Assembly (NCBI GenBank): GCA_037176885.1
Contig: JAWWNJ010000201.1
Coordinates: 62,001-126,000 of the forward strand
Source of the DNA: Favolaschia claudopus
Taxonomy: Eukaryota > Basidiomycota > Agaricomycetes > Agaricales > Mycenaceae
Direction of reading: 5' to 3'
Length of the DNA: 64,000 bases
The translations under genes and the position numbers were made by a program. This document shows, piece by piece, positions 1-64,000 of the stretch; positions within the stretch are counted from its first letter, which is position 1, and each line of letters opens with the position of its first letter. The notes beneath the pieces were generated by a model. The model saw nothing but the letters and a program-made list of their open reading frames with translations, did not search any database and was not told where the DNA came from.

Positions 1-2543
1 AGCACAAGCGCTATTACGTCTCGTTTACCGACGAAGCTTCGCGTTACACCGTCCCTTGTGTTGATGCACACCCAGGATGAGACGCTGGAAGCTTTCGAGA
101 ACGTAGATGTGCGCTGGGAAAACAAACACGGCATCAGAATCAAAATACTTCATTCGGACAACGGAGGTGAATACAAAAATCATGCCTTCAATAATTATCT
201 CGCCCGCAGAGGAATTGCACGCCGGTACACCGTACACGACACCCCCGAGCACAACGCATTGCGGAACGATTAAATCGGACACTTCTCGAGAAGGTCCGCG
301 CAATGTTACATGCCGCGGGACTTCCGGCGAATTTGTGGGGCGAAGCGTTGAAACACGCTGTTTGGTTGAAGAACAGGACCTCTACAAAGGCATTAGGAGG
401 CCGCACACCACAAAGAAATATTTCACAAGAGCAAACCAAACTTACGCAATATCCACGAGTGGGGTTGCAAAGTTTCGGTTCATGTTGAAGATGGCGGCAA
501 ACTTGATGGCCGCGCTCGCGACGGTCGATGGGTCGGCTATGACCAAGACTCGATTGACGGGCATCGGATTTATTATCCAGATCGGCGGATGGTTCGGACG
601 GAGAGAAAGTGTAAAATTTTGTGAAGGAAAAGAGGAGTGGATGGAATTTACAGAGTGCTGAATGAGGGGGAGAGAGTGGTTGGCAAAGACGAAGAAACTT
701 CAAAAACCATCCAGCACGCACCTTCGGAAACCCCACACACAATTCCTACCCCTTCCCGCGCACCATCCTAACCCACTCACCACTCCACCTGCTTCCCGCT
801 CCCCAAGTCCATCGCCGAAATTAGCGCCACAGGACACCAGCAGCAAAATCGACCCAAAGAATATTATCGAAGGATCGAGAACACGCCGAGCGGCTCACAT
901 AAGCCGATACATCGAAAGATCATTCGGATCTGGGAGTTCTATCAGCACAGTATTTGCATATCTTGCTGGAGGAGAATTCTCAGACCACCTACGGTCGAAG
1001 AAGCTATGGAACGGCCAGACTGGCCACTGTTTAAGGAGGCGATGGAGGTAGAGAGGGAGGCGATGAAAAGAACGGGTGCATTCGGCAATCATTTGGTCCC
1101 GAGACCGAGTGATCGGAATGTGGTCGGATCCAAATGGGCATTTGCGCATCAAACGGAAAGCCCAACGGCGAGATCGACAAGTATAAGCTCGTCTCGTTGC
1201 CAAAGGCTTCACGCAGGTTCAAGGGGTCGACTATACGAGACATTTTCCCCTACCGCCAAACTCTCCTCACTTCGGACAATTTTGTCCATTGCCGCGCGCT
1301 TTGATTGGGACATCAAAGTTTTTGATTACTCCGCTGCTTTTCTCAACGGAGAATTCGGTCCCGACGAAGAGATCTTCATGGAGCAACCACCGCATTTCAC
1401 CAACGGCAATCTAAACGAAGTCATACGGACTATGCCGAACAATCTACGGACTCAAGCAAGCCAGCAGAAAATGGTACGAGACCTTGACTGCTGCACTCGC
1501 TAAACTCGGCATCTATCCCCTACGCTCCGACTACGCTGTCTTCCGCCTCATTCGAGGGAACCAGGTCATCTTCATGGCCATCCATATCGACGACAGCACC
1601 ATCACGGGAAAATTCCCCCGCGCTGATTGATGAAATCCAGGAGGAGATTGGTCGCATCTTTAAAATCACGATGCTAGGACCGATTAGTTGGCTCCTTGGG
1701 ATGGAGGTTACCCGCGACAGGGAGAAACGCACCTTGGCGTTGTCTCAGACCACCTACATCGACTCCCTGCTACGCAAGTTCAACATGGAGAACTGTAAAG
1801 CAGTTTCAGTGCCTCTGGATCCCACAGCTCAACTTACCCGCGAACAATGCCCTACGACACCACAGGCAATTGCCGAGATTGAAGAAATATCCTTACCGCG
1901 AGTTGATTGGCGGTCTTATCTGGCTTTGCTCCACCACCCGTCCCGACACCCTTTCCCGGTTTGTCGACAACCCCGGGCTACCTCATTGGCATGCAGCCAA
2001 ACACGTACTTCAATATTTGAAGGGGACTCGACTACTCGCACTCACCTACAAGGGAGACGACTCATCGCTGGGACAGGATATTTTCGGAGATGCCGACGGG
2101 ATGACACTTGATAATCGGAAGGCGGTATCAGGTTATGTCCTCATTTTGAACGGCGCCGCCGTTTCTTGGTCTTCTAAACAGCAGAAAATCGTCTCATTAT
2201 CCACCACAGAGGCAGAGTATATTGCTCTGACCTATACTGCGAAGGAAGCCATCTGGTTTCGCGCATTCCTCACCGAATTATTCGGTCCCATCACTTTCCC
2301 CATGATTATCTACAACGATAATCAGTCGGCTATCGCTCTCGCACACGCAGAACTCGGACAATTCCACGCTAGGACCAAACACATCGACATTCGGTATCAC
2401 TTCATCCGCGAGAAGATTGAAAACGGCACTCTTGAAGTCATCTACTGTCCCACATCCGAAATGACAGCAGACGTACTCACCAAATCTCTCGCATCATACA
2501 AATTCAAGCCGATGGTTCAGGCGCTGGGATTGAGTTCGGCTTG
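1..2543 (+). mobile_element. Ty1/copia retrotransposon pol remnant (integrase, RT, RNase H), left end cut by window
   Basis: Seen: pieces of a copia polyprotein in the usual order integrase, reverse transcriptase, RNase H, spread over all three plus frames. The integrase piece has the motif HSDNGGE (about 150-170) and, after a frameshift, LWGEALKHAVWLKNRT (about 330-390). The RT has VVGSKWAF (about 1115), FDYSAAFLNGE (about 1320) and the catalytic pair in HIDDSTI (about 1582-1602), where copia normally has YVDD. The RNase H part is one clean open frame to the stop near 2543, with SWSSKQQKIVSLSTTEAEY and TKHIDIRYHFIRE. A polypurine tract and a probable LTR follow directly. Known: this domain order and these motifs define Ty1/copia. 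Inferred: an old, dead copy, because at least four frame breaks and a stop in the integrase separate the pieces. Some breaks could be sequence errors, but several lie in poorly conserved stretches. Confidence 0.9.
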
Positions 2544-2551
2544 AGGGGGAG

Positions 2552-2805
2552 TGTTGGAATAATCGGCTAAGCAAGCCGAATCATGCCGAGGCGCATCACC
2601 GCCTTCGGTACGGATCTTTACTAAGCACGCCCGAACGCGAACTTTCCAGTTTATTCTTTAGATAGTTCCTACTCATACTTGACTCAGTTTGACTCAATAT
2701 TCAAAACCTTCTAGTATATTTTGTAGAGTATAAAAGCTGTAACAATTTGCCTAGCTAATAATCAATTCTCTTCTTCTTTATCGCTCTCAAATTCGTTCTA
2801 TCTGC
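2552..2805 (+). repeat. Probable 3' LTR of the copia element
   Basis: Directly after the RNase H stop comes the purine run TTGAGGGGGAG (2541-2551) and then TGTTGGAATAATCGG, the usual start of a copia LTR. The following 250 bp are AT-rich, contain TATAAAAG (about 2728) and an initiator-like pyrimidine stretch (about 2768-2785). The right edge is not certain: no clear CA end or target duplication is visible, and the 5' LTR lies outside the window. Confidence 0.65.
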
Positions 2806-2939
2806 TAAAAGAAAATAACCGTTTGATAGATGCAAGATGAATCATATATGCTTGCTAATTCGTAAATATCGATGCAGAGATTTTTTCTAATCTCTATAGC
2901 TTGATCACAGACAAATTCTGAAATAGGGGGAATGAAGTC

Positions 2940-3630
2940 AGAGATGATCAAGCTCGAGCGCTTGAGCACCATAGCGAGCTCGCTGTAAGCGGGGCGGAAC
3001 TCGTCGGTCGCCCACTCTTCCATTGCATGAAGCTTGTCGATAGCCAGGCCAATGTTGTTCTGTTGGAATGGCACCGACTTGAGGACTTGCTCATGGAAAG
3101 CTTCACCCACGCAAGCTCGGGTGAGATAAAAGCGAAACGAAACTTGTTTAATCCGAAAACCTATTCATCGGGTATGCAATCAAGCATGGATAACATACAC
3201 TTGAACGCACCTTAAGGTTCTGCTCATGCTCGGATGACTGTGATACGAGAGCTACAGCTGGGATGCCGCGCTTGGTGACAAACCGCGAGATCCTTGGCCT
3301 GTTCCTCCATTAGAGCCACAAGAGGGCTGATGACAAATAAGTTCTTCCTGATGCTTGGAGAGTCGTTCACAGGAGACCAGTAGTAGAGCAAGGCCACCAG
3401 AATGCAAGTGCCTTGCCGCCGCCGGTGGGAACGTCGAGCAGAGGGTGAATCCCTGTTCTTGGTGGGTGCACAGGGAGGGGATGTTCCAGAGTTGACAAAG
3501 AAGTGTGTTGGTTTGCTGGACCCGCTCTAGGTCCAGGTCAAGCACCGGGCGGACGGGCATTGCGTCGTCGTCGACAGCAGAATGCGCGTCAAAATCAATG
3601 GAGTCCAAAAAAGGTAATTGTGATGGCAAA
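2940..3630 (-). pseudogene. RecQ-like DNA helicase fragment, frameshifted
   Basis: Read on the minus strand, three frames together give the N-terminal half of a RecQ-type helicase. There is a Walker A motif PTGGGKALAFWW (about 3405-3431), the block VISPLVALMEEQAKDL (about 3298-3345), then GIPAVALVSQSSEHEQNLK (about 3215-3270), an intron-like gap with GTGCG donor (about 3150-3213), and NNIGLAIDKLHAMEEWATD (about 3005-3062). The last block corresponds to motif II, where RecQ proteins have DEVH; here it reads DKLH, so the catalytic Glu is changed. The sequence stops matching soon after YSELAMVLKR, close to the copia LTR edge, so the C-terminal half is missing. Known: RecQ-like helicase paralogues are abundant in agarics. 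Inferred: a dead fragment, possibly cut by the copia insertion. Confidence 0.75.
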
Positions 3631-3919
3631 GTTGTTGTAGTTCCTATGCTCGAACGCGAGGGAAATTCACAAATTTAAAAACATAGAAGCGTATAGAGTT
3701 GCACTGTGAACACGCACATACTAAAAAACTTCTCATACGACAAGTTTGAATTTTGGCCATTCGCGTTTTTACGACTAAGTCAAAACAACCTCGGCAATTT
3801 CCGCTCCCTGCCAAAATCCTCGGATTATCCACCAGTCGCTCCGCCGCGTCGGTTTGATCGACTGTCATCAAAACCCTGCTGTGGCGGACCTGGGTTCGAG
3901 TCTACGACTTTCCCCTTCA

Positions 3920-4504
3920 TTAATTGATATCATTTTCCCTTGTCTGCCATCCAAGCGACAATTCACGGCATACTTCCCGACTATACATCCCGCTACGAAG
4001 TTCCGCTTCATATCTCAGGAACTTACTGCGTTGACTTTCTCGATGTCGATCTTCACGTCGTGGTTGATTGAGCTTCCATTCATTATCAAGTGCTTCGTCT
4101 AACGCCCGACTGTGATCTGTTGAAGGAAACAAATCTCCATATCATGATAAAATAGATGATTAAAGTATAACATACCACAATCCGGGAATGCTTCCAACCT
4201 TCGTTCACCCTGTTCTACTTTCCGTCTCAGCTTCTGCGCTCGCAACTGTTGACTGTCGTATTCTTTAATATCCAACAAATCCTCAATTTTGGCGGCGAGT
4301 TCACGTTGACGGCGGGCACGCTGAGCGACAGAACGACGTGTGTTGAAGCTGCGCTTCCTTTGGATTTAAAGCCTGAGCCAAATTCCTGTTGACATTTGCG
4401 TCGGACTCGAGATTCCTCGTTGTTTTGAGCAAGAAAGGTTCAGGTCGAGTCATAGACGGTGTTCTAGGTAACAGTGGGCGTAAATGGTGTCCAGTCGAGG
4501 GCAT
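3920..4504 (-). pseudogene. Spliced charged/coiled-coil protein, unknown, frameshifted
   Basis: Minus strand. ATG at 4504 opens 67 codons (MPSTGHHLRPLL...), then coding character continues in another frame with the charged stretch RELAAKIEDLLDIKEYDSQ (about 4225-4310). A good intron, 4117-4175 (GTATG..CAACAG, 59 bp), joins EAFPDC to DHSRALDEALDNEWKLNQ, and the frame runs to a stop at 3920-3922. The product would be a small Lys/Arg/Glu-rich helical protein. I do not recognise the family. At least one frame change lies between 4301 and 4330, so the gene is broken or the sequence has an indel there. Confidence 0.4.
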
Positions 4505-6040
4505 GGTGGTAGTGGAATTCGGGTAGAATGCAAGGAGAGCTCATGGGTGGAGTCTGGTGGAGCGGTAGGCAAGAACTCAACATCTCAACAGATCCTGACG
4601 ACATAGTGGGGCGGTTGACGGCATGATGTGCCCGTTAGCCAATACGAATGTCCGGAGACAAATTGTGTTGGCTGGTTTGTCTCGCAGGGATCGGGGGTCC
4701 TCAATTGAGAAAGCTTCATGAGAAGAGAGTCGATCATCGATCAATGATCGGCATCTTTCCTTCTCCGGCTATGTGCTCTGGCTCGCGGTGCTCGCTTTGA
4801 GCACACGCTGTTAGCTAGCTAAGTCGCTAGGAAAATCAAATCAAATAAGTCTTTGGGAAGAGGAGCCCCGGAAACTTTGGTTTCTGGGTTCTCTGTGAGT
4901 GAGGCTTCCGGATGAGCACTAACCCACAAAACCCAGGGAACGCAGAGACCGGACAGGCGGAATCCGAGAAGACGACTCCCCCAAAGAGACTTTAAGACGG
5001 AGCATGAATGGATGAAGCAGATATGGAATACGGTGCAACACAGTGCACCATGGAACACAAATACTCGGGAAAGATACTCAGAAGTTGAACGCCGCGAAGT
5101 TAACCACTGATAGAGCTTGTAAGTTCGAGGGATCACAGCGAGACAGAGATTTGTAGATCGCTACTTGACTGCCTGAAAATGAATGATCACAATAAAGGTC
5201 CCCGGAATTGTCCAGAGACTTGGAAGGCGGGGACAACTGAAGACGTGAAAGCGGCTGGGCCGGTCGGAACAAAGATTCAACACAAATTGATTATAAGTCG
5301 AACGAGAACAAGATGATCGCCGCTTTGTACCAGGAAAGGATGGGAGCTGAGCCATAGCAGAGGAGAGAACAGAGTGAAACATCCAATGAGGAGAATTCGG
5401 CAAATTGAAGCCACGAATCCATTAAATAGTAAGATACAGGTCGCTGAACCATGACATTTCCTCTGCAGAGTGATAGCAGGGAATTTGCATAGTAGTTCAC
5501 TTGCGGCCCAAAAGAAACAGGACGCCAATTTCGAACGGATAACACAGTTCGTTGAAACCAATTCAAGCGATTTTAGACACAACTGACAAATGAGCGCAGT
5601 CGAGCCAGCTCGAGACTTGCATACTGAGGTGTTCCGAATCATGACGTTGAAGTCCCACCCAACATGTGTAACCTAAACAACGAGGCGAAATTCTGGGTCA
5701 ACAAGGCGGGGATGAATGAAGGATAATTGAGGAGCAAGAGTCGATGAATACAGTTTGAATATCTGAATCCTCGGCGGATGGAAATAGATGGAAGAATTAG
5801 CAAGTCAGCGAGTGTATATAGACAAAGGGCACGTTGAATTTGAATCGACTCGTAGCGCTTGTCAAAAATCAAACGACGTAGAATCCGTGTGTGAAGAAAG
5901 AATTGCCGAATACAGGCACCTCGTAGTGGATTTTGGAAGGAAAGTAAAATGATGTAAGTTGAGACTTTGAATGAGCGAGGCGTTCATCCCAATTCGGGCA
6001 GAACACGTGATGATGATGGAATCAATTTATTAAGTAACGT
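4505..6040. other. No recognisable gene (1.5 kb)
   Basis: Several open frames of 60-120 codons lie on the minus strand (for example 4819-5136, 5277-5642, 5639-5872), but they overlap each other, lack intron signals and resemble no family I know. The composition resembles the non-coding blocks at 7.6-10.5 kb and 27-30 kb: a purine-richer plus strand, so the minus strand has few stops. I see no RNA gene. Confidence 0.5.
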
Positions 6041-6490
6041 TTCATGCCCTTTAGGGCATATGTCGCTACTGCGCCTCTGTGTAGCTAACTATAGGTACTG
6101 TGGTAGGTACGGGTAGTCGTGATGAGTAGATAGATCAACAGAGTAGGTGTGGACACGGGTACGAGTAAATGCGAGGCCATGAGAAAACGATCATGGTGGG
6201 ACAAACTTGAGAGTATGGTATGGTTCATGGGGCGAAAAGCTCTAGGAGCGGAAGTCCAGGTACGGCTGATTGTACGTGAGGGGGAAGGGGCATTAGTGTT
6301 TCTCCGGCTTTGGGCCTCAGGCCAAAAAGCCCTGGCTTTTTGGCTTTGGTACCAAGGCCAAAGCCAAGCCAAACTTTTGGCTTTTGACGGCTTTTGGCCC
6401 GGCTCGACAATCTCGCAAGCCAAAGCCAGGCCAAAAAGCCACGGCTTTGTGGACCCCCCAAGAACCCCCTCTCGGCAAGCCAATGTGGAC
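6040..6490. repeat. Palindromic GGCTTTTTGGC-type short repeat block
   Basis: A palindrome ATGCCCTTTAGGGCAT (about 6043-6058) is followed, at about 6308-6470, by a dense block built from GGCTTTTGGCC-like words in both orientations, for example GGCTTTTTGGCTTTGG and CCAAGGCCAAAGCCAAGCC. The block could fold on itself over more than 100 nt. It looks like a short palindromic repeat or MITE remnant. I see no clear outer inverted repeat or target duplication. Confidence 0.55.
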
Positions 6491-6529
6491 TTGTTTTCAA
6501 GCTCTGTATCCTCAATACTGACGATGGGG

Positions 6530-7556
6530 GTGTGTGCGGGGGACGGCCGCTCTGACCGACGAGGATGGGGCGCGGAGACGATTCTTCGTCTCCCGCCGCT
6601 CCGCGTGGGCTACAGACACGGCCGAACCGTACGCAAAGGACACCGAGGGTCGGAATGAGACCCCGAGCGACCCAGCGTAAGATGAAAAGAAAATGAGGGA
6701 ATAGCGTGAGCGATGGGCGGGTGGGTGACAAAGAAACTGCAGATGTGCGAGGGAGGAGGATGATGAGCAGTCGAGGCAGCAGCGGACACGACGGCAAGAA
6801 AAGAGAGACTTGACAGCTGTCAACGGAGATCAACTGTCAAGTCTACTCTCACACGACTACCTTGCCTATCACTCAGCCGCACTCACAAGCTCGTCACGGC
6901 TGAGCTCACAGCAAGGTAGGTCTGTGTGATCGCTAGCCCTAGAAGGAAATGAGAGAAGCTGATTTTTGGGGTGTGTGCGGGGGACGGCCGCTCTGACCGA
7001 CGAGGATGGGGCGCGGAGACGATTCTTCGTCTCCCGCCGCTCCGCGTGGGCTACAGACACGGCCGAACCGTACGCAAAGGACACCGAGGGTCGGAATGAG
7101 ACCCCGAGCGACCCAGCGTAAGATGAAAAGAAAATGAGGGAATAGCGTGAGCGATGGGCGGGTGGGTGACAAAGAAACTGCAGATGTGCGAGGGAGGAGG
7201 ATGATGAGCAGTCGAGGCAGCAGCGGACACGACGGCAAGAAAAGAGAGACTTGACAGCTGTCAACGGAGATCAACTGTCAAGTCTACTCTCACACGACTA
7301 CCTTGCCTATCACTCAGCCGCACTCACAAGCTCGTCACGGCTGAGCTCACAGCAAGGTAGGTCTGTGTGATCGCTAGCCCTAGAAGGAAATGAGAGAAGC
7401 TGATTTTTGGGGTGTGTGCGGGGGACGGCCGCTCTGACCGACGAGGATGGGGCGCGGAGACGATTCTTCGTCTCCCGCCGCTCCGCGTGGGCTACAGACA
7501 CGGCCGAACCGTACGCAAAGGACACCAAGGGTCGGAATGAGACCCCGAGCGACCCA
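6530..7556 (+). repeat. 441-bp tandem repeat, 2.3 copies
   Basis: The unit starts GTGTGTGCGGGGGACGGCC and recurs at 6530, 6971 and 7412, an exact 441-bp period; the third copy breaks off at 7556 after 145 bp. The copies are nearly identical. Each full unit contains a 10-bp inverted repeat GACTTGACAG/CTGTCAAGTC around a 17-nt loop (about 6809-6846 and 7250-7287), and a smaller stem AGCTC/GAGCT near its right part. The right part of the unit (6727-6912) returns once more at 12665-12853. The whole therefore reads as left end, right end, left end, right end, left end, 5.1 kb of other DNA, right end. Confidence 0.9.
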
Positions 7557-10489
7557 ATGGAGCGAAAGCTCTAAGAGTCGAAGACTCGCGCGAGGGAAAA
7601 GTGACGAACCCGAGATCCCAACAAGAGCTGAGCGAGAGAAATGGAATCAGGTGAGATGGACCAGATGCAGTGATTAACTGATATAAAGAGATGATGTGGA
7701 ATGGGAGTGAAGCGAGATGATCTTGATCCCAGACGAGCTCGCATGATTGGAACGGGAAATATCTATAACTTGCCGAGTAAGAATTATCTTGAGCTAATTG
7801 ACGAAACCTTCGACGTGATCGAGCTTTGCCATGTTGAGGAGAAAGCGCTGTGACAGAATGCAAACCGTGGGTGATACAGCAATGGCGAGTCGTTGATACT
7901 GAAATAAAAATTGACGGAGAAAATCTGAGGATTCCCAGCAAGATGAATAGCGCGAAATGATGAGGATCCGTTCGGGCCGAGAGGCGGATCCGGAGCTCTA
8001 GGCAGATCTCGAATTCGTATAATCGCAAGACTATCTTGCCGGTCATGAGGTCGCAGCATCTCGATTCAAGTATGAGTTCACATTCCACGCGTGATCAAGG
8101 CGCAGCAGCAGAAGAGTTTTAAGGGTTGATGATTTGCGAATATGATGCGCCGGAAATAGAATGTTGTGTCTTGACGAGTGGAGCCAGGAAGAGCATGAGC
8201 CGTAGCGGCGTAATAGGACATCAATGAGAAGTGAACGTCAAGATCACCCACAAGAACGAGGGGCAGTTGAAGTGAGGAATAGGGACGGATGTGTGAAAGC
8301 CAGGAGCTCTTGCGACTCTGTGAGATGAGATGGTCATTATTGATCGACATGGTTAGCGGATGGCCGCGAGATGTGATGCCGCATGATAGTCGTAGAATGA
8401 ATCGAGGAAACTGACGATCCTGCAGAAATAGTGAGGAAGAAAGGAGGTTGTACAGCGTCGAGTGAACGCATGCCAAATGTTGGATCGGCGAAGATACTAG
8501 AGTCCCATGAGGACAGTGCACTGCGGGGCAGTAGAATCGTTAGAGCCTGGTTGATGGCCGGCCGATTTTCTGTGGGAGAGGGTACCGGTCCATGCGAGAC
8601 GAGAGGCAAGAGGAGATTGAACATGAATGTAACAAGGTGCAGATACCGACAAAATTGTCACGGGCCTCGAGCCAGCGAATGTCAATCATCAAGATGAACA
8701 ATTGAGCTGATTCGACGCCACCGCGTGGAGAATGAGGTGCGAAGGAAAATCTGCATGATGCGGGCATCGGAACCGGTGACCCAACATCATTGCAATAGAG
8801 ATGAGAAGATGGAATCCAAGGCAGATCCAAGGCGCGCGTCACGGTAATCCAGGTGTCAGATTTTGCAACGAAGAAACAAGGTGCTGAGAAGATCGACAGC
8901 ACACGCATTGAACAGTCGAAGTAGTGTCAATAGAGAGAGACTGGGATGGGATGTGCACATGAATTGCCATGTATGCCGAAAAGGAAACGAAAAGGAAATC
9001 AGCCAACACCTCGACGCCAGTCGTATAGCCTCGAGCCATTACTGGTACAAAAGCACACGATTTCCCACATTAAATAGGACTGCTCCAGCAACCGACAACC
9101 TAAGTAGAAGAAATTACGCTCACGACGAAAAGGAGCGTCAGCGCTTGCACGGAGACTGGATAGTCAGCGAGGACAATTCTCTAGGCGCGAAATGCCTCAA
9201 CAATTGAGCAATCTCGAAAAAGATATCCCCAGCGAGTCCAGCACGGTAGCGTCGGATCGCCGGTAATGAAAGTAGAGAGGTGAGAGTGACGAATAAAGTC
9301 GTCCACAGAAATAGAACAGCACGATAGTGTGCCAGGCGTAAAATGATATGTCTCGGTGAAAGGACGTCCGTGAAGACCAGCGCATAAACAGCGAATCACC
9401 GAGAAATTGAGAGCGAAAAGAAACAGAGACAATGTGGCACAAAGCGGTGGACTAGAAAAGAACAGAAAAGATTGCGCTGAGCACGAGATGTCCCATGGAG
9501 TAAATCGTTACGATAAGGATATGGCCCTCAGAATCAGCGTGATGACCCGAGACCGAAACGGAGGTGGAATGGAAATGAAGATGTATGTAGGGAGACGAGG
9601 AAAGTGGCGATCAAAGCGATCCACAAATTACTGTGCCCGGGCGCAAAATGCCTTAGCAAATCTACCATCGCGACGGAGGCATCTCCGTGAACCCCAGGAC
9701 ACGAGCATCAACGCGTCATCAGGTTGGAGGAGAAAAACATTGAGGAAGTGGCAGAAGCAGGGAAAATAAGGTCAAAATAGAAACCAGAACGCTGGGTTGC
9801 CCCAACGATGGTTGTGCAGTGACAACAGCAAATTTTCCCCCTCGACGGAGTTATCTCCGTCGAGCCCAACATATCAGCATCAAACCACCGCCAGATTGGG
9901 GTAGAAAGAGAAAGACATCGAGGAAGGAAAGAATGAAGAGAGATGCGACGAACGAAGAGAAATGAGGTCAAATAGGAACGGAAAATTGTGTTGCCCGCGA
10001 TGGTTGTGCCCGCAGCAACAACATGTAGGAAGAACAAGAATAAATGTTAACATACGCGCCGAAGAACAGGTGAGCTTGAGGCAGTCCAGGAAAAGAGGTT
10101 GATTAGGGTTGAAGCTGCTTGAAGATGGAGTGGAGAGTGCGCAACCGCACCAGGTAGGGATGAAGGTACGCGTCCGCACCGGGTCACGATGGAGCCAAAA
10201 TGAAATGAGCGCGCAGAAGCGCGAGGAGGGATGGAGAATCAGCGCCGAAGAACACAGGGAATGCGATGATAACGAGCGCAGTTGCACAGAGATGAAAAAT
10301 CATAGCGCGAAAGAGGTGCACGGATATGCGATAAGGAAGATGAATGCAATCGTGCAAGGACAAAAGGTGGGTCAGAAAGGAGTGGATATAGTAAGCGCCG
10401 AAGCAGGAGGAGGACAAGGCTGCATATGAGAGGCACTGGGTGCAGATGTGTGTAAGCATGATGAAAACTAGTGCGAGGAGGGTGGAAGA
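7557..10489. other. Non-coding interior of the long element, no gene seen
   Basis: About 2.9 kb with overlapping open frames on both strands, none with introns, conserved motifs or family resemblance. The plus strand is rich in GATGA- and GAA-type words, which depletes stops on the minus strand and explains long spurious frames such as 7492-8088. A word built on GACGGAG..CTCCGTCGAG recurs near 9673 and 9843. I see no RNA gene. Confidence 0.5.
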
Positions 10490-10762
10490 AGGCCCCCGGT
10501 CACTACCATACAGGTCCGTAGGGTAAAATTCCCGGATTTTCGACTGATTTGCTCTATTTTTTGGCATTGATGGCGCCCTAGAGGAGTCAAAAAAGGTGAT
10601 TTTTTTCTGGAAAGTGCGGGAAACGCTTAGTTTAGAGCAGCTGCGTCGGCCCAGCTATCCAAAATCTCGCTTCCATGGCTGGTTCGCGAAATAGACCTCT
10701 GAAATTGGCCGTTGTTTTACTCTATGAAACCTACGGACCTATATGGTAGTGACCGGGGGCCT
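10490..10762. mobile_element. hAT-type MITE (273 bp, 8-bp target duplication)
   Basis: Inverted termini AGGCCCCCGGTCACTACCAT at the left and its complement at the right match over about 31 bp with one mismatch. The flanks are GTGGAAGA at 10482-10489 and again at 10763-10770, an exact 8-bp target-site duplication. Known: 8-bp duplications are typical of hAT elements. It has no coding capacity and sits inside the long non-coding element, so it arrived later. Confidence 0.88.
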
Positions 10763-10839
10763 GTGGAAGAGGTGAGGATAAGGCGTCCCGCGAATATTGA
10801 ATGCCGAAGCAAGATAGATCGAATGCATGGTATGCACTG

Positions 10840-11290
10840 GAAGATGGACAGTGTACCGCGGTAGATGATAGAGTGCCACAAGAGTGCATCGTCATGTAAG
10901 GAGAGATGGGCGGCATCCCGCGATGGATGATGGAGCACCGAAGCGCGAGATGGGGGCATCGTCATGCATGGATAGATGAGCGGCGTCCCGCGATGGATGA
11001 TCGAGTGCAGGAGCACGAGATAGAGGTGCATCGTCATGCATGGAAGATGAGCGGCGTCCCGCGATGAAGGATGGAGTGCAGGAGCACGAGATGGGGGCAT
11101 CGTCATGCATGAATAGATGGGCGGCGTCCCGCGATGTAGGATGGGGCGCCGAAGCGCGAGATGGGGGGCATCGTCATGCATGAATAGATGGGCGGCGTCC
11201 CGCGATGTAGGATGGGGCGCCGAAGCGCGAGATGGGGGGGGGCATCGTCATGCATGGAAGATGGGCGGCGTCCCGCGATGAAGATGTACA
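10840..11290. repeat. ~70-bp satellite, six copies
   Basis: The word GGCGTCCCGCGATG recurs near 10912, 10982, 11052, 11122, 11192 and 11266, a steady spacing of about 70 bp. Each unit also holds CATCGTCATGCATG and a GAGCACGAGATGGGGG-like stretch. The last units are the most alike; the first is divergent. A seventh, decayed copy may start near 10785. Minus-strand frames across it (repeats of the type MHDDAP) are products of the tandem array, not genes. Confidence 0.9.
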
Positions 11291-12664
11291 TGAATACGGA
11301 GGGCGTGGAATGGAAGCAAAACACGATGACATTAGATAATGAGATGAACATGTTACGCGTGGCGGTGGAGGACATCGATAGAAACGGCCAACGCTGGTAT
11401 ACGGCGATACCCACAGGAGAGCCCCAAAGCGGCTGCGGGGGCCAGTGGTTATGGGGGCATAAAGTACACGAATCTCCGATATGATGAACACATTAACGAA
11501 ACTGAAACACAATGTATGGCGAAGCTCAGATGTGTCAGGTCGAAACACACCTTGATGACACCCACAGCAGCAACAGTAACCTGAGACGCCAGCTGCATGA
11601 TGCATGGGAGCCGAGTGCAATGGAGAATTAGAATATCACACCTCGGTCGTCTGGCGACATCATACAAGAGCTGCAATGTTAAAATGGGAGAGCTGACAGA
11701 GCTCTCCGGGGTCCGGACAACGGGAGCCCCGAGGAGACGAAATGACAGTCAAAGATGAAATGATCATGAAAATGAAGAGATGAAACAGGCAAGGCGCTGC
11801 GAATCGCAGCCGCATCATATGAAGTGCCATAGACATCGTCATGATGGAACTAGAAAATGGACAGGCATGGAAAGAGCACCAAGACGGGTGCCCTAGTCCC
11901 CGATACAAAAGAAGGTAATGAATGAAATGAAAATATAAAGGCAAACGCCGTCTCGGCGACATCGTTCCAGGGCATCGCACCGAAATTCAAAGGAATATCG
12001 GTGAAGAGTCAGAGATAGAATCAACGAACGAGTGAGACGAGGAGAGAGCCTTCCTGAGGCAACACGAAGCGGAATAATTATGCAGGTCCGAGTGCAGCCA
12101 CGGGCCACGACCGCGAAATCCCCGTACCTCGATGCAGGAGAAGAAGGGGAGAGAAATAAAGTAAAATGCAAGGCGAATGACGTGTCAGCGCCGTCGCTCC
12201 AGGGCTTCAATGTACAACATTAAAGTGCCAGAGGGACTCCTGTGACTGACGGCCCCGAAACGGACAAGCGAAAAACAAGATTGAGACAAGTAGTGACACA
12301 CCAAATCAATGGCTTTCAGAAGACCCCATAATTTCCCGAGCTTTGAGAGATATTGACAGACGCCCTGTTTGAAATCGAGGCAATAACGCGTAGTCTCCGT
12401 CGGACAAAATCAATAAGTCGCGGAGAAGGAAGGGGAGACAACATTAGCGAGATATGGCGAGGGTATGAATAAGTAGCGTGACCTGTTAGAGCGAGCTGTG
12501 TCAGCTGAATTGAGCTTTTGGGTGTTCCATGACGCGGTAAAGGCGGCAGAAACAGCATCGTGTCCAAAGTCCGACATGAAGTCAAGACGCGCCCGACGTG
12601 AAGTCAAGGGCCGGAGTCCAAGAAGAGATGGGCTGTGAAAGAAGACTAATGAAGTCCAAATGTC
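11291..12664. other. Non-coding interior continued, no gene seen
   Basis: 1.4 kb without a supportable gene. Open frames on both strands (for example 11188-11484 plus, 11660-11980 minus) overlap and have no family resemblance. Confidence 0.5.
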
Positions 12665-12853
12665 TTGACAAAGAAACTGCAGATGTGCGAGGGAGGAGGA
12701 TGATGAGCAGTCGAGGCAGCAGCGGACACGACGGCAGGAAGAAAAGAGAGACTTGACAGCTGTCAACGGAGATCAACTGTCAAGTCTACTCTCACACGAC
12801 TACCTTGCCTATCACTCAGCCGCACTCACAAGCTCGTCACGGCTGAGCTCACA
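12665..12853 (+). repeat. Detached right end of the 441-bp unit
   Basis: Matches 6727-6912 and 7168-7353 nearly base for base, except for a 4-bp insertion (GAAG) before AAAAGAGAG. It includes the 10-bp inverted repeat GACTTGACAG/CTGTCAAGTC. Similarity stops at 12853: the tandem units continue GCAAGGTAGG, this copy continues CGAGGGC. Confidence 0.85.
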
Positions 12854-12886
12854 CGAGGGCTTCGTACGTGATCCCCAAGCGTCAGC

Positions 12887-13168
12887 GAGTTGGCAACCCC
12901 GCCATTCCAAGGGTGATGGCAAATCGGTCGCCAGACCGATTAAAGCCGATGGCCCCGCCCAGTAAAACCCTCGGCAATCTGAGGCTATTTCCGGCGAATT
13001 AAAGCCCTCGAAATGACCGATTTTTCCGAGTTGGCAACCCCGCCATTCCAAGGGTGATGGCAAATCGGTCGCCAGACCGATTAAAGCCGATGGCCCCGCC
13101 CAGTAAAACCCTCGGCAATCTGAGGCTATTTCCGGCGAATTAAAGCCCTCGAAATGACCGATTTTTCC
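12887..13168. repeat. 141-bp tandem repeat, two copies (outer edge of inverted duplication)
   Basis: Two adjacent units, 12887-13027 and 13028-13168, practically identical. Read on the minus strand each starts GGAAAAATCGGTCATTTCGA and ends CCTTGGAATGGCGGGG. Single copies occur at 52702-52837 and, diverged, at 41789-41905. A relative with the same two ends but another middle is at 21308-21610. The frame on the minus strand (GKIGHFEGFNSPEIASDCRG repeated) is probably a by-product of the repeat. Confidence 0.9.
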
Positions 13169-13239
13169 ATGTTTGGAGAGTTTTCGGTTGATTTCGGTTG
13201 ACAATTAATCGTTCGGATGAACCGGACATACGGAAAATG

Positions 13240-14136
13240 CCGTTCCCCACGTGAAACGTCGATACCGACGAAAATGCGTGAAATATCTAGTCGTTCCGCC
13301 AGTTGGTAGGCTCTGAAATAATTTCTCTTCTTTCTTAAATGAGTCCGAGACTCCCAGCTACCTTGGTGGCGTCTGGTTTGAGGACCGAGGGTGAGCGCCG
13401 TTGCTCTCCTTCGCTTTCTGATGATATAGGTGAGTTGTTAGTGAAGTTGGTGGCGGACTAAACTGCGTGGGTCTTCAAGTTCAACCTGTACTTATTGATC
13501 TTCTTGCTATTCTCTCACAACAGTTACTTACCTCAGCACGTTGACTCTCCAGTAAATTCCGTATATAAGGAGTGGCTCGAAATTTGTATGGCACAGAAAG
13601 TTTCAATATTTACAGTTGTCTTTTTGCTAAGTGAAGGTTGAACTTTGAACACCTCAACCCAACCTCAACCGCACCTTTGTCACCATCAAATCAATCGGCA
13701 TCTCGGGTTATGCTCTCGGGGCTAAGCCGAGCCCGGTATCGTGATCCACGAGGGTCTGCATTGATTGACGTCCATTTCACCGAGTGATTAATCATTCATT
13801 ATTCACCTCGAACTGTTATTTTGTCTTTACACCACAAACGACGGATGCGAGGCCTCGAGGTAGTGGTCGGCAATCGCCGATGCCGTCCGGCCAGCCGAAC
13901 CGCGCCGCAGGGAACGGAAATTCCTGAGTGTGTCGCAACTCGGTGGACTTGCGCCACACTGGCCGACAGTGTCGCACTTGCCGGGCGTACCGCCACGAGT
14001 CTGAGTTGGAGAGTGTCGCATTTGGGGGATCCCCGGGTGAGATCTGTTGTTTTTGGGGCCTTGGTGTGATTGGATATACTCTTTGGCATCTTTTGAATAG
14101 ACTTAGAGCAGAACATTGGCCCAAAAATACTCCACA
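13240..14136. other. Non-coding stretch of left arm, no gene seen
   Basis: About 900 bp without a supportable gene. Overlapping frames near 13800-14140 on both strands come from a GC-rich block with a recurring word GTCGCA(A/C)TT. The matching block in the other arm (51727-52650) has indels that break these frames. Confidence 0.45.
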
Positions 14137-14140
14137 TGTC

Positions 14141-14782
14141 GGAAAATCCGAAAATACCTGATCAGTAATTACCGACCTATCAGGCCTGTTCAGATTCCGG
14201 GGGGTACCTGGTCAGCACCTATCAGCTCCATATCAGCTCTTGTCAGGGGAGGGGAAAATTGTACCACATTTGACTGAAATATTCGACTCGGCAGGCAAGT
14301 GTCAACTCTCCCACGGTTGCTTGGTTCATTTTCCGCGCGAAAAAAATGTTCAAAACCATGGAGAACTAGTAAAATGGCCCAGCCAAAGGTCGTTCGAGCA
14401 AGGTACATGATTCAGGTCATGACCTCCCAACGTTTCCACTGTATAATGCAGTCGTGCTCCACATGCAACATTAGCAAAGTGAATTTAGCGTTAAATAAGA
14501 TATTAACTATTACTAACTGAATATGCTTATGAATGTATAAAGTGTAAGTAAACTTTAAGTAAAAATAATATGGCCCTTCGATTGAAGGGTGAAAGAGTTT
14601 TCTTAATTGGGGCGAGCGCTAGCTGATCAGCACCGGTCAGTACAGATAACTCGCCGTCAGACTGACGAGCTGATAAGGGGTTATCGGCTCTTTCTGCCAG
14701 CTATCAGCCCCACTCCGAGCTGACGGCCTGATCAGCCCATATACGCACATATTTGGACATGTCAGTTACTTTCGGATTTTCC
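14141..14782. mobile_element. MITE-like element with ~25-bp inverted ends (copy in left arm)
   Basis: Left end GGAAAATCCGAAAATACCTGA, right end in complement GGAAAATCCGAAAGTAACTGA. The interior is full of CTGATCAG/CTGACGAG-type words that can pair with each other, for example around 14635-14745. No coding capacity and no clear target duplication. The same element is in the right arm at 51080-51723, so it was present before the duplication. Confidence 0.6.
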
Positions 14783-15834
14783 TGGACCGACACAGTCTCC
14801 CTGTATTCAGAATTACTTTGCGAGTCTAATTCGTGTTAAAATCAAGAAAAATGATACGGCAGAGCGTTCCATGCTACCAATAGCACTGATATTATGCACG
14901 TAGGCAGAGTTATTGACTCGAATTCGTCCGGCGGAGGTGACCAGTGAAGGGGAAAAAGCGTGCCTGGCCCAATCTTCAACGATTTATTTTGGTTCGTGGG
15001 AACGTGGAGATACGGTTTTCATGCATTTCAGTTTTGTTGCTGTGTGACACGATAGATTTTCACAATACTGATCTCAAACCACTCTTGGGCAACCATCGAA
15101 GCTCTGAAGAAGCAGAATGGTGCATGATATGCTTTTCTGCGAGCCGGAAATCAACGCAGGGCCGAAAAAAACAAATAATTGATTTTCCTGGTTTTGTCTC
15201 GACTGAATACACCTTTTTTCTACATGTCTAGATCTGATACCCCAGGTACTGCAGTAAAATCTATTCAAACAGATCCCTCCACCAGATCCTGTACCTTGAG
15301 CATTTGAGAGGCCTTGCTGAGCGGGTCACGCTCGTGACGTGACTTGCTTATCGTGTGAATCGTTGCCAATTCGGGAATTTATCGACACTTACATTGCTTC
15401 AGTGCGACTTACGCCAAAGTCTTCTTTGGAGACTGGCCAAATACCTTTCCCAAGCATTCTCTGAGCTCCAGACAGCGTCTGAGTACTAGACACTATAAAA
15501 TTTTTAAGACCCTTCCCAGACCCCCCCTCCCCCCCACCCGCGGTACGAAATTTTAATCCCGATTCCCCCTTGATATAGATATTTTGCACGGCAATTTCGC
15601 GCTTTTGATTGCGGATCACTCGTGCCGGTGGCTGTGAGTCGCCCGCGGCCAAGAGATTTGACTCGGACTGAGATTGATGGGAAAATTTTTCTTTGACGAG
15701 GATTACGAAGGGGGGAAGATACATACATAGAGAGAGAGAAACACCACGTGGCAGCGACGACCGACACACCTTCCATCCTCGTCCTTCTCGTTCAGCCGCC
15801 TTCACCCGTGGCGTTGTGCTCCCGTCGCGTCGGC
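14783..15834. other. Upstream region of the small convergent gene; no clear gene
   Basis: An open frame at 14944-15231 (96 codons, no ATG start) is kept in the other arm with a small indel, but I recognise nothing in it. A 46-bp block at 15591-15636 (GCAATTTCGCGCTTTTGATT...) is also found inside the MITE at 46139-46683. Confidence 0.4.
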
Positions 15835-16377
15835 ATGGCCCTTCCAACACTCAACTACACAGATGCGGACCGTCAGCTCCTCGCCGAGCATATTGAAGAC
15901 CCCGTTGAAGAGTCGGACAGTGTGAAGGCTCAGGAATCTCGAGCGGTATGTGATTCAAAACTTTCTTCAACTGAACTTTTGTGCTTATTTGGTAAAACCT
16001 TTCAGCAGGTGTAGCGGTGGGCCCTGACCCATTGTTCACACTCAATAGTAGACTCCATATACTCATCCCGCGATCCATGTGATTTCCTATTTGGGCCGAA
16101 GCTGAAGTGAAAAGTTTCTCGACTCAAAACATTGGTGAATTTCTCGGTTTCCCTGTTCACGCCCTGCTATGGTGCGCTCGGCCTAAACACCTCCAAACAG
16201 GTCCCATCAGTGATGCGATCAACGATGTCTCAAATCGGGGCCGGGAAAATTTTCAAATTACATACTATGTACCTCTCTTGGCTCACTCAGCCTCACTCTA
16301 TGGGAATCCTATGCGAACATCTGCCCCCCTCGTTGCAGGCTGTTTTCAGTAATAAGGTTGTACTGCACCTAGAATAG
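15835..16377 (+). CDS. Small spliced gene convergent with the NLR-type gene, unknown function
   Basis: ATG at 15835 opens an exon of 37 codons (MALPTLNYTDADRQLLAEHI...) rich in acidic residues, ending in a strong donor GTATGTG at 15946. The next acceptor is ambiguous (TTTCAG, CAGCAG or GTGTAG, 16004-16019); the last one gives RWALTHCSHSIVDSIYSSRD. A third part ends near 16377. Open frames on both phases there (KSFSTQNIGEFLGFPVH; VPSVMRSTMSQIGAG) prevent a firm model. The gene runs tail to tail with the NLR-type gene, about 100 bp apart, and is duplicated with it (start at 50023, minus). The product would be a small soluble protein of a family I do not know. The shared fate suggests a linked pair, but nothing in the sequence shows a functional link. 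Confidence 0.5.
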
Positions 16378-16481
16378 GCTTTTTGGGCCAGTTTACAGGC
16401 TGTAAACCGACAAATGCGGTCGGCCGACGGACTCGAGGCTCAAAATAAAACATTTTTGCCATTATTATTGCATGCAGTATA

Positions 16482-19400
16482 TCAATCCTGAGCGGCCCTG
16501 ACCCAATCAATCCCATCCACGAAATTAGTAAGGTCAAGCTTCGTAATATGTTTGCCAATGCCTAGCTCTGTACGGGGCCATAGCAATCCTTCACGGTAAT
16601 AAGGAGGCACCCAGAGCAAAAGCTCACGACTTGGTCCTCTGATCCAGCCACCAGACTGTTCGGACCACATTTCTATATCGTTGAGCTTCTCCATCTATCG
16701 GAAATGAAGTGAGTGTGAATTTCTGGGGCGCAATACTCACATCCCATATCCGAATCGTGCGATCCACCGACCCCGAAGCAAGCAGTGATCCCTGGGACGA
16801 AAAATCAACTGACCACACATCACCAGTATGGCCCCTGAGCGGGTGACCAACAGCTACACCAGTGTCCGTTTCCCATACACGAACAGTCCGATCGGCGGAT
16901 GCAGAAGCCATATACTGGCCATCAGCGGAGAAGGCCAAAGACCAGATAATACCGTGGTGAGCCTGAATGGGCGGATAAAGGAGGCACCCGGTCTCCTGGC
17001 TCCATACATTGATCAAACCGTCTCTGGAGCCGACAGCCTTGCAACGGCCATCATGCGACAATGCTACGACCCATGGCTGATCCACCTCAGTGCCTGAAAT
17101 TGTGGAGGAGTGAACCGGAGTAAAATGGCCCGTCCAATTGTTGTTCAAAGTGCAGGATAGCAGCTTTCCCGTTTTCACGTCCCATTCGCGAACATGCTTG
17201 TCGGAGGATCCTGAGCTAAGTCGGTCACCGTCGAGAAATGCAACCGACCAGACTTCGCTGTCAAAGACGGGGTCAAAAAGTGTCGAGGCAGATTCCGTAT
17301 CCCATATTCGTATGGAGCCATCAGCTGAGCCCGAGAAGATCCTGCTACCATCATTGGATAACGTCACCGACCAGATACCTCCGTCATGTCCAGTGAATGG
17401 TCCCCTTATTGACTCTCCAGTAGCAGTATCCCAAATACGTAGGCTTTTGTCCGCAGACCCAGTTATGAACGAGCGACCATCCGTAGAGAAGCATACAGCC
17501 CAGATAGCACCTGTATGTCCCAGTAATGGGCCCAAGACGAGGCTCCCATCGAGCGCGTCCCATAAACGTATGTTTTGATCGCCAGATCCAGATAAAATCC
17601 AGCGTCCGTCCAACGACCAAGTCACACACCACACGTCAGCTTTGTGCCCGTTTAATACAAGGATGGGTGCTCCCTGCTTTGTCCATACCCGCACCGTCTT
17701 GTCAGCGGACCCGGATACCACCCGGGTATCATCTTCAGAGAAGTCAACCGACCACACTGTCCCAGAGTGGCCTACAAATGGGGGACACATCGATTCTGCT
17801 GTATGACTGTTCCAAATGCGTATCGTCCGGTCATCTGAGCCCGAAGCAATTGACTGGCTGTCAGAGGAAAACTTCACAGACCAGATAGCTCCTGAGTGAT
17901 CCCCAAAAGGTGGTAGGATTTGCCTGGCATTGACACAATCCCACATGATGAGATGTTGATCGGAAGAACCGGATACTAGACGCAATCCGTCACGGAAGAC
18001 ATCAAGGGCCCAGACAGCACCGTGGTGACCTCGCAATGGGTCACAGACGGCAGCCCCAGTGGCCAGGTCAGAAATCAAAACCGTCTGATCTGCGGACGCT
18101 GAAGCCACTTGCTTGCCGTTGGGCATCGCAACTATTGCTCCAACAGCTGCATGGTGAGTCTGAATAACATTCAGGATTGGTGGCCAAGTGGTCTGTTCCC
18201 CTTGACTGACGGAAAAAGTGTTCGGGAACTGCTCATGATATTGGGCCCGAAGAGGGGAACGGGTAGGGCAAAATGGCAATGCTGAGATATAGATGTGTGG
18301 TGCACTTTCAGACATTGGCTCAAAAAATGTCCGTATGAACCTCAACCCGTCTGCCGCAAAAAAAGCGAGATCTTGATCACCATGTGCCTTGAGAAGGGTT
18401 TGATGCCAAATCACTGAACACAAATCTTTGACACACCTTCAAATATCTTTCAGCAACAATTACAGCAGGCATTGAAACCTGGAGATCATTGACGGCACTA
18501 AGAACTTCGAGCCAAAAAAGGAAGTGGTTGCGAAAGAATGTTCCCAGACAATGCCGCAGAATTGGGGAAGCCGAGCGTTCAGATTCTGCTGCCTGGAGGT
18601 GATCTGCCCAAGAGCGACAGGAATACACCAAAGCAGGGGCCAACTTGCAGTCAACTGGGGACTGAACATTCTGGATATGAGAGGTGATGAAACCCGAGAT
18701 ATTGAATCGCAGGTTCGATGCCATGAGAGAAAAGCAGCGCGCCGCCAGCCGACAGTGTATGTCACATGGGTCAATGAACCACGGCTTAGTACCACAGTAC
18801 CGAGCACTGGTGAGAAACTCGGTGAGCGAGGGGTGAAGGCTGCAAATTGGTTCATGCTCCTCAATGCTTAGCAAGCAAGCAAAGCGGCGGAGAGTGTGAA
18901 GGCATGGGAGTTGGTCTGGAACCTCTTTGAATTCATCAAGAACTTCAGAGGGAAGTGGCTGCCAAACAAGCAGGGCAATCCCCATCCACCACTGGAAATC
19001 CTTGACAAATGTCCCATCAAACCACAGCCCAGATTGCTGCAACACAAGTTCGTAGAGTGCATGAAGAGGCGAGACCACCACTGAATCCACGTCATTCCCA
19101 AGGACAGTTGCGAGCCGCTCCCGAGGATCCTGCCCAGTTTCAATGAATTTCATGGCAGCGGCGCACCACGCAAAAAGGCCTGACGACCTTACGCAAAGCG
19201 CATCAAGGTTTTCCTCCCCAGGCCAGTCGTCAGCAAGCTTGAGCAAAAGATTGTTTGCGACTATTATCCTGCAATGCACCCGGAAATAATGGGTTATGTC
19301 TTGAGAATTGCTCGTAGTGTCTGTGCGTAAACCATGTTTGAAAACGGTGCTGGTCGTGAACGCCAATTTGATATCTATTTCGGGCCGGCTGGTGACCAGT

Positions 19401-21273
19401 ACCCTGACAAACTTGGGCAATTTGGGAAAGTCATTAACAAGGAGGTCCAACACTGGCCGTCGCGATAGGTCATTCCCGAACTCGTCCAAAGCATCCAATA
19501 TCACCACAATAGGTCCTTCGGTGCCCATATCATGTGAGCGTAGAGGCATAAGAACCAATTGATGAAACTGGTCAGGAAGAGGCAATGCCAAGACCCTGGG
19601 ATTGCTCAGCAGACCGTCGGCTATGGCAGCTCCAAGACGAGAGTCGAATAAGCCAAGCTGATAGCTCAAGTTCCTGACTAAACTGCTTTGCTGTGTGCTG
19701 GCCGCCCGATTGAAAAAGTGGATTGCACCAAGGCGAGACATTCCAGCCATCCTGCTCGCAATGGATGCGGCAAGGGCACTTTTGCCCGACCCTGCAAGGC
19801 CGCCAACCCACAAAATGGTCTCGTTAGATGGAGTCAACAGCCACTGGGAGATAAAACTGAGAATCTCCGTTCTTGTGCCTGTCAAGCATTGGTCGCGCTC
19901 CGACAAATCATTGTCCGCGGGCCGCAGCCTCTCAAGCATTATGTTATGAACTGTGGAATGATCAGCACTGCTATGAAGCAAAAGACAATTCCGACCAAAA
20001 CGATCAATATTGTTGCTCATTTTCATCGAGACCAGCGCTGTCTGAACATTGATAGCTGTGTTCAGCGAAGTTCTTAGATTGTCAAAAGCTTCCATGAAGT
20101 TTTGGATTTTGTCAGATGGATCAACGAAAGTTTGATGAAGCATGCGCCCTGTGGAACAATAAGAGATGCCCAAGGCAGAAATTGACGAGTACCTTGAAAG
20201 CCCTGATTGCAGTATTCCCGAACGAAAAGCGTGCACTCAATTGTTTGCTTGGCTACAGCAAGGAGAGTATCTTCCAGCAGCGCGACCTTTTCCGGATCAG
20301 TGTTCAGAGCTTCCACCGCCGTATAAATGTCGGTCATTGTCGCGACCAGATACGTGACTTTCTGATCCCTATCAACCTGACCCTGAATAACCTGTTTTCT
20401 TTATGAGCACACAGCAGAAAATCAAGATCAAGATGACCTGATACAGTGAGCTGGTCACAGACCACGCAAGTTCGATATAAGGATGCACCTGGGAGTTGAA
20501 GAAGGAAATTTACTCTGCATAAATAACAGTGACAAGGCAACGTACTTGAGACAAATGATTGAGTACATTCGTGATCGAGCTCAGCTTCTCTGAAAGCGAT
20601 TGAAGGGCGGAACGCAACGTAGATGTGTCGGCATGCCGGAATAGCGAGCTGCCAGCAGAAATTGTGTCCGACGTGAAAGGAGTGGATTGCAATGCCTGGT
20701 TGGCAGACTGGATGGACGCTGACCCGGCGAGCAGCGGATTTTTCAGACACACTCGAAACGCTAGTTGTCCGGCTGGAACGGCTTTCCGACCGGGAACTTC
20801 GAGGTTCACGACGATGACTGGGATCAGGGCTTTGAACGACAATTTCATGCCCACTGAAGCCCAACTTACGTTGTGGCGCTTCGGACAGTCGCAACGTCGC
20901 ATCGGCCGTACCAATGCAGCGGTCAAACGGGAGGGACTTGGTCTTTACCGAGAAAGACAGTGAGATTTGGTGGTTTATGGACATTAATCCTCTGCAAATT
21001 CCTGTGAGGATAATGCTGATGCGAAATAAGTATAGTACTCACAGCGTGAGCGTGTGGTTCCAGACGGGATTGTCGGTCCGAACCAGCGCTGTGGGGGTGG
21101 AGATTGTGCGGTTCGGCAGAATTACCTGTACATAAGGTTTAGGGGGCTTTTGCAGCCAACCGTGTGCCATGGGGAGACTGCGCGCATAAAGAACTGAGAT
21201 AAATGAAAATGAGGCAACCTGCGAGTTCGAAGCGGTCGAAGGGCTCACTCTCGAGATCAACGCAGAAAGACAT
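16482..21273 (-). CDS. C2-NACHT-WD40 NLR-type STAND protein, intact, nine exons, 1463 aa
   Basis: Exons (minus): 21249-21273, 21043-21193, 20870-20991, 20546-20817, 20438-20488, 20193-20391, 18437-20148, 16741-18387, 16482-16694. All introns are GT..AG, 44-57 bp; the total is 4392 nt, divisible by three, with every phase consistent. Domains: a C2 domain (about residues 5-120; PKPYVQV, TDNPVWNHTL); a helical linker; a NACHT NTPase with Walker A GGLAGSGKS (Lys about 396) and Walker B VVILDALDEF (Asp about 492); about 11 WD40 repeats (about 905-1390; GHSGTVWSV..VRVW type); and a C-terminal tail RGPSRELLLWVPPYYREG. Known: such STAND proteins are the NLR-like receptors of filamentous fungi, linked in some species to non-self recognition and regulated cell death; WD40 repeats are the sensor part. 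Start: ATG in TCACCATGT. Inferred: functional receptor candidate. Partner and ligand unknown. Confidence 0.93.
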
Positions 21274-21307
21274 GGTGAGTGTAACTTGATGCTGTGCAAC
21301 GAACAAC

Positions 21308-21610
21308 GAAAAATCGGTCATTCCGAGGCTTTTCTGGGTGCCGAAAACGCGTTTTCCCGGCCGAGGGATTTCCCCTTGGAGAAGGGGAAAAAAATGACCC
21401 ACCGTGGGAATCTCGACCGTTTTGCCATCACCCTCGGAATGGAGAAGTTCCCGCAGGTGAAAAATGGGTCATTCCGAGGCTTTTCTGGGTGCCGAAAACG
21501 CGTTTTCCCGGCCGAGGGATTTCCCCTTGGAGAAGGGGGAAAAAATGACCCACCGTGGGAATCTCGACCGTTTTGCCATCACCCTCGGAATGGAGAAGTT
21601 CCCGCAGGTG
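21308..21610. repeat. 151-bp tandem repeat, two copies (inner edge of left arm)
   Basis: Units 21308-21458 and 21459-21610, nearly identical. Each starts GAAAAATCGGTCATTCCGAGG and ends with TTTTGCCATCACCCTCGGAA then GTTCCCGCAGG. The two ends match those of the 141-bp repeat, but the middle (CCCTTGGAGAAGGGGAAAAAA) is different. It begins exactly where similarity between the two arms stops. Confidence 0.88.
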
Positions 21611-22530
21611 GCGGCGGCGACACGGATACGTTGCCGCCCGTATAGCATCCGCTGCACGACTGCGGGGGCGGTACTGCACGGTGGAGTGCGGGAGGATAAT
21701 GCAAGCGCCGGAGATGCATAAACTGTTGCTGCGGAAGATGGAAGAGGCGTTGCGCCATACGCAGTGAAGACGGGGACGGCGGTACACGAGCAGAAGCTTG
21801 ACTAAATGGCTTGAGGTGGGACGGAGTGGGCGCCAAGTACGGGGGACCACTAGAAATGCCGATGCCAAGGGCGGACAATTGCGGAGGAGATAAGGGTGTA
21901 TAGAGACGCTGACCGCTCATCGAATTAGACAGTATAGCCTGACGAGAGTGGGAGAAACACACCGAGGGTGTCTAGACGCCGTTAACTGCTCGAGCACGGC
22001 AATTGGACGAAGAAGGACGACTTGGGGAACTTTGAAGAGCTTGAATAGTCATTATAGCAGGCAAGCTCAATGCGATGGCGGCGGGGGTTCCGGGGGAGAC
22101 TGGAGGAGATGGAAGGAAAAGGCGAAGAAAAGTCGTACGATGTTTGTGGTGGTGGGCACCGACCGGGATCTTGATGGGACTGATGATTTAGGTGATGGGA
22201 TCACCCCAGCCAAATCTGCAAGGCCAGAATGGTCGGGTGTTGTTGGCGAAACTCAAGCATGAAAATATTAGAGTCTATACACGATAAATCTTGTAGGAGC
22301 ATTCCTGAGATGTCAATGGACAGCTTTTTGAAATATCCTTCTTCAGTCAGGATTTCACTGTTTAGTTATCATCATTTGGACGCAAAAATCTGCAATCTGG
22401 CTGCATTGAATTGATGATTGGGACCAAAAACACGCCGGCTTGAAGTGCCGTCGCGTGAAAATGGCCCGGAACGGTCAGGGTATACCCGAAATCAAAATCC
22501 CCACCAAATGCCTAATTAGGAGTGTGACTT
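21611..22530 (-). other. Ser/Pro-rich open segments, unassigned
   Basis: On the minus strand a Ser/Pro-rich reading frame (GPPYLAPTPSHLKPFSQASA) runs about 21610-21960, and similar low-complexity text continues upstream to about 22260 in another frame. It may be a piece of a broken gene. I see no domain, no clear start and no splice signals. The rest to 22530 shows nothing. Confidence 0.25.
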
Positions 22531-22637
22531 GACGTGCCGTCACGCGTCTCGTCCCATCACTCGCGCTCGTCGCGTCGCCCAAGCCCACAGAAAACTCAGC
22601 GCACACTTTGTGAAGGTGAGAAAACATTTATTGGATA

Positions 22638-25547
22638 CTACAGTATTTGGACGCTGCTTTACACAGTGACATTCACATTTCTCCCTCAGTTTTCATTCAA
22701 AGTCTTAGATATTGTAGGGCTAAACTGGTACATACTTTGTCCATTAGAAACCCGAAATTCAGGCTTTTATGTGAAGTAACGGTTGAGAAATCCGAGGGTG
22801 TACATCAAAAATGTCCCGATTTGGAATGATGAAACTTTTCTCTACTGAATCTACTCCCTACCGGGCAAGATTTGGGGCTAATTCAAATTCTGACCAATAG
22901 ATGCCCTTCGGAAGCACACTTCTGCCCAATATCACGTACATAGCTGGCGAATTGGGTGAGAAATAAACACCTTCGCGTGACGACCACATGAGCGTGACAA
23001 GCTCTTCTTGATCCTTCGCACCTCGCCTTCTCACTCGCTTACACGGCTCTCGCGACGCGGAACGCGTAACAATGACTAACAAGGCCCTCTCTGAACGTGT
23101 CAAGCGCGGAAAAACGCGTCGTAAAGAAAATGCGAAGTTACAGAATGCTATTGACGAGTACAAACTAGAGCAGCACAAAGAGGGTAAAAAACAGGGCCTG
23201 CAGCCCATTGCTAAGAAGTACGGTGTCTGTTTCAAGACACTAGGAAATCTGGTGAACGGAGGACAATCAATGAGTTCATTTAACGCGTCGAAACAGAAGA
23301 TGACATACCCGGAGGAACGCGTTCTGACAGACCTCATTCTCGAAGCTGCTGACCGCGGCATGCCCATGAATCACAAGAACATTCAGAAACACGCGAACGC
23401 GATCATTGCTGGACGGGACAAGCCGGGGGAACCTGTCGCGATGTCGTGGGTCGGGCGATATCTTGATCGTTATCGTGATGAGCTACAGACCCACTGGACA
23501 AAACCCTTGGCCACGGAGCGTGCCCGCTCGTTGAATCCGGAGGCAGTGAAGGCGTGGTTTGAGTTGGTGAAAAAGGACTGTGTTGACGCGGGGATTAAGC
23601 CGGAAAACATTTATGGCATGGACGAGAGTGGATTCCCACCTTCCAATCAAGGTCGGCAGCGTTGTGTTGGCCGTAGGGGTACGAAGACACAGCACAAGGC
23701 TGGCAGTGCGAACCGCGAGAATGTCACTGTCATTGTCACCATTTGTGCGGATGGAACGACATTGAATCCTACCATCATTTTCAAAGGCAAGAACTTGATG
23801 AAGAAATGGGGATATGATAATGTTGCTAACGCGTCGTGAGTGTTCCGTCTCTACAGATAGGAAGCACTCACCCACTGTGTATGTACAGCATCTGTGTCTC
23901 CGACAATGGATGGATTGACAGTGATCTCGCCTACGAGTATGTCGTCAAGGACTTTGAGCCGCAGACCCGTGCCAAGGCCAACGGAGAGCTCCGGGCCTTG
24001 TACCTGGATGGGCATGGCTCCCACTACTCTGCAAAGCTGTTAGCGTTCTGCAAAGCACACAACATCCGTGTTTTTGGTTACCCACCTCACTGTACGCATG
24101 CGCTCCAAGGGCTTGATGTTGCTTGCTTCGCGAGACAGAAAGAAGCCTTCAAGGCAGAGATTGATGCCTTCGAAGAGTTGCATCAGCGAGGAGTTAATAA
24201 AGAAGACTTTTGCGGTGTATTCGGGAGGTCATTCCTCACTGCCTTCACAGAAAAAACTGTGAAGGCAGCTTTCTCGTCAACGGGGATTCACCCCTACAAT
24301 CCCAACATCATTAAGCCGCAGCAGATGAAGCCAAGCGAGGCTACATCGACCCATGGTTCTTTTCCCCAACCACAATCCAGCCCCGTTCGGGGAGTGATGA
24401 CCGCGTTCCATCAACATGAATTTACTCACCGTGATCTACATCCCGATTCCCCCCCATCTAGTCCCCGCGCCGGCTCGTCAACATTCCCCGGATCATTCTC
24501 CGACCCAATTCCCATCGATCCCGCACTGTTGAGTCCCAAACGGCGTCGTGATCCAGCCTCGGACCCAGACATGTTCACACCGACGAAGCGGATGCGGTTC
24601 TTGGGTGTTGGTCTTGCTAACACATCGTCTGGTGGGTTCCTGGTGTCAAAAACAAAAGCAAGCGCATTGCAAATTAGTAAAGTCTCAGCGCCAGTTTTCG
24701 AGCGCATACCTGATGAGATTGAGGCGCCGGACTGGAGCATCCTGGACCAACAAAACAGTCTGGAGAACCTTCCCCGTAGTGCTCTGGAAGAACACTGCAA
24801 AAATCTTCAGCTGCAGCTGTGCCGTTCAAAACAATTGAATGTTGCGCGTGAGGCCATTTCTGTGGGGCAAAATGCTCAGCTCATTGTTCAAAACATGACG
24901 ATGAACCAGTTGCAAAAGGCCCTGCATGAAAAGGAGAAGGGGAAGAAGAGTGACCGCACCTTGATGTTTCCAGGAGGGAAGGGGCGCCACCTCACTGCAG
25001 ATGAAGTGATTGCGCAGAAACTTGCATTGGAGGAGGCGAAGCAAAAGGAGGAGCTAGAGAAAGCGGCAAAGAAAACGAGGAAGGAGGTGAAAAAAGCAGA
25101 GAAGGCTGAGATTGAGGAGCGATGGAAGAAGATGTTGGCAGTACATGCGGCGGCGGTTGAGGCATGGAAAGTGCAGCGTGCCAGGCTTCGGGAGGCAGGG
25201 ACTAGAGCTAAAGACTTGCCCAAGAAGCCCCGGAGACCCCTGAAGCCAAAACCGAAGCCGGCAGACGATGTGAGCGACGACGACGACAATGAGAGCGGGA
25301 GCGACGAGGAGGAGTGACACTGCGTCACGGACTGTGTAAAGGATTGATTTGTGTGACATAGCTGATCTTCGCGGTATTCCGCTAAAATACAATGTACAAA
25401 ATGTCTGTATAGCCTCCAAAACTTGGGCAAGCCTTCTTAAGACCTTCAGGAACGACTCTATCAAATTTGTTTCACAATATTTGACCCCCGGCGAAAGTTA
25501 TATGGGATACAAATTTAGGTGTGTAAAGGAACGTCAAAATACTGTAG
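22638..25547 (+). mobile_element. pogo-type (Tc1/mariner superfamily) DNA transposon, apparently complete
   Basis: Inverted ends CTACAGTATTTGGACGCTGC (22638) and, in complement from 25547, CTACAGTATTTTGACGTTCC, about 28 bp with a few mismatches. The left flank is TA; the right flank is TT, one base off the expected TA duplication. The element is 2.9 kb and holds a single spliced transposase gene with an undamaged reading frame. Confidence 0.85.
23072..25317 (+). CDS. pogo/Fot1-type DDD transposase, 730 aa, one intron
   Basis: Exons 23072-23835 and 23889-25317; the 53-bp intron (GTGAGT..TACAG) restores frame to S-ICVSDNGW. N-terminal Pipsqueak-type HTH (about residues 20-70; LQPIAKKYGVCFKTLGNLVNGG), then a CENP-B-type HTH (about 85-165; TYPEERVLTDLILEAADRGM), then the DDE_1 catalytic domain with Asp184 (GMDESGF), Asp295 (LYLDGHGSH) and Asp331 (LQGLDV), a DDD triad with 35 residues between the last two. 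The C-terminal third is a Pro/Ser linker and a Lys/Glu-rich coiled coil ending in an acidic tail (DDVSDDDDNESGSDEEE), which may serve nuclear localisation or dimerisation. Known: pogo transposases cut and paste at TA. Nothing is missing, so the copy may be active or recently active. Confidence 0.93.
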
Positions 25548-25975
25548 TTTACAGCTCTGACATATTTCCAGCTCAAGTCCTGCCATGCCAACCCAACCAC
25601 GGCGAAGAAAAGAATTGCAGACCTTGAAAGCAAGGTGAAGGAGGCCCAGGAGGAGCTGAAAGCTGCTGTGGCTCAATCAGAGGCAAAGGTTCGCAAGATA
25701 TTGAAGAAGAAGCGGGAAGATGAGCGGGGATGGTCGGCGCGGGTTGCGGAGGCAGAGCGGCTGCTCAAGGATGCAGAGTACTGGCGGGTGTGGACTAACG
25801 GCGAGCTAAAGACTAAAACAGATGCTTTGAGCCAGCTTCGAGCGGTATTGAAACACACACAGCCAAAAGAGGTGGCTCTCAATGCCATTTCCCTCGGTCC
25901 ACTGCACGAAGAAATGTGTGACGACGCTGTAGATAATATATATTTCGCTACTTACTTTACAGCCTCTCGTATTCA

Positions 25976-26097
25976 TAGTGAGTGTATACACTCGGAGGAA
26001 TGCACGTGGGAGTCATCACTGTGACTCATCGCGTCTTTTCTCCTCACCACCACCACCGGGCGCGTTCCTTCGCCCGTGCTCTCGTTTTTTTGGTTGT
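25976..26097 (+). repeat. Ngaro split direct repeat A1
   Basis: 121-122 bp, same as A2 (35968-36088) with one substitution near its start (GGAGGAATG against GGAGTAATG). Contains the palindrome GAGTCATCACTGTGACTC and a run CACCACCACCACC. Confidence 0.93.
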
Positions 26098-26359
26098 TTT
26101 CTTTCCCCAATGGCCAACGACGCCCCCTTGCCTTTCACTGATGCTCAGATGGCCGCACTTACGGCCATTGTGGCCCAGGCCATTGCCGACAACTCCGCCA
26201 ACTCTTCGGGCGGCTCCGCCTCGTCGTCCTCTTCGAACGCCGCGAATGGCAGCGGAAACGTTACGGTCCCCACTACCAATGCCGCCGGTGAGCTTGACAA
26301 TTTCGCTTCCGCCTCCTTTCGGTCCCCCACGATGTGGTACCGCCGTGTCAAGCTGGCAC

Positions 26360-26840
26360 TCTTGTGACTGCCGCTTCATTCACTGTGCATCTGTATTCCA
26401 GACAGGGCAGTAGTAGACTAGTGTGGGTGAGGAGAAGACAGCCGAAAATCGTAGCCGGCTGATCTCCTGGCCGTGGGGCGACCAGATGCGCGAGAAGGCA
26501 CCCAATCGCACCCACCCTACATACTGCCCTGAAACCAGAATACAGTATACCTGAGTAGCAGTGCGATGCTCAACTTGAAGGGAAACTTGAACTTGAATTG
26601 GTTCGAAGTGAACCACGCAAGACATCATTCCTGGAGCCCTGTGTAAAGAACAAATTAAGGGTGAGGTGGGTGGGCAAAAGAAAGATCTTGATACTCGTAC
26701 GAGAGGAAGTCGACTGAAAGACCTTGAAGGGGTCGTGCCGTGTGTCGGACATGGAAGTCAGGAGGAAGAGAGTCATATCACCCGTCACTCAGCTAGTCAC
26801 AAGATCATGCACTCCTTTCGCAGGCTCAGGAGTGCCCCCA
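26360..26840 (+). mobile_element. Short Helitron-like element, 481 bp (first of a tandem pair)
   Basis: Starts TCTTGTGACTGCCGCTTCAT at 26360 and ends CAGGAGTGCCCCCA at 26840. The first 145 bp (26360-26504) and last 166 bp (26675-26840) are shared with the next element; the 170 bp between are not. The right end has a perfect 8-bp stem GCACTCCT/AGGAGTGC with an 11-nt loop (26809-26835), followed by CCCCA. No coding capacity. The features (5'-TC, subterminal hairpin, no target duplication, tandem arrangement) resemble Helitrons, but the 3' end is not CTRR. Confidence 0.6.
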
Positions 26841-26999
26841 TCTTGTGACTGCCGCTTCATTCACTGTGCATCTGTATTCCAGACAGGGCAGTAGTAGACT
26901 AGTGTGGGTGAGGAGAAGACAGCCGAAAATCGTAGCCGGCTGATCTCCTGGCCGTGGGGCGACCAGATGCGCGAGAAGGCACCCAGAGAGCAAGACGCC

Positions 27000-29150
27000 A
27001 GGCGAGGGCATCTGAGAGACCGCGACTAGCCCAAAAGAAGGCGGCTGGATGAAATGAACAGATGTCGCAGGTGGACATCCACTCTAGATGTGAACACAAG
27101 TATCTAGATTCTAGGAGCGTACGGAAACATATGGAAAGAACTTGAGAGGAGATGTCCGACCCGAAATCATGATTTATGAGCGGGATTGAGAATGATGAAT
27201 ATACAAACTGAGTGGCGGCCAATGTTCGAGCTCGGAGCGGCACAGGAGATTACTTGACTCGGCGTCAGTCAAGCTGTATATTAGCACTTTTCGCGGCCGT
27301 TTGGGTAAAAGTATCCGTGTATGTTGAAAGCGAGACCAGGATCAAGTTCAAAAAGCAGCCCCCATCAGAGCCCCGGTGTCATAGTAAGTGCAGGCAGCGT
27401 AAATTTTGGCAGTTAATTTCATGCGTACTGGATCGGCGAAGGAAGCTCAGTGAAGCAACCGGGAGCACAGCTGTAAAGGGTCACTAGTTCAGTAGTTGGA
27501 ACTCAGAGAACTCCGAATTCGATAGTAGCGGAATCACAATAAGTTGAATCAACCGTGGGATCCACGGCTCGCGTGGCTCATCGCAAAACAAGCAGGTCCA
27601 CCAGAACCAGGACGAACTCGTAATACAGTCGCCGGGAAACAAACTTGAATGTCACCGGGTTGTGGAGACGGCAGCGCGTATGGAAGTCCGAGGACCAGGA
27701 ACACTGGACTGAGGTCGTCTTCTGAGCTTTGAAGCAGATAAGCTGGAACGATGCCTCGAATACGGCATGAGCTCAAGAATGTAGGCTCAGATCTCCGAAT
27801 CCGAGGGGGGAAGTAGCCTCGGAGTGAGTTCCGCCGGAAAGAGATGGCATTAAGAGAACACGATGCGTTTGAATTAATGGATAGTGAGTCGATGTGCACA
27901 AAGCGCATAGCGCAAGTTCGTTGAATGGGCCTATAAACCGAGACAGCGAGCGGTTCATAGACATAGACAAGCGCGAGGTTGAGCCTCAGAGCATCCGTAT
28001 CCGCGTAGGGTCACAAATCGAGAGCAACGAAACTCAATTGAGTGTGTCAGAGTACGGCCGGCTCATAGTGCGAGCGAGAAGCCCAGGGATAATATAGAAG
28101 TGATGGTAATCGGAATCGGAATTGATTCAAATTGTAGCGCAAGTAGCAAGTTTTCGAATAGATTTGACATAAGTAAGATTTCACGCCCTAAGCGTAACAG
28201 AAGCACAGTAAACGGATTCATGGAGGATAGTTGATCGCCATTATCCGCTCATTGAGGGAAGCTCGAGTGCGTTGAAACAGAGATAGCGGTCGCGCAAGCA
28301 GTGGCGGGTAGAGGAAACCCGCGCTCATAGAAGCCCCGAACGGAGCCCCACACTGGCCGTCGTCATCCCAAATCGATACGGCAAAACGCATCATGCCCCT
28401 GGAGGAAGCGTGCGGAAGAGAGGTATTGGGATCAGTGGTGAGCAGTCGTCGATGGGGCACAAGTTGCGTAGCAGACGAGGCTGGTCGAAGCCAAACAGCT
28501 AGATCATATCCGGACCATCGGGCGAAGCAACATCGTACATAACCCATTGAGGTGTTTCGAGGAGCCGCTGGGTATTTAAATCCGGTACAGCAATTCCATG
28601 TTGACACAATCAGAGCCGGTAGGAGAGTTCAAGAAGCGGAAACTTGGATGTGGATAGTCCAGACAGAATTGAATCAATCATACACGGTTTGCATGGCGCA
28701 TCGACTATATGATCATGATTACTCATTGTAAACACTGAACAAAGGTTCGGAAGGAATCTACAATCAGCAGAGCGTTGTTCTAGCTCCGAGATACTGTAGG
28801 ATAGATCAATTTGCGATGAAACAAGAGCCACGCCGTATCCGCTGTATGCGGGACATGAACTGGATGGAATAAAGCAAGCGATGAGGCAGAGATACGCCAG
28901 TATACCGTATCAGTAGAGATATCAAAAGACATGCAGAGTTTGGACGCCATGATCCAAGTAGACCGTGGCAGAGTCACACAGAGATGCTGAGACAAGGTAG
29001 ACGTAGTCGCGTAGACGGAAAGGAAGAAGGACACGTATGACATCATGGGGAGTAACGAGGAGGCGCCTTAGGTGAACAGCGACGGGTGCAGGTGCGGCAT
29101 AGAATTGCAACACACACATATGTGGGCGAACAATTCCAACGACTCCGAGT
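27000..29150. other. Interior of long Helitron-like element, no gene seen
   Basis: 2.1 kb of sequence with overlapping open frames and no family resemblance, similar in composition to 7.6-10.5 kb. Confidence 0.45.
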
Positions 29151-29182
29151 CCTAGATGTCATGCTTGGCACGTGTAGGTGCA

Positions 29183-29315
29183 GGTCAACGATTTGAAGAT
29201 TCAGAAAGCGGAATCGCAAGTGTAGAGTTATCGAAAAGCGACCAGGCGCCGGTCAACGATTTGAAGATTCAAAAAGCGGAATCGCAAGTGTAGAGTTATC
29301 GAAAAGCGACCAGGC
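29183..29315 (+). repeat. 68-bp direct repeat, two copies
   Basis: GGTCAACGATTTGAAGATTC recurs at 29183 and 29251. The 68-bp units differ at only two or three bases, which marks a recent duplication. Confidence 0.9.
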
Positions 29316-29559
29316 GCAGGTTCGAGATTGTAAGATTTGACCTGGATGTAATGGAGAAGTGGGGAGGCGTAACGGCATGATCTGATTGCGAAGCGTAACC
29401 TTAGGCAGTGCATGATCGCTTGCAGGTATGGAATGGTAAACCGGTGGAGGCATGAATTTGACCGAAAACAACTGGAGAAGCATGCTAAGTCGCTAACTGC
29501 GGGATGTACCGCTCGGGTATGGAGTCGTGAAGAGAGTAGGCATGAAATCAAACGGGATA

Positions 29560-30360
29560 TGATGGGAAAGCGTCCAGAGACACTGGGCCTCGCAGGATGC
29601 AGCCACTCACGGGTATGGAGTGATGAACAAAATGAAGTCATAGAGCGTGGGGGTGACGCTGACCTTCGCGGCCATGGAATCGTAAATAGAATAAAATCGT
29701 AGAGCGTGCGGATGCGCTGACACTTGGGGAAAGGTAACCGCTCGCAGGTACAGCATCTTAAGTAGAAGTAGGTATGAAGATCAAGAGGGATATAATCAGA
29801 AAGCGTTTGTAGATAGCACCTTGGGGGTATGGAATCAGAAAGTATTCGGAAAGTAATTGTAGAGCGTACGTAGACGCTGGCACGGCATCGGAAGACGTGA
29901 GTAGACACTGACCCTCGCAGAATGTATCCGCTCGCGGGTATGAGGACGTAAACGGAATATCGTCGTACAACGTTTGACGCTGGGCCTCGCAGGACGTAAC
30001 CTGGAAACGGAATATCGTCGTAGAGCGTTCGTACTTAGACGCTGGGCCTCGCAGGACGTAACCCGGAAATGGAATATCGTCGTAGAGCGTTCATAGACGC
30101 TGGGCCTCGCGGGACGTAACTCGTAAACGGAATTGAGTCGTCGAGCGTTCCTTGACGCTGGGCCTCGCGGGACGTAACCCGTAAACAGAATTGAGTCGTA
30201 GAGCGTTCCTTGACGCTGGGCCTTGCGGGAAGAAACATATAAACAGAATAGAGTCGTAGGGCGTATGTAAACGCTTGGCCTCGCAGGATGTAGCCCATGA
30301 ACGGAATAGAGTCGTAGAGCATTCGTAGACGTTGGGCCCGACGGGGGATCGTAAAGCGTA
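29560..30360 (+). repeat. ~58-62-bp degenerate satellite
   Basis: The word GACGCTGGGCCTCGC recurs near 29976, 30038, 30096, 30153, 30211, 30269 and 30328, each followed by GGACGTAACC-like text and preceded by GAGTCGTAGAGCGTTC. Weaker copies extend upstream to about 29560. Minus-strand frames across it (repeats of the type ARPSV) are products of the array. Confidence 0.85.
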
Positions 30361-31816
30361 TGATGCATTTCAACGTAGAACCCTGCGGGTATGGAATTGG
30401 AAGTGAATGTAGTCGGCTCGAAACCTAACTTCGCCTTGGAAATTGATGTTCACTAGATGCAGACAGGAGTATTAGATAGACGTAGGTCGCATTTCCGGAT
30501 AGATGAAGATAGAAATGAAGTCCATAAACCAACCATAAACGCATGCAGGCGTGGAAGATATGGAGTCCATAAACGCATGTAAGCCTGGATTAAGCGGGAT
30601 ATAACCGCAAGCATAAAACCTGACCGGATGTAACGGCTCAACGCATGTAGGCGCAGGTATGAAGTCCATAAACACATGTAGAGTAGATGTAGACGTGGCA
30701 GAAAACACTTGAGCTCCTCCTCAGATCACGTGCCAAACACGTCGAGAAGTAGGTTGTCAAGCAATATGGCCGGAAAACTGAGCGCAATCTCTTTGAGAAG
30801 GTTGCGAACGAGGAGTCAAAAGAAAGATCTTGATACTCGTACGAGAGGAAGTCGACTGAAAGACCTTGAAGGGGTCGTGCCGTGTGTCGGACATGGAAGT
30901 CAGGAGGAAGAGAGTCATATCACCCGTCACTCAGCTAGTCACAAGATCATGCACTCCTTTCGCAGGCTCAGGAGTGCCCCCAACATCGACGCCATTGTGA
31001 ACGGCACCTTCGAAGCCGACGACCTCCCCAAGCTCTCCTCCATCGCCGCCGCTGCCCCCGCTCCCCCCGTGCCCATCCTCTTCCACCCGACCTCTGGTGT
31101 CGCCGCCCCGGAACAACCAGAGGAGGCCCTCGATTGGTCGACCTACACCGGCATCCGCTCCCTGATCGACACCACCAACGGTGGCGTCGCTGCCGCCTTT
31201 TCCATCTACACTAGTCAGCTCATGGACTTCACCACGCAGTACGAGTGGTCTGCAGTCTTACGCTACCACTACGAGTTCATTCGCGTGCGCATGGCGGAGA
31301 ACTTCCTCCCCACTCGCTGGGTGACGCCTGATCAGGGCCTCGTCTCCACCAGGCTGGTTCGTTACCCATTGCCCCTACCATCTTCCTCTAAGCGCAAACG
31401 CGACCTTGCTGAGCGCCTTTCCGAGCCCGGCGCCCCCGTATCCCGTCCGAAGGTCGATGAAACTTGCTACAAGTTTCAGGATCCTGCAGGTTGTCGCATG
31501 GGTGACAAGTGCTCTCGTCGCCACATCTGCATTGCGTGTCAGGGTGCCCACCCTTCACATGCGTGCCCACAGAAGCGGAAGTAGGATGTTTGGGGCAAGC
31601 CGACCGAGTCCGGCCTCTGCCCCACTCCGACCAACCCTTCGGTTCCTCTTCGTCCACTGGCTCCTCGCACCCCACCCTCGCTATCATCCCTTTTACATAC
31701 TGCCCATCCTTCAGCCCATTTAATACCACCTCCCCCCTCCCCATCCCAATACACACATCTCCTTCCCCGTTGCCCCCAGCTCTGGTCCTCGTGTTGTTAG
31801 CTCACTTAATCCCGCT

Positions 31817-34800
31817 ATGTTATCTTTCTTACTTCAGGATTACCTAGATCCCTCCTTCGTACAACACCTACATAATATCTGTACCTATGGCGCATCTATT
31901 GGATACACCGGCCCCCGAGTGGGCCGTGCCTTCTCACGAAATCTGCCTGCTACACCGTCCGAGCACGCTGTGACTGCTGCAGATATTCTGGCAAATTTCG
32001 CTTTGGGTGAGCTTCGCCGTGTCGACTCCCTCCCTATTCATGAGCAGCGCCGGGTCGTTTACTCACCTGTGGGCACTGTCCCCAAAGCAGATGGCGGGTG
32101 GCGCACTGTCCACCACCTCTCTTATCCTCGCGGCTCGTCTATCAATGATAGCATCTCCTCTGACGCAGTAACACTCTCCTACACCTCCCTTGACACCTTC
32201 CTCGACCGTCTCCGCCACCTTGGTCCTGGTGCTCTCCTCTGGAAGATCGACCTGCGGCGCGCGTTCCGCCACATCGTAGTCTGCCCAGACGACTCTCTGT
32301 TGTATGGCTTCTACTTTGATGGTGTTGGTTACATTGACCTGCGCCTACCGTTTGGATCTCGCTCATCCCCCTTCACTTTCAACTTGTTCGCTGAAGCCCT
32401 GCACTGGACCTCGGAGCGAATGGGCACACCTCTCACTAAACGCTATCCCCCCAACGCTGGTGCCAGGCACGTGGTCTCGGATCTCGGGCATCAAAGATGG
32501 ATGCCACGCTGTCAGAGGACTTGCAAGTCCGTTTTCGACCGCCCTAACGTGGCGCCGACGCAGTCCCGCCCCGCCGCCACTGTAGCTTCACGCAACATTC
32601 AAGTAATTAATTATAATGGCTGGTATCTAACAGAGAAATGTCTCAGCATTTAAGATCTGCAAAGTAGAGCGTGACTTGTTCATGTCGCCATGACGTAGTT
32701 GGATTTCAGCGCTCAGCCAGCCTCAAATCCAACTACGTCTTCGCGTTTGGTATCGAGAAAGCAAAGGAATGTAATATTAATGCACAGGAATGTAAGGGAA
32801 ATAATCTATTCAGGTGGAACATTCTCATCACCTTTGTACAAACCCATAGTGTTGCGGGTATATATTTGGGACTGCTTATCTCCCTTGCGTGCCCAAGTTG
32901 TTTCACGACGGCGGCTTGTTTTACTGAAGGTTTACTGTAAGCTGGCCAATCGTAAGTACTGTTATACCACAACAAGGCTCAAAAGAAGCATACTCGACGG
33001 CATGGGATGCCACGAATGTCTGAGTGTGGGCGAAGGAAGACAGACGCGTCAAGTCACAAATGATCTGTGACTTGACGCGTCGCAGATGTGACTCAACGCG
33101 TTGACAGCGTAGCGACTTCAAGCTTTTGGAGCCTTGCAGAAACTGAATTGCAGTAAAAAAGTCTGAAATGCATTTATTTTCAATTGTATCTACAGAGTTG
33201 CAGCTCCCGACTGCATCGGGAGGGCAGGACAGTGTCGGCGACAAACGGACTTGTCAATTGCGAGCTAGACCGGTGACCGTCTGTCTATGGAGGCAAGCCT
33301 GTCGATAGACAGACCGGTCGATCTGAGTTTGAATTGCCACGTCAATCTCGGTTACCAAAAAAGGTTATTGTTGACAGCCTGTGACGTCACGGACAAACAA
33401 CAACAACATAGATCATTCTGGCTCCCGCACTCTCAAAACTCGCAATTAGACCTCCAGATAAGCGCAGAATGATTGTGGCATACAAACCGCTCAGTTACCG
33501 CGCAAAAATATCTTAATTCGAGTGAATAATGGGTGAGTTGTGAATAACCTTTTTTGGTAATCCGATTGACAAGGCATTTCAAACTCAGATCGACCAGCCT
33601 GTGTATCGACAGGCTTGCCTTCATACACAGGCTGGATTCGAGCCTAATTGCGAGCAAGTCCTCTGACAGCGTGGCATCCATCTTTGATGCCCGAGATCCG
33701 AGGCCACGTGCCTGGCACCAGCGTTGGGGGGATAGCGTTTAGTACACCTCTCGACCATTTCCTTGACGATTTCTTTGGTGCTCGCGCAGCAGGCGAGTAC
33801 GATCTTCCAGAGCATGACCGTGCTATTTTCCGTGCAATCTGTGACGCAACTGGCTTTTCTGCACATCCGGTGGGGAAGGCAGGGAAGGACATTCCTCCGT
33901 CTACCCGGGGTGTTATCCTAGGCATCGAGATTGACACTGTTGCCTTCACAGTGGCTCTCCCTGTCGAGAAGCTGCATCGAACTGTTGCTACTCTGGACTC
34001 CCTTCTGTCTGGAGAATCTGCTACCCTCTTGGAACTGCAATCGGTTGCGGGCCTTCTGCAGTTTGCGACGAAAGTCTTGCCAGCGGGGCGCGCTTTCATT
34101 CGTCGTGTGTACGATGCACTTTCCCATTTCCCTTCCTTTGGTCGGCGTCGCATCCCGAGAGGTGCACGTCGTGATTTGGAATGGTGGGCCCGTCTTCTTC
34201 CGGCTTGGAACGGTATCCAGTCCCTACATCCTCACCACCCGGGCGTGGTTATCTTTACTGACGCCAGTGGGTCTTCCTCGAAAGGAGTTGGTGGTCATCT
34301 TGGGCCCCGGGAGGCACCTATCGATTTTTTTGCGACACGAGTACCCAGGCGGCACCGGGGAAAGTCTATCCTTTTCAAGGAGCTGTGGGCCGTGCTCCAC
34401 GCTCTTCGTATCTGGGCATCTCCAGCCTGGGCCGGGTCCCAGGTCCTACTTCGGGTTGATAACACCGGTGGCGTGGCTGGCTTGAATGGAGGTTCGATTC
34501 GGGAGGCGCCGGCGCAGGCCCTCTTGAGGGAGATTTTCCTTCTTGCGCTATCCTTCGGCTTTTCCATTTCCTGCGTATGGGTTTCCTCTGAACAGAACTA
34601 CCTTGCTGACGCACTCTCTCGTTTTGACATGCCCCGTCTTCGCCCATTGTTGCCTCAATTCTTCGCCTCACAGCGCACTCCCTTCCCCCACCTCCCGCCG
34701 GATGGCCTGAACGGGTCAATCAACCACCGCTCGTTGCCTACTTCCTCTGGCATGGCCTCGCTGCCTCCACCCGTGGCGTCAACCAGACAGCGTGCAACTC

Positions 34801-35009
34801 CTTCGAATCCTTCTGCATGCGCAAATACGGTGCTGACGGCGCCTCTCCCTACCCGGCCTCAGAGGCCCAGCTTCTTGAGTGGGCAGCATCCCTTCCCCCG
34901 GGTTGCAGTGCGAAAACGATCAAGCGCTATGTTGGTGCCCTCAAATCCTTCCACACCGACCTCGGATACGACTCTAGCGCTTTCCAATCACGCGTTCTCG
35001 AGCGTGTGA
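31817..35009 (+). pseudogene. Ngaro ORF2: reverse transcriptase-RNase H, split by a 1.3-kb MITE
   Basis: Open from before 31817 to 32434 and again from 33753 to 35009; the 9-bp target duplication ACACCTCTC is counted once, and the join gives GTPLDHFLDDFF in frame, about 624 residues from Met 31817. RT blocks: VVYSPVGTVPKADGGWRTVH, LLWKIDLRRAFRHI, LRLPFGSRSSPFTFNLFAE and the catalytic FLDDF. RNase H acidic residues: Asp in VIFTDASG, Glu in LFKELWAVLHAL, Asp in LLRVDNTGG, Asp in NYLADALSRFD. The true start may lie upstream, since a Pro-rich stretch joins ORF1 and ORF2 in another frame. Except for the MITE there is no damage in this ORF. Confidence 0.9.
32435..33743. mobile_element. Mutator-type MITE, 1309 bp, 90-bp inverted ends, 9-bp target duplication
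   Basis: Left end 32435-32524 (starts ACTAAACGCTATCCCCCCAA) and right end 33654-33743 match in complement over 90 bp with one mismatch. The target duplication is ACACCTCTC at 32426-32434 and 33744-33752. Known: long inverted ends and 9-bp duplications characterise Mutator-like elements. There is no transposase inside. The interior contains several strong hairpins (32692-32739, 33043-33081) and a second pair of imperfect inverted repeats (33287-33370 against 33535-33632), which suggests another MITE nested within. Confidence 0.93.
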
Positions 35010-35917
35010 TTCGTGGTATACGCCGGGTGTACGGGGATGCAGAACGTAAGGAGCGACTTCCAATTACGCAACCCGTCCTCGCCCAAATCATTGCCTCCCT
35101 CTCCGACCCTATCTCTCTTCCGCGGGGTGTTTCTCGTGAGCTAGCCGAGACTCTCCGAGCCGCCTACGCCCTGGCCTTTGCAGGTTTTCTTCGCTGCGGT
35201 GAGATCACCTATGACTCCTTCGATGGTGCTTTCAATCTCAAGCGTCGGGACGTCATCGTTCAAAACGATGAGTATCTCACTGTCGACCTCCCCGCCTCTA
35301 AAACCGACCCTTTCCGCTCTGGAGTGCGCATCACTATCGCAAAAACTGGCTTCTCCACCTGTGCCTACACCCTTCTTCGAGCCCACCTTAATAAGCCAGG
35401 CAAGCCCGACGACCCGCTGTTTGTAGGTCGGCGTACCCGCGACAGCACTGGCTATGGAGCCTTCTCGAGGAAGCTTTTCATCGACTGTTTGAAGGCCTGT
35501 CTCACTCATGTCGGGATCTCATCTTCGGGTTATTCGGGCCATAGTTTCCGTCGTGGTGCTGCCACTTGGGCCCGGCTCATTGGTCTCTCTGACCTCGACA
35601 TTCAGCGCCTCGGTCGTTGTACTTCCGATTGCTTCAAACTCTACATTGACACCCCACCCGATGTCATCGTGGCGTTAAGCAAACGCCTTCTCTCCGACCC
35701 CCCCACTCACTCAACCAACCTCCATGGTTGTCAACCCGGAATTGGTTTGGCGCGGAGACGATGCTCTGTAGCCGCACCATTTCTCGCTCTCTTGGCCTCA
35801 GCTCACTCTCCTCGCTGCCCCGGCAACCCCTCCTCCCTCGGGCTGCCTTGTCTTCCTGGGTTCCGGCCTGAGAGCGCTCGCTGCGAGGGTCACATCACCC
35901 CCTCACCGCAATCATAA
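34817..35917 (+). CDS. Ngaro ORF3: tyrosine recombinase (integrase)
   Basis: The frame from ATG 34817 (MRKYGADGASPYPASEA) overlaps the end of ORF2 in another frame; coding text of the same frame reaches back to about 34705 (LVAYFLWHGLAASTRGVN), so translation may rely on a frameshift from ORF2. The N-terminal core-binding part has AKTIKRYVGALKSFH. Catalytic residues of the family are present: Arg in AGFLRCGEI, His-x-x-Arg in GHSFRRGAATWA, and Tyr in CFKLYIDTP. The stop at 35917 lies inside repeat B1. The enzyme would insert the circular cDNA of the element by site-specific recombination. No break is visible. Confidence 0.9.
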   Translation: MRKYGADGASPYPASEAQLLEWAASLPPGCSAKTIKRYVGALKSFHTDLGYDSSAFQSRVLERVIRGIRRVYGDAERKERLPITQPVLAQIIASLSDPISLPRGVSRELAETLRAAYALAFAGFLRCGEITYDSFDGAFNLKRRDVIVQNDEYLTVDLPASKTDPFRSGVRITIAKTGFSTCAYTLLRAHLNKPGKPDDPLFVGRRTRDSTGYGAFSRKLFIDCLKACLTHVGISSSGYSGHSFRRGAATWARLIGLSDLDIQRLGRCTSDCFKLYIDTPPDVIVALSKRLLSDPPTHSTNLHGCQPGIGLARRRCSVAAPFLALLASAHSPRCPGNPSSLGLPCLPGFRPESARCEGHITPSPQS

Positions 35918-36274
35918 ATATACCACCTTTTTTCTTCCCTCTCTCAGCACGAGCTCGCAGCATTCCTAGTGAGTGTATACACTCGGAGTAATGCACGTGG
36001 GAGTCATCACTGTGACTCATCGCGTCTTTTCTCCTCACCACCACCACCGGGCGCGTTCCTTCGCCCGTGCTCTCGTTTTTTTGGTTGTCCCACCCGCCTC
36101 CCATATACATATTGCATGTACATATATTTAGTTCTGTAGTTTCGTGCAGCTTCGCGCCGACTTTGGGTTCCGGCCCGAGAGCGCTCGCTGCGAGGGTCAC
36201 ATCACCCCCTCACCGCAATCATAAATATACCATCTTTTTTCCTCCCTCTCTCAGCACGAGCTCGCAGCATTCCT
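35857..36274 (+). repeat. Ngaro split direct repeats B1-A2-B2
   Basis: B1 35857-35967 and B2 36164-36274 (111 bp each, TGGGTTCCGGCC.. to ..CAGCATTCCT) differ at about four bases. A2 (35968-36088) abuts B1 without a gap. Between A2 and B2 is a unique 75-bp stretch. This is the arrangement expected for Ngaro elements. Confidence 0.93.
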
Positions 36275-37130
36275 TTACTTGTGTATATTCCTAAAGTAGT
36301 GATGGCATCAATTCTAACTTGCACTAAACTATGTCCGTCTAACGTTCAACTCGAGGTTCAGGCGGTGGTGCGACCCCCGGATTCCTCACCTCGGCTGAGC
36401 ACCCATCTACTGCTCCCCTCTCAAGGGAGACATGAGTCCAATCGCAGGGTTACACGAATATCTAGGGCTTGAGTACCGAATGCGCGTACTCGCCCAATCG
36501 CGTCGCTTCCAACAAACCGACGCGCTCAAGACCTCATCCAGCGAGAGGCTATCAACAGAAGCGCCCCCGCTTCACAATGGTGGACACACAGGGAGCCTCA
36601 CCAAGCTGGAATGAGGCCTTCTGCTGCCACGTCGCTTGAAAATTCGCTTTTTTCAATTCAATCCTGCCGCGACAGCACAAAATAGGCTCGAGTTATCACA
36701 TTAAGCACTCGTGTCTTACAAGAGTGGACCATCTACCCCTTTTTCCTCTGGCGAAACGGCTAAATTCCCGCGAATCAACTTTCACTTCAATTTACTTAAC
36801 GTTCTACGTGTCTACGTGTTTCAAAACCCAGCGCTGACCGAATGCGAGCTCCGGCGCTGGGTAGGAGCGTTGCAAGTCGACCTCCTCGTTGTTTACGAGT
36901 GTCTGTGCTCGCTCTAGCACTTGGATTCTTCCGCCGGGATTTGCGCGCTGGGAGTCGCTCGTTTCGCCTTTGCGGGCTCGCTAGGTTTCCGGTGGAGCTG
37001 ACGCGTCCCTCCTTGGCGAGCCTCGTGTCGTTTTAAGCGAAGAATTTATTCGGTTGGAACGGACCTTCCGTAAATTCTGGTTTAAAAAGATTAGGGAGCC
37101 CTCGCCGTCTTCAAGTTCCTTCTCTCTTCG
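36275..37130. other. Unassigned stretch, no gene seen
   Basis: 850 bp. Small frames such as 36432-36614 have no family resemblance. The stretch precedes the Ser/Pro-rich ORF at 37131 and could be its promoter or the LTR of an element whose other end is gone, but I find no repeat partner. Confidence 0.3.
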
Positions 37131-37541
37131 ATGGGAACTAACAGAGGCAACAAAAACAGCAATCCCAACCAACGCAGCAAACCTCCTTACAAAGAATCAA
37201 CCAGCCTTTCAGGTCCAATGTCTCCGCTCACGCCAGGACCGGACTCGCCGTCGCCTGCCGCTCGCACGGGCGGTAACAAACCCAAGGTTCCACCTTCCTC
37301 CAACTCAGGCTCCAAGCTCAAGACGGTTGAGAAACCCAGCTCTGCGACGTCCGCAGCTGGAGAAACTCCCGCGAGCAATGGAAAGGGAAAGAACGTCCTT
37401 CCTGAAGAACGTGGCGGCCCTGCGTCGACGCAGATCAAAATCGTCCCTGCCGTGGTTGAGAAACCCGTCGCCTCCGGCAGCGGAAGTCACTGTGGGGAGA
37501 AGTCACAGCCGGAACAGCCGCGCGAGCGCTGGCTCGTTTGA
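37131..37541 (+). CDS. Ser/Pro/Lys-rich ORF, possible Gag N-terminus, 136 aa
   Basis: ATG at 37131 (MGTNRGNKNSNPNQRSKPPY) gives 136 codons, strongly Pro/Ser/Lys-rich (SPLTPGPDSPSPAARTGG, PASNGKGKNVLPEE), with a single Cys, no domain and no membrane segment. Text of this kind is seen at the start of fungal retrotransposon Gag proteins, but here no capsid or zinc-knuckle part follows; the DNA after the stop is made of short CCACAGCCAGCC/TCAGCCTGACCG-type repeats. The family is unknown and it may be a dead fragment. Confidence 0.35.
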   Translation: MGTNRGNKNSNPNQRSKPPYKESTSLSGPMSPLTPGPDSPSPAARTGGNKPKVPPSSNSGSKLKTVEKPSSATSAAGETPASNGKGKNVLPEERGGPASTQIKIVPAVVEKPVASGSGSHCGEKSQPEQPRERWLV

Positions 37542-39350
37542 CCGTGGCATGGGGTCAGCCTGACCGCGCAACCGTGGTCGGGCTGACTGTGCCCGCACGG
37601 TCATCTCAGCTTCGTTATGGCCAATTTTGCGGTCAACCTGGCTGCGCTACCACAGCCAGCCCGACCGCGGCCCACAGTCAGGGCAGCTGCGCTACCACAG
37701 CCAGCCTAGCAGTACCATCACAGTCAATCTGGCGCGCATTCACACAGTCAAGTGGTTTGTGGATGACGCTCGCCGACTCAGTCTGGGTGGTAGATGGAAA
37801 GCGGGAGAGAGCCCAGCCCCACGGGCTCTCCGACGCAATGGGGAATTCTTCGGCGGATCCCCAATGTCCTAGGAGTGAGCGACGCATCCGCAGAAGGATA
37901 CCCATAGAACTAGGAGAACACGACACACCAAAGAGTCAGATGTCCCACTGGGAGCTTGTGTAGCACTCCACCCACAGAGAGGCTTCCCTGGCTTGAATGC
38001 CAAAGTAAATGTAAAAGCGACACGATGGATAGAATGCAGGTGTCGCCTGTGACGTACACTCTGCTAGATAGATAGTGGCGCGCGTCGCAGAAACATTTAC
38101 CAAAGCATTCCAGTCACGGACAGCGAATCTGATGGTGGCGTACCAAACAAGACCCCAGTGAGACAGGGGCTCAGAGACAGAGCACCGTCGTCGTCGCGCA
38201 CTAGCAGTGAACCCACATCGGATAGACGGCGACCAAGAGTGCTTGTAGACGATAGGCGGCCTGAGAGCCCTCGAGGACTGCGATGAGCAACGGAAAAATG
38301 CCCGTATGAGGGGCTAGCAGATGGAAATGGCTCGACATCGCGCCAGGAGGGCCCCCAAGATAGATAGATGTCGACTCCGACCAAATATCAAGAAAGAGAA
38401 GACAAGAAAAGGCGGAGCTCGCAAGCTGCGAGCGTAGCAAGACGGAGGCGGCGGAGTCGACATCAGAGTCAAGAGCAAGAGACTCTGATCGTCGATCACC
38501 GCTGATCCACAAACCCTGTTCTCGCCGTCACTCGTGCCTCATTAGGGAGAGAACGTCAAACTGTGTCTACACAGTCATTGTACTCTTTGCTTGCGCTCGA
38601 TCCAATTCCCAATAAAATCTTGTATTACTATTCAATCTAGCATACTACTACTACCACCCAGCTGTACTATAGCCCATTATACCCCCACAATTGATAATCC
38701 TCACAATCCTAGCCAAGGAAATCAGTGAAGGAACTTCGATGAGCTACCCACTCACTGGCCGAGCAAATATCCTCCAAGACCACGCCCATGAGTTAACGAC
38801 GCGCCGTCTCCTATCCAACTTCATATCAGAATCCTCAGAGTATTGACCATCGCACAACACTCACCTAGACACGTTTTCGGTGGATCTATGACATATCTCA
38901 AAATCATATTCATCGCTCGATGTAACGGCACTTAGCTGTAACCAAACCACATATTTCTCACGAAATCTAAGCGTCAAGTGGGAGTGAAGTCAGCGAGATT
39001 CTCCTATAGGTAACGATGTACCTTTACGGCAGGGAAGGCGTCCCATTGCCCGTTGTTTCGCAACATCTGAGTGGGGCGGAATAAGCGAGATTCTCGTACA
39101 GACGGAAATGTACCTTTTATTACCGGCGCGCATACTGAGCTGGTGCTGTCCACCATATGTCAGCTATTGTATAAACTATACCTTGGATATTACATACCTT
39201 CGAAGGTCCAAATTCATGTCGAACGATCTATCGAGAGAAATTCCCGTTAGAAAGCGGCATAGCAGAACCCACTCGAGCGAGAACTTGCATTAATAATGCT
39301 GCGCTGCGGCAGCCTCGCGCTGCATACGATGTGAGTGAATGAATACATAT
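37542..39350. other. Short degenerate repeats, then no gene seen
   Basis: 37545-37760 is built from imperfect copies of CCACAGCCAGCC and GTCAGCCTGACCGCG. From 37760 to 39350 I see no supportable gene; frames on the minus strand near 38097-38512 have no family resemblance. AGCGAGATTCTC and an AATGTACCTTT-like word recur near 38998-39020 and 39085-39118. Confidence 0.4.
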
Positions 39351-39675
39351 CTTAATTGAATCGCACACCGTCGATGGTTGCGACTCGTACTCTCCTAGCG
39401 CCGGATGGCGATCCACCGACCTACCATGATATCAAGTTTGCAGCAGGTTCAAGTCCGAGTATAAAGCAAACCATACCTTTGACTGCCCTTGGACAGCACG
39501 CATTACGAACAACCGTGCCTTCCAGAATACATCAGCCATCGTCGGCACATTTCAACGGGAACTTAGCTCAAGTCGCACGATGCCAGCTCTAACTCACGAC
39601 TCCTCAAGTCCAAGTGTCAGCATTGTACCCAAACACAAAGCAGACGCCCGTACCTGTTGATGATGGAGCATCACT

Positions 39676-41537
39676 GTGTTGACCAGTCTTCAATCCGCAT
39701 CAAAACCACTAGAAAGCAGCAGCGAAGTCAACTGTGAGCGGCAAGTGGAAGATCTATACACGAATCAGTCGCCCGAAGTGTTCGCGATACCTGTAGAATC
39801 CTACCTTAAGCTTCAACTGAACCACAAAGCCGACCTATACAAAAGTCACAAGAATAAATCAGTCCTGATAAATGTACAGCGAAGCGACTCACCGCGCTCA
39901 TCCTTCGCAGCCAACAATTACAGAACCCCACTCCATTTGGATCAACCTCGACGAGGGGGATAACAGAAAACAAGTTCATAAGAAGAGTATTTTACGCACC
40001 CTCTCCGATCCCACCTTGGACGTCGACTCAGCGAAAAGCCACGACCGCCTGCTGCGCATTCGATGCTTCTCAATTGGCGGTGACCACTGGGACCGTTCGG
40101 CTCCCAAGCCACATGACAAGACTGCCGACGAACATTTATTGAAGCTGGAGGGGGTCTTTGCTACGCTCCTCGCTGTCAACCAAAAACAAGTATCACTCGC
40201 TGTTCTCCAGTGTACAATTCTCAAATCAAATAAAACAAATCCCCCGACCTATCACGATGCCGTCCCAATAGCCGAAATTGGTATCCCCAGTGCTCAGTAC
40301 ACCGTAACCGGCCAGATCTACTCCATGATCCCTTTCATAACCTCTGCCGATTCTATCTCCTGGGCTTGGGACACAAATTATGTTGCTTTCGAGTCTTCAA
40401 AAACAAAACAGACAAACTTCAATTTGCCGGCTCGACGCCGCCATCTCAATATTTGTGTCGATGGCGGGTTGGTTGTTCCCCTCTCCTCGCCCGAATTCAT
40501 GCCTGCTCGAGTGGTTCTGGAAGATATTGGAGGTGATATTTTGCCCGATGTAGCCGAGGCCGTAGAAACAACTTGGGTATTTTCCGAGTCTCAACTTCAA
40601 CAGATCAAAGCAGAATTGCTTGCTCGTGTGCAAGATCCCGAAATGCGATCAAGAATTCCTGTTTACGGTCCGATAAAAGATGGGCGCTTCCCATATGAAG
40701 CCCACCTTGAACTTGAGGGTACGGCTGTTGACAATTTCATGAACTTAACACTGACATTGCCTTGGTAGACGGGGTTTTCATGCAGACATCACATTTACTG
40801 CCATCCGTGCAAGCCCCCGGTGCTAAAGATGGCCGCCGAAAGTGTCTTCCATGCGGGAAAGAGGTAGCAGGCCCGGATCGGCAAAACCACATGGGCCAGC
40901 ACATCCTCCTTGCACTCCGTGGGGTAGCTGAAGATAATCTGATTTCACCGGTACACCAATAGTTCACTTCGAGTGGTCGTAAATTAAATTCATGTTGACA
41001 GGTTTCTACTGACTACCCCTGCGGGTTTTGCGGAATGTCAAGTACAATGGGTGGCCGCTGCGTGATTTTCATTCGCAGTGGGAAGGCCATCTCCACCTGT
41101 TCCGAGGGTTATGATTTCCAAATGGCGGCCGCATCGAAGAGTAGCCTATCCAAGCCATGCACAAATGTGCCCGTGGGGTGTTCTCTATGCTCGATACTCA
41201 CTGGAAGTACAACATGCAGGCGCACCTTTGCGATGCACATCCCAATTGGAAACTCACTGTTTCTGATCAGGTTCGCGCCGTGTTTGAACCCAAGATAACA
41301 ATAACCCGCAGTGAAGAACGAGCGCTTGGGGTGCCCGACATGCCTCCAACTGCGCAGCCACTCCCAGAGAATGCCGAGATATGCTCTGGAAATAAGCGGC
41401 CTGCTACAGAGTCTCCCGCAGGCACCCCGCGCCGAACTCGAGTACGACGCACATCCCAGGCCAGAGTGGGGCAGACCGAAGAGTGTGACTTGGACACTGT
41501 CAGCGACTCGGAAGCTGGCTCAGACATTGAAGGTTGA
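39676..41537 (+). pseudogene. Agaric-type protein with Cys-rich C-terminal region, frameshifted
   Basis: A long frame 39872-40768 (298 codons; RRRHLNICVDGGLVVPLSSP, PDVAEAVETTWVFSESQLQQ) breaks at about 40768 and the text continues in other frames. RKCLPCGKEVAGPDRQNHMGQH (about 40830-40905) looks like a C-x2-C..H-x3-H zinc site. After an intron-like gap come PCGFCG (about 41019-41036) and NVPVGCSLC (about 41166), then THWKYNMQAHLCDAHPNW (about 41200-41250) and an acidic tail ending DTVSDSEAGSDIEG at 41537. Upstream text at 39676-39963 may belong to it. Known: proteins with this string of Cys/His sites recur as hypothetical proteins in agarics; I cannot give a function. At least three frame changes make it a pseudogene or show indels. 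Confidence 0.55.
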
Positions 41538-41788
41538 CATTGAGTATTCATTTCTTAAATATCGTTGTATTATAGACGCTATGTATCGAAGGAAAACGAG
41601 AATTGAAAGAGAGAAAGAGCGCGAAAGTGTCCGATCAAAACACCGGAGATTGCGGCATTTAGTGATCGCCTCAAAAGCCGCGGTGAGCGCCGCCGTCTGC
41701 CGCTGTCCATCAGGTGCCGTACATGACAGCTCACATGACCTGATCGATGTCCACGATCCAGAGATCGCTCAACTCTTGGCACAAGGAC

Positions 41789-41905
41789 CCTGGGTGATGG
41801 CATAGTCGCCAGACCGATTAAAGCCGATGGCCACGGCCAGTAACACCCTCGGCAATCTGAGGCTATTTCCGGCGAAATAAAGCCCTCCAAATGACCAATT
41901 TTTCC
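41789..41905. repeat. Diverged single copy of the 141-bp repeat
   Basis: Reads GGTGATGGCATAGTCGCCAG .. CAATTTTTCC, the same order as 12887-13168 with several substitutions, and lacks the first about 20 bp. Confidence 0.85.
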
Positions 41906-43603
41906 AGTGCGTGGCGTGCTAGAGAGAACGATGAGGAGGGGCAAACTTGCGACAATAGATACTCGTACCTGTCACTGTCGTGTCGATGGGCGCCAGATTA
42001 TCTGCCGCACGTTGAATTAGGTAGCAATAATAGTGATAGCGAATGCACATACCTCTGCTGATGTGTCCGCCAAGTGGATGACAGTCGTTGAACCGATCTG
42101 TTACCAGCGACTTGAGCTTGTGGGCGGAAAGAGACGCGCACCATTCTGCCTGACCACCGCTTCTCGTGGACCTGTCCAAATACCATCGTGCCGTTCTCTC
42201 GAGGTCTTGTCGAGACCAGAGTGCAGAATAGTGGCAGGAGAGCAGTGTGTTGACAAAACTTGGGCCTATCAACTGCGAGTCGTATCGGGATCGAATTCAA
42301 AAGAAATGAACTCACAGAAATCATATCCATAAATTTGAGACGAGCGAAAACATCCTGACTGAAAAATCAGATTGACATGAATAGAACCAGAAAGACGTAC
42401 ACAGGTGGATTCATAGCTTAGATGCCGACGCGTTGAGATGAGGACTAGGGGAAATAGGGTTAGCAGAGACCGGCGAAAAAGGAAAGAGACGAACGAATGC
42501 CTATCGAATGGAATGGAACCTCAACAACACATGTCCTTGCAACGCCGAGGTCAGGCAGGTAATTGACGAGTAAGTACACGCAGAGACTTACTGGTTAGAG
42601 CATGACCATGCTATTGAAAAGGAACGTCGAGTTCGCGAGAATGAACTTAAAAATGAAAGGTAAGAAAAAGACAATGTAGGAATACAAACGGCGCACCGGC
42701 GTCGATGAATGGATGAAAACCTGCCGAAGCTTACCCAAATGAGTCTAAGTGGAAGGGAGACCAAAACGCGAAACAAGTGAAGAGACTATCAGCGAATGCG
42801 AACAAATCGTGTATATATCTGTACTCAAGAATGTATCAGTAGGGCTCGTAACGCTCTGGATAGTGAACATACCAGCGAAAACATAGATCCTTCACATCCC
42901 AGCTTATAGCGGCATCGGATACCCATCGCGATTTACAAGTTCTGCCGTGGTGCGGTAGTTGTCGAGAGTAGAGAGAGACGATGACGCAGCTAGGATGGTG
43001 GAAGAAAGCACCAAGTGTTTCAAACTCCGACGATTCGATGACATCACTCACTCTTGCTCTCTGCGAAGATGGCCATTTTTGCGACTTGTAATATTTTCCA
43101 TGGAACCAGAGGAACGACTAAACACTATTCACCCAACGATGGAGCAGTCCCGTTGGCAGTGCGGCGAAATGACTCAAATGAGTAGTAATTGGGCGGACTG
43201 GCAATGGCAATGTAACAAAATAATAAATTATATATTTTTTGGGTCAATTTCTGCCGGCAGAGTGAGCATTTCCTTTTTCGGAGAAATTGTATCAGTTGAG
43301 GCTGCACCACAATACTATCGTTAGCTACCCACTGAAAGGCGAAGGAAATGGAAGAAAAAGACATTACTTGGTTATAAAAAAAATTAGGCAATGGGGGACC
43401 GATCAACAATGTAAGAGTAATATCATTGCATACCAATAGACCACAACACCATTGCGAGTTTTCAGAAATGTAGGTCCAGGTAGGGCCCCGACTATCCGGC
43501 ACCAACAAAATCCCCCTCAGAAACCCCTGTTTCGGCGATACCAGCCGCGCCCGGGTTTTCACTGGCTCACCCCTTGCTCGTTTTGCCACGTGATCTGCCA
43601 CGT
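41906..43603. other. Unassigned stretch, no gene seen
   Basis: 1.7 kb up to the start of the right arm. Frames on the minus strand near 41919-42330 and 43125-43601 overlap and have no family resemblance or splice signals. I see nothing else. Confidence 0.4.
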
Positions 43604-46138
43604 CGTTGTTCGTTGCACAGCATCAAGTTACACTCACCATGTCTTTCTGCGTTGATCTCGAGAGTGAGCCCTTCGACCGCTTCGAACTCGCAGGTTGCCT
43701 CATTTTCATTTATCTCAGTTCTTTATGCGCGCAGTCTCCCCATGGCACACGGTTGGCTGCAAAAGCCCCCTAAACCTTATGTACAGGTAATTCTGCCGAA
43801 CCGCACAATCTCCACCCCCACAGCGCTGGTTCGGACCGACAATCCCGTCTGGAACCACACGCTCACCGCTGTGAGTACTATACTTATTTCGCATCAGCAT
43901 TATCCTCACAGGAATTTGCAGAGGATTAATGTCCATAAACCACCAAATCTCACTGTCTTTCTCGGTAAAGACCAAGTCCCTCCCGTTTGACCGCTGCATT
44001 GGTACGGCCGATGCGACGTTGCCGACTGTCCGAAGCGCCACAACGTAAGTTGGGCTTCAGTGGGCATGAAATTGTCGTTCAAAGCCCTGATCCCAGTCAT
44101 CGTCGTGAACCTCGAAGTTCCCGGTCGGAAAGCCGTTCCAGCCGGACAACTAGCGTTTCGAGTGTGTCTGAAAAAATCCGCTGCTCGCCGGGTCAGCGTC
44201 CATCCAGTCTGCCAACCAGGGCATTGCAAATCCACTCCTTTGACGTCGAGCACAATTTCTGCCTGGCAGCTCGCTATTCCGGCATGCCGACACATCTACG
44301 TTGCGTTCCGCCCTTCAATCGCTTTCAGAGAAGCTGAGCTCGATCACGAATGTACTCAATCATTTGTCTCAAGTACGTTGCCTTGTCACTGTTATTTATG
44401 CAGAGTAAATTTCCTTCTTCAACTCCCAGGTGCATCCTTATATCGAACTTGCGTGGTCTGTGACCAGCTCACTGTATCAGGTCATCTTGATCTTGATCTT
44501 CTGCTCGTGTGCTCATAAAGAAAACAGGTTATTCAGGGTCAGGTTGATAGGGATCAGAAAGTCACGTATCTGGTCGCGACAATGGACCGACATTTATACG
44601 GCGGTGGAAGCTCTGAACACTGATCCGGAAAGGTCGCGCTGCTGGAAGATACTCTCCTTGCTGTAGCCCAAGCAAACAATTGAGTGCACGCTTTTCGTTC
44701 GGGAATACTGCAATCAGGCTTTCAAGGTACTCCGTCAATTTCTGCCTTGGGCATCTCTTATTGTTCCACAGGGCGCATGCTTCATCAAACTTTCGTTGAT
44801 CCATCTGACAAAATCCAAACTTCATGGAAGCTTTTGACAATCTAAGAACTTCGCTGAACACAGCTATCAATGTCAGGACAGCGCTGGTCTCGACCATGAA
44901 AATGAGCAACAATATTGATCGTTTGGTCGGTATTGTCTTTTGCTTCATAGCAGTGCTGATCATTCCACAGGTCATAACATAATGCTTGAGAGGCTGCGGC
45001 CCGCGGACAATGATTTGTCGGAGCGCGACCAATGCTTGACAGGCACAAGAACGGAGATTCTCAGTTTTATCTCCCAGTGGCTGTTGACCTCCCATATAAC
45101 GAGACCATTTTGTGGGTTGGCGGCCTTGCAGGGTCGGGCAAAAGTGCCCTTGCTCCGCATCCATGCGAGCAGGATGGCTGGAATGTCTCGCCTTGGTGCA
45201 ATCCACTTTTTCAATCGGGCGCCAGCACACAGGCAAAGCAGTTTAGTCAGGAACTTGAGCTATCAGCTTGGCTTATTCGACTCTCGTCTTGGAGCTGCCA
45301 TAGCCGACGGTCTGCTGAGCAATCCCAGGGTCTTGGCATTGCCTCTTCCTGACCAGTTATCATCAATTGGTTCTTATGCCTCTACGCTCACAGTGATATG
45401 GGCACCGAAGGACCTATTGTGGTGATATTGGATAGCTTTGGACGAGTTCGGGAATGACCTATCGTGACGGCCAGTGTTGGACCTCCTTGTTAATGACTTT
45501 CCCAAATTGCCCAAGTTTGTCAGGGTACTGGTCACCAGCCGGCCCGAAATAGATATCAAATTGGCGTTCACGGACCAGCACCGTTTTCAAACATGGTTTA
45601 CGCACAGACACTACGAGCAATTCTCAAGACATAACCCATTATTTCCGGGTGCATTGCAGGATAATAGTCGCAAACAATCTTTTGCTCAAGCTTGCTGACG
45701 ACTGGCCTGGGGAGGAAAACCTTGATGCGCTTTGCGTAAGGTCGTCAGGCCTTTTTGCGTGGTGCGCCGCTGCCATGAAATTCATTGAAACTGGGCAGGA
45801 TCCTCGGGAGCGGCTCGCAACTGTCCTTGGGAATGACGTGGATTCAGGGTGGTCTCGCCTCTTCATGCACTCTACGAACTTGTGTTGCAGCAATCTGGGC
45901 TGTGGTTTGATGGGACATTTGTCAAGGATTTCCAGAGGTGGATGGGGATTGCCCTGCTTGTTTTGGCAGCCACTTCCCTCTGAAGTTCTTGATGAATTCA
46001 AAGAGGTTCCAGACCAACTCCCATGCCTTCACACTCTCCGCCGCTTTGCTTGCTTGCTAAGCATTGAGGAGCATGAACCAATTTGCAGCCTTCACCCCTC
46101 GCTCACCGAGTTTCTCACCAGTGCTCGGTACTGTGGTA

Positions 46139-46683
46139 TGGTTGCGGACCGAACTTCGTGACAAGTCGCAGTCCCAATTTGGTAATTGATACTGTCACGT
46201 CGAGTTTCATTGAGACATCCTGGATTGTGTAAATAGCATTGCAAGAAGGTAATCTACAATGTACTGGAGCAAAACTTCGAAACATCGGTTTTCCGTGTTT
46301 TGCCACGAGCAATTTCGCGCTTTTGATTGCGGATCACTCGGACCGGTGGCTGTGCAGGAGCATCAATGTCGCCTGGCCATTGCCGATTCTCTTGGTTAGG
46401 ATATTTCACTTTCACTGTGGGGTCCGCAAGAAGGAGTCCGGGTGCAGAGGCAGAATGGCAGAGAAAGACTTGATTACCTGCCTCAACTCGCGAGTTTAGT
46501 ACACACAATTTTGGTTTTCGCTGTTCAAATTTCGCGTTTTTGTAACCCTAAGTTAGGAGTACCTCCGATTCCTCTGAAATAAAAATTTCACCTATAAACC
46601 ATACCCTAGTTCCTAGCTAAATCTCGAATCCCGAAAGATTTTGAGCAAAATTGGGACTGGTCATGAAGTTTTGGCCGCAACCA
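46139..46683. mobile_element. TA-flanked MITE (545 bp) inside the second NLR-type copy
   Basis: Ends TGGTTGCGGACCGAACTTC and, in complement, TGGTTGCGGCCAAAACTTC, imperfect over about 40 bp. TA at 46137-46138 and 46684-46685; the intact copy has one TA at this point. No coding capacity. Tc1/mariner-type by target. It carries a 46-bp block (46309-46354) nearly identical to 15591-15636 and 50223-50268 in the duplicated arms. Confidence 0.9.
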
Positions 46684-48571
46684 TACTAAGCCGTGGTTCA
46701 TTGACCCATGTGACATACACTGTCGGCTGGCGGCGCGCTGCTTTTCTCTCTCTCATGGCATCGAACCTGCGATTCAATATCTCGGTTTCATCACCTCTCA
46801 TATCCAGAATGTTCAGTCCCCAGTTGACTGCAAGTTGGCCCCTGCTTTGGTGTATTCCTGTCGCTCTTGGGCAGATCACCTCCAGGCAGCAGAATCTGAA
46901 CGCTCGGCTTCCCCCAATTCTGCGGCATTGTCTGGGAACATTCTTTCGCAACCACTTCCTTTTTTGGCTCGAAGTTCTTAGTGCCGTCAATGATCTCCAG
47001 GTTTCAATGCCTGCTGTAATTGTTGCTGAAAGATATTTGAAGGTGTGTCCAAAGATTTGTGTTCAGTGATTTGGCATCAAACCCTTCTCAAGGCACATGG
47101 TGATCTAAGATCTCGCTTTTTTGCGGCAGACGGGTTGAGGTTCATACGGACATTTTTTGAGCCAATGTCTGAAAGTGCACCACACATCTATATCTCAGCA
47201 TTGCCATTTTGCCCCTACCCGTTCCCCTCTTCGGGCCCAATATCATGAGCAGTTCCCGAACACTTTTTCCGTCAGTCAAGGGAACAGACCACTTGGCCAC
47301 CAATCCTGAATGTTATTCAGACTCACCATGCAGCTGTTGGAGCAATAGTTGCGATTGCCCAACGGCAAGCAAGTGGCTTCAGCGTCCGCAGATCAGACGG
47401 TTTTGATTTCTGACCTGGCCACTGGGGCTGCCGTCTGTCACCCATTGCGAGGTCACCACGGTGCTGTCTGGGCCCTTGATGTCTCCCGTGACGGATTGCG
47501 TCTAGTATCCGGTTCTTCCGATCAACATCTCATCATGTGGGATTGTGTCAATGCCAGGCAAATCCTACCCACCTTTTGGGGATCCATCAGGAGCTATCTG
47601 GTCTGTGAAAGTTTTCCTCTGACAGCCAGTCAATTGCTTCGGGCTCAGATGACCGGACGATACGCATTTGGAACAGTCATACAGCAGAATCGATGTGTCC
47701 CCCATTGTAGGCCACTCTGGGACAGTGTGGTCGGTTGACTTCTCTGAAGATGATACCCGGGTGGTATCCGGGTCCGCTGACAAGACGGTGCGGGTATGGA
47801 CAAAGCAGGGAGCACCCATCCTTGTATTAAACGGGCACAAAGCTGACGTGTGGTGTGTGACTTGGTCGTTGGACGGACGCTGGATTTTATCTGGATCTGG
47901 CGATCAAAACATACGTTTATTGGGACGCGCTCGATGGGAGCCTCGTCTTGGGCCCATTACTGGGACATACAGGTGCTATCTGGGCTGTGTGCTTCTCTAC
48001 GGATGGTCGCATCGTTCATAACTGGGTCTGCGGTCAAAAGCCTACGTATTTGGGATACTGCTACTGGAGAGTCAATAAGGGGACCATTCACTGGACATGA
48101 CGGAGGTATCTGGTCAGTGACGTTTTCCAATGATGGTAGCAGGATCTTCTCGGGCTCAGCTGATGGCTCCATACGAATATGGGATACGGAATCTGCCTCG
48201 ACACTTTTTGACCCCCGTCTTTGACAGCGAAGTCTGTCGGTTGCATTTCTCGACGGTGACCGACTTAGCTCAGGATCCTCCGACAAGCATGTTCGCGAAT
48301 GGGACGTGAAAACGGGAAAGCTGCTATCCTGCACTTTGAACAACAATTGGACGGGCCATTTTACTCCGGTTTCACTCCTCCACAATTTCAGGGCACTGAG
48401 GTGGATCAGCCATGGGTCGTAGCATTGTCGCATGATGGCCGTTGCAAGGCTGTCGGCTCCAGAGACGGTTTGATCAATGTATGGAGCCAGGAGACCGGTG
48501 CCTCCTTTATCCGCCCATTCAGGCTCACCACGGTATTATCTGGTCTTTGGCCTCTCCGCTGATGGCCAGTA

Positions 48572-48945
48572 CAGTGTTGCGGCAAAATCAATTTACTTAC
48601 CAAATAAGGAAATTTTCATCAAATCCGCTCTACCACACAACAAAACAACCACAAGCACCGTGGAAATAGCACCAAGCGCCTGTACTCCCCGGATTTGAGC
48701 CGGTCTACGCCCAAAAAACAACCGGATTCGTCACGTTTCTCACTGTTTTTGGCTGCACTTTATGAGACAAAGTTGCTGGTTATCCCGGCGAAACCAATAC
48801 AAAGACGCCAGTTTTTTTACATCAGGGAATACAGACTAGCAGTTCTTAGTATTCTTATCAACTTACCGCTCGAAAAAAACGAGCAAAAGGAGCGAATTGA
48901 CGAGAATTTCCTTATTTAGTAAGTAAATTGATTTTGCCGCAACTG
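48572..48945. mobile_element. TA-flanked MITE (374 bp) inside the WD40 region of the second copy
   Basis: Ends CAGTGTTGCGGCAAAATCAA and, in complement, CAGTTGCGGCAAAATCAATT, matching over about 40 bp apart from one extra base. TA duplicated at 48570-48571 and 48946-48947, single in the intact copy. CAGT.. ends and TA targets are typical of Tc1/mariner. No coding capacity. Different from the 545-bp MITE, although both contain TTGCGG near the tips. Confidence 0.92.
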
Positions 48946-49499
48946 TATATGGCTTCTGCATCCGCCGATCGGACTGTTAGTGTATGGGAAACGGACACTG
49001 GTGTAGCTGTTGGTCACCCGCTCAGGGGCCATACTGGTGATGTGTGGTCAGTTGATTTTTCGTCCCAGGGATCACTGCTTGCTTCGGGGTCGGTGGATCG
49101 CACGATTCGGATATGGGATGTGAGTATTGCGCCCAGAAATTCACACTCACTTCATTTCCGATAGATGGAGAAGCTCAACGATATAGAAATGTGGTCCGAA
49201 CAGTCTGTGGCTGGATCAGAGGACCAAATCGTGAGCTTTTGCTCTGGGTGCCTCCTTATTACCGTGAAGGATTGCTAGGCCCCGTACAGAGCTAGGCATT
49301 GGCAAACATATTACGAAGCTTGACCTTACTAATTTCGTGGATGGATTGATTGGGTCAGGGCCGCTCAGGATTGATATACTGCATGCAATAATAAAGGCAA
49401 AAATGTTTTATTTTGAGCCTCGAGTCCGTCGGCCGACCGCATTTGTCGGTTTACAGCCTGTAAACTGGCCCAAAAAAAGCCTATTCTAGGTGCAGTACA

Positions 49500-50023
49500 A
49501 CCTTATTACTGAAAACAGCCTGCAACGAGGGGGCAGATGTTCGCATAGGATTCCCATAGAGTGAGGCTGAGTGAGCCAAGAGGAGGTACATAGTATGTAA
49601 TTTGAAAATTTTCCCGGCCCCGATTTGAGACATCATTGATCGCATCACTGATGGGACCTATTTGGAGGTGTTTAGGCCGAGGCGCACCATAGCAGGGGTG
49701 AACAGGGAAACCGAGAAATTCACCAATGTTTTGAGTCGAGAAACTTTTCACTTCAGCTTCGGCCCAAATAGGAAATCACATGGATCGCGGGATGAGTATA
49801 TGGAGTCTACTATTGAGTGTGAACAATGGGTCAGGGCCCACCGCTACACCTGCTGAAAGGTTTTACCAAATAAGCACAAAAGTTCAGTTGAAGAAGTTTT
49901 GAATCACATACCGCTCGAGATTCCTGAGCCTTCACACTGTCCGACTCTTCAACGGGGTCTTCAATATGCTCGGCGAGGAGCTGACGGTCCGCATCTGTGT
50001 AGTTGAGTGTTGGGAAGGGCCAT
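49500..50023 (-). pseudogene. Second copy of the small convergent gene
   Basis: Inverted copy of 15835-16377 with ATG at 50023. The first exon (MPTRREHNATG.. as written) has indels against the left copy: the left MALPTLNYTDADRQLL needs a one-base correction here. The third part, 49506-49751, keeps KSFSTQNIGEFLGFPVH. Same caution about consensus errors. Confidence 0.5.
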
Positions 50024-51079
50024 GCCGACGCGACGGGAGCACAACGCCACGGGTGGAAGGCGGCTGAACGAGAAGGACGAGGATGGAAGGTGTGTCGGTC
50101 GTCGCTGCCACGTGGTGTTTCTCTCTCTCTATGTATGTATCTTCCCCCCTTCGTAATCCTCGTCAAAGAAAAATTTTCCCATCAATCTCAGTCCGAGTCA
50201 AATCTCTTGGCCGCGGGCGACTCACAGCCACCGGCACGAGTGATCCGCAATCAAAAGCGCGAAATTGCCGTGCAAAATATCTATATCAAGGGGGAATCGG
50301 GATTAAAATTTCTGTACCGCGGGTGGGGGGGAGTGGGGGTCTGGGAAGGGTCTTAAAAATTTTATAGTGTCTAGTACTCAGGACGCTGTCTGGAGCTCAG
50401 AGAATGCTTGGGAAAGGTATTTGGCCAGTCTCCAAAGAAGACTTTGCGTAAGTCGCACTGAAGCAATGTAAGTGTCGATAAATTCCCGAATTGGCAACGA
50501 TTCACACGATAAGCAAGTCACGTCACGAGCGTGACCCGCTCAGCAGGGCCTCTCAAATGCTCAAGGTACAGGATCTGGTGGAGGGATCTGTTTGAATAGA
50601 TTTTACTGCAGTACCTGGGGTATCAGATCTAGACATGTAGAAAAAAGGTGTATTCAGTCGAGACAAAACCAGGAAAATCAATTATTTGTTTTTTTCGGCC
50701 CTGCGTTGATTTCCGGCTCGCAGAAAAGCATATCATGCACCATTCTGCTTCTTCAGAGCTTCGATGGTTGCCCAAGAGTGGTTTGAGATCAGTATTGTGA
50801 AAATCTATCGTGTCACACAGCAACAAAACTGAAATGCATGAAAACCGCATCTCCCACGTTCCCACGAACCAAAATAAATCGTTGAAGATTGGGCCAGGCA
50901 CACGCTTTTTCCCCTTCACTGGTCACCTCCGCCGGACGAATTCGAGTCAATAACTCTGCCTACGTGCATAATATCAGTGCTATTGTAGCATGGAACGCTC
51001 TGCCGTATCATTTTTCTTGATTTTAACACGAATTAGACTCGCAAAGTAATTCTGAATACAGGGAGACTGTGTCGGTCCA

Positions 51080-51723
51080 GGAAAATCCGAAAGTAACTGA
51101 CATGTCCAAAATATGTGCGTATATGGGCTGATCAGGCCGTCAGCTCGGAGTGGGGGCTGATAGCTGGCAGAAAGAGCCGATAACCCCTTATCAGCTCGTC
51201 AGTCTGACGGCGAGTTATCTGTACTGACCGGTGCTGATCAGCTAGCGCTCGCCCCAATTAAGAAAACTCTTTCACCCTTCAATCGAAGGGCCATATTATT
51301 TTTACTTAAAGTTTACTTACACTTTATACATTCATAAGCATATTCAGTTAGTAATAGTTAATATCTTATTTAACGCTAAATTCACTTTGCTAATGTTGCA
51401 TGTGAAGCACGACTGCATTATACAGTGGAAACGTTGGGAGGTCATGACCTGAATCATGTACCTTGCCGCTCGAACGACCTTTGGCTGGGCCATTTTACTA
51501 GTTCTCCATGGTTTTGAACATTTTTTCGCGCGGAAAATGAACCAAGCAACCGTGGGAGAGTTGACACTTGCCTGCCGAGTCGAATATTTCAGTCAAATGT
51601 GTACAATTTTTCCCCTCCCCTGACAAGAGCTGATATGGAGCTGATAGGTGCTGACCAGGTACCCCCCGGAATCTGAACAGGCCTGATAGGTCGGTAAGTA
51701 CTGATCAGTATTTCGGATTTTCC
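51080..51723. mobile_element. MITE-like element, right-arm copy
   Basis: Inverted counterpart of 14141-14782, with the same GGAAAATCCGAAA ends and CTGATCAG-rich interior. Confidence 0.6.
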
Positions 51724-52701
51724 GACATGTGGAGTATTTTTGGGCCAATGTTCTGCTCTAAGTCTATTCAAAAGATGCCAAAGAGTATATCCAATCACAC
51801 CAAGGCCCCAAAAACAACAGATCTCACCCGGGGATCCCCCAAATGCGACACTCTCCAACTCAGACTCGTGGCGGTACGCCCGGCAAGTGCGACACTGTCG
51901 GCCAGTGTGGCGCAAGTCCACCGAGTTGCGACACACTCAGGAATTTCCGTTCCCTGCGGCGGCGGTTCGGCTGGCCGGACGGCAATCGGCGATTGCCGAC
52001 CACTACCCTCGAGGCCTCGCATCCGTCGTTTGTGGTGTAAAGACAAAATAACAGTTCGAGGTGAATAATGAATGATTAATCACTCGGTGAAATGGACGTC
52101 AATCAATGCAGACCCTCGTGGATCACGATCACCGGGTTCGGCTTAGCCCCGAGAGCATAACCCGAGGATGCCGATAGATTTGATGGTGACAAAGGTGCGG
52201 TTGAGGTTGGGTTGAGGTGTTCAAAGTTCAACCTTCACTTAGCAAAAAGACAACTGTAAATATTGAAACTTTCTGTGCCAACAAATTTCGAGCCACTCCT
52301 TATATACGGAATTTACTGGAGAGTCAACGTGCTGAGGTAAGTAACTGTTGTGAGAGAATAGCAAGAAGATCAATAAGTACAGGTTGAACTTGAAGACCCA
52401 CGCAGTTTAGTCCGCCACCAACTTCACTAACAACTCACCTATATCATCAGAAGCGAAGGAGAGCAACGGCGCTCACCCTCGGTCCTCAAACCAGACGCCA
52501 CCAAGGTAGCTGGGAGTCTCGGACTCATTTAAGAAAGAAGAGAAATTATTTCAGAGCCTACCAACTGGCGGAACCGACTAGATATTTCACGCATTTTCGT
52601 CGGTATCGACGTTCACGTGGGGAACGGCATTTTTCCGTATGTCCGGTTCATCCGAACGATTAATTGTCAACCGAAATCAACCGAAAACCTCTCCAATACA
52701 T

Positions 52702-52837
52702 GGAAAAATCGGTCATTTCGAGGGCTTTAATTCGCCGGAAATAGCCTCAGATTGCCGAGGGTTTTACTGGGCGGGGCCATCGGCTTTAATCGGTCTGGCG
52801 ACCGATTTGCCATCACCCTTGGAATGGCGGGGTTGCC
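52702..52837. repeat. Single 141-bp repeat at outer edge of right arm
   Basis: Starts GGAAAAATCGGTCATTTCGA and ends GGAATGGCGGGGTTGCC. The left arm has two copies here; after this repeat the two arms diverge (GTCAATAGCG against AACTCGC). Confidence 0.88.
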
Positions 52838-53256
52838 GTCAATAGCGCCAAGTAGTTCCAAAATCTGTTTCGCGCGCCTTTCCTCTTGTATGAAGGGCAG
52901 AGTATTCAGTAGTGATAAAACAGACTTAAAATAGGAAACTTATCGAGCTTCAGGCTTAGTGTCTTCCACTGCCAGGGGCCGGTGGAGTGATAGGCACATA
53001 GAATTCTAATTTCTAATGGCTGAAACTGTAGCAGACAAGGCTTCCGAACTGCTAGAAAATTTACACCTAAAACCATCCTGCGACCTGCTGGCTCCATTTT
53101 CTTTCCGAGTGAGTGTGTGAATCCTGACAATGCAGTTCTGGTTGAACCTGCCAGAAGCCCGAAGCATACTTTCAGCAGCCGCCGCAACAGCGCCGCAGGG
53201 CGGAAGACCCCGAGCCACGGCTCGGACAGTGGGAGGGAGGCCCCGCTCGCTGTGTC

Positions 53257-53665
53257 GTATGCTGTTCGTTTTGTAAAAAAAAATCATAAACCCCTTATGA
53301 TGCAAGTGTACCTCATATACTTGAGTGTGAATAGAGCTTCAGGTCGCAATATGGTTTGTTAGACAATATATAGTGTGAGTTGGCGGTCAATATATATTGA
53401 GTCACTCAATATATTGTGAATGACACTCATATATTGTGAAATTTGACAAGCTATAGGATTTGTATCTGGCACAGCGAGCGGGCCCTCCCGCCGGCCATTT
53501 GACGCTGTACTCAGTTTGTCCCGCCGTCAGCGGCGCTGTCGTGCGACCTGGCAGTGCACAAGGCTCGGACTTCTCGGGGATCTCCGGACCGAGTTCTGCC
53601 AGCAGCTTTCCGGGCATGCCGCAATGATGTCAATGCTGTAGATTTCTTTTAACTTAGCAGCATTG
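53257..53665 (+). repeat. Left ~0.4-kb inverted repeat bounding the 8.1-kb segment
   Basis: From GTATGCTGTTCGTTTTGT to about ..GTCAATGCTG; matches 60975-61392 in complement with small indels. It contains an internal palindrome of AATATATATTGAGTCACTCA type and a GC-rich part (GGGCCCTCCCGCCGGCC). Its first 60 bp correspond to the last codons of the gene at 61315-62713. A degenerate relative of the GC-rich part lies just outside (53170-53256). Confidence 0.88.
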
Positions 53666-53924
53666 GCGTCATGAGCGGCGCCAGCGAACAAGGGGTCGCT
53701 CCGTGTGTACAAGATATTGAATGCTATTAACAAAATTAAAACTGACGGGCTCAGATACGGTGGAAAAGGTAAAGGAAAGTGTGGGTATAGCAAGATGTCC
53801 GAGAGAGTCTAGGTAAGGCGAGTGAATGTCCGATTTGAGAAAAAAAAAAGAGGGGCAAGAGCAAAGCAAAAACACTGGTAACTACTAGTACGATGTCCAC
53901 ATCAGTTCAAACATTGTCCAAGAT

Positions 53925-55525
53925 CCCAACCTTAGAAATCGTAGACCCTGGTCGCATATGGGTCCCCGAGCGACGAGTCAACCTTGAATTCGGGGGATAG
54001 TGTCGGAGGTGCTGGTGCAGGGGAAGGAGTCTTTTGACGGATCACCGTTTTAAGTTGGTCGTCAGTCCTCAGCGGTGAGATCAATCAAGCCGTTTTCGAC
54101 ACCGTTGCCTGACCAGCCTCAGGTAAGTATATGAGTCCGTCGTACAAAGTACCATCCACGTACCCCATGATTTCTTGGGCAACACTGTCCTTGAAAATTT
54201 CCGGAAGCGCACTGTCAGCAGACACTGGGGTCGGAATCAATACCTCAAGCATGGACTACAAATTCATACACGCACGCTTCTTCTTCTTCGTAGCCCTTTC
54301 CTCTTCGCCCGTGTATGATCTACGTTTACCAGGGACTCGGATACTGATGGGGATTGGCTCTACGCTGCTGCTGCGAGGCTCCTCATCCTCGGACTCGGAG
54401 TCACTCCCTTCCGAATCGTTGTCAGACTGGATATTCTCTGAGCAAATTGTAAGCTCTCGAAGCGCCAGACAAAACCACAGAGAAAAAACTCACTGTTGCC
54501 GGCCCTGGAGTGTGGCAAGCGTCTCTTCATCACCCAAGTATCGAGGATTTCTTGGGTATGGGTTGGCTCGAAACTACGTTTCTCATTAGTATAGATGACA
54601 CGTCGCAGCGGATGAGCTTACCAATGAAGAGGCGGCAGTGGCGGAATCCACTTGTAGTAGCTCCTTTGTTGTATTCGCATCCGCCCCAGTTGGGTGAGTT
54701 ACAGGAGCAATTTGTAGTTGTTTGCTATTGACCCGTCCCCAACCACCATACAGGCTCTTTCGAGTCAGACTCGGACTCCGCCTCGACGCGATCGAAATAG
54801 GCCAAACGGCTGTGGAAACAATTCGTGAAGCCTATCTTTGAGCTCGTCGTGGTCCGCTGTCCGGTCAATCGAAATTCCATGCGTAAGATCCACCACAGCA
54901 AAGGCCATGAACAACAGCCAATTGGACTGCCGGCCTACCGGGAATGGGGACGATCTTCTTTCGCAATTGACGCATCCCGTTCTGAGAGGAAAGGTAAGCA
55001 CACTGTAGCCCATAAAGCTGGATCAAAACCCACCGAGCATATTGTACCACACGGCAAAATCATAATCGAGCCAACACGAAATTGTTACTTGTGCTCTGGG
55101 TCTGTTTGTGCTTGGGTGATGTTAAGCTGATGAAATGCTGGCTGAGTGAGCATTACCTTGTTTTTTTTCGGTCGCATCCCCTCGTTGGACTCGAGGTTTG
55201 CGGCTGCTCGGGTCTTGCGAGAACTTTTTGCGCCAGACGAAGTGAGTCCAGTTCGGCTTTACCAATTTTGGCTAGCATTGAAGATGACGCGGAGCTTCCA
55301 GAGCCTTTGTTGGCAATTCTCTCGAGAATGCTGTCTACGTCTTTCCCTTTCTTCTACGACACTGCAACGTGATATTTTTCTTTGTGTAAACAGTTCGGTT
55401 GCGCACAAATGCCCAGGTCTCCGAGTGGACGATACTCGGTACAGGTGCACTCATCGTCGGAATCTCTGTCTTGTGCAATGCACTCAACAGCTCGCACCTG
55501 AGAGGTGGAGGTGGAGGCCATATGA
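53925..55525 (-). pseudogene. Multi-exon agaric-type protein with N-terminal Cys/His cluster, frameshifted
   Basis: Minus strand. ATG near 55523 (MASTSTSQVRAVECIAQDRD) starts an exon with the Cys/His cluster ECTCTEYRPLGDLGICAQPN followed by CLHKEKYH, probably a zinc site. Later pieces, separated by short introns and frame changes: ILERIANKGSGSSASSSM (about 55300), RKKIVPIPGRPAVQLAVVHG (about 54910-54970), ELKDRLHELFPQPFGLF (about 54790-54840), FEPTHTQEILDTWVMKRR (about 54520-54575), the acidic SDSESEDEEPRSSSVEPI (about 54340-54410), and a tail ending FKVDSSLGDPYATRVYDF at about 53930. A frameshift near 54080 (after LIDLTAED) breaks the tail. I recall proteins of this layout only as lineage-specific hypothetical proteins of agarics, often near transposons; the function is unknown. 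Confidence 0.45.
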
Positions 55526-55532
55526 TGTGGAG

Positions 55533-55580
55533 GAAAGAAAGAAAGAAAGAAGGAGAGAGTGTGGGTGGGTGGGTGGTTGG
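55533..55580. repeat. Purine microsatellite (GAAA)n / (GGGT)n
   Basis: GAAAGAAAGAAAGAAAGAAG (about 55534-55553), then GGGTGGGTGGGTGG (about 55563-55576), upstream of the Cys/His gene start on its minus strand. Confidence 0.9.
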
Positions 55581-55829
55581 CTGGGTGAAAGAGAGAAGAA
55601 ACGAGAAAAAAATGGTGTGTCAGTCAATTTTGGGAGCTGTCGAAAAAACTTTATGCGTCGCGATGCCCCAAAAATAAAATTCTATCTCATTGTGCCTCAT
55701 TTCTGTATGTGATCTGGTCTAATATAGCCAACGCTCGCCCCCACATCTCTGCTCGTGGTCGCCAAACAAAATCCGGGAGAGCAATTCGCAGGCGCTTTGA
55801 ACCATGACGCCCTGACTTCAAAATTTCAA

Positions 55830-57712
55830 AACTGGGATATCCATCCTCTCCCCACTCATCCGACTGGAGCCCGTACCCGTGCGGAACAACATTGTTTGGA
55901 TCGCAGCCTCGAGGGTGTCGTAGAAACAGTTTTCATCGAGTCGTCATCATCGAATGGATTAGCCTGCTTTGGAACGGCAACTGCCTCATGATGGAAATTG
56001 TCTTCGTGCGCCTCGGCGATCCGTTCCTCCAGGCTCTCCGTATCGTCCGACTGGCTTCCGGTGGCGCTGGGTGGATTGGAAATCTCTTCATCTTTGAGTT
56101 GACCCGCGCCTGTTTCCCCAGCAGCCCGTTGACGTTCACGACCATGAGTACCGTAATAGCGCTCGAGGACATTGGGATGGACCCCGTTGCAGTCCTCGTC
56201 ATAAAAACTATTCTGTAACCGGCCCATAAAACACATCTCCTATCGGAAATTGTCAATTATTGTGCAAACAATGTTAATTCAATCATGAACCGTACCTCAG
56301 GGCTTTGGTCATGACCTTCGCCTGAAATTGGATGGCAGTTCCATTCTGAGCGAAAGCTGTCGCAGTCTTCGTTGATGAGATCGAGAAATAAGAAATGGAG
56401 AAGCCACAAGTGGTGGGGGTTACCCCGATCCAGACCATGAAGAGCCTCGAGGCGATAAAAGAAGGCTCTCCAGCGTCGAGCAAATTGAGAGCCAACCTCA
56501 ACCCAGAGCCGCTCGATTTTCGTGTTGGTTGTGGATCTGTAATAAGGTGGTTACGCACAATGCACTGTATTATATATGAAAGTGACTTACGACCCCCAAA
56601 TGAATGACCCGCGACCAAGGCCCCCGCTTCAAAATCATGTACACGGAGACCTTCTTGTTCTCTGCACCACGGTCTCCGCGCATACGGGATGGAAGTCCAT
56701 ACTTGCCAACAGCTTCAAGGAATACATCAAGAACTGTTGAAGCGCGGTTGTTAGTACTGGCGCGCAAGCCAGTTATCTGACAGTGGTCAGTCAATGAATA
56801 TTGATTCCCAAAAGCGTGAAAACATACCGTCCGAGAGTACCCATCCACTATTCCGTGAATAACAATACCCCAAAGAATGAGTTTGTGGTGGCCGTCAATA
56901 TGCCATAGCGCATGCGGCCAGGAAACTTGGTATTTGCCGCGCTCGATAATGCGGCGCTGGCGCAGAATCCGGCCAATTCCGTCAACGCGGCGGACAGATG
57001 AAAACACGCGACGTTTTTGAACGCGGACGCCATGGCAGCGTAAGAAACCGATAAGGTATCTGATTCCAGAATCTGGCTTTGCTTTGCGAAAAGACCTCAC
57101 CAGTTTATCGAGATCAGCTTTCGATAACTGAGTGAAATCATTGTGAACCCCATGTTTTTTCATCTGATCAATTAAAGTGGGCCGGCTGACACCCATAGCA
57201 CGGGCGAGTGCTGCAACTGAGATACGACGGTGAGAAGCCATCGCCTGCAAGCAACTCTGGGTTGATCTCTTTACGAGGGCGGCCTCTCTTCCCCGTGCGG
57301 ATGACGGTCACTGGGGAGGCAAAATGTACATGACTTTCCTGTCTGAACTCCATTTGAGCCTGGATCTAGTTTTGCGTAAACAATTCCGCATACCTTTCCG
57401 ACGCCAATTCCTGTGCCTGACAGAGATTGCAAATTAATTCACCGACAGCTTCAGTGCAGTCAAGCACCCATGGCATAGGGATGTGCTCTTCTTCTGCATG
57501 TGCTTCGAATGCTTTACTCGAGTAAGTATTGGCAACAGCTCTTTTGTTGCGTGTTGAGCGTGAAATTCAAGACGTTTGGCGTCAGCGTCTTGACTGAGTA
57601 CTGAAGACGCGGAGCGGAAGGTGCCTAACATGAGCTCATATGCTGCATGCACATTTGGAGACCAGGGCTCATTTTCCGGCTCGGGGAGAGGAGGAAGTGG
57701 ACGCGACATAGT
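55830..57712 (-). pseudogene. rve-type (integrase-core) DNA transposase, agaric family, one frameshift
   Basis: Minus strand. ATG near 57710 (MSRPLPPLPEPENEPW) begins a variable N-terminal part; then, after an intron and frame change, the AT-hook-like KRGRPRKEINPELL (about 57265-57300). Next come an HTH (HRRISVAALARAMGVSRPTL, about 57175-57240), RYLIGFLRCHGVRVQKRRVF, and the integrase-like core with Asp in ALWHIDGHHKLILWG (about 56885-56925), Asp in MRGDRGAENKKVSVYMI (about 56630-56690) and Glu in TKIERLWVEVG (about 56480-56520). The C-terminal part WLLHFLFLDLINEDC ends in an acidic tail (about 55860-56220). The splice joining core and Glu part needs one G fewer at the GGGGG run near 56598, so as written the frame breaks there. 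Known: this DDE integrase-core family is common in agarics. Confidence 0.75.
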
Positions 57713-57756
57713 GGAAGGAAGCAGACCAAATTTAGAGCCGACAGCCGAAGTTGGCA

Positions 57757-58194
57757 AGGACCTCGGCATATGCGGTAATATGTCCGATCCGAAACGGCCA
57801 AAATTCGCCACTTCCGTACGCAGAGTTTTTGCCGGTTTTTGATCACTTCTGTGCGCATTATTGATCGAATGGCGAGCAAAACCTTCGCTTGCGTACGCAC
57901 GACTGAACGAACATTTCAGCGGCACAGATCAGTTTCCGTGAGCATCACGGCTCTGACCTTCGAATAGACGGCAAATCTCATCATTTCCGTCAGCGCACTG
58001 TGAAATGGGCCGAAATTCGTACGCATCATGATTGGACATAGGTGCCGGTCGAGCCGTTCCGTACGCCCACAGGATCCGACCACACTATTGACTGCGGGTC
58101 AAATCGTACGCATTTTCATCGGACATAGAGCATATTTTAGGCCCAAATCCGTGCGCATCAGGATCGGACGTATTGGCGCATATGCCGAGGTCCT
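57757..58194. mobile_element. hAT-type MITE (438 bp, 8-bp target duplication)
   Basis: Ends AGGACCTCGGCATATGCG and its complement match over about 35 bp with a few differences. The target AGTTGGCA is at 57749-57756 and 58195-58202. The interior repeats words such as CGTACGCA and GTCCGATCC. It sits between the divergent transposase gene and BTB gene, in their shared upstream region, so it may have changed the promoters of both. Confidence 0.9.
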
Positions 58195-58232
58195 AGTTGG
58201 CAACAGTAAATTTGTTTGTTGTGCCACTCACT

Positions 58233-59283
58233 ATGAGCACCGACAACGACAAGATGGCCTTGGATAATTACAATAGGCAAGGAGTCGTCAAGAACATTGG
58301 TCAGTTCCAAAGGCATTCCACGTTCTGGTACTCCGACGGCTCAATAGTAATTCGAGTGAGATTCTTCGTGAAAAATAATACTCTCACAGATTGAGTCCGT
58401 TCCCCAGGTCCATGACAAGACCATTTACAACGTACACATCACCATGGTCCAGAAGCTGTCCGAGATCTTCAACAGTCTCATCACCATTCCCGACGGGAAA
58501 GAGAAAAATGATCCAACTCGGGAAGGAACTGAAGCGTATCCCCTCTTCCTCCCCGGGACAACTGTCAGCGAGTTCGACGATTTGTTGCAATGGATCTATC
58601 GCGCGTGAGTGGTATCGCTTGTCCACTGCACTTTATTCTGAAATACGCCTAGGGAGTGGCAAGCTCTGGGCAACGATGACATCGAGCGCGAACGCATCTG
58701 TACTCACCTGATGAAACTAGCGCATAAATGGGAGATCCCTGTCGCGACGGATTACGCAGTCAAGGTTCTGGATGGGATCCCCCTCCCCCCATCGCGCCGT
58801 ATTCAGCTGGGAGGCAGATTCAGCATTAACAAATGGATCAACAGTGGCGTCGCGGACATCTTTACGAGCAGGGTGACTCAGCTCCAAGAGGTCGATGTAC
58901 AAGCAATGGGCTGGCCGGTTTACATGATACTGGTAAAAGCGCAGGAGAAGATTGACGACGAAGCCCGACGCACTGCGTTTGTGCCCCCAGCGATGAGCAA
59001 CGACCCGTCTTGGCAGTGCTCTAACCATTCTGCCTGTCTTCGCACCTGGCCGAAGATTTGGTTTGACAAAATTGGGCGCCAGATCCTGCATCCCGATCGA
59101 CCGCTCATGTTGAGGCACATTCTTCCTACCGTCTTGGGTGATCCCTCGATTTTGAAGCACGCGAATCTGCATGAGCGCTGCCGGGAGGACATGGTAACAG
59201 TGATCTGCAAAACCAGGTTTGCAGATGAGACAATTGTCCCTCTTTGTGCGACGAAGGTTGTCGAGTACTTTGAAAAGATGTAG
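58233..59283 (+). CDS. BTB/POZ-domain protein, three exons, 322 aa
   Basis: Exons 58233-58355, 58390-58604, 58653-59283; 969 nt, all phases consistent. The first intron would be only 34 bp (GTGAG..CACAG), short for this organism; the second is 48 bp. The BTB domain (about residues 28-115) reads FQRHSTFWYSDGSIVIRI, VHDKTIYNVHITMVQKLSEI, and after an insertion PLFLPGTTVSEFDDLLQWIY. The rest is helical (HLMKLAHKWEIPVATDYAVK) with a C-terminal Cys-containing part. Known: BTB domains mediate dimerisation and, in some proteins, cullin-3 binding; agarics have large families of this short type. Start: first in-frame ATG after the MITE. No damage apart from the odd first intron. Confidence 0.82.
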
Positions 59284-59389
59284 CTGTTGTCGAAGACTTG
59301 TTTGTTTCCGTGTCGTTGTTTCGGATTGCGTCCAGTGCAAGCAAAGAAAGCGGTGATTTATTATATCAATACATACCATACATGATCAT

Positions 59390-60690
59390 ATTGTAGACTT
59401 CGCGAATTGTTGTACATATACCTTATTCGCTGTTCGTAGAAAGGAGATGTCGGGTGGGTAAGAGATTGACACAGCTGCGCAACGCCTCCATTTCCTACAC
59501 GAAGAGCTGTCAGGCGAGGATTTGAGTGGGAGATGAAGAAGAGGAAAAGAGAGCCGACTATTGACACGGAACCGCAAGGTGCGCCGAGATGGCCGCTGCT
59601 GCTGCGCACCTCCATAGGACCGATAGTACGTGCCCAGTGTATTGCACACAGCAGAAGCGACGTGTTCCGAGCGCGAACTTTGCGCTGTGGCACTCAACCA
59701 GAGAGTCATAAAAAAAGTAGCACTCACTTTGCACGTTTCGAAAGGAATGCTCCCCAAGAATCTGCAGGTGCCGGCACAAGTCTTCGGGGAATTCGTCCTC
59801 AATATCGATTTCTTCGTCAGGATTCGCGAACGGGGTGCGTAGCCACTCGATAGGTAGTTGCGTGCGCGCCAGGAGGAATGCTAGTTGCCGTTTCATTAGT
59901 CTGTGACCGCGTCAGATTCGTTCATGAGGGTATCGCGCAGAAACGCACGGGTTTCCGGGTACGTTGGAAGTCTTCCCGAACGAGTGCGGGATCACCAAGC
60001 CTTATTGCAAGGGCAAGGGCTTCAGGGAATTTGCGGTGCTGTACGTATATCTTGTGTGCTGTCCATAGGAAGGAGATGTCGTCCGGTGGGGGCAAGAGGT
60101 TGACGCAGCTACATACATTTAGCGACCTCAATAATACTGACAGAAATTACGCTCACCGTATCATGTACTGACAAACGCGGTTGAACGTATCGTCGTCCAC
60201 CAATTGTGCGATCCCGTCTATGACCTATCAAAAAGACGGCACACTCTCTCGCCAAAGAACGCAGATCGTCGATGCCGGTTCCGGGGTTGGCGCGTCGTCG
60301 ACCTCAGTCTCACGGAAAGTGTATTCGTCCCCGAGTTCGGCTGCAAGGTGCCGAACGTATTCGTGCCCCCACGTACCGGGATCAGCAAGAGGAGAGCCTT
60401 CTGGCTGTGAAGACGAAGCTAAAAGCCGGTAGCGCAGCGTTCCACGGGGTTGAGTGTCGGAGTAGGTCATAGCGAGGACAGAGAGAATGTCCGCAAAGAG
60501 AGACTAAGGTCCAGAGGTAACCATAAGTGCACCGAAAGATAACGGCGACGTACCTTGTCGTCGGAAGCAGGCCATGGATATAGCGGTCGCAGAAATTTGA
60601 GAGGTTTCGGAACGGAAGTCATAGACGACGTGAACGTTCTTATTAACGTGCGGAGAGTCTCCAGAGCGGGTCAGTAGAGCTCTGTATTAG
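59390..60690 (-). pseudogene. RPN1: Fragment of 26S proteasome subunit RPN1 (PSMD2), broken
   Basis: Minus strand. [17 protein letters not shown] (about 60575-60625) corresponds to the LKFLRPHY region near the N-terminus of RPN1. After an intron, [20 protein letters not shown] followed by [20 protein letters not shown] (about 60310-60445) matches the highly conserved [16 protein letters not shown] block. Then SCVNLLPPPDDISFLWTAHK (about 60055-60115), FPEALALAIRLGDPALVRED (about 59965-60030) and QLAFLLARTQLPIEW (about 59845-59890) follow the known RPN1 order. Part of the NLLPPPDDISF exon recurs, diverged, at about 59400-59470. The C-terminal repeat domain is absent. Known: RPN1 is an essential single-copy scaffold of the proteasome base. 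Inferred: a captured or duplicated N-terminal fragment; the intact gene must be elsewhere. Confidence 0.8.
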
Positions 60691-60974
60691 ATTCCTGAAT
60701 AGACTTTCCACCAATTTGAATGGTAAACGCACGAGTTCTTCGCCCTTCCCCTCCTTTGCATCCTTGCCGTCATGTTTTTAGGATCCTCTGAGGGAACTTG
60801 GATGTCGAAGTCTGTAAAGTATGGCATAAGATGACCCCGATGCGCCGGTGAATGATTTGCGAGCAACGCGACTGTTGCCGAGCTTGAAAACAGGCCTGCA
60901 GGCCATTGAGGTACTAGGTATGTAGGCGAGGAACAACAGAGACAAGCGGGGATCTGGACCCCGTGCCCGATGAT

Positions 60975-61392
60975 GCCGTGCTGTAAAGTAAAAGAACTCA
61001 ACAGCATTGACATCATCGCGGCGGGCCTGAAAAGCCGGGAAAATCGGTCCGGGGACCGTCCGAGCCTTGTGCACTGGGTCGCACGACGGCGCCGCTGGCG
61101 GCGGGACAAACCGAGTACAGTACAGCGTCAAACGGCCGGCGGGAGGGCCCGCTCGCTGTGCGAGATATAAATCCTATAGCTTGTCAAATTTCACAATATG
61201 TATATTGAGTGTCATTCACAATATATTGAGTGACTCAATATATATTGACCGCCAACTCACACTATATATTGTCTGTCTCGTCAAGCTATACAAGCCATAT
61301 TGCGACCTGAAGCTCTATTCACACTCAAGTATATGAGGTACACTTGCATCATAAGGGGTTTTGATTTTTTTTTTACAAAACGAACAGCATAC
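60975..61392 (-). repeat. Right ~0.4-kb inverted repeat bounding the 8.1-kb segment
   Basis: Complement of 53257-53665. Its outer end (61315-61392) is the 3' end of the following gene; the inner part carries the AATATATATTGA palindrome and the GC-rich block. Confidence 0.88.
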
Positions 61393-62713
61393 CCTTGGTC
61401 TGCCAGACCATCCATTCCGTGATGTGAATGAAATCTCTTCATCATCACCATCGTCAACGTCCCCCAGCGAAAGTTCTTCCATTGCTTGCGCAAACTCTGC
61501 ATCTGATGCAGCCTCGGCGTCGGAGTCGTTCCAAGGGTTTCTGTGACAGTTCGTGAAACACCGGCAAAAACAATCTCTGACCAAAAGCGAATTATGTTGC
61601 GAACTCCAGCAGTGTTGCGATATTTCATGAGACGGGTTTTGTGCGCGTGGAAATGAGACTGATATGGTATGTGTGAAGTCTTCCCTTTCTCTTCAAACGA
61701 TGTGTCCTTGTCAGACAATACAAAGAAGATCTACATGATTTTGGTCAAGCGTCAAGGTGATAGTGCAGTGCTGCTCTTACCGCAATCAAAACGAAAGAGA
61801 TGCTCTCGATCGTCAATTCCTGGATGTTCCGCATGACCCCATATGTTTTTGACGTAGGCTTTGCCTTGCCTTTGTCCTTGATGCTGGCAAGGCCGTACAA
61901 GAGGCATCGCAGACTCTACAAGTATAAAACTGAGCCTTTTGGATTTGAAGCAGACAAAATCAACTCACCAATGGAAGAATAGGGTTCAGTAGACAGCCCT
62001 TCGCGTCCTTCTTCAAGCCAGAATAGTAAATGGGGGGAGAAAGTAAGGGTAGCTTTGACTTGTCGTCTCCAGGAAAGTATAAGAACTCCTCTGGAGTTTT
62101 CTTCATTTCGGATTCTGTCTGCAGTTTTTCCCAAGAACCTTTAAGACGCTCAACGAAGTTGGAACGTCCGCTGCTCATGTACTTCAAAAACTGCAAGACG
62201 GTCAGCAAAAAAAAATTCAGTCCATCAATAAATCAGAACTGACATTGTCTTTGAAGCCGGGAAAAGACGACCCATCGACTAGTGAGTGGAACTTCACAGG
62301 AACGTGCTCATACAGAGTGCAGGTAAGCAAGTTGTTATAGAGCTTAGATGATTTGAAAATTGCGTCAATGTCTTCTGCAGTACCATCAAGGCTTATGCAT
62401 TAGCGCAAAGCTTTTCTCTAAAGCTTGAATAGCGTCGAGATAATTATGCGGATTAGCCTGGACTTTCTCCTTGCTGCCGCTTGTTGTCTGAGCGATAGTC
62501 TGGTAGTCACGCAGCTCTACCTGAGTACGAGCTAGTTGTAACTGGGTGTCTCTCAATGCCTACACCACATTTTTTTCAGATTCAATGAACGCCTCGTATT
62601 AAAAAAAGGGATGAAATGAATACCTCACGCAGTTCATCGACCGTTGCATCTGCACCTGGAATGTTGAATGTACGAAGAATGACCTCAACCTCGCCCTGGC
62701 CGTCGTCCTCCAT
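61315..62713 (-). CDS. Spliced hypothetical protein with coiled coil and C-terminal C-x2-C..H-x3-C site
   Basis: Minus strand. ATG at 62713 (MEDDGQGEVEVILRTFNIPG) and a donor after VDELRE lead, over an intron, to ALRDTQLQLARTQVELRDYQ (about 62500-62560), a coiled coil, and PHNYLDAIQALEKSFAL (about 62400-62450). Later exons: TCTLYEHVPVKFHSL (about 62290-62325), LQFLKYMSSGRSNFVERLKG and KTPEEFLYFPGDDKSKLPLL (about 62040-62200), YVKNIWGHAEHPGIDD (about 61800-61850), HKTRLMKYRNTAGVRNI, and an acidic stretch before the end VCCSFCKKKIKTPYDAS..HILECE with stop at 61315. The last 25 codons read a possible zinc site. Exon borders are only partly clear. I do not recognise the family. Its final codons lie in the inverted repeat. 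Confidence 0.5.
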
Positions 62714-62759
62714 TTGCTGGCAAAGAAAGTGGGAGTAAAGGTATGTTTTCGAGTGGCGT

Positions 62760-63240
62760 TGACGGTGATGAAATCTATTTTTGATGCAGTCAAAAGTTTA
62801 AATTTTCACTGTGGTCGTCGAGTCGGGTTAAAGCAATTTTGTGTCAAGGACAGTCAAGCATTACGGTGTAGTCCAAATACTAGTAATATACTATTTCATG
62901 AATAATAAACCAGTGTATTCAAAGCAAAAGATCAATCGCAAGTACAATGTTTAGGGAAGTATCGACGACAATCGTTGGTCTGTTTAGAAGTTTCGTCGTG
63001 AAATCCAATGCAAATTTGTGGAGCATCTGCCGGAGTAACTGAGATGACTGGAGAGATGGCATGCAACGAGGTAGATTCGGACGCCGGTGCCGCACTGGCG
63101 AAGGAGGAGGGTGCAAATGTTGGAGCGGACATGGGACCGGGTTTCGTCTACATGGAATGAGCTCAAAATTGGGCGTTTCAAATGATTGAGGGAAGCTCAC
63201 AAAGCCCGCATATATAGATCTCCAAGTTTACTGAAACGCT
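62760..63240. other. Unassigned stretch, no gene seen
   Basis: About 480 bp between the hypothetical gene and the CDC48 fragment. It includes the probable upstream region of the former. Overlapping frames at 62919-63200 minus show no family resemblance. Confidence 0.4.
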
Positions 63241-63244
63241 CATG

Positions 63245-63692
<448 letters not shown>

Positions 63693-63699
63693 TTTTGAA

Positions 63700-64000
63700 T
63701 CCTCGTTATTTTGCCCTTTGTCCCTAAAAACATGGTAGGCATACTTGGTACTGTAAATGTAATCTAAGTATCATAATAGACTGTTTTCGTGGAATTGTTT
63801 CGACCGGTGGTAGACTGTTATCAGGCCGACATTAGGCCATGACGAACGTATGCGCGTGTAGCGCGTAAGGTAAGGTATGGGGGGGTCTAGGCCTCGCTGG
63901 GGGCACTGGTGAGTAATGTAAAGATAAATAAGACGTACGTAGAGGGTTCAGGCATCATGGGCGCTTCTGCGGGTCGGGTGGGGTCTGCGAGAGGGTTCAC
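63700..64000. other. End of window, no gene seen
   Basis: 300 bp without an open frame of interest. CDC48 upstream exons are not visible here. Confidence 0.4.

Follow-up and report, generated by a model that had tools for sequence, protein, structure and literature searches.

The window analysed here is a 64,000-nt stretch of the Favolaschia claudopus genome (GCA_037176885.1, contig JAWWNJ010000201.1, positions 62,001-126,000 of the forward strand). It contains an open reading frame, ORF1, ascribed to Ngaro in the original prediction and broken at 26359/26360: the 5' part lies at 26110..26359 and the 3' part at 30983..31584, both on the plus strand. Between them stand, in the same orientation, a short unit of 481 bp (26360..26840; TCTTGTGACT...GTGCCCCCA), delimited by self-comparison and by its genome copies, and a long unit of 4142 bp (26841..30982), delimited by self-comparison, in which no gene was recognised. 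Just as predicted, the two units abut exactly at 26840/26841 and have common ends, 145 bp on the left (26360..26504, repeated at 26841-26985) and 166 bp on the right (30817..30982, repeated at 26675-26840), each 100% identical when the window is compared with itself. The 3' terminal hairpin noticed earlier five bases inside the terminus (30951..30977, plus strand; 26809-26835 in the short unit) is indeed there, with a stem of 8 pairs, an 11-nt loop and 5 unpaired bases; an equally good fold arose in 4/200 shuffles of the last 36 nt and 12/200 of the last 53 nt. The long unit also carries, on the plus strand, a 58-bp tandem repeat array of 6.7 copies (29947..30338), and it has a 68-bp repeat at 29176-29321. 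Genes sought inside the long units amounted to open frames only, up to about 400 aa, as judged by their length.

A further feature of these ends, overlooked in the earlier reading, is a 10-bp asymmetric terminal inverted repeat. Its 5' arm, TCTTGTGACT, occupies position 1 of each unit (26360..26369 and 26841-26850, plus strand), and the complement sits just before the 3' hairpin, 36 bp from the terminus (30937..30946 and 26795-26804, minus strand); a match of equal length occurred in 6/20000 mock elements. Symmetric terminal repeats are absent from the element ends. Nor is there a 5' hairpin beyond chance (97/200 shuffles were as stable), which counts against a Helitron2 layout.

The 4623-bp insert (3 x 1541) went in between C and A. 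When both units are removed, ORF1 keeps 284 codons including the stop (250 + 602 nt), in agreement with the original arithmetic. The joined flanks (222 nt) match all 40 listed places at full length (40 of 99 candidates scored), with 100% identity at three and 97% at 37; the match is 222 bases long at 38 places and 223 at two. Since the joined flanks are intact in these uninterrupted copies, the insertion caused neither target duplication nor loss, and the empty site excludes the duplication of even a single base, as had been claimed. The uninterrupted copies reveal one pair of outer borders only, and are compatible with either one or two events in the making of the tandem.

To place this locus in its genome, we compared three families of ends: A, to which the pair in ORF1 belongs, its sister family B, and C. 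In the genome DNA searches 40 of 221, 186, 920, 99 and 189 candidates were scored, so all counts are lower bounds; one further search listed about 100 of 209 places (reversed control 36). Copies in unrelated flanks begin and stop at identical bases, and the ends are therefore real termini. Family C is represented in the window at 6527-12853, on the plus strand, by a short unit that is 5'-truncated, its first 57 bp missing (6527..6910), a complete short unit of 441 bp (6911..7351; GCAAGGTAGG...CTCACA) and a long unit of 5502 bp (7352..12853), with open frames of at most 198 aa (again judged by length). The true left ends of this locus are 6911 and 7352, both starting GCAAGGTAGG. A 9-bp inverted repeat begins at position 1 (5' arm at 6911-6919 and 7352-7360) and has its 3' arm 45 bp from the end (12800..12808, minus strand). 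The 3' hairpin (12815..12847, plus strand; 8-bp stem, 17-nt loop) lies 6 nt before the terminus and was equalled in stability by 1/200 shuffles of the last 39 nt and 3/200 of the last 54 nt; here too there is no 5' hairpin beyond chance (196/200 shuffles as stable). The original prediction had put the two loci in one family. The layout is indeed the same, but the self-comparison finds no similarity between them. The TC start that it reported holds for families A and B, while family C has G, not T, as its first base. Its observation that the terminus CCCCCA departs from CTRR extends to all three families (CCCCCA in A; CCCCA, CCCCCA or GCGCCCA in B; CTCACA in C), none of which has the Helitron1 pair of 5'-TC and 3'-CTRR ends.

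Both flanks were compared by eye at nine family A and three family C sites, where neither symmetric terminal inverted repeats nor a fixed duplication was seen, any duplications being limited to 1-2 bases. The exception is a 5'-truncated copy (C136, present as two duplicates), whose flank is duplicated over about 20 bp. Insertion between A and T, as in Helitron1, was not seen either at the C|A site in ORF1 or in the other flanks. Helitron2 inserts between TTTT and T or C (PMC5148889, in the part seen), and the flanks contain no such site. After merging of repeated flanks and removal of one near-duplicate right flank (21 to 20), A or T occupies the third position in 20/20 distinct right flanks, and the left flank ends in A or G in 37/50, a count that omits left ends with altered first bases.

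The arrangement found in ORF1 recurs. In family A, 12/30 parsed right ends directly abut a following left end. The upstream unit is always of the short type (481 bp in 8/12, 473 bp in two, 1084 bp in one and 5'-truncated in one, C30), and behind it stands, in 12/12, a unit that matches the long one, the paired long units measuring 4118-6252 bp. These pairs represent 11 distinct sites, with C30 counted without its left flank. No long right end has a left end behind it (0/13, vs 12/18 for short ones); by distinct sites this is 0/10 vs 11/13 (Fisher p = 7e-5). Solo short units occur at two sites and solo long ones at three, in a parsing that leaves out sequence upstream of several long units (e.g. 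C33:110033, C219:169854, C139, C128:451511 and C20:1296000). The "very different sizes" of the original prediction thus resolve, in family A, into a short unit, mostly of 481 bp, followed by a long one in a fixed order.

For family B, 28/62 loci have at least two left ends, and our reading covered 22/28 of these multi-copy loci and 20/34 single ones. All 22 short units read lie directly before a second copy and abut it exactly, in 16 distinct flanks; that copy was seen over about its first 42 bases in 20/22 pairs, and in those 20 it is a putative long unit. Among the single left ends, 15/20 have no partner before them, which counts against a composite. In family C, 11/22 right ends directly precede a left end and the other 11 close units of 5.2-6.7 kb. 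The short-then-long order was traced through at two distinct sites (C201, the same insertion as C72, and C125), and the upstream place is taken variously by a short unit, by a truncated one or by an element that bears Rep.

This Rep-bearing element encodes, in antisense, a Rep domain (PF14214, 91.2 bits) and has the last 65 bp of family C in identical form. Among the best 150 of 587 matches in the Rep search and the best 150 of 297 in the Rep protein search, a Rep gene lies about 4333 bp from a family C-type 3' end at three loci (C26, C101 and C275); the Rep sequences of C26 and C101 are identical, so these two may represent a single event. The 5' end was not found in the 13 kb examined (L132/L133) and a 278-aa piece of the element has no Pfam or PDB match. 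On this evidence, the element is a candidate autonomous partner of family C. No clean equivalent was found for family A, the three Rep-bearing places (C84, C261 twice) breaking at long-unit position 401; two of the three share one flank. C38:1070379 proved to be a mosaic: its match to family A is confined to the last 69 bp, the adjoining 324-bp piece has 5 further occurrences among the places listed, which stop either exactly at the border or one base beyond it, and what it has of Rep is a dispersed fragment. For family B we compared 145 of the 150 listed Rep sequences; the Rep genes of C38, C120 and C135, 3.4-5.5 kb upstream of B left ends, showed no shared 3' end and were set aside. C38 carries an inverted B remnant at that place, and the C120 flank recurs at places with no listed Rep.

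These observations bear out the original reading of non-autonomous, rolling-circle-like, tandem elements that insert without duplication. With a probability of roughly 0.65, we consider the pair to be a rolling-circle element of the Helitron2/Helentron type that lacks genes, consists of two parts and passes on its tandem as a composite. An autonomous relative would supply a Rep-helicase to nick the 5' terminus, one strand would be peeled off until the 3' hairpin imposed a halt, and the product would enter a new site without duplication. Each of the units, having both termini, could move alone, and the solo shorts and solo longs are as expected of partial products; in family A, joint occurrences of the two nevertheless outnumber separate ones. 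The pair would be inherited as a composite because replication, starting at the 5' end of the short unit, passes that unit's own terminator and stops at that of the long unit. Such read-through would have to overcome a terminator that is intact in the short unit. We infer the nick, the read-through, any use of a circle and the use by family A of a protein similar to that of family C. At C172 both members of the pair share two private changes; in the pairs at C65, C122 and C219 some changes are unshared between the members, which counts against a composite.

An alternative that we regard as unlikely is stepwise insertion: the transposase would recognise the 3' terminus of a resident element, short or autonomous, and thereby direct a long one to exactly that point again and again, the pair never moving jointly. 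Site-directed insertion of this sort would allow the varied upstream members of family C, and consecutive insertion is the published reading of one maize pair (PMC2267711, in the part seen). However, it predicts long units behind long units, and there are none (0/13 in family A, 0/11 in family C). Moreover, with segmental copies counted, the short and long members of family A pairs agree at left-end position 61 in 12/13 and at position 87 in 10/11. It is still harder to believe that the pairs arose by tandem duplication, through circle multimers or unequal crossing-over, with growth or deletion in one copy and spread by segmental duplication. Triples do exist (468 + 468 + a rearranged long-type unit at C75, and the window locus at 6527-12853), some flanks recur in several loci, and C122/C127 and C86/C27 resemble segmental copies. 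Yet the flanks differ at 11 family A and 16 family B sites, implying that most of the pairs read are separate insertions. Also, over 146-230 the A long units resemble those of B (65/83), whereas the short and long units of A differ there (27/70), and the long type therefore seems older than the A/B split.

In elements of the Crypton/tyrosine-recombinase kind, the target core recurs at each border as a short direct repeat. Duplication-free, head-to-tail copies would also fit a recombined circle moved by such an enzyme, or by some other non-Helitron one, but no core repeat is shared by the two borders, the hairpin and asymmetric inverted repeat form a Helitron2 layout, and a Rep gene accompanies the family C 3' end; this origin appears highly improbable. 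The Crypton reading was dropped, as was that of a terminal-inverted-repeat transposon.

Returning to the composite, one may speculate further that the short unit is a "launcher" and that what really moves in these families is a fixed short+long composite: a start at the short unit and routine bypass of its intact terminator would carry the long cargo, and exchange would keep the termini of the members identical. The arrangement would have arisen at least twice within the same genome, in families whose ends are unrelated, and would amount to a distinct transposition strategy rather than a chance product of nesting; we offer this tentatively, as a possibility on the doubtful side. What is known of Helitron stopping, overrun and tandem formation rests largely on sequence surveys and on the rebuilt Helraiser. 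A single genome offers here many clean-bordered pairs, solo shorts and longs and, besides an empty site, a candidate for the autonomous partner, so that models of termination, read-through and stepwise insertion differ in countable predictions. If the pair is indeed a unit, this would explain how rolling-circle DNA that has no genes can transport kilobases of cargo rich in repeats. Programs that search for CTRR ends and A/T targets would be likely to overlook families such as these.

With respect to known systems, the layout is not "undescribed", as the original prediction had it. In the parts of PMC3627910, PMC5148889 and PMC4067079 seen, Helitron2 and Helentrons have an inverted repeat at the 5' end, its partner just before the 3' hairpin, and no CTRR. 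Helitron2 itself, as PMC3627910 partly describes it, has an 8-15 bp asymmetric inverted repeat whose 5' arm lies within 0-2 bp of the 5' end, and its one-ended cases duplicate about 7-19 bp. Our elements resemble it in the terminal repeat at the very 5' end with the partner before the 3' hairpin, in the 5' T of families A and B, and in a Rep that is sometimes antisense; they differ in the missing 5' hairpin, the opening G of family C and the distance of the 3' arm from the end, which is 36 bp in A and 45 bp in C, vs about 20-30. In FoHeli of Fusarium oxysporum this distance is 38-51 bp. According to the same portion of PMC5148889, FoHeli are fungal Helitron2 relatives with non-canonical ends, some antisense Rep genes, one triple tandem in Metarhizium, and copies in which several 5' termini go with one 3' terminus. 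There, however, the repeated stretch at the 5' end usually measures <200 bp and is served by a single 3' terminus, whereas here the long unit recurrently has in front of it an entire short element, terminator included. HINE/DINE-1 and Helentrons are similar in being gene-less, with an inverted repeat near the 5' end, a 3' palindrome and internal tandem repeats, but favour T-rich targets, and an endonuclease domain is present in Helentrons (PMC4067079, in part). HELPO of Pleurotus is likewise fungal, with a 3' hairpin, no duplication and a PF14214 Rep, but has CTRR-type 3' ends and AT insertion (PMC4289320, in part). Two different maize Helitrons abut exactly head-to-tail, a single case interpreted as consecutive insertions (PMC2267711, in the same part). 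In experiments, Helraiser read through its 3' end and formed head-to-tail circles (PMC4778049, in part). Helraiser/Helibat thus have the 3' hairpin terminator, the read-through, the circles and the lack of duplication in common with our reading, but their ends are the canonical TC...CTAG and a recurrent two-part composite is not described in the available portions of PMC4778049 and PMC5876387. While the layout is already published, the recurrent short-then-long order looks to be a new feature.

The analysis confirmed in every detail the coordinates, shared lengths, abutment and hairpin originally predicted for the second locus: a 481-bp short unit (26360-26840) joined to a 4142-bp long unit (26841-30982), together designated family A, inside a putative Ngaro ORF1. 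The insert measures 4623 bp and, since this is divisible by three, ORF1 is in frame without it. A 222-nt query of the joined flanks, searched against the genome (264.6 Mb in 460 contigs, in which the window is G000:C201:62001-126000), was matched end to end in 40/40 of the matches listed, 3 at 100% and 37 at 97% identity. The empty site is GGCAC|ACATC; nothing was added and nothing removed, so that the predicted absence of a target duplication holds. Around the interrupted ORF1, self-comparison of the window reveals 127-bp and 111-bp direct repeats (25971-26097 and 35857-36274), ordered as is expected for Ngaro split direct repeats; they would delimit the retrotransposon. Elsewhere in the window are two copies of an 8.3-9.2-kb sequence in opposite orientations (13033-21309 and 43603-52837; 98.3-98.6% identity across the aligned pieces), one of them flanked by tandem doublets of 141 bp (perfect) and 151 bp (98.7%) at 12886-13168 and 21308-21610, and an inverted repeat of about 420 bp (53257-53672 and 60970-61392; 85% identical, 7.3 kb apart).

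The first ten bases of family A, TCTTGTGACT, return in complementary form 36 bp inside the 3' terminus, directly before the hairpin, a feature that the original prediction missed; a match this long occurred in 6/20000 mock elements cut from the window. Once the ends of the 6.5-12.9 kb locus are correctly placed (truncated short unit 6527-6910, short unit 6911-7351, long unit 7352-12853), the same plan becomes visible there: GCAAGGTAG at 6911 and 7352, whose complement lies 45 bp inside the terminus (8/20000 mock elements match as well), a hairpin with an 8-bp stem near the 3' end, and the terminus CTCACA at 6910, 7351 and 12853. The kinship proposed for the two loci thus stands as regards plan, while membership of one family does not: self-comparison finds no similarity between them, so that they represent separate families, A and C, built to one plan.

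From the fetched loci, 40 left and 30 right ends of family A were parsed; genome-wide there are 54 right ends at ≤3 mismatches (control 0). A sister family, B (TCTTGTGACTGTCGC...), has 91 exact left ends (control 0), and in family C the counts at ≤3 mismatches are 29 for left ends and 22 for right ends (controls 0). Segmental copies excepted, family A copies have identical borders and unrelated flanks, and the nine sites with both flanks read show no duplication beyond one or two bases. The exception is a 5'-truncated copy on contig C136, present in duplicate, with about 20 bp duplicated, which resembles the one-ended insertions with duplications of PMC3627910. This long copy, lacking a few 5' bases, lies at C136:154653-158853 and 139053-143253 (minus), 15.6 kb apart. 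Immediately 5' of the element, 37/50 distinct left flanks have A or G; on the other side, the third flanking base is A or T in 20/20 distinct right flanks (p = 3e-5, uncorrected for the 20 positions inspected). The target matches neither A|T nor TTTT|T.

A left end directly follows 12 of the 30 parsed family A right ends, and at 12/12 of these places a short-type unit stands upstream and a unit matching the long one downstream; the pairs represent 11 distinct sites, the left flank on C30 not being among those read. In family B, 28/62 loci contain at least two left ends, spaced 452-495 bp apart in 27/28; abutment is exact in 22/22 of the multi-copy loci read (16 distinct flanks). Two of these pairs were read into the second unit, which at C14:2334689 is a 4928-bp long unit, while C75 has short, short and then a rearranged long-type unit. 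Among 20 single family B left ends fetched, a right end lies directly before 5 and none before 15. In family C, 11/22 right ends abut a left end, belonging to complete short units in 4 cases, to truncated short units in 4 and to a Rep-bearing element in 3. Next in line stands a long unit in 6 of the 8 cases assigned and a short unit in the other 2 (C201 and C72, which represent a single insertion); C279 and C20 (twice) make up the remainder.

Insertion beside any resident end could be considered as the source of such pairs, but it would yield long-long arrangements too. None is seen in family A, where a left end follows 0/13 long right ends versus 12/18 short ones (by distinct site, 0/10 versus 11/13; Fisher p = 7e-5), and the unfollowed right ends of family C (11/11) are all 5.2-6.7 kb from the nearest left end, i.e. 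long. This suggests instead that the short-long pair behaves as one unit. Family A also has solo copies, at 5 sites versus 11 paired: short on C86/C27 and C137/C20/C128/C124, long on C72/C14, C53 and C54. A solo short copy is the product to be expected if the first terminator stopped replication, and a solo long copy that of a start at the second 5' end. A short-long fusion on C18 (55310-55345 and 26812) has the 3' hairpin stretch between its units apparently inverted and shortened.

In the pair on C172, the left ends of the two members have two changes in common that none of the other rows among the 40 shows; with segmental copies counted, position 61 agrees between members in 12/13 family A pairs and position 87 in 10/11, C18 minus disagreeing. 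Unshared changes occur on C65, C122 and C219. Ends show 100% identity within family A but 73-76% when A is compared with B. At positions 146-230, by contrast, A and B long units resemble each other (65/83), unlike the short and long units of A (27/70); short-unit middles are weakly alike (0.44, versus at most 0.38 in 20 shuffles). Judging from these sequences, the equal ends could reflect either exchange between members or the making of each short unit anew from its long unit.

The genome holds at least 167 matches to the Helitron Rep domain PF14214 (150 of 587 candidates scored). On C101, a family C long unit is immediately preceded by an element with the same last 65 bp, which encodes a Rep in antisense (91.2 bits) together with a DUF6570 domain (96.3 bits); the same Rep recurs on C26 and C275, about 4333 bp from the same family C end. 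Further on lies a 278-aa piece with a putative helicase-like motif, which had no match in Pfam or PDB, and the 5' end of the element was not found in the fetched sequence. These data support a putative autonomous partner for family C. For family A there is a lead: on C84 and at two places on C261, the long unit is present from position 401 through its 3' terminus, and an antisense Rep, which may mark such a partner, lies 4356-4362 bp past the break; at least two of the three places are one insertion. Helitron-type Rep genes of equal score also occur at C83:13192, C129:13192, C194:13193, C286:9475 and C436:9899; three are equally far (13.2 kb) from a contig end, and the genes could be telomere-linked.

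Although an undescribed rolling-circle family was originally suggested, the layout is a published one, that of Helitron2/Helentron (PMC3627910, PMC5148889, PMC4067079). Tandem and adjacent Helitrons have likewise been published (PMC2267711, PMC4778049, PMC5876387, PMC5148889), and the open-licence literature searched yielded no report of a recurrent short-long composite. Two defining Helitron2 features, the 5' hairpin and the TTTT target, are not found here, and for this reason the element is not filed as a strict member of Helitron2, although it is taken to work like one.
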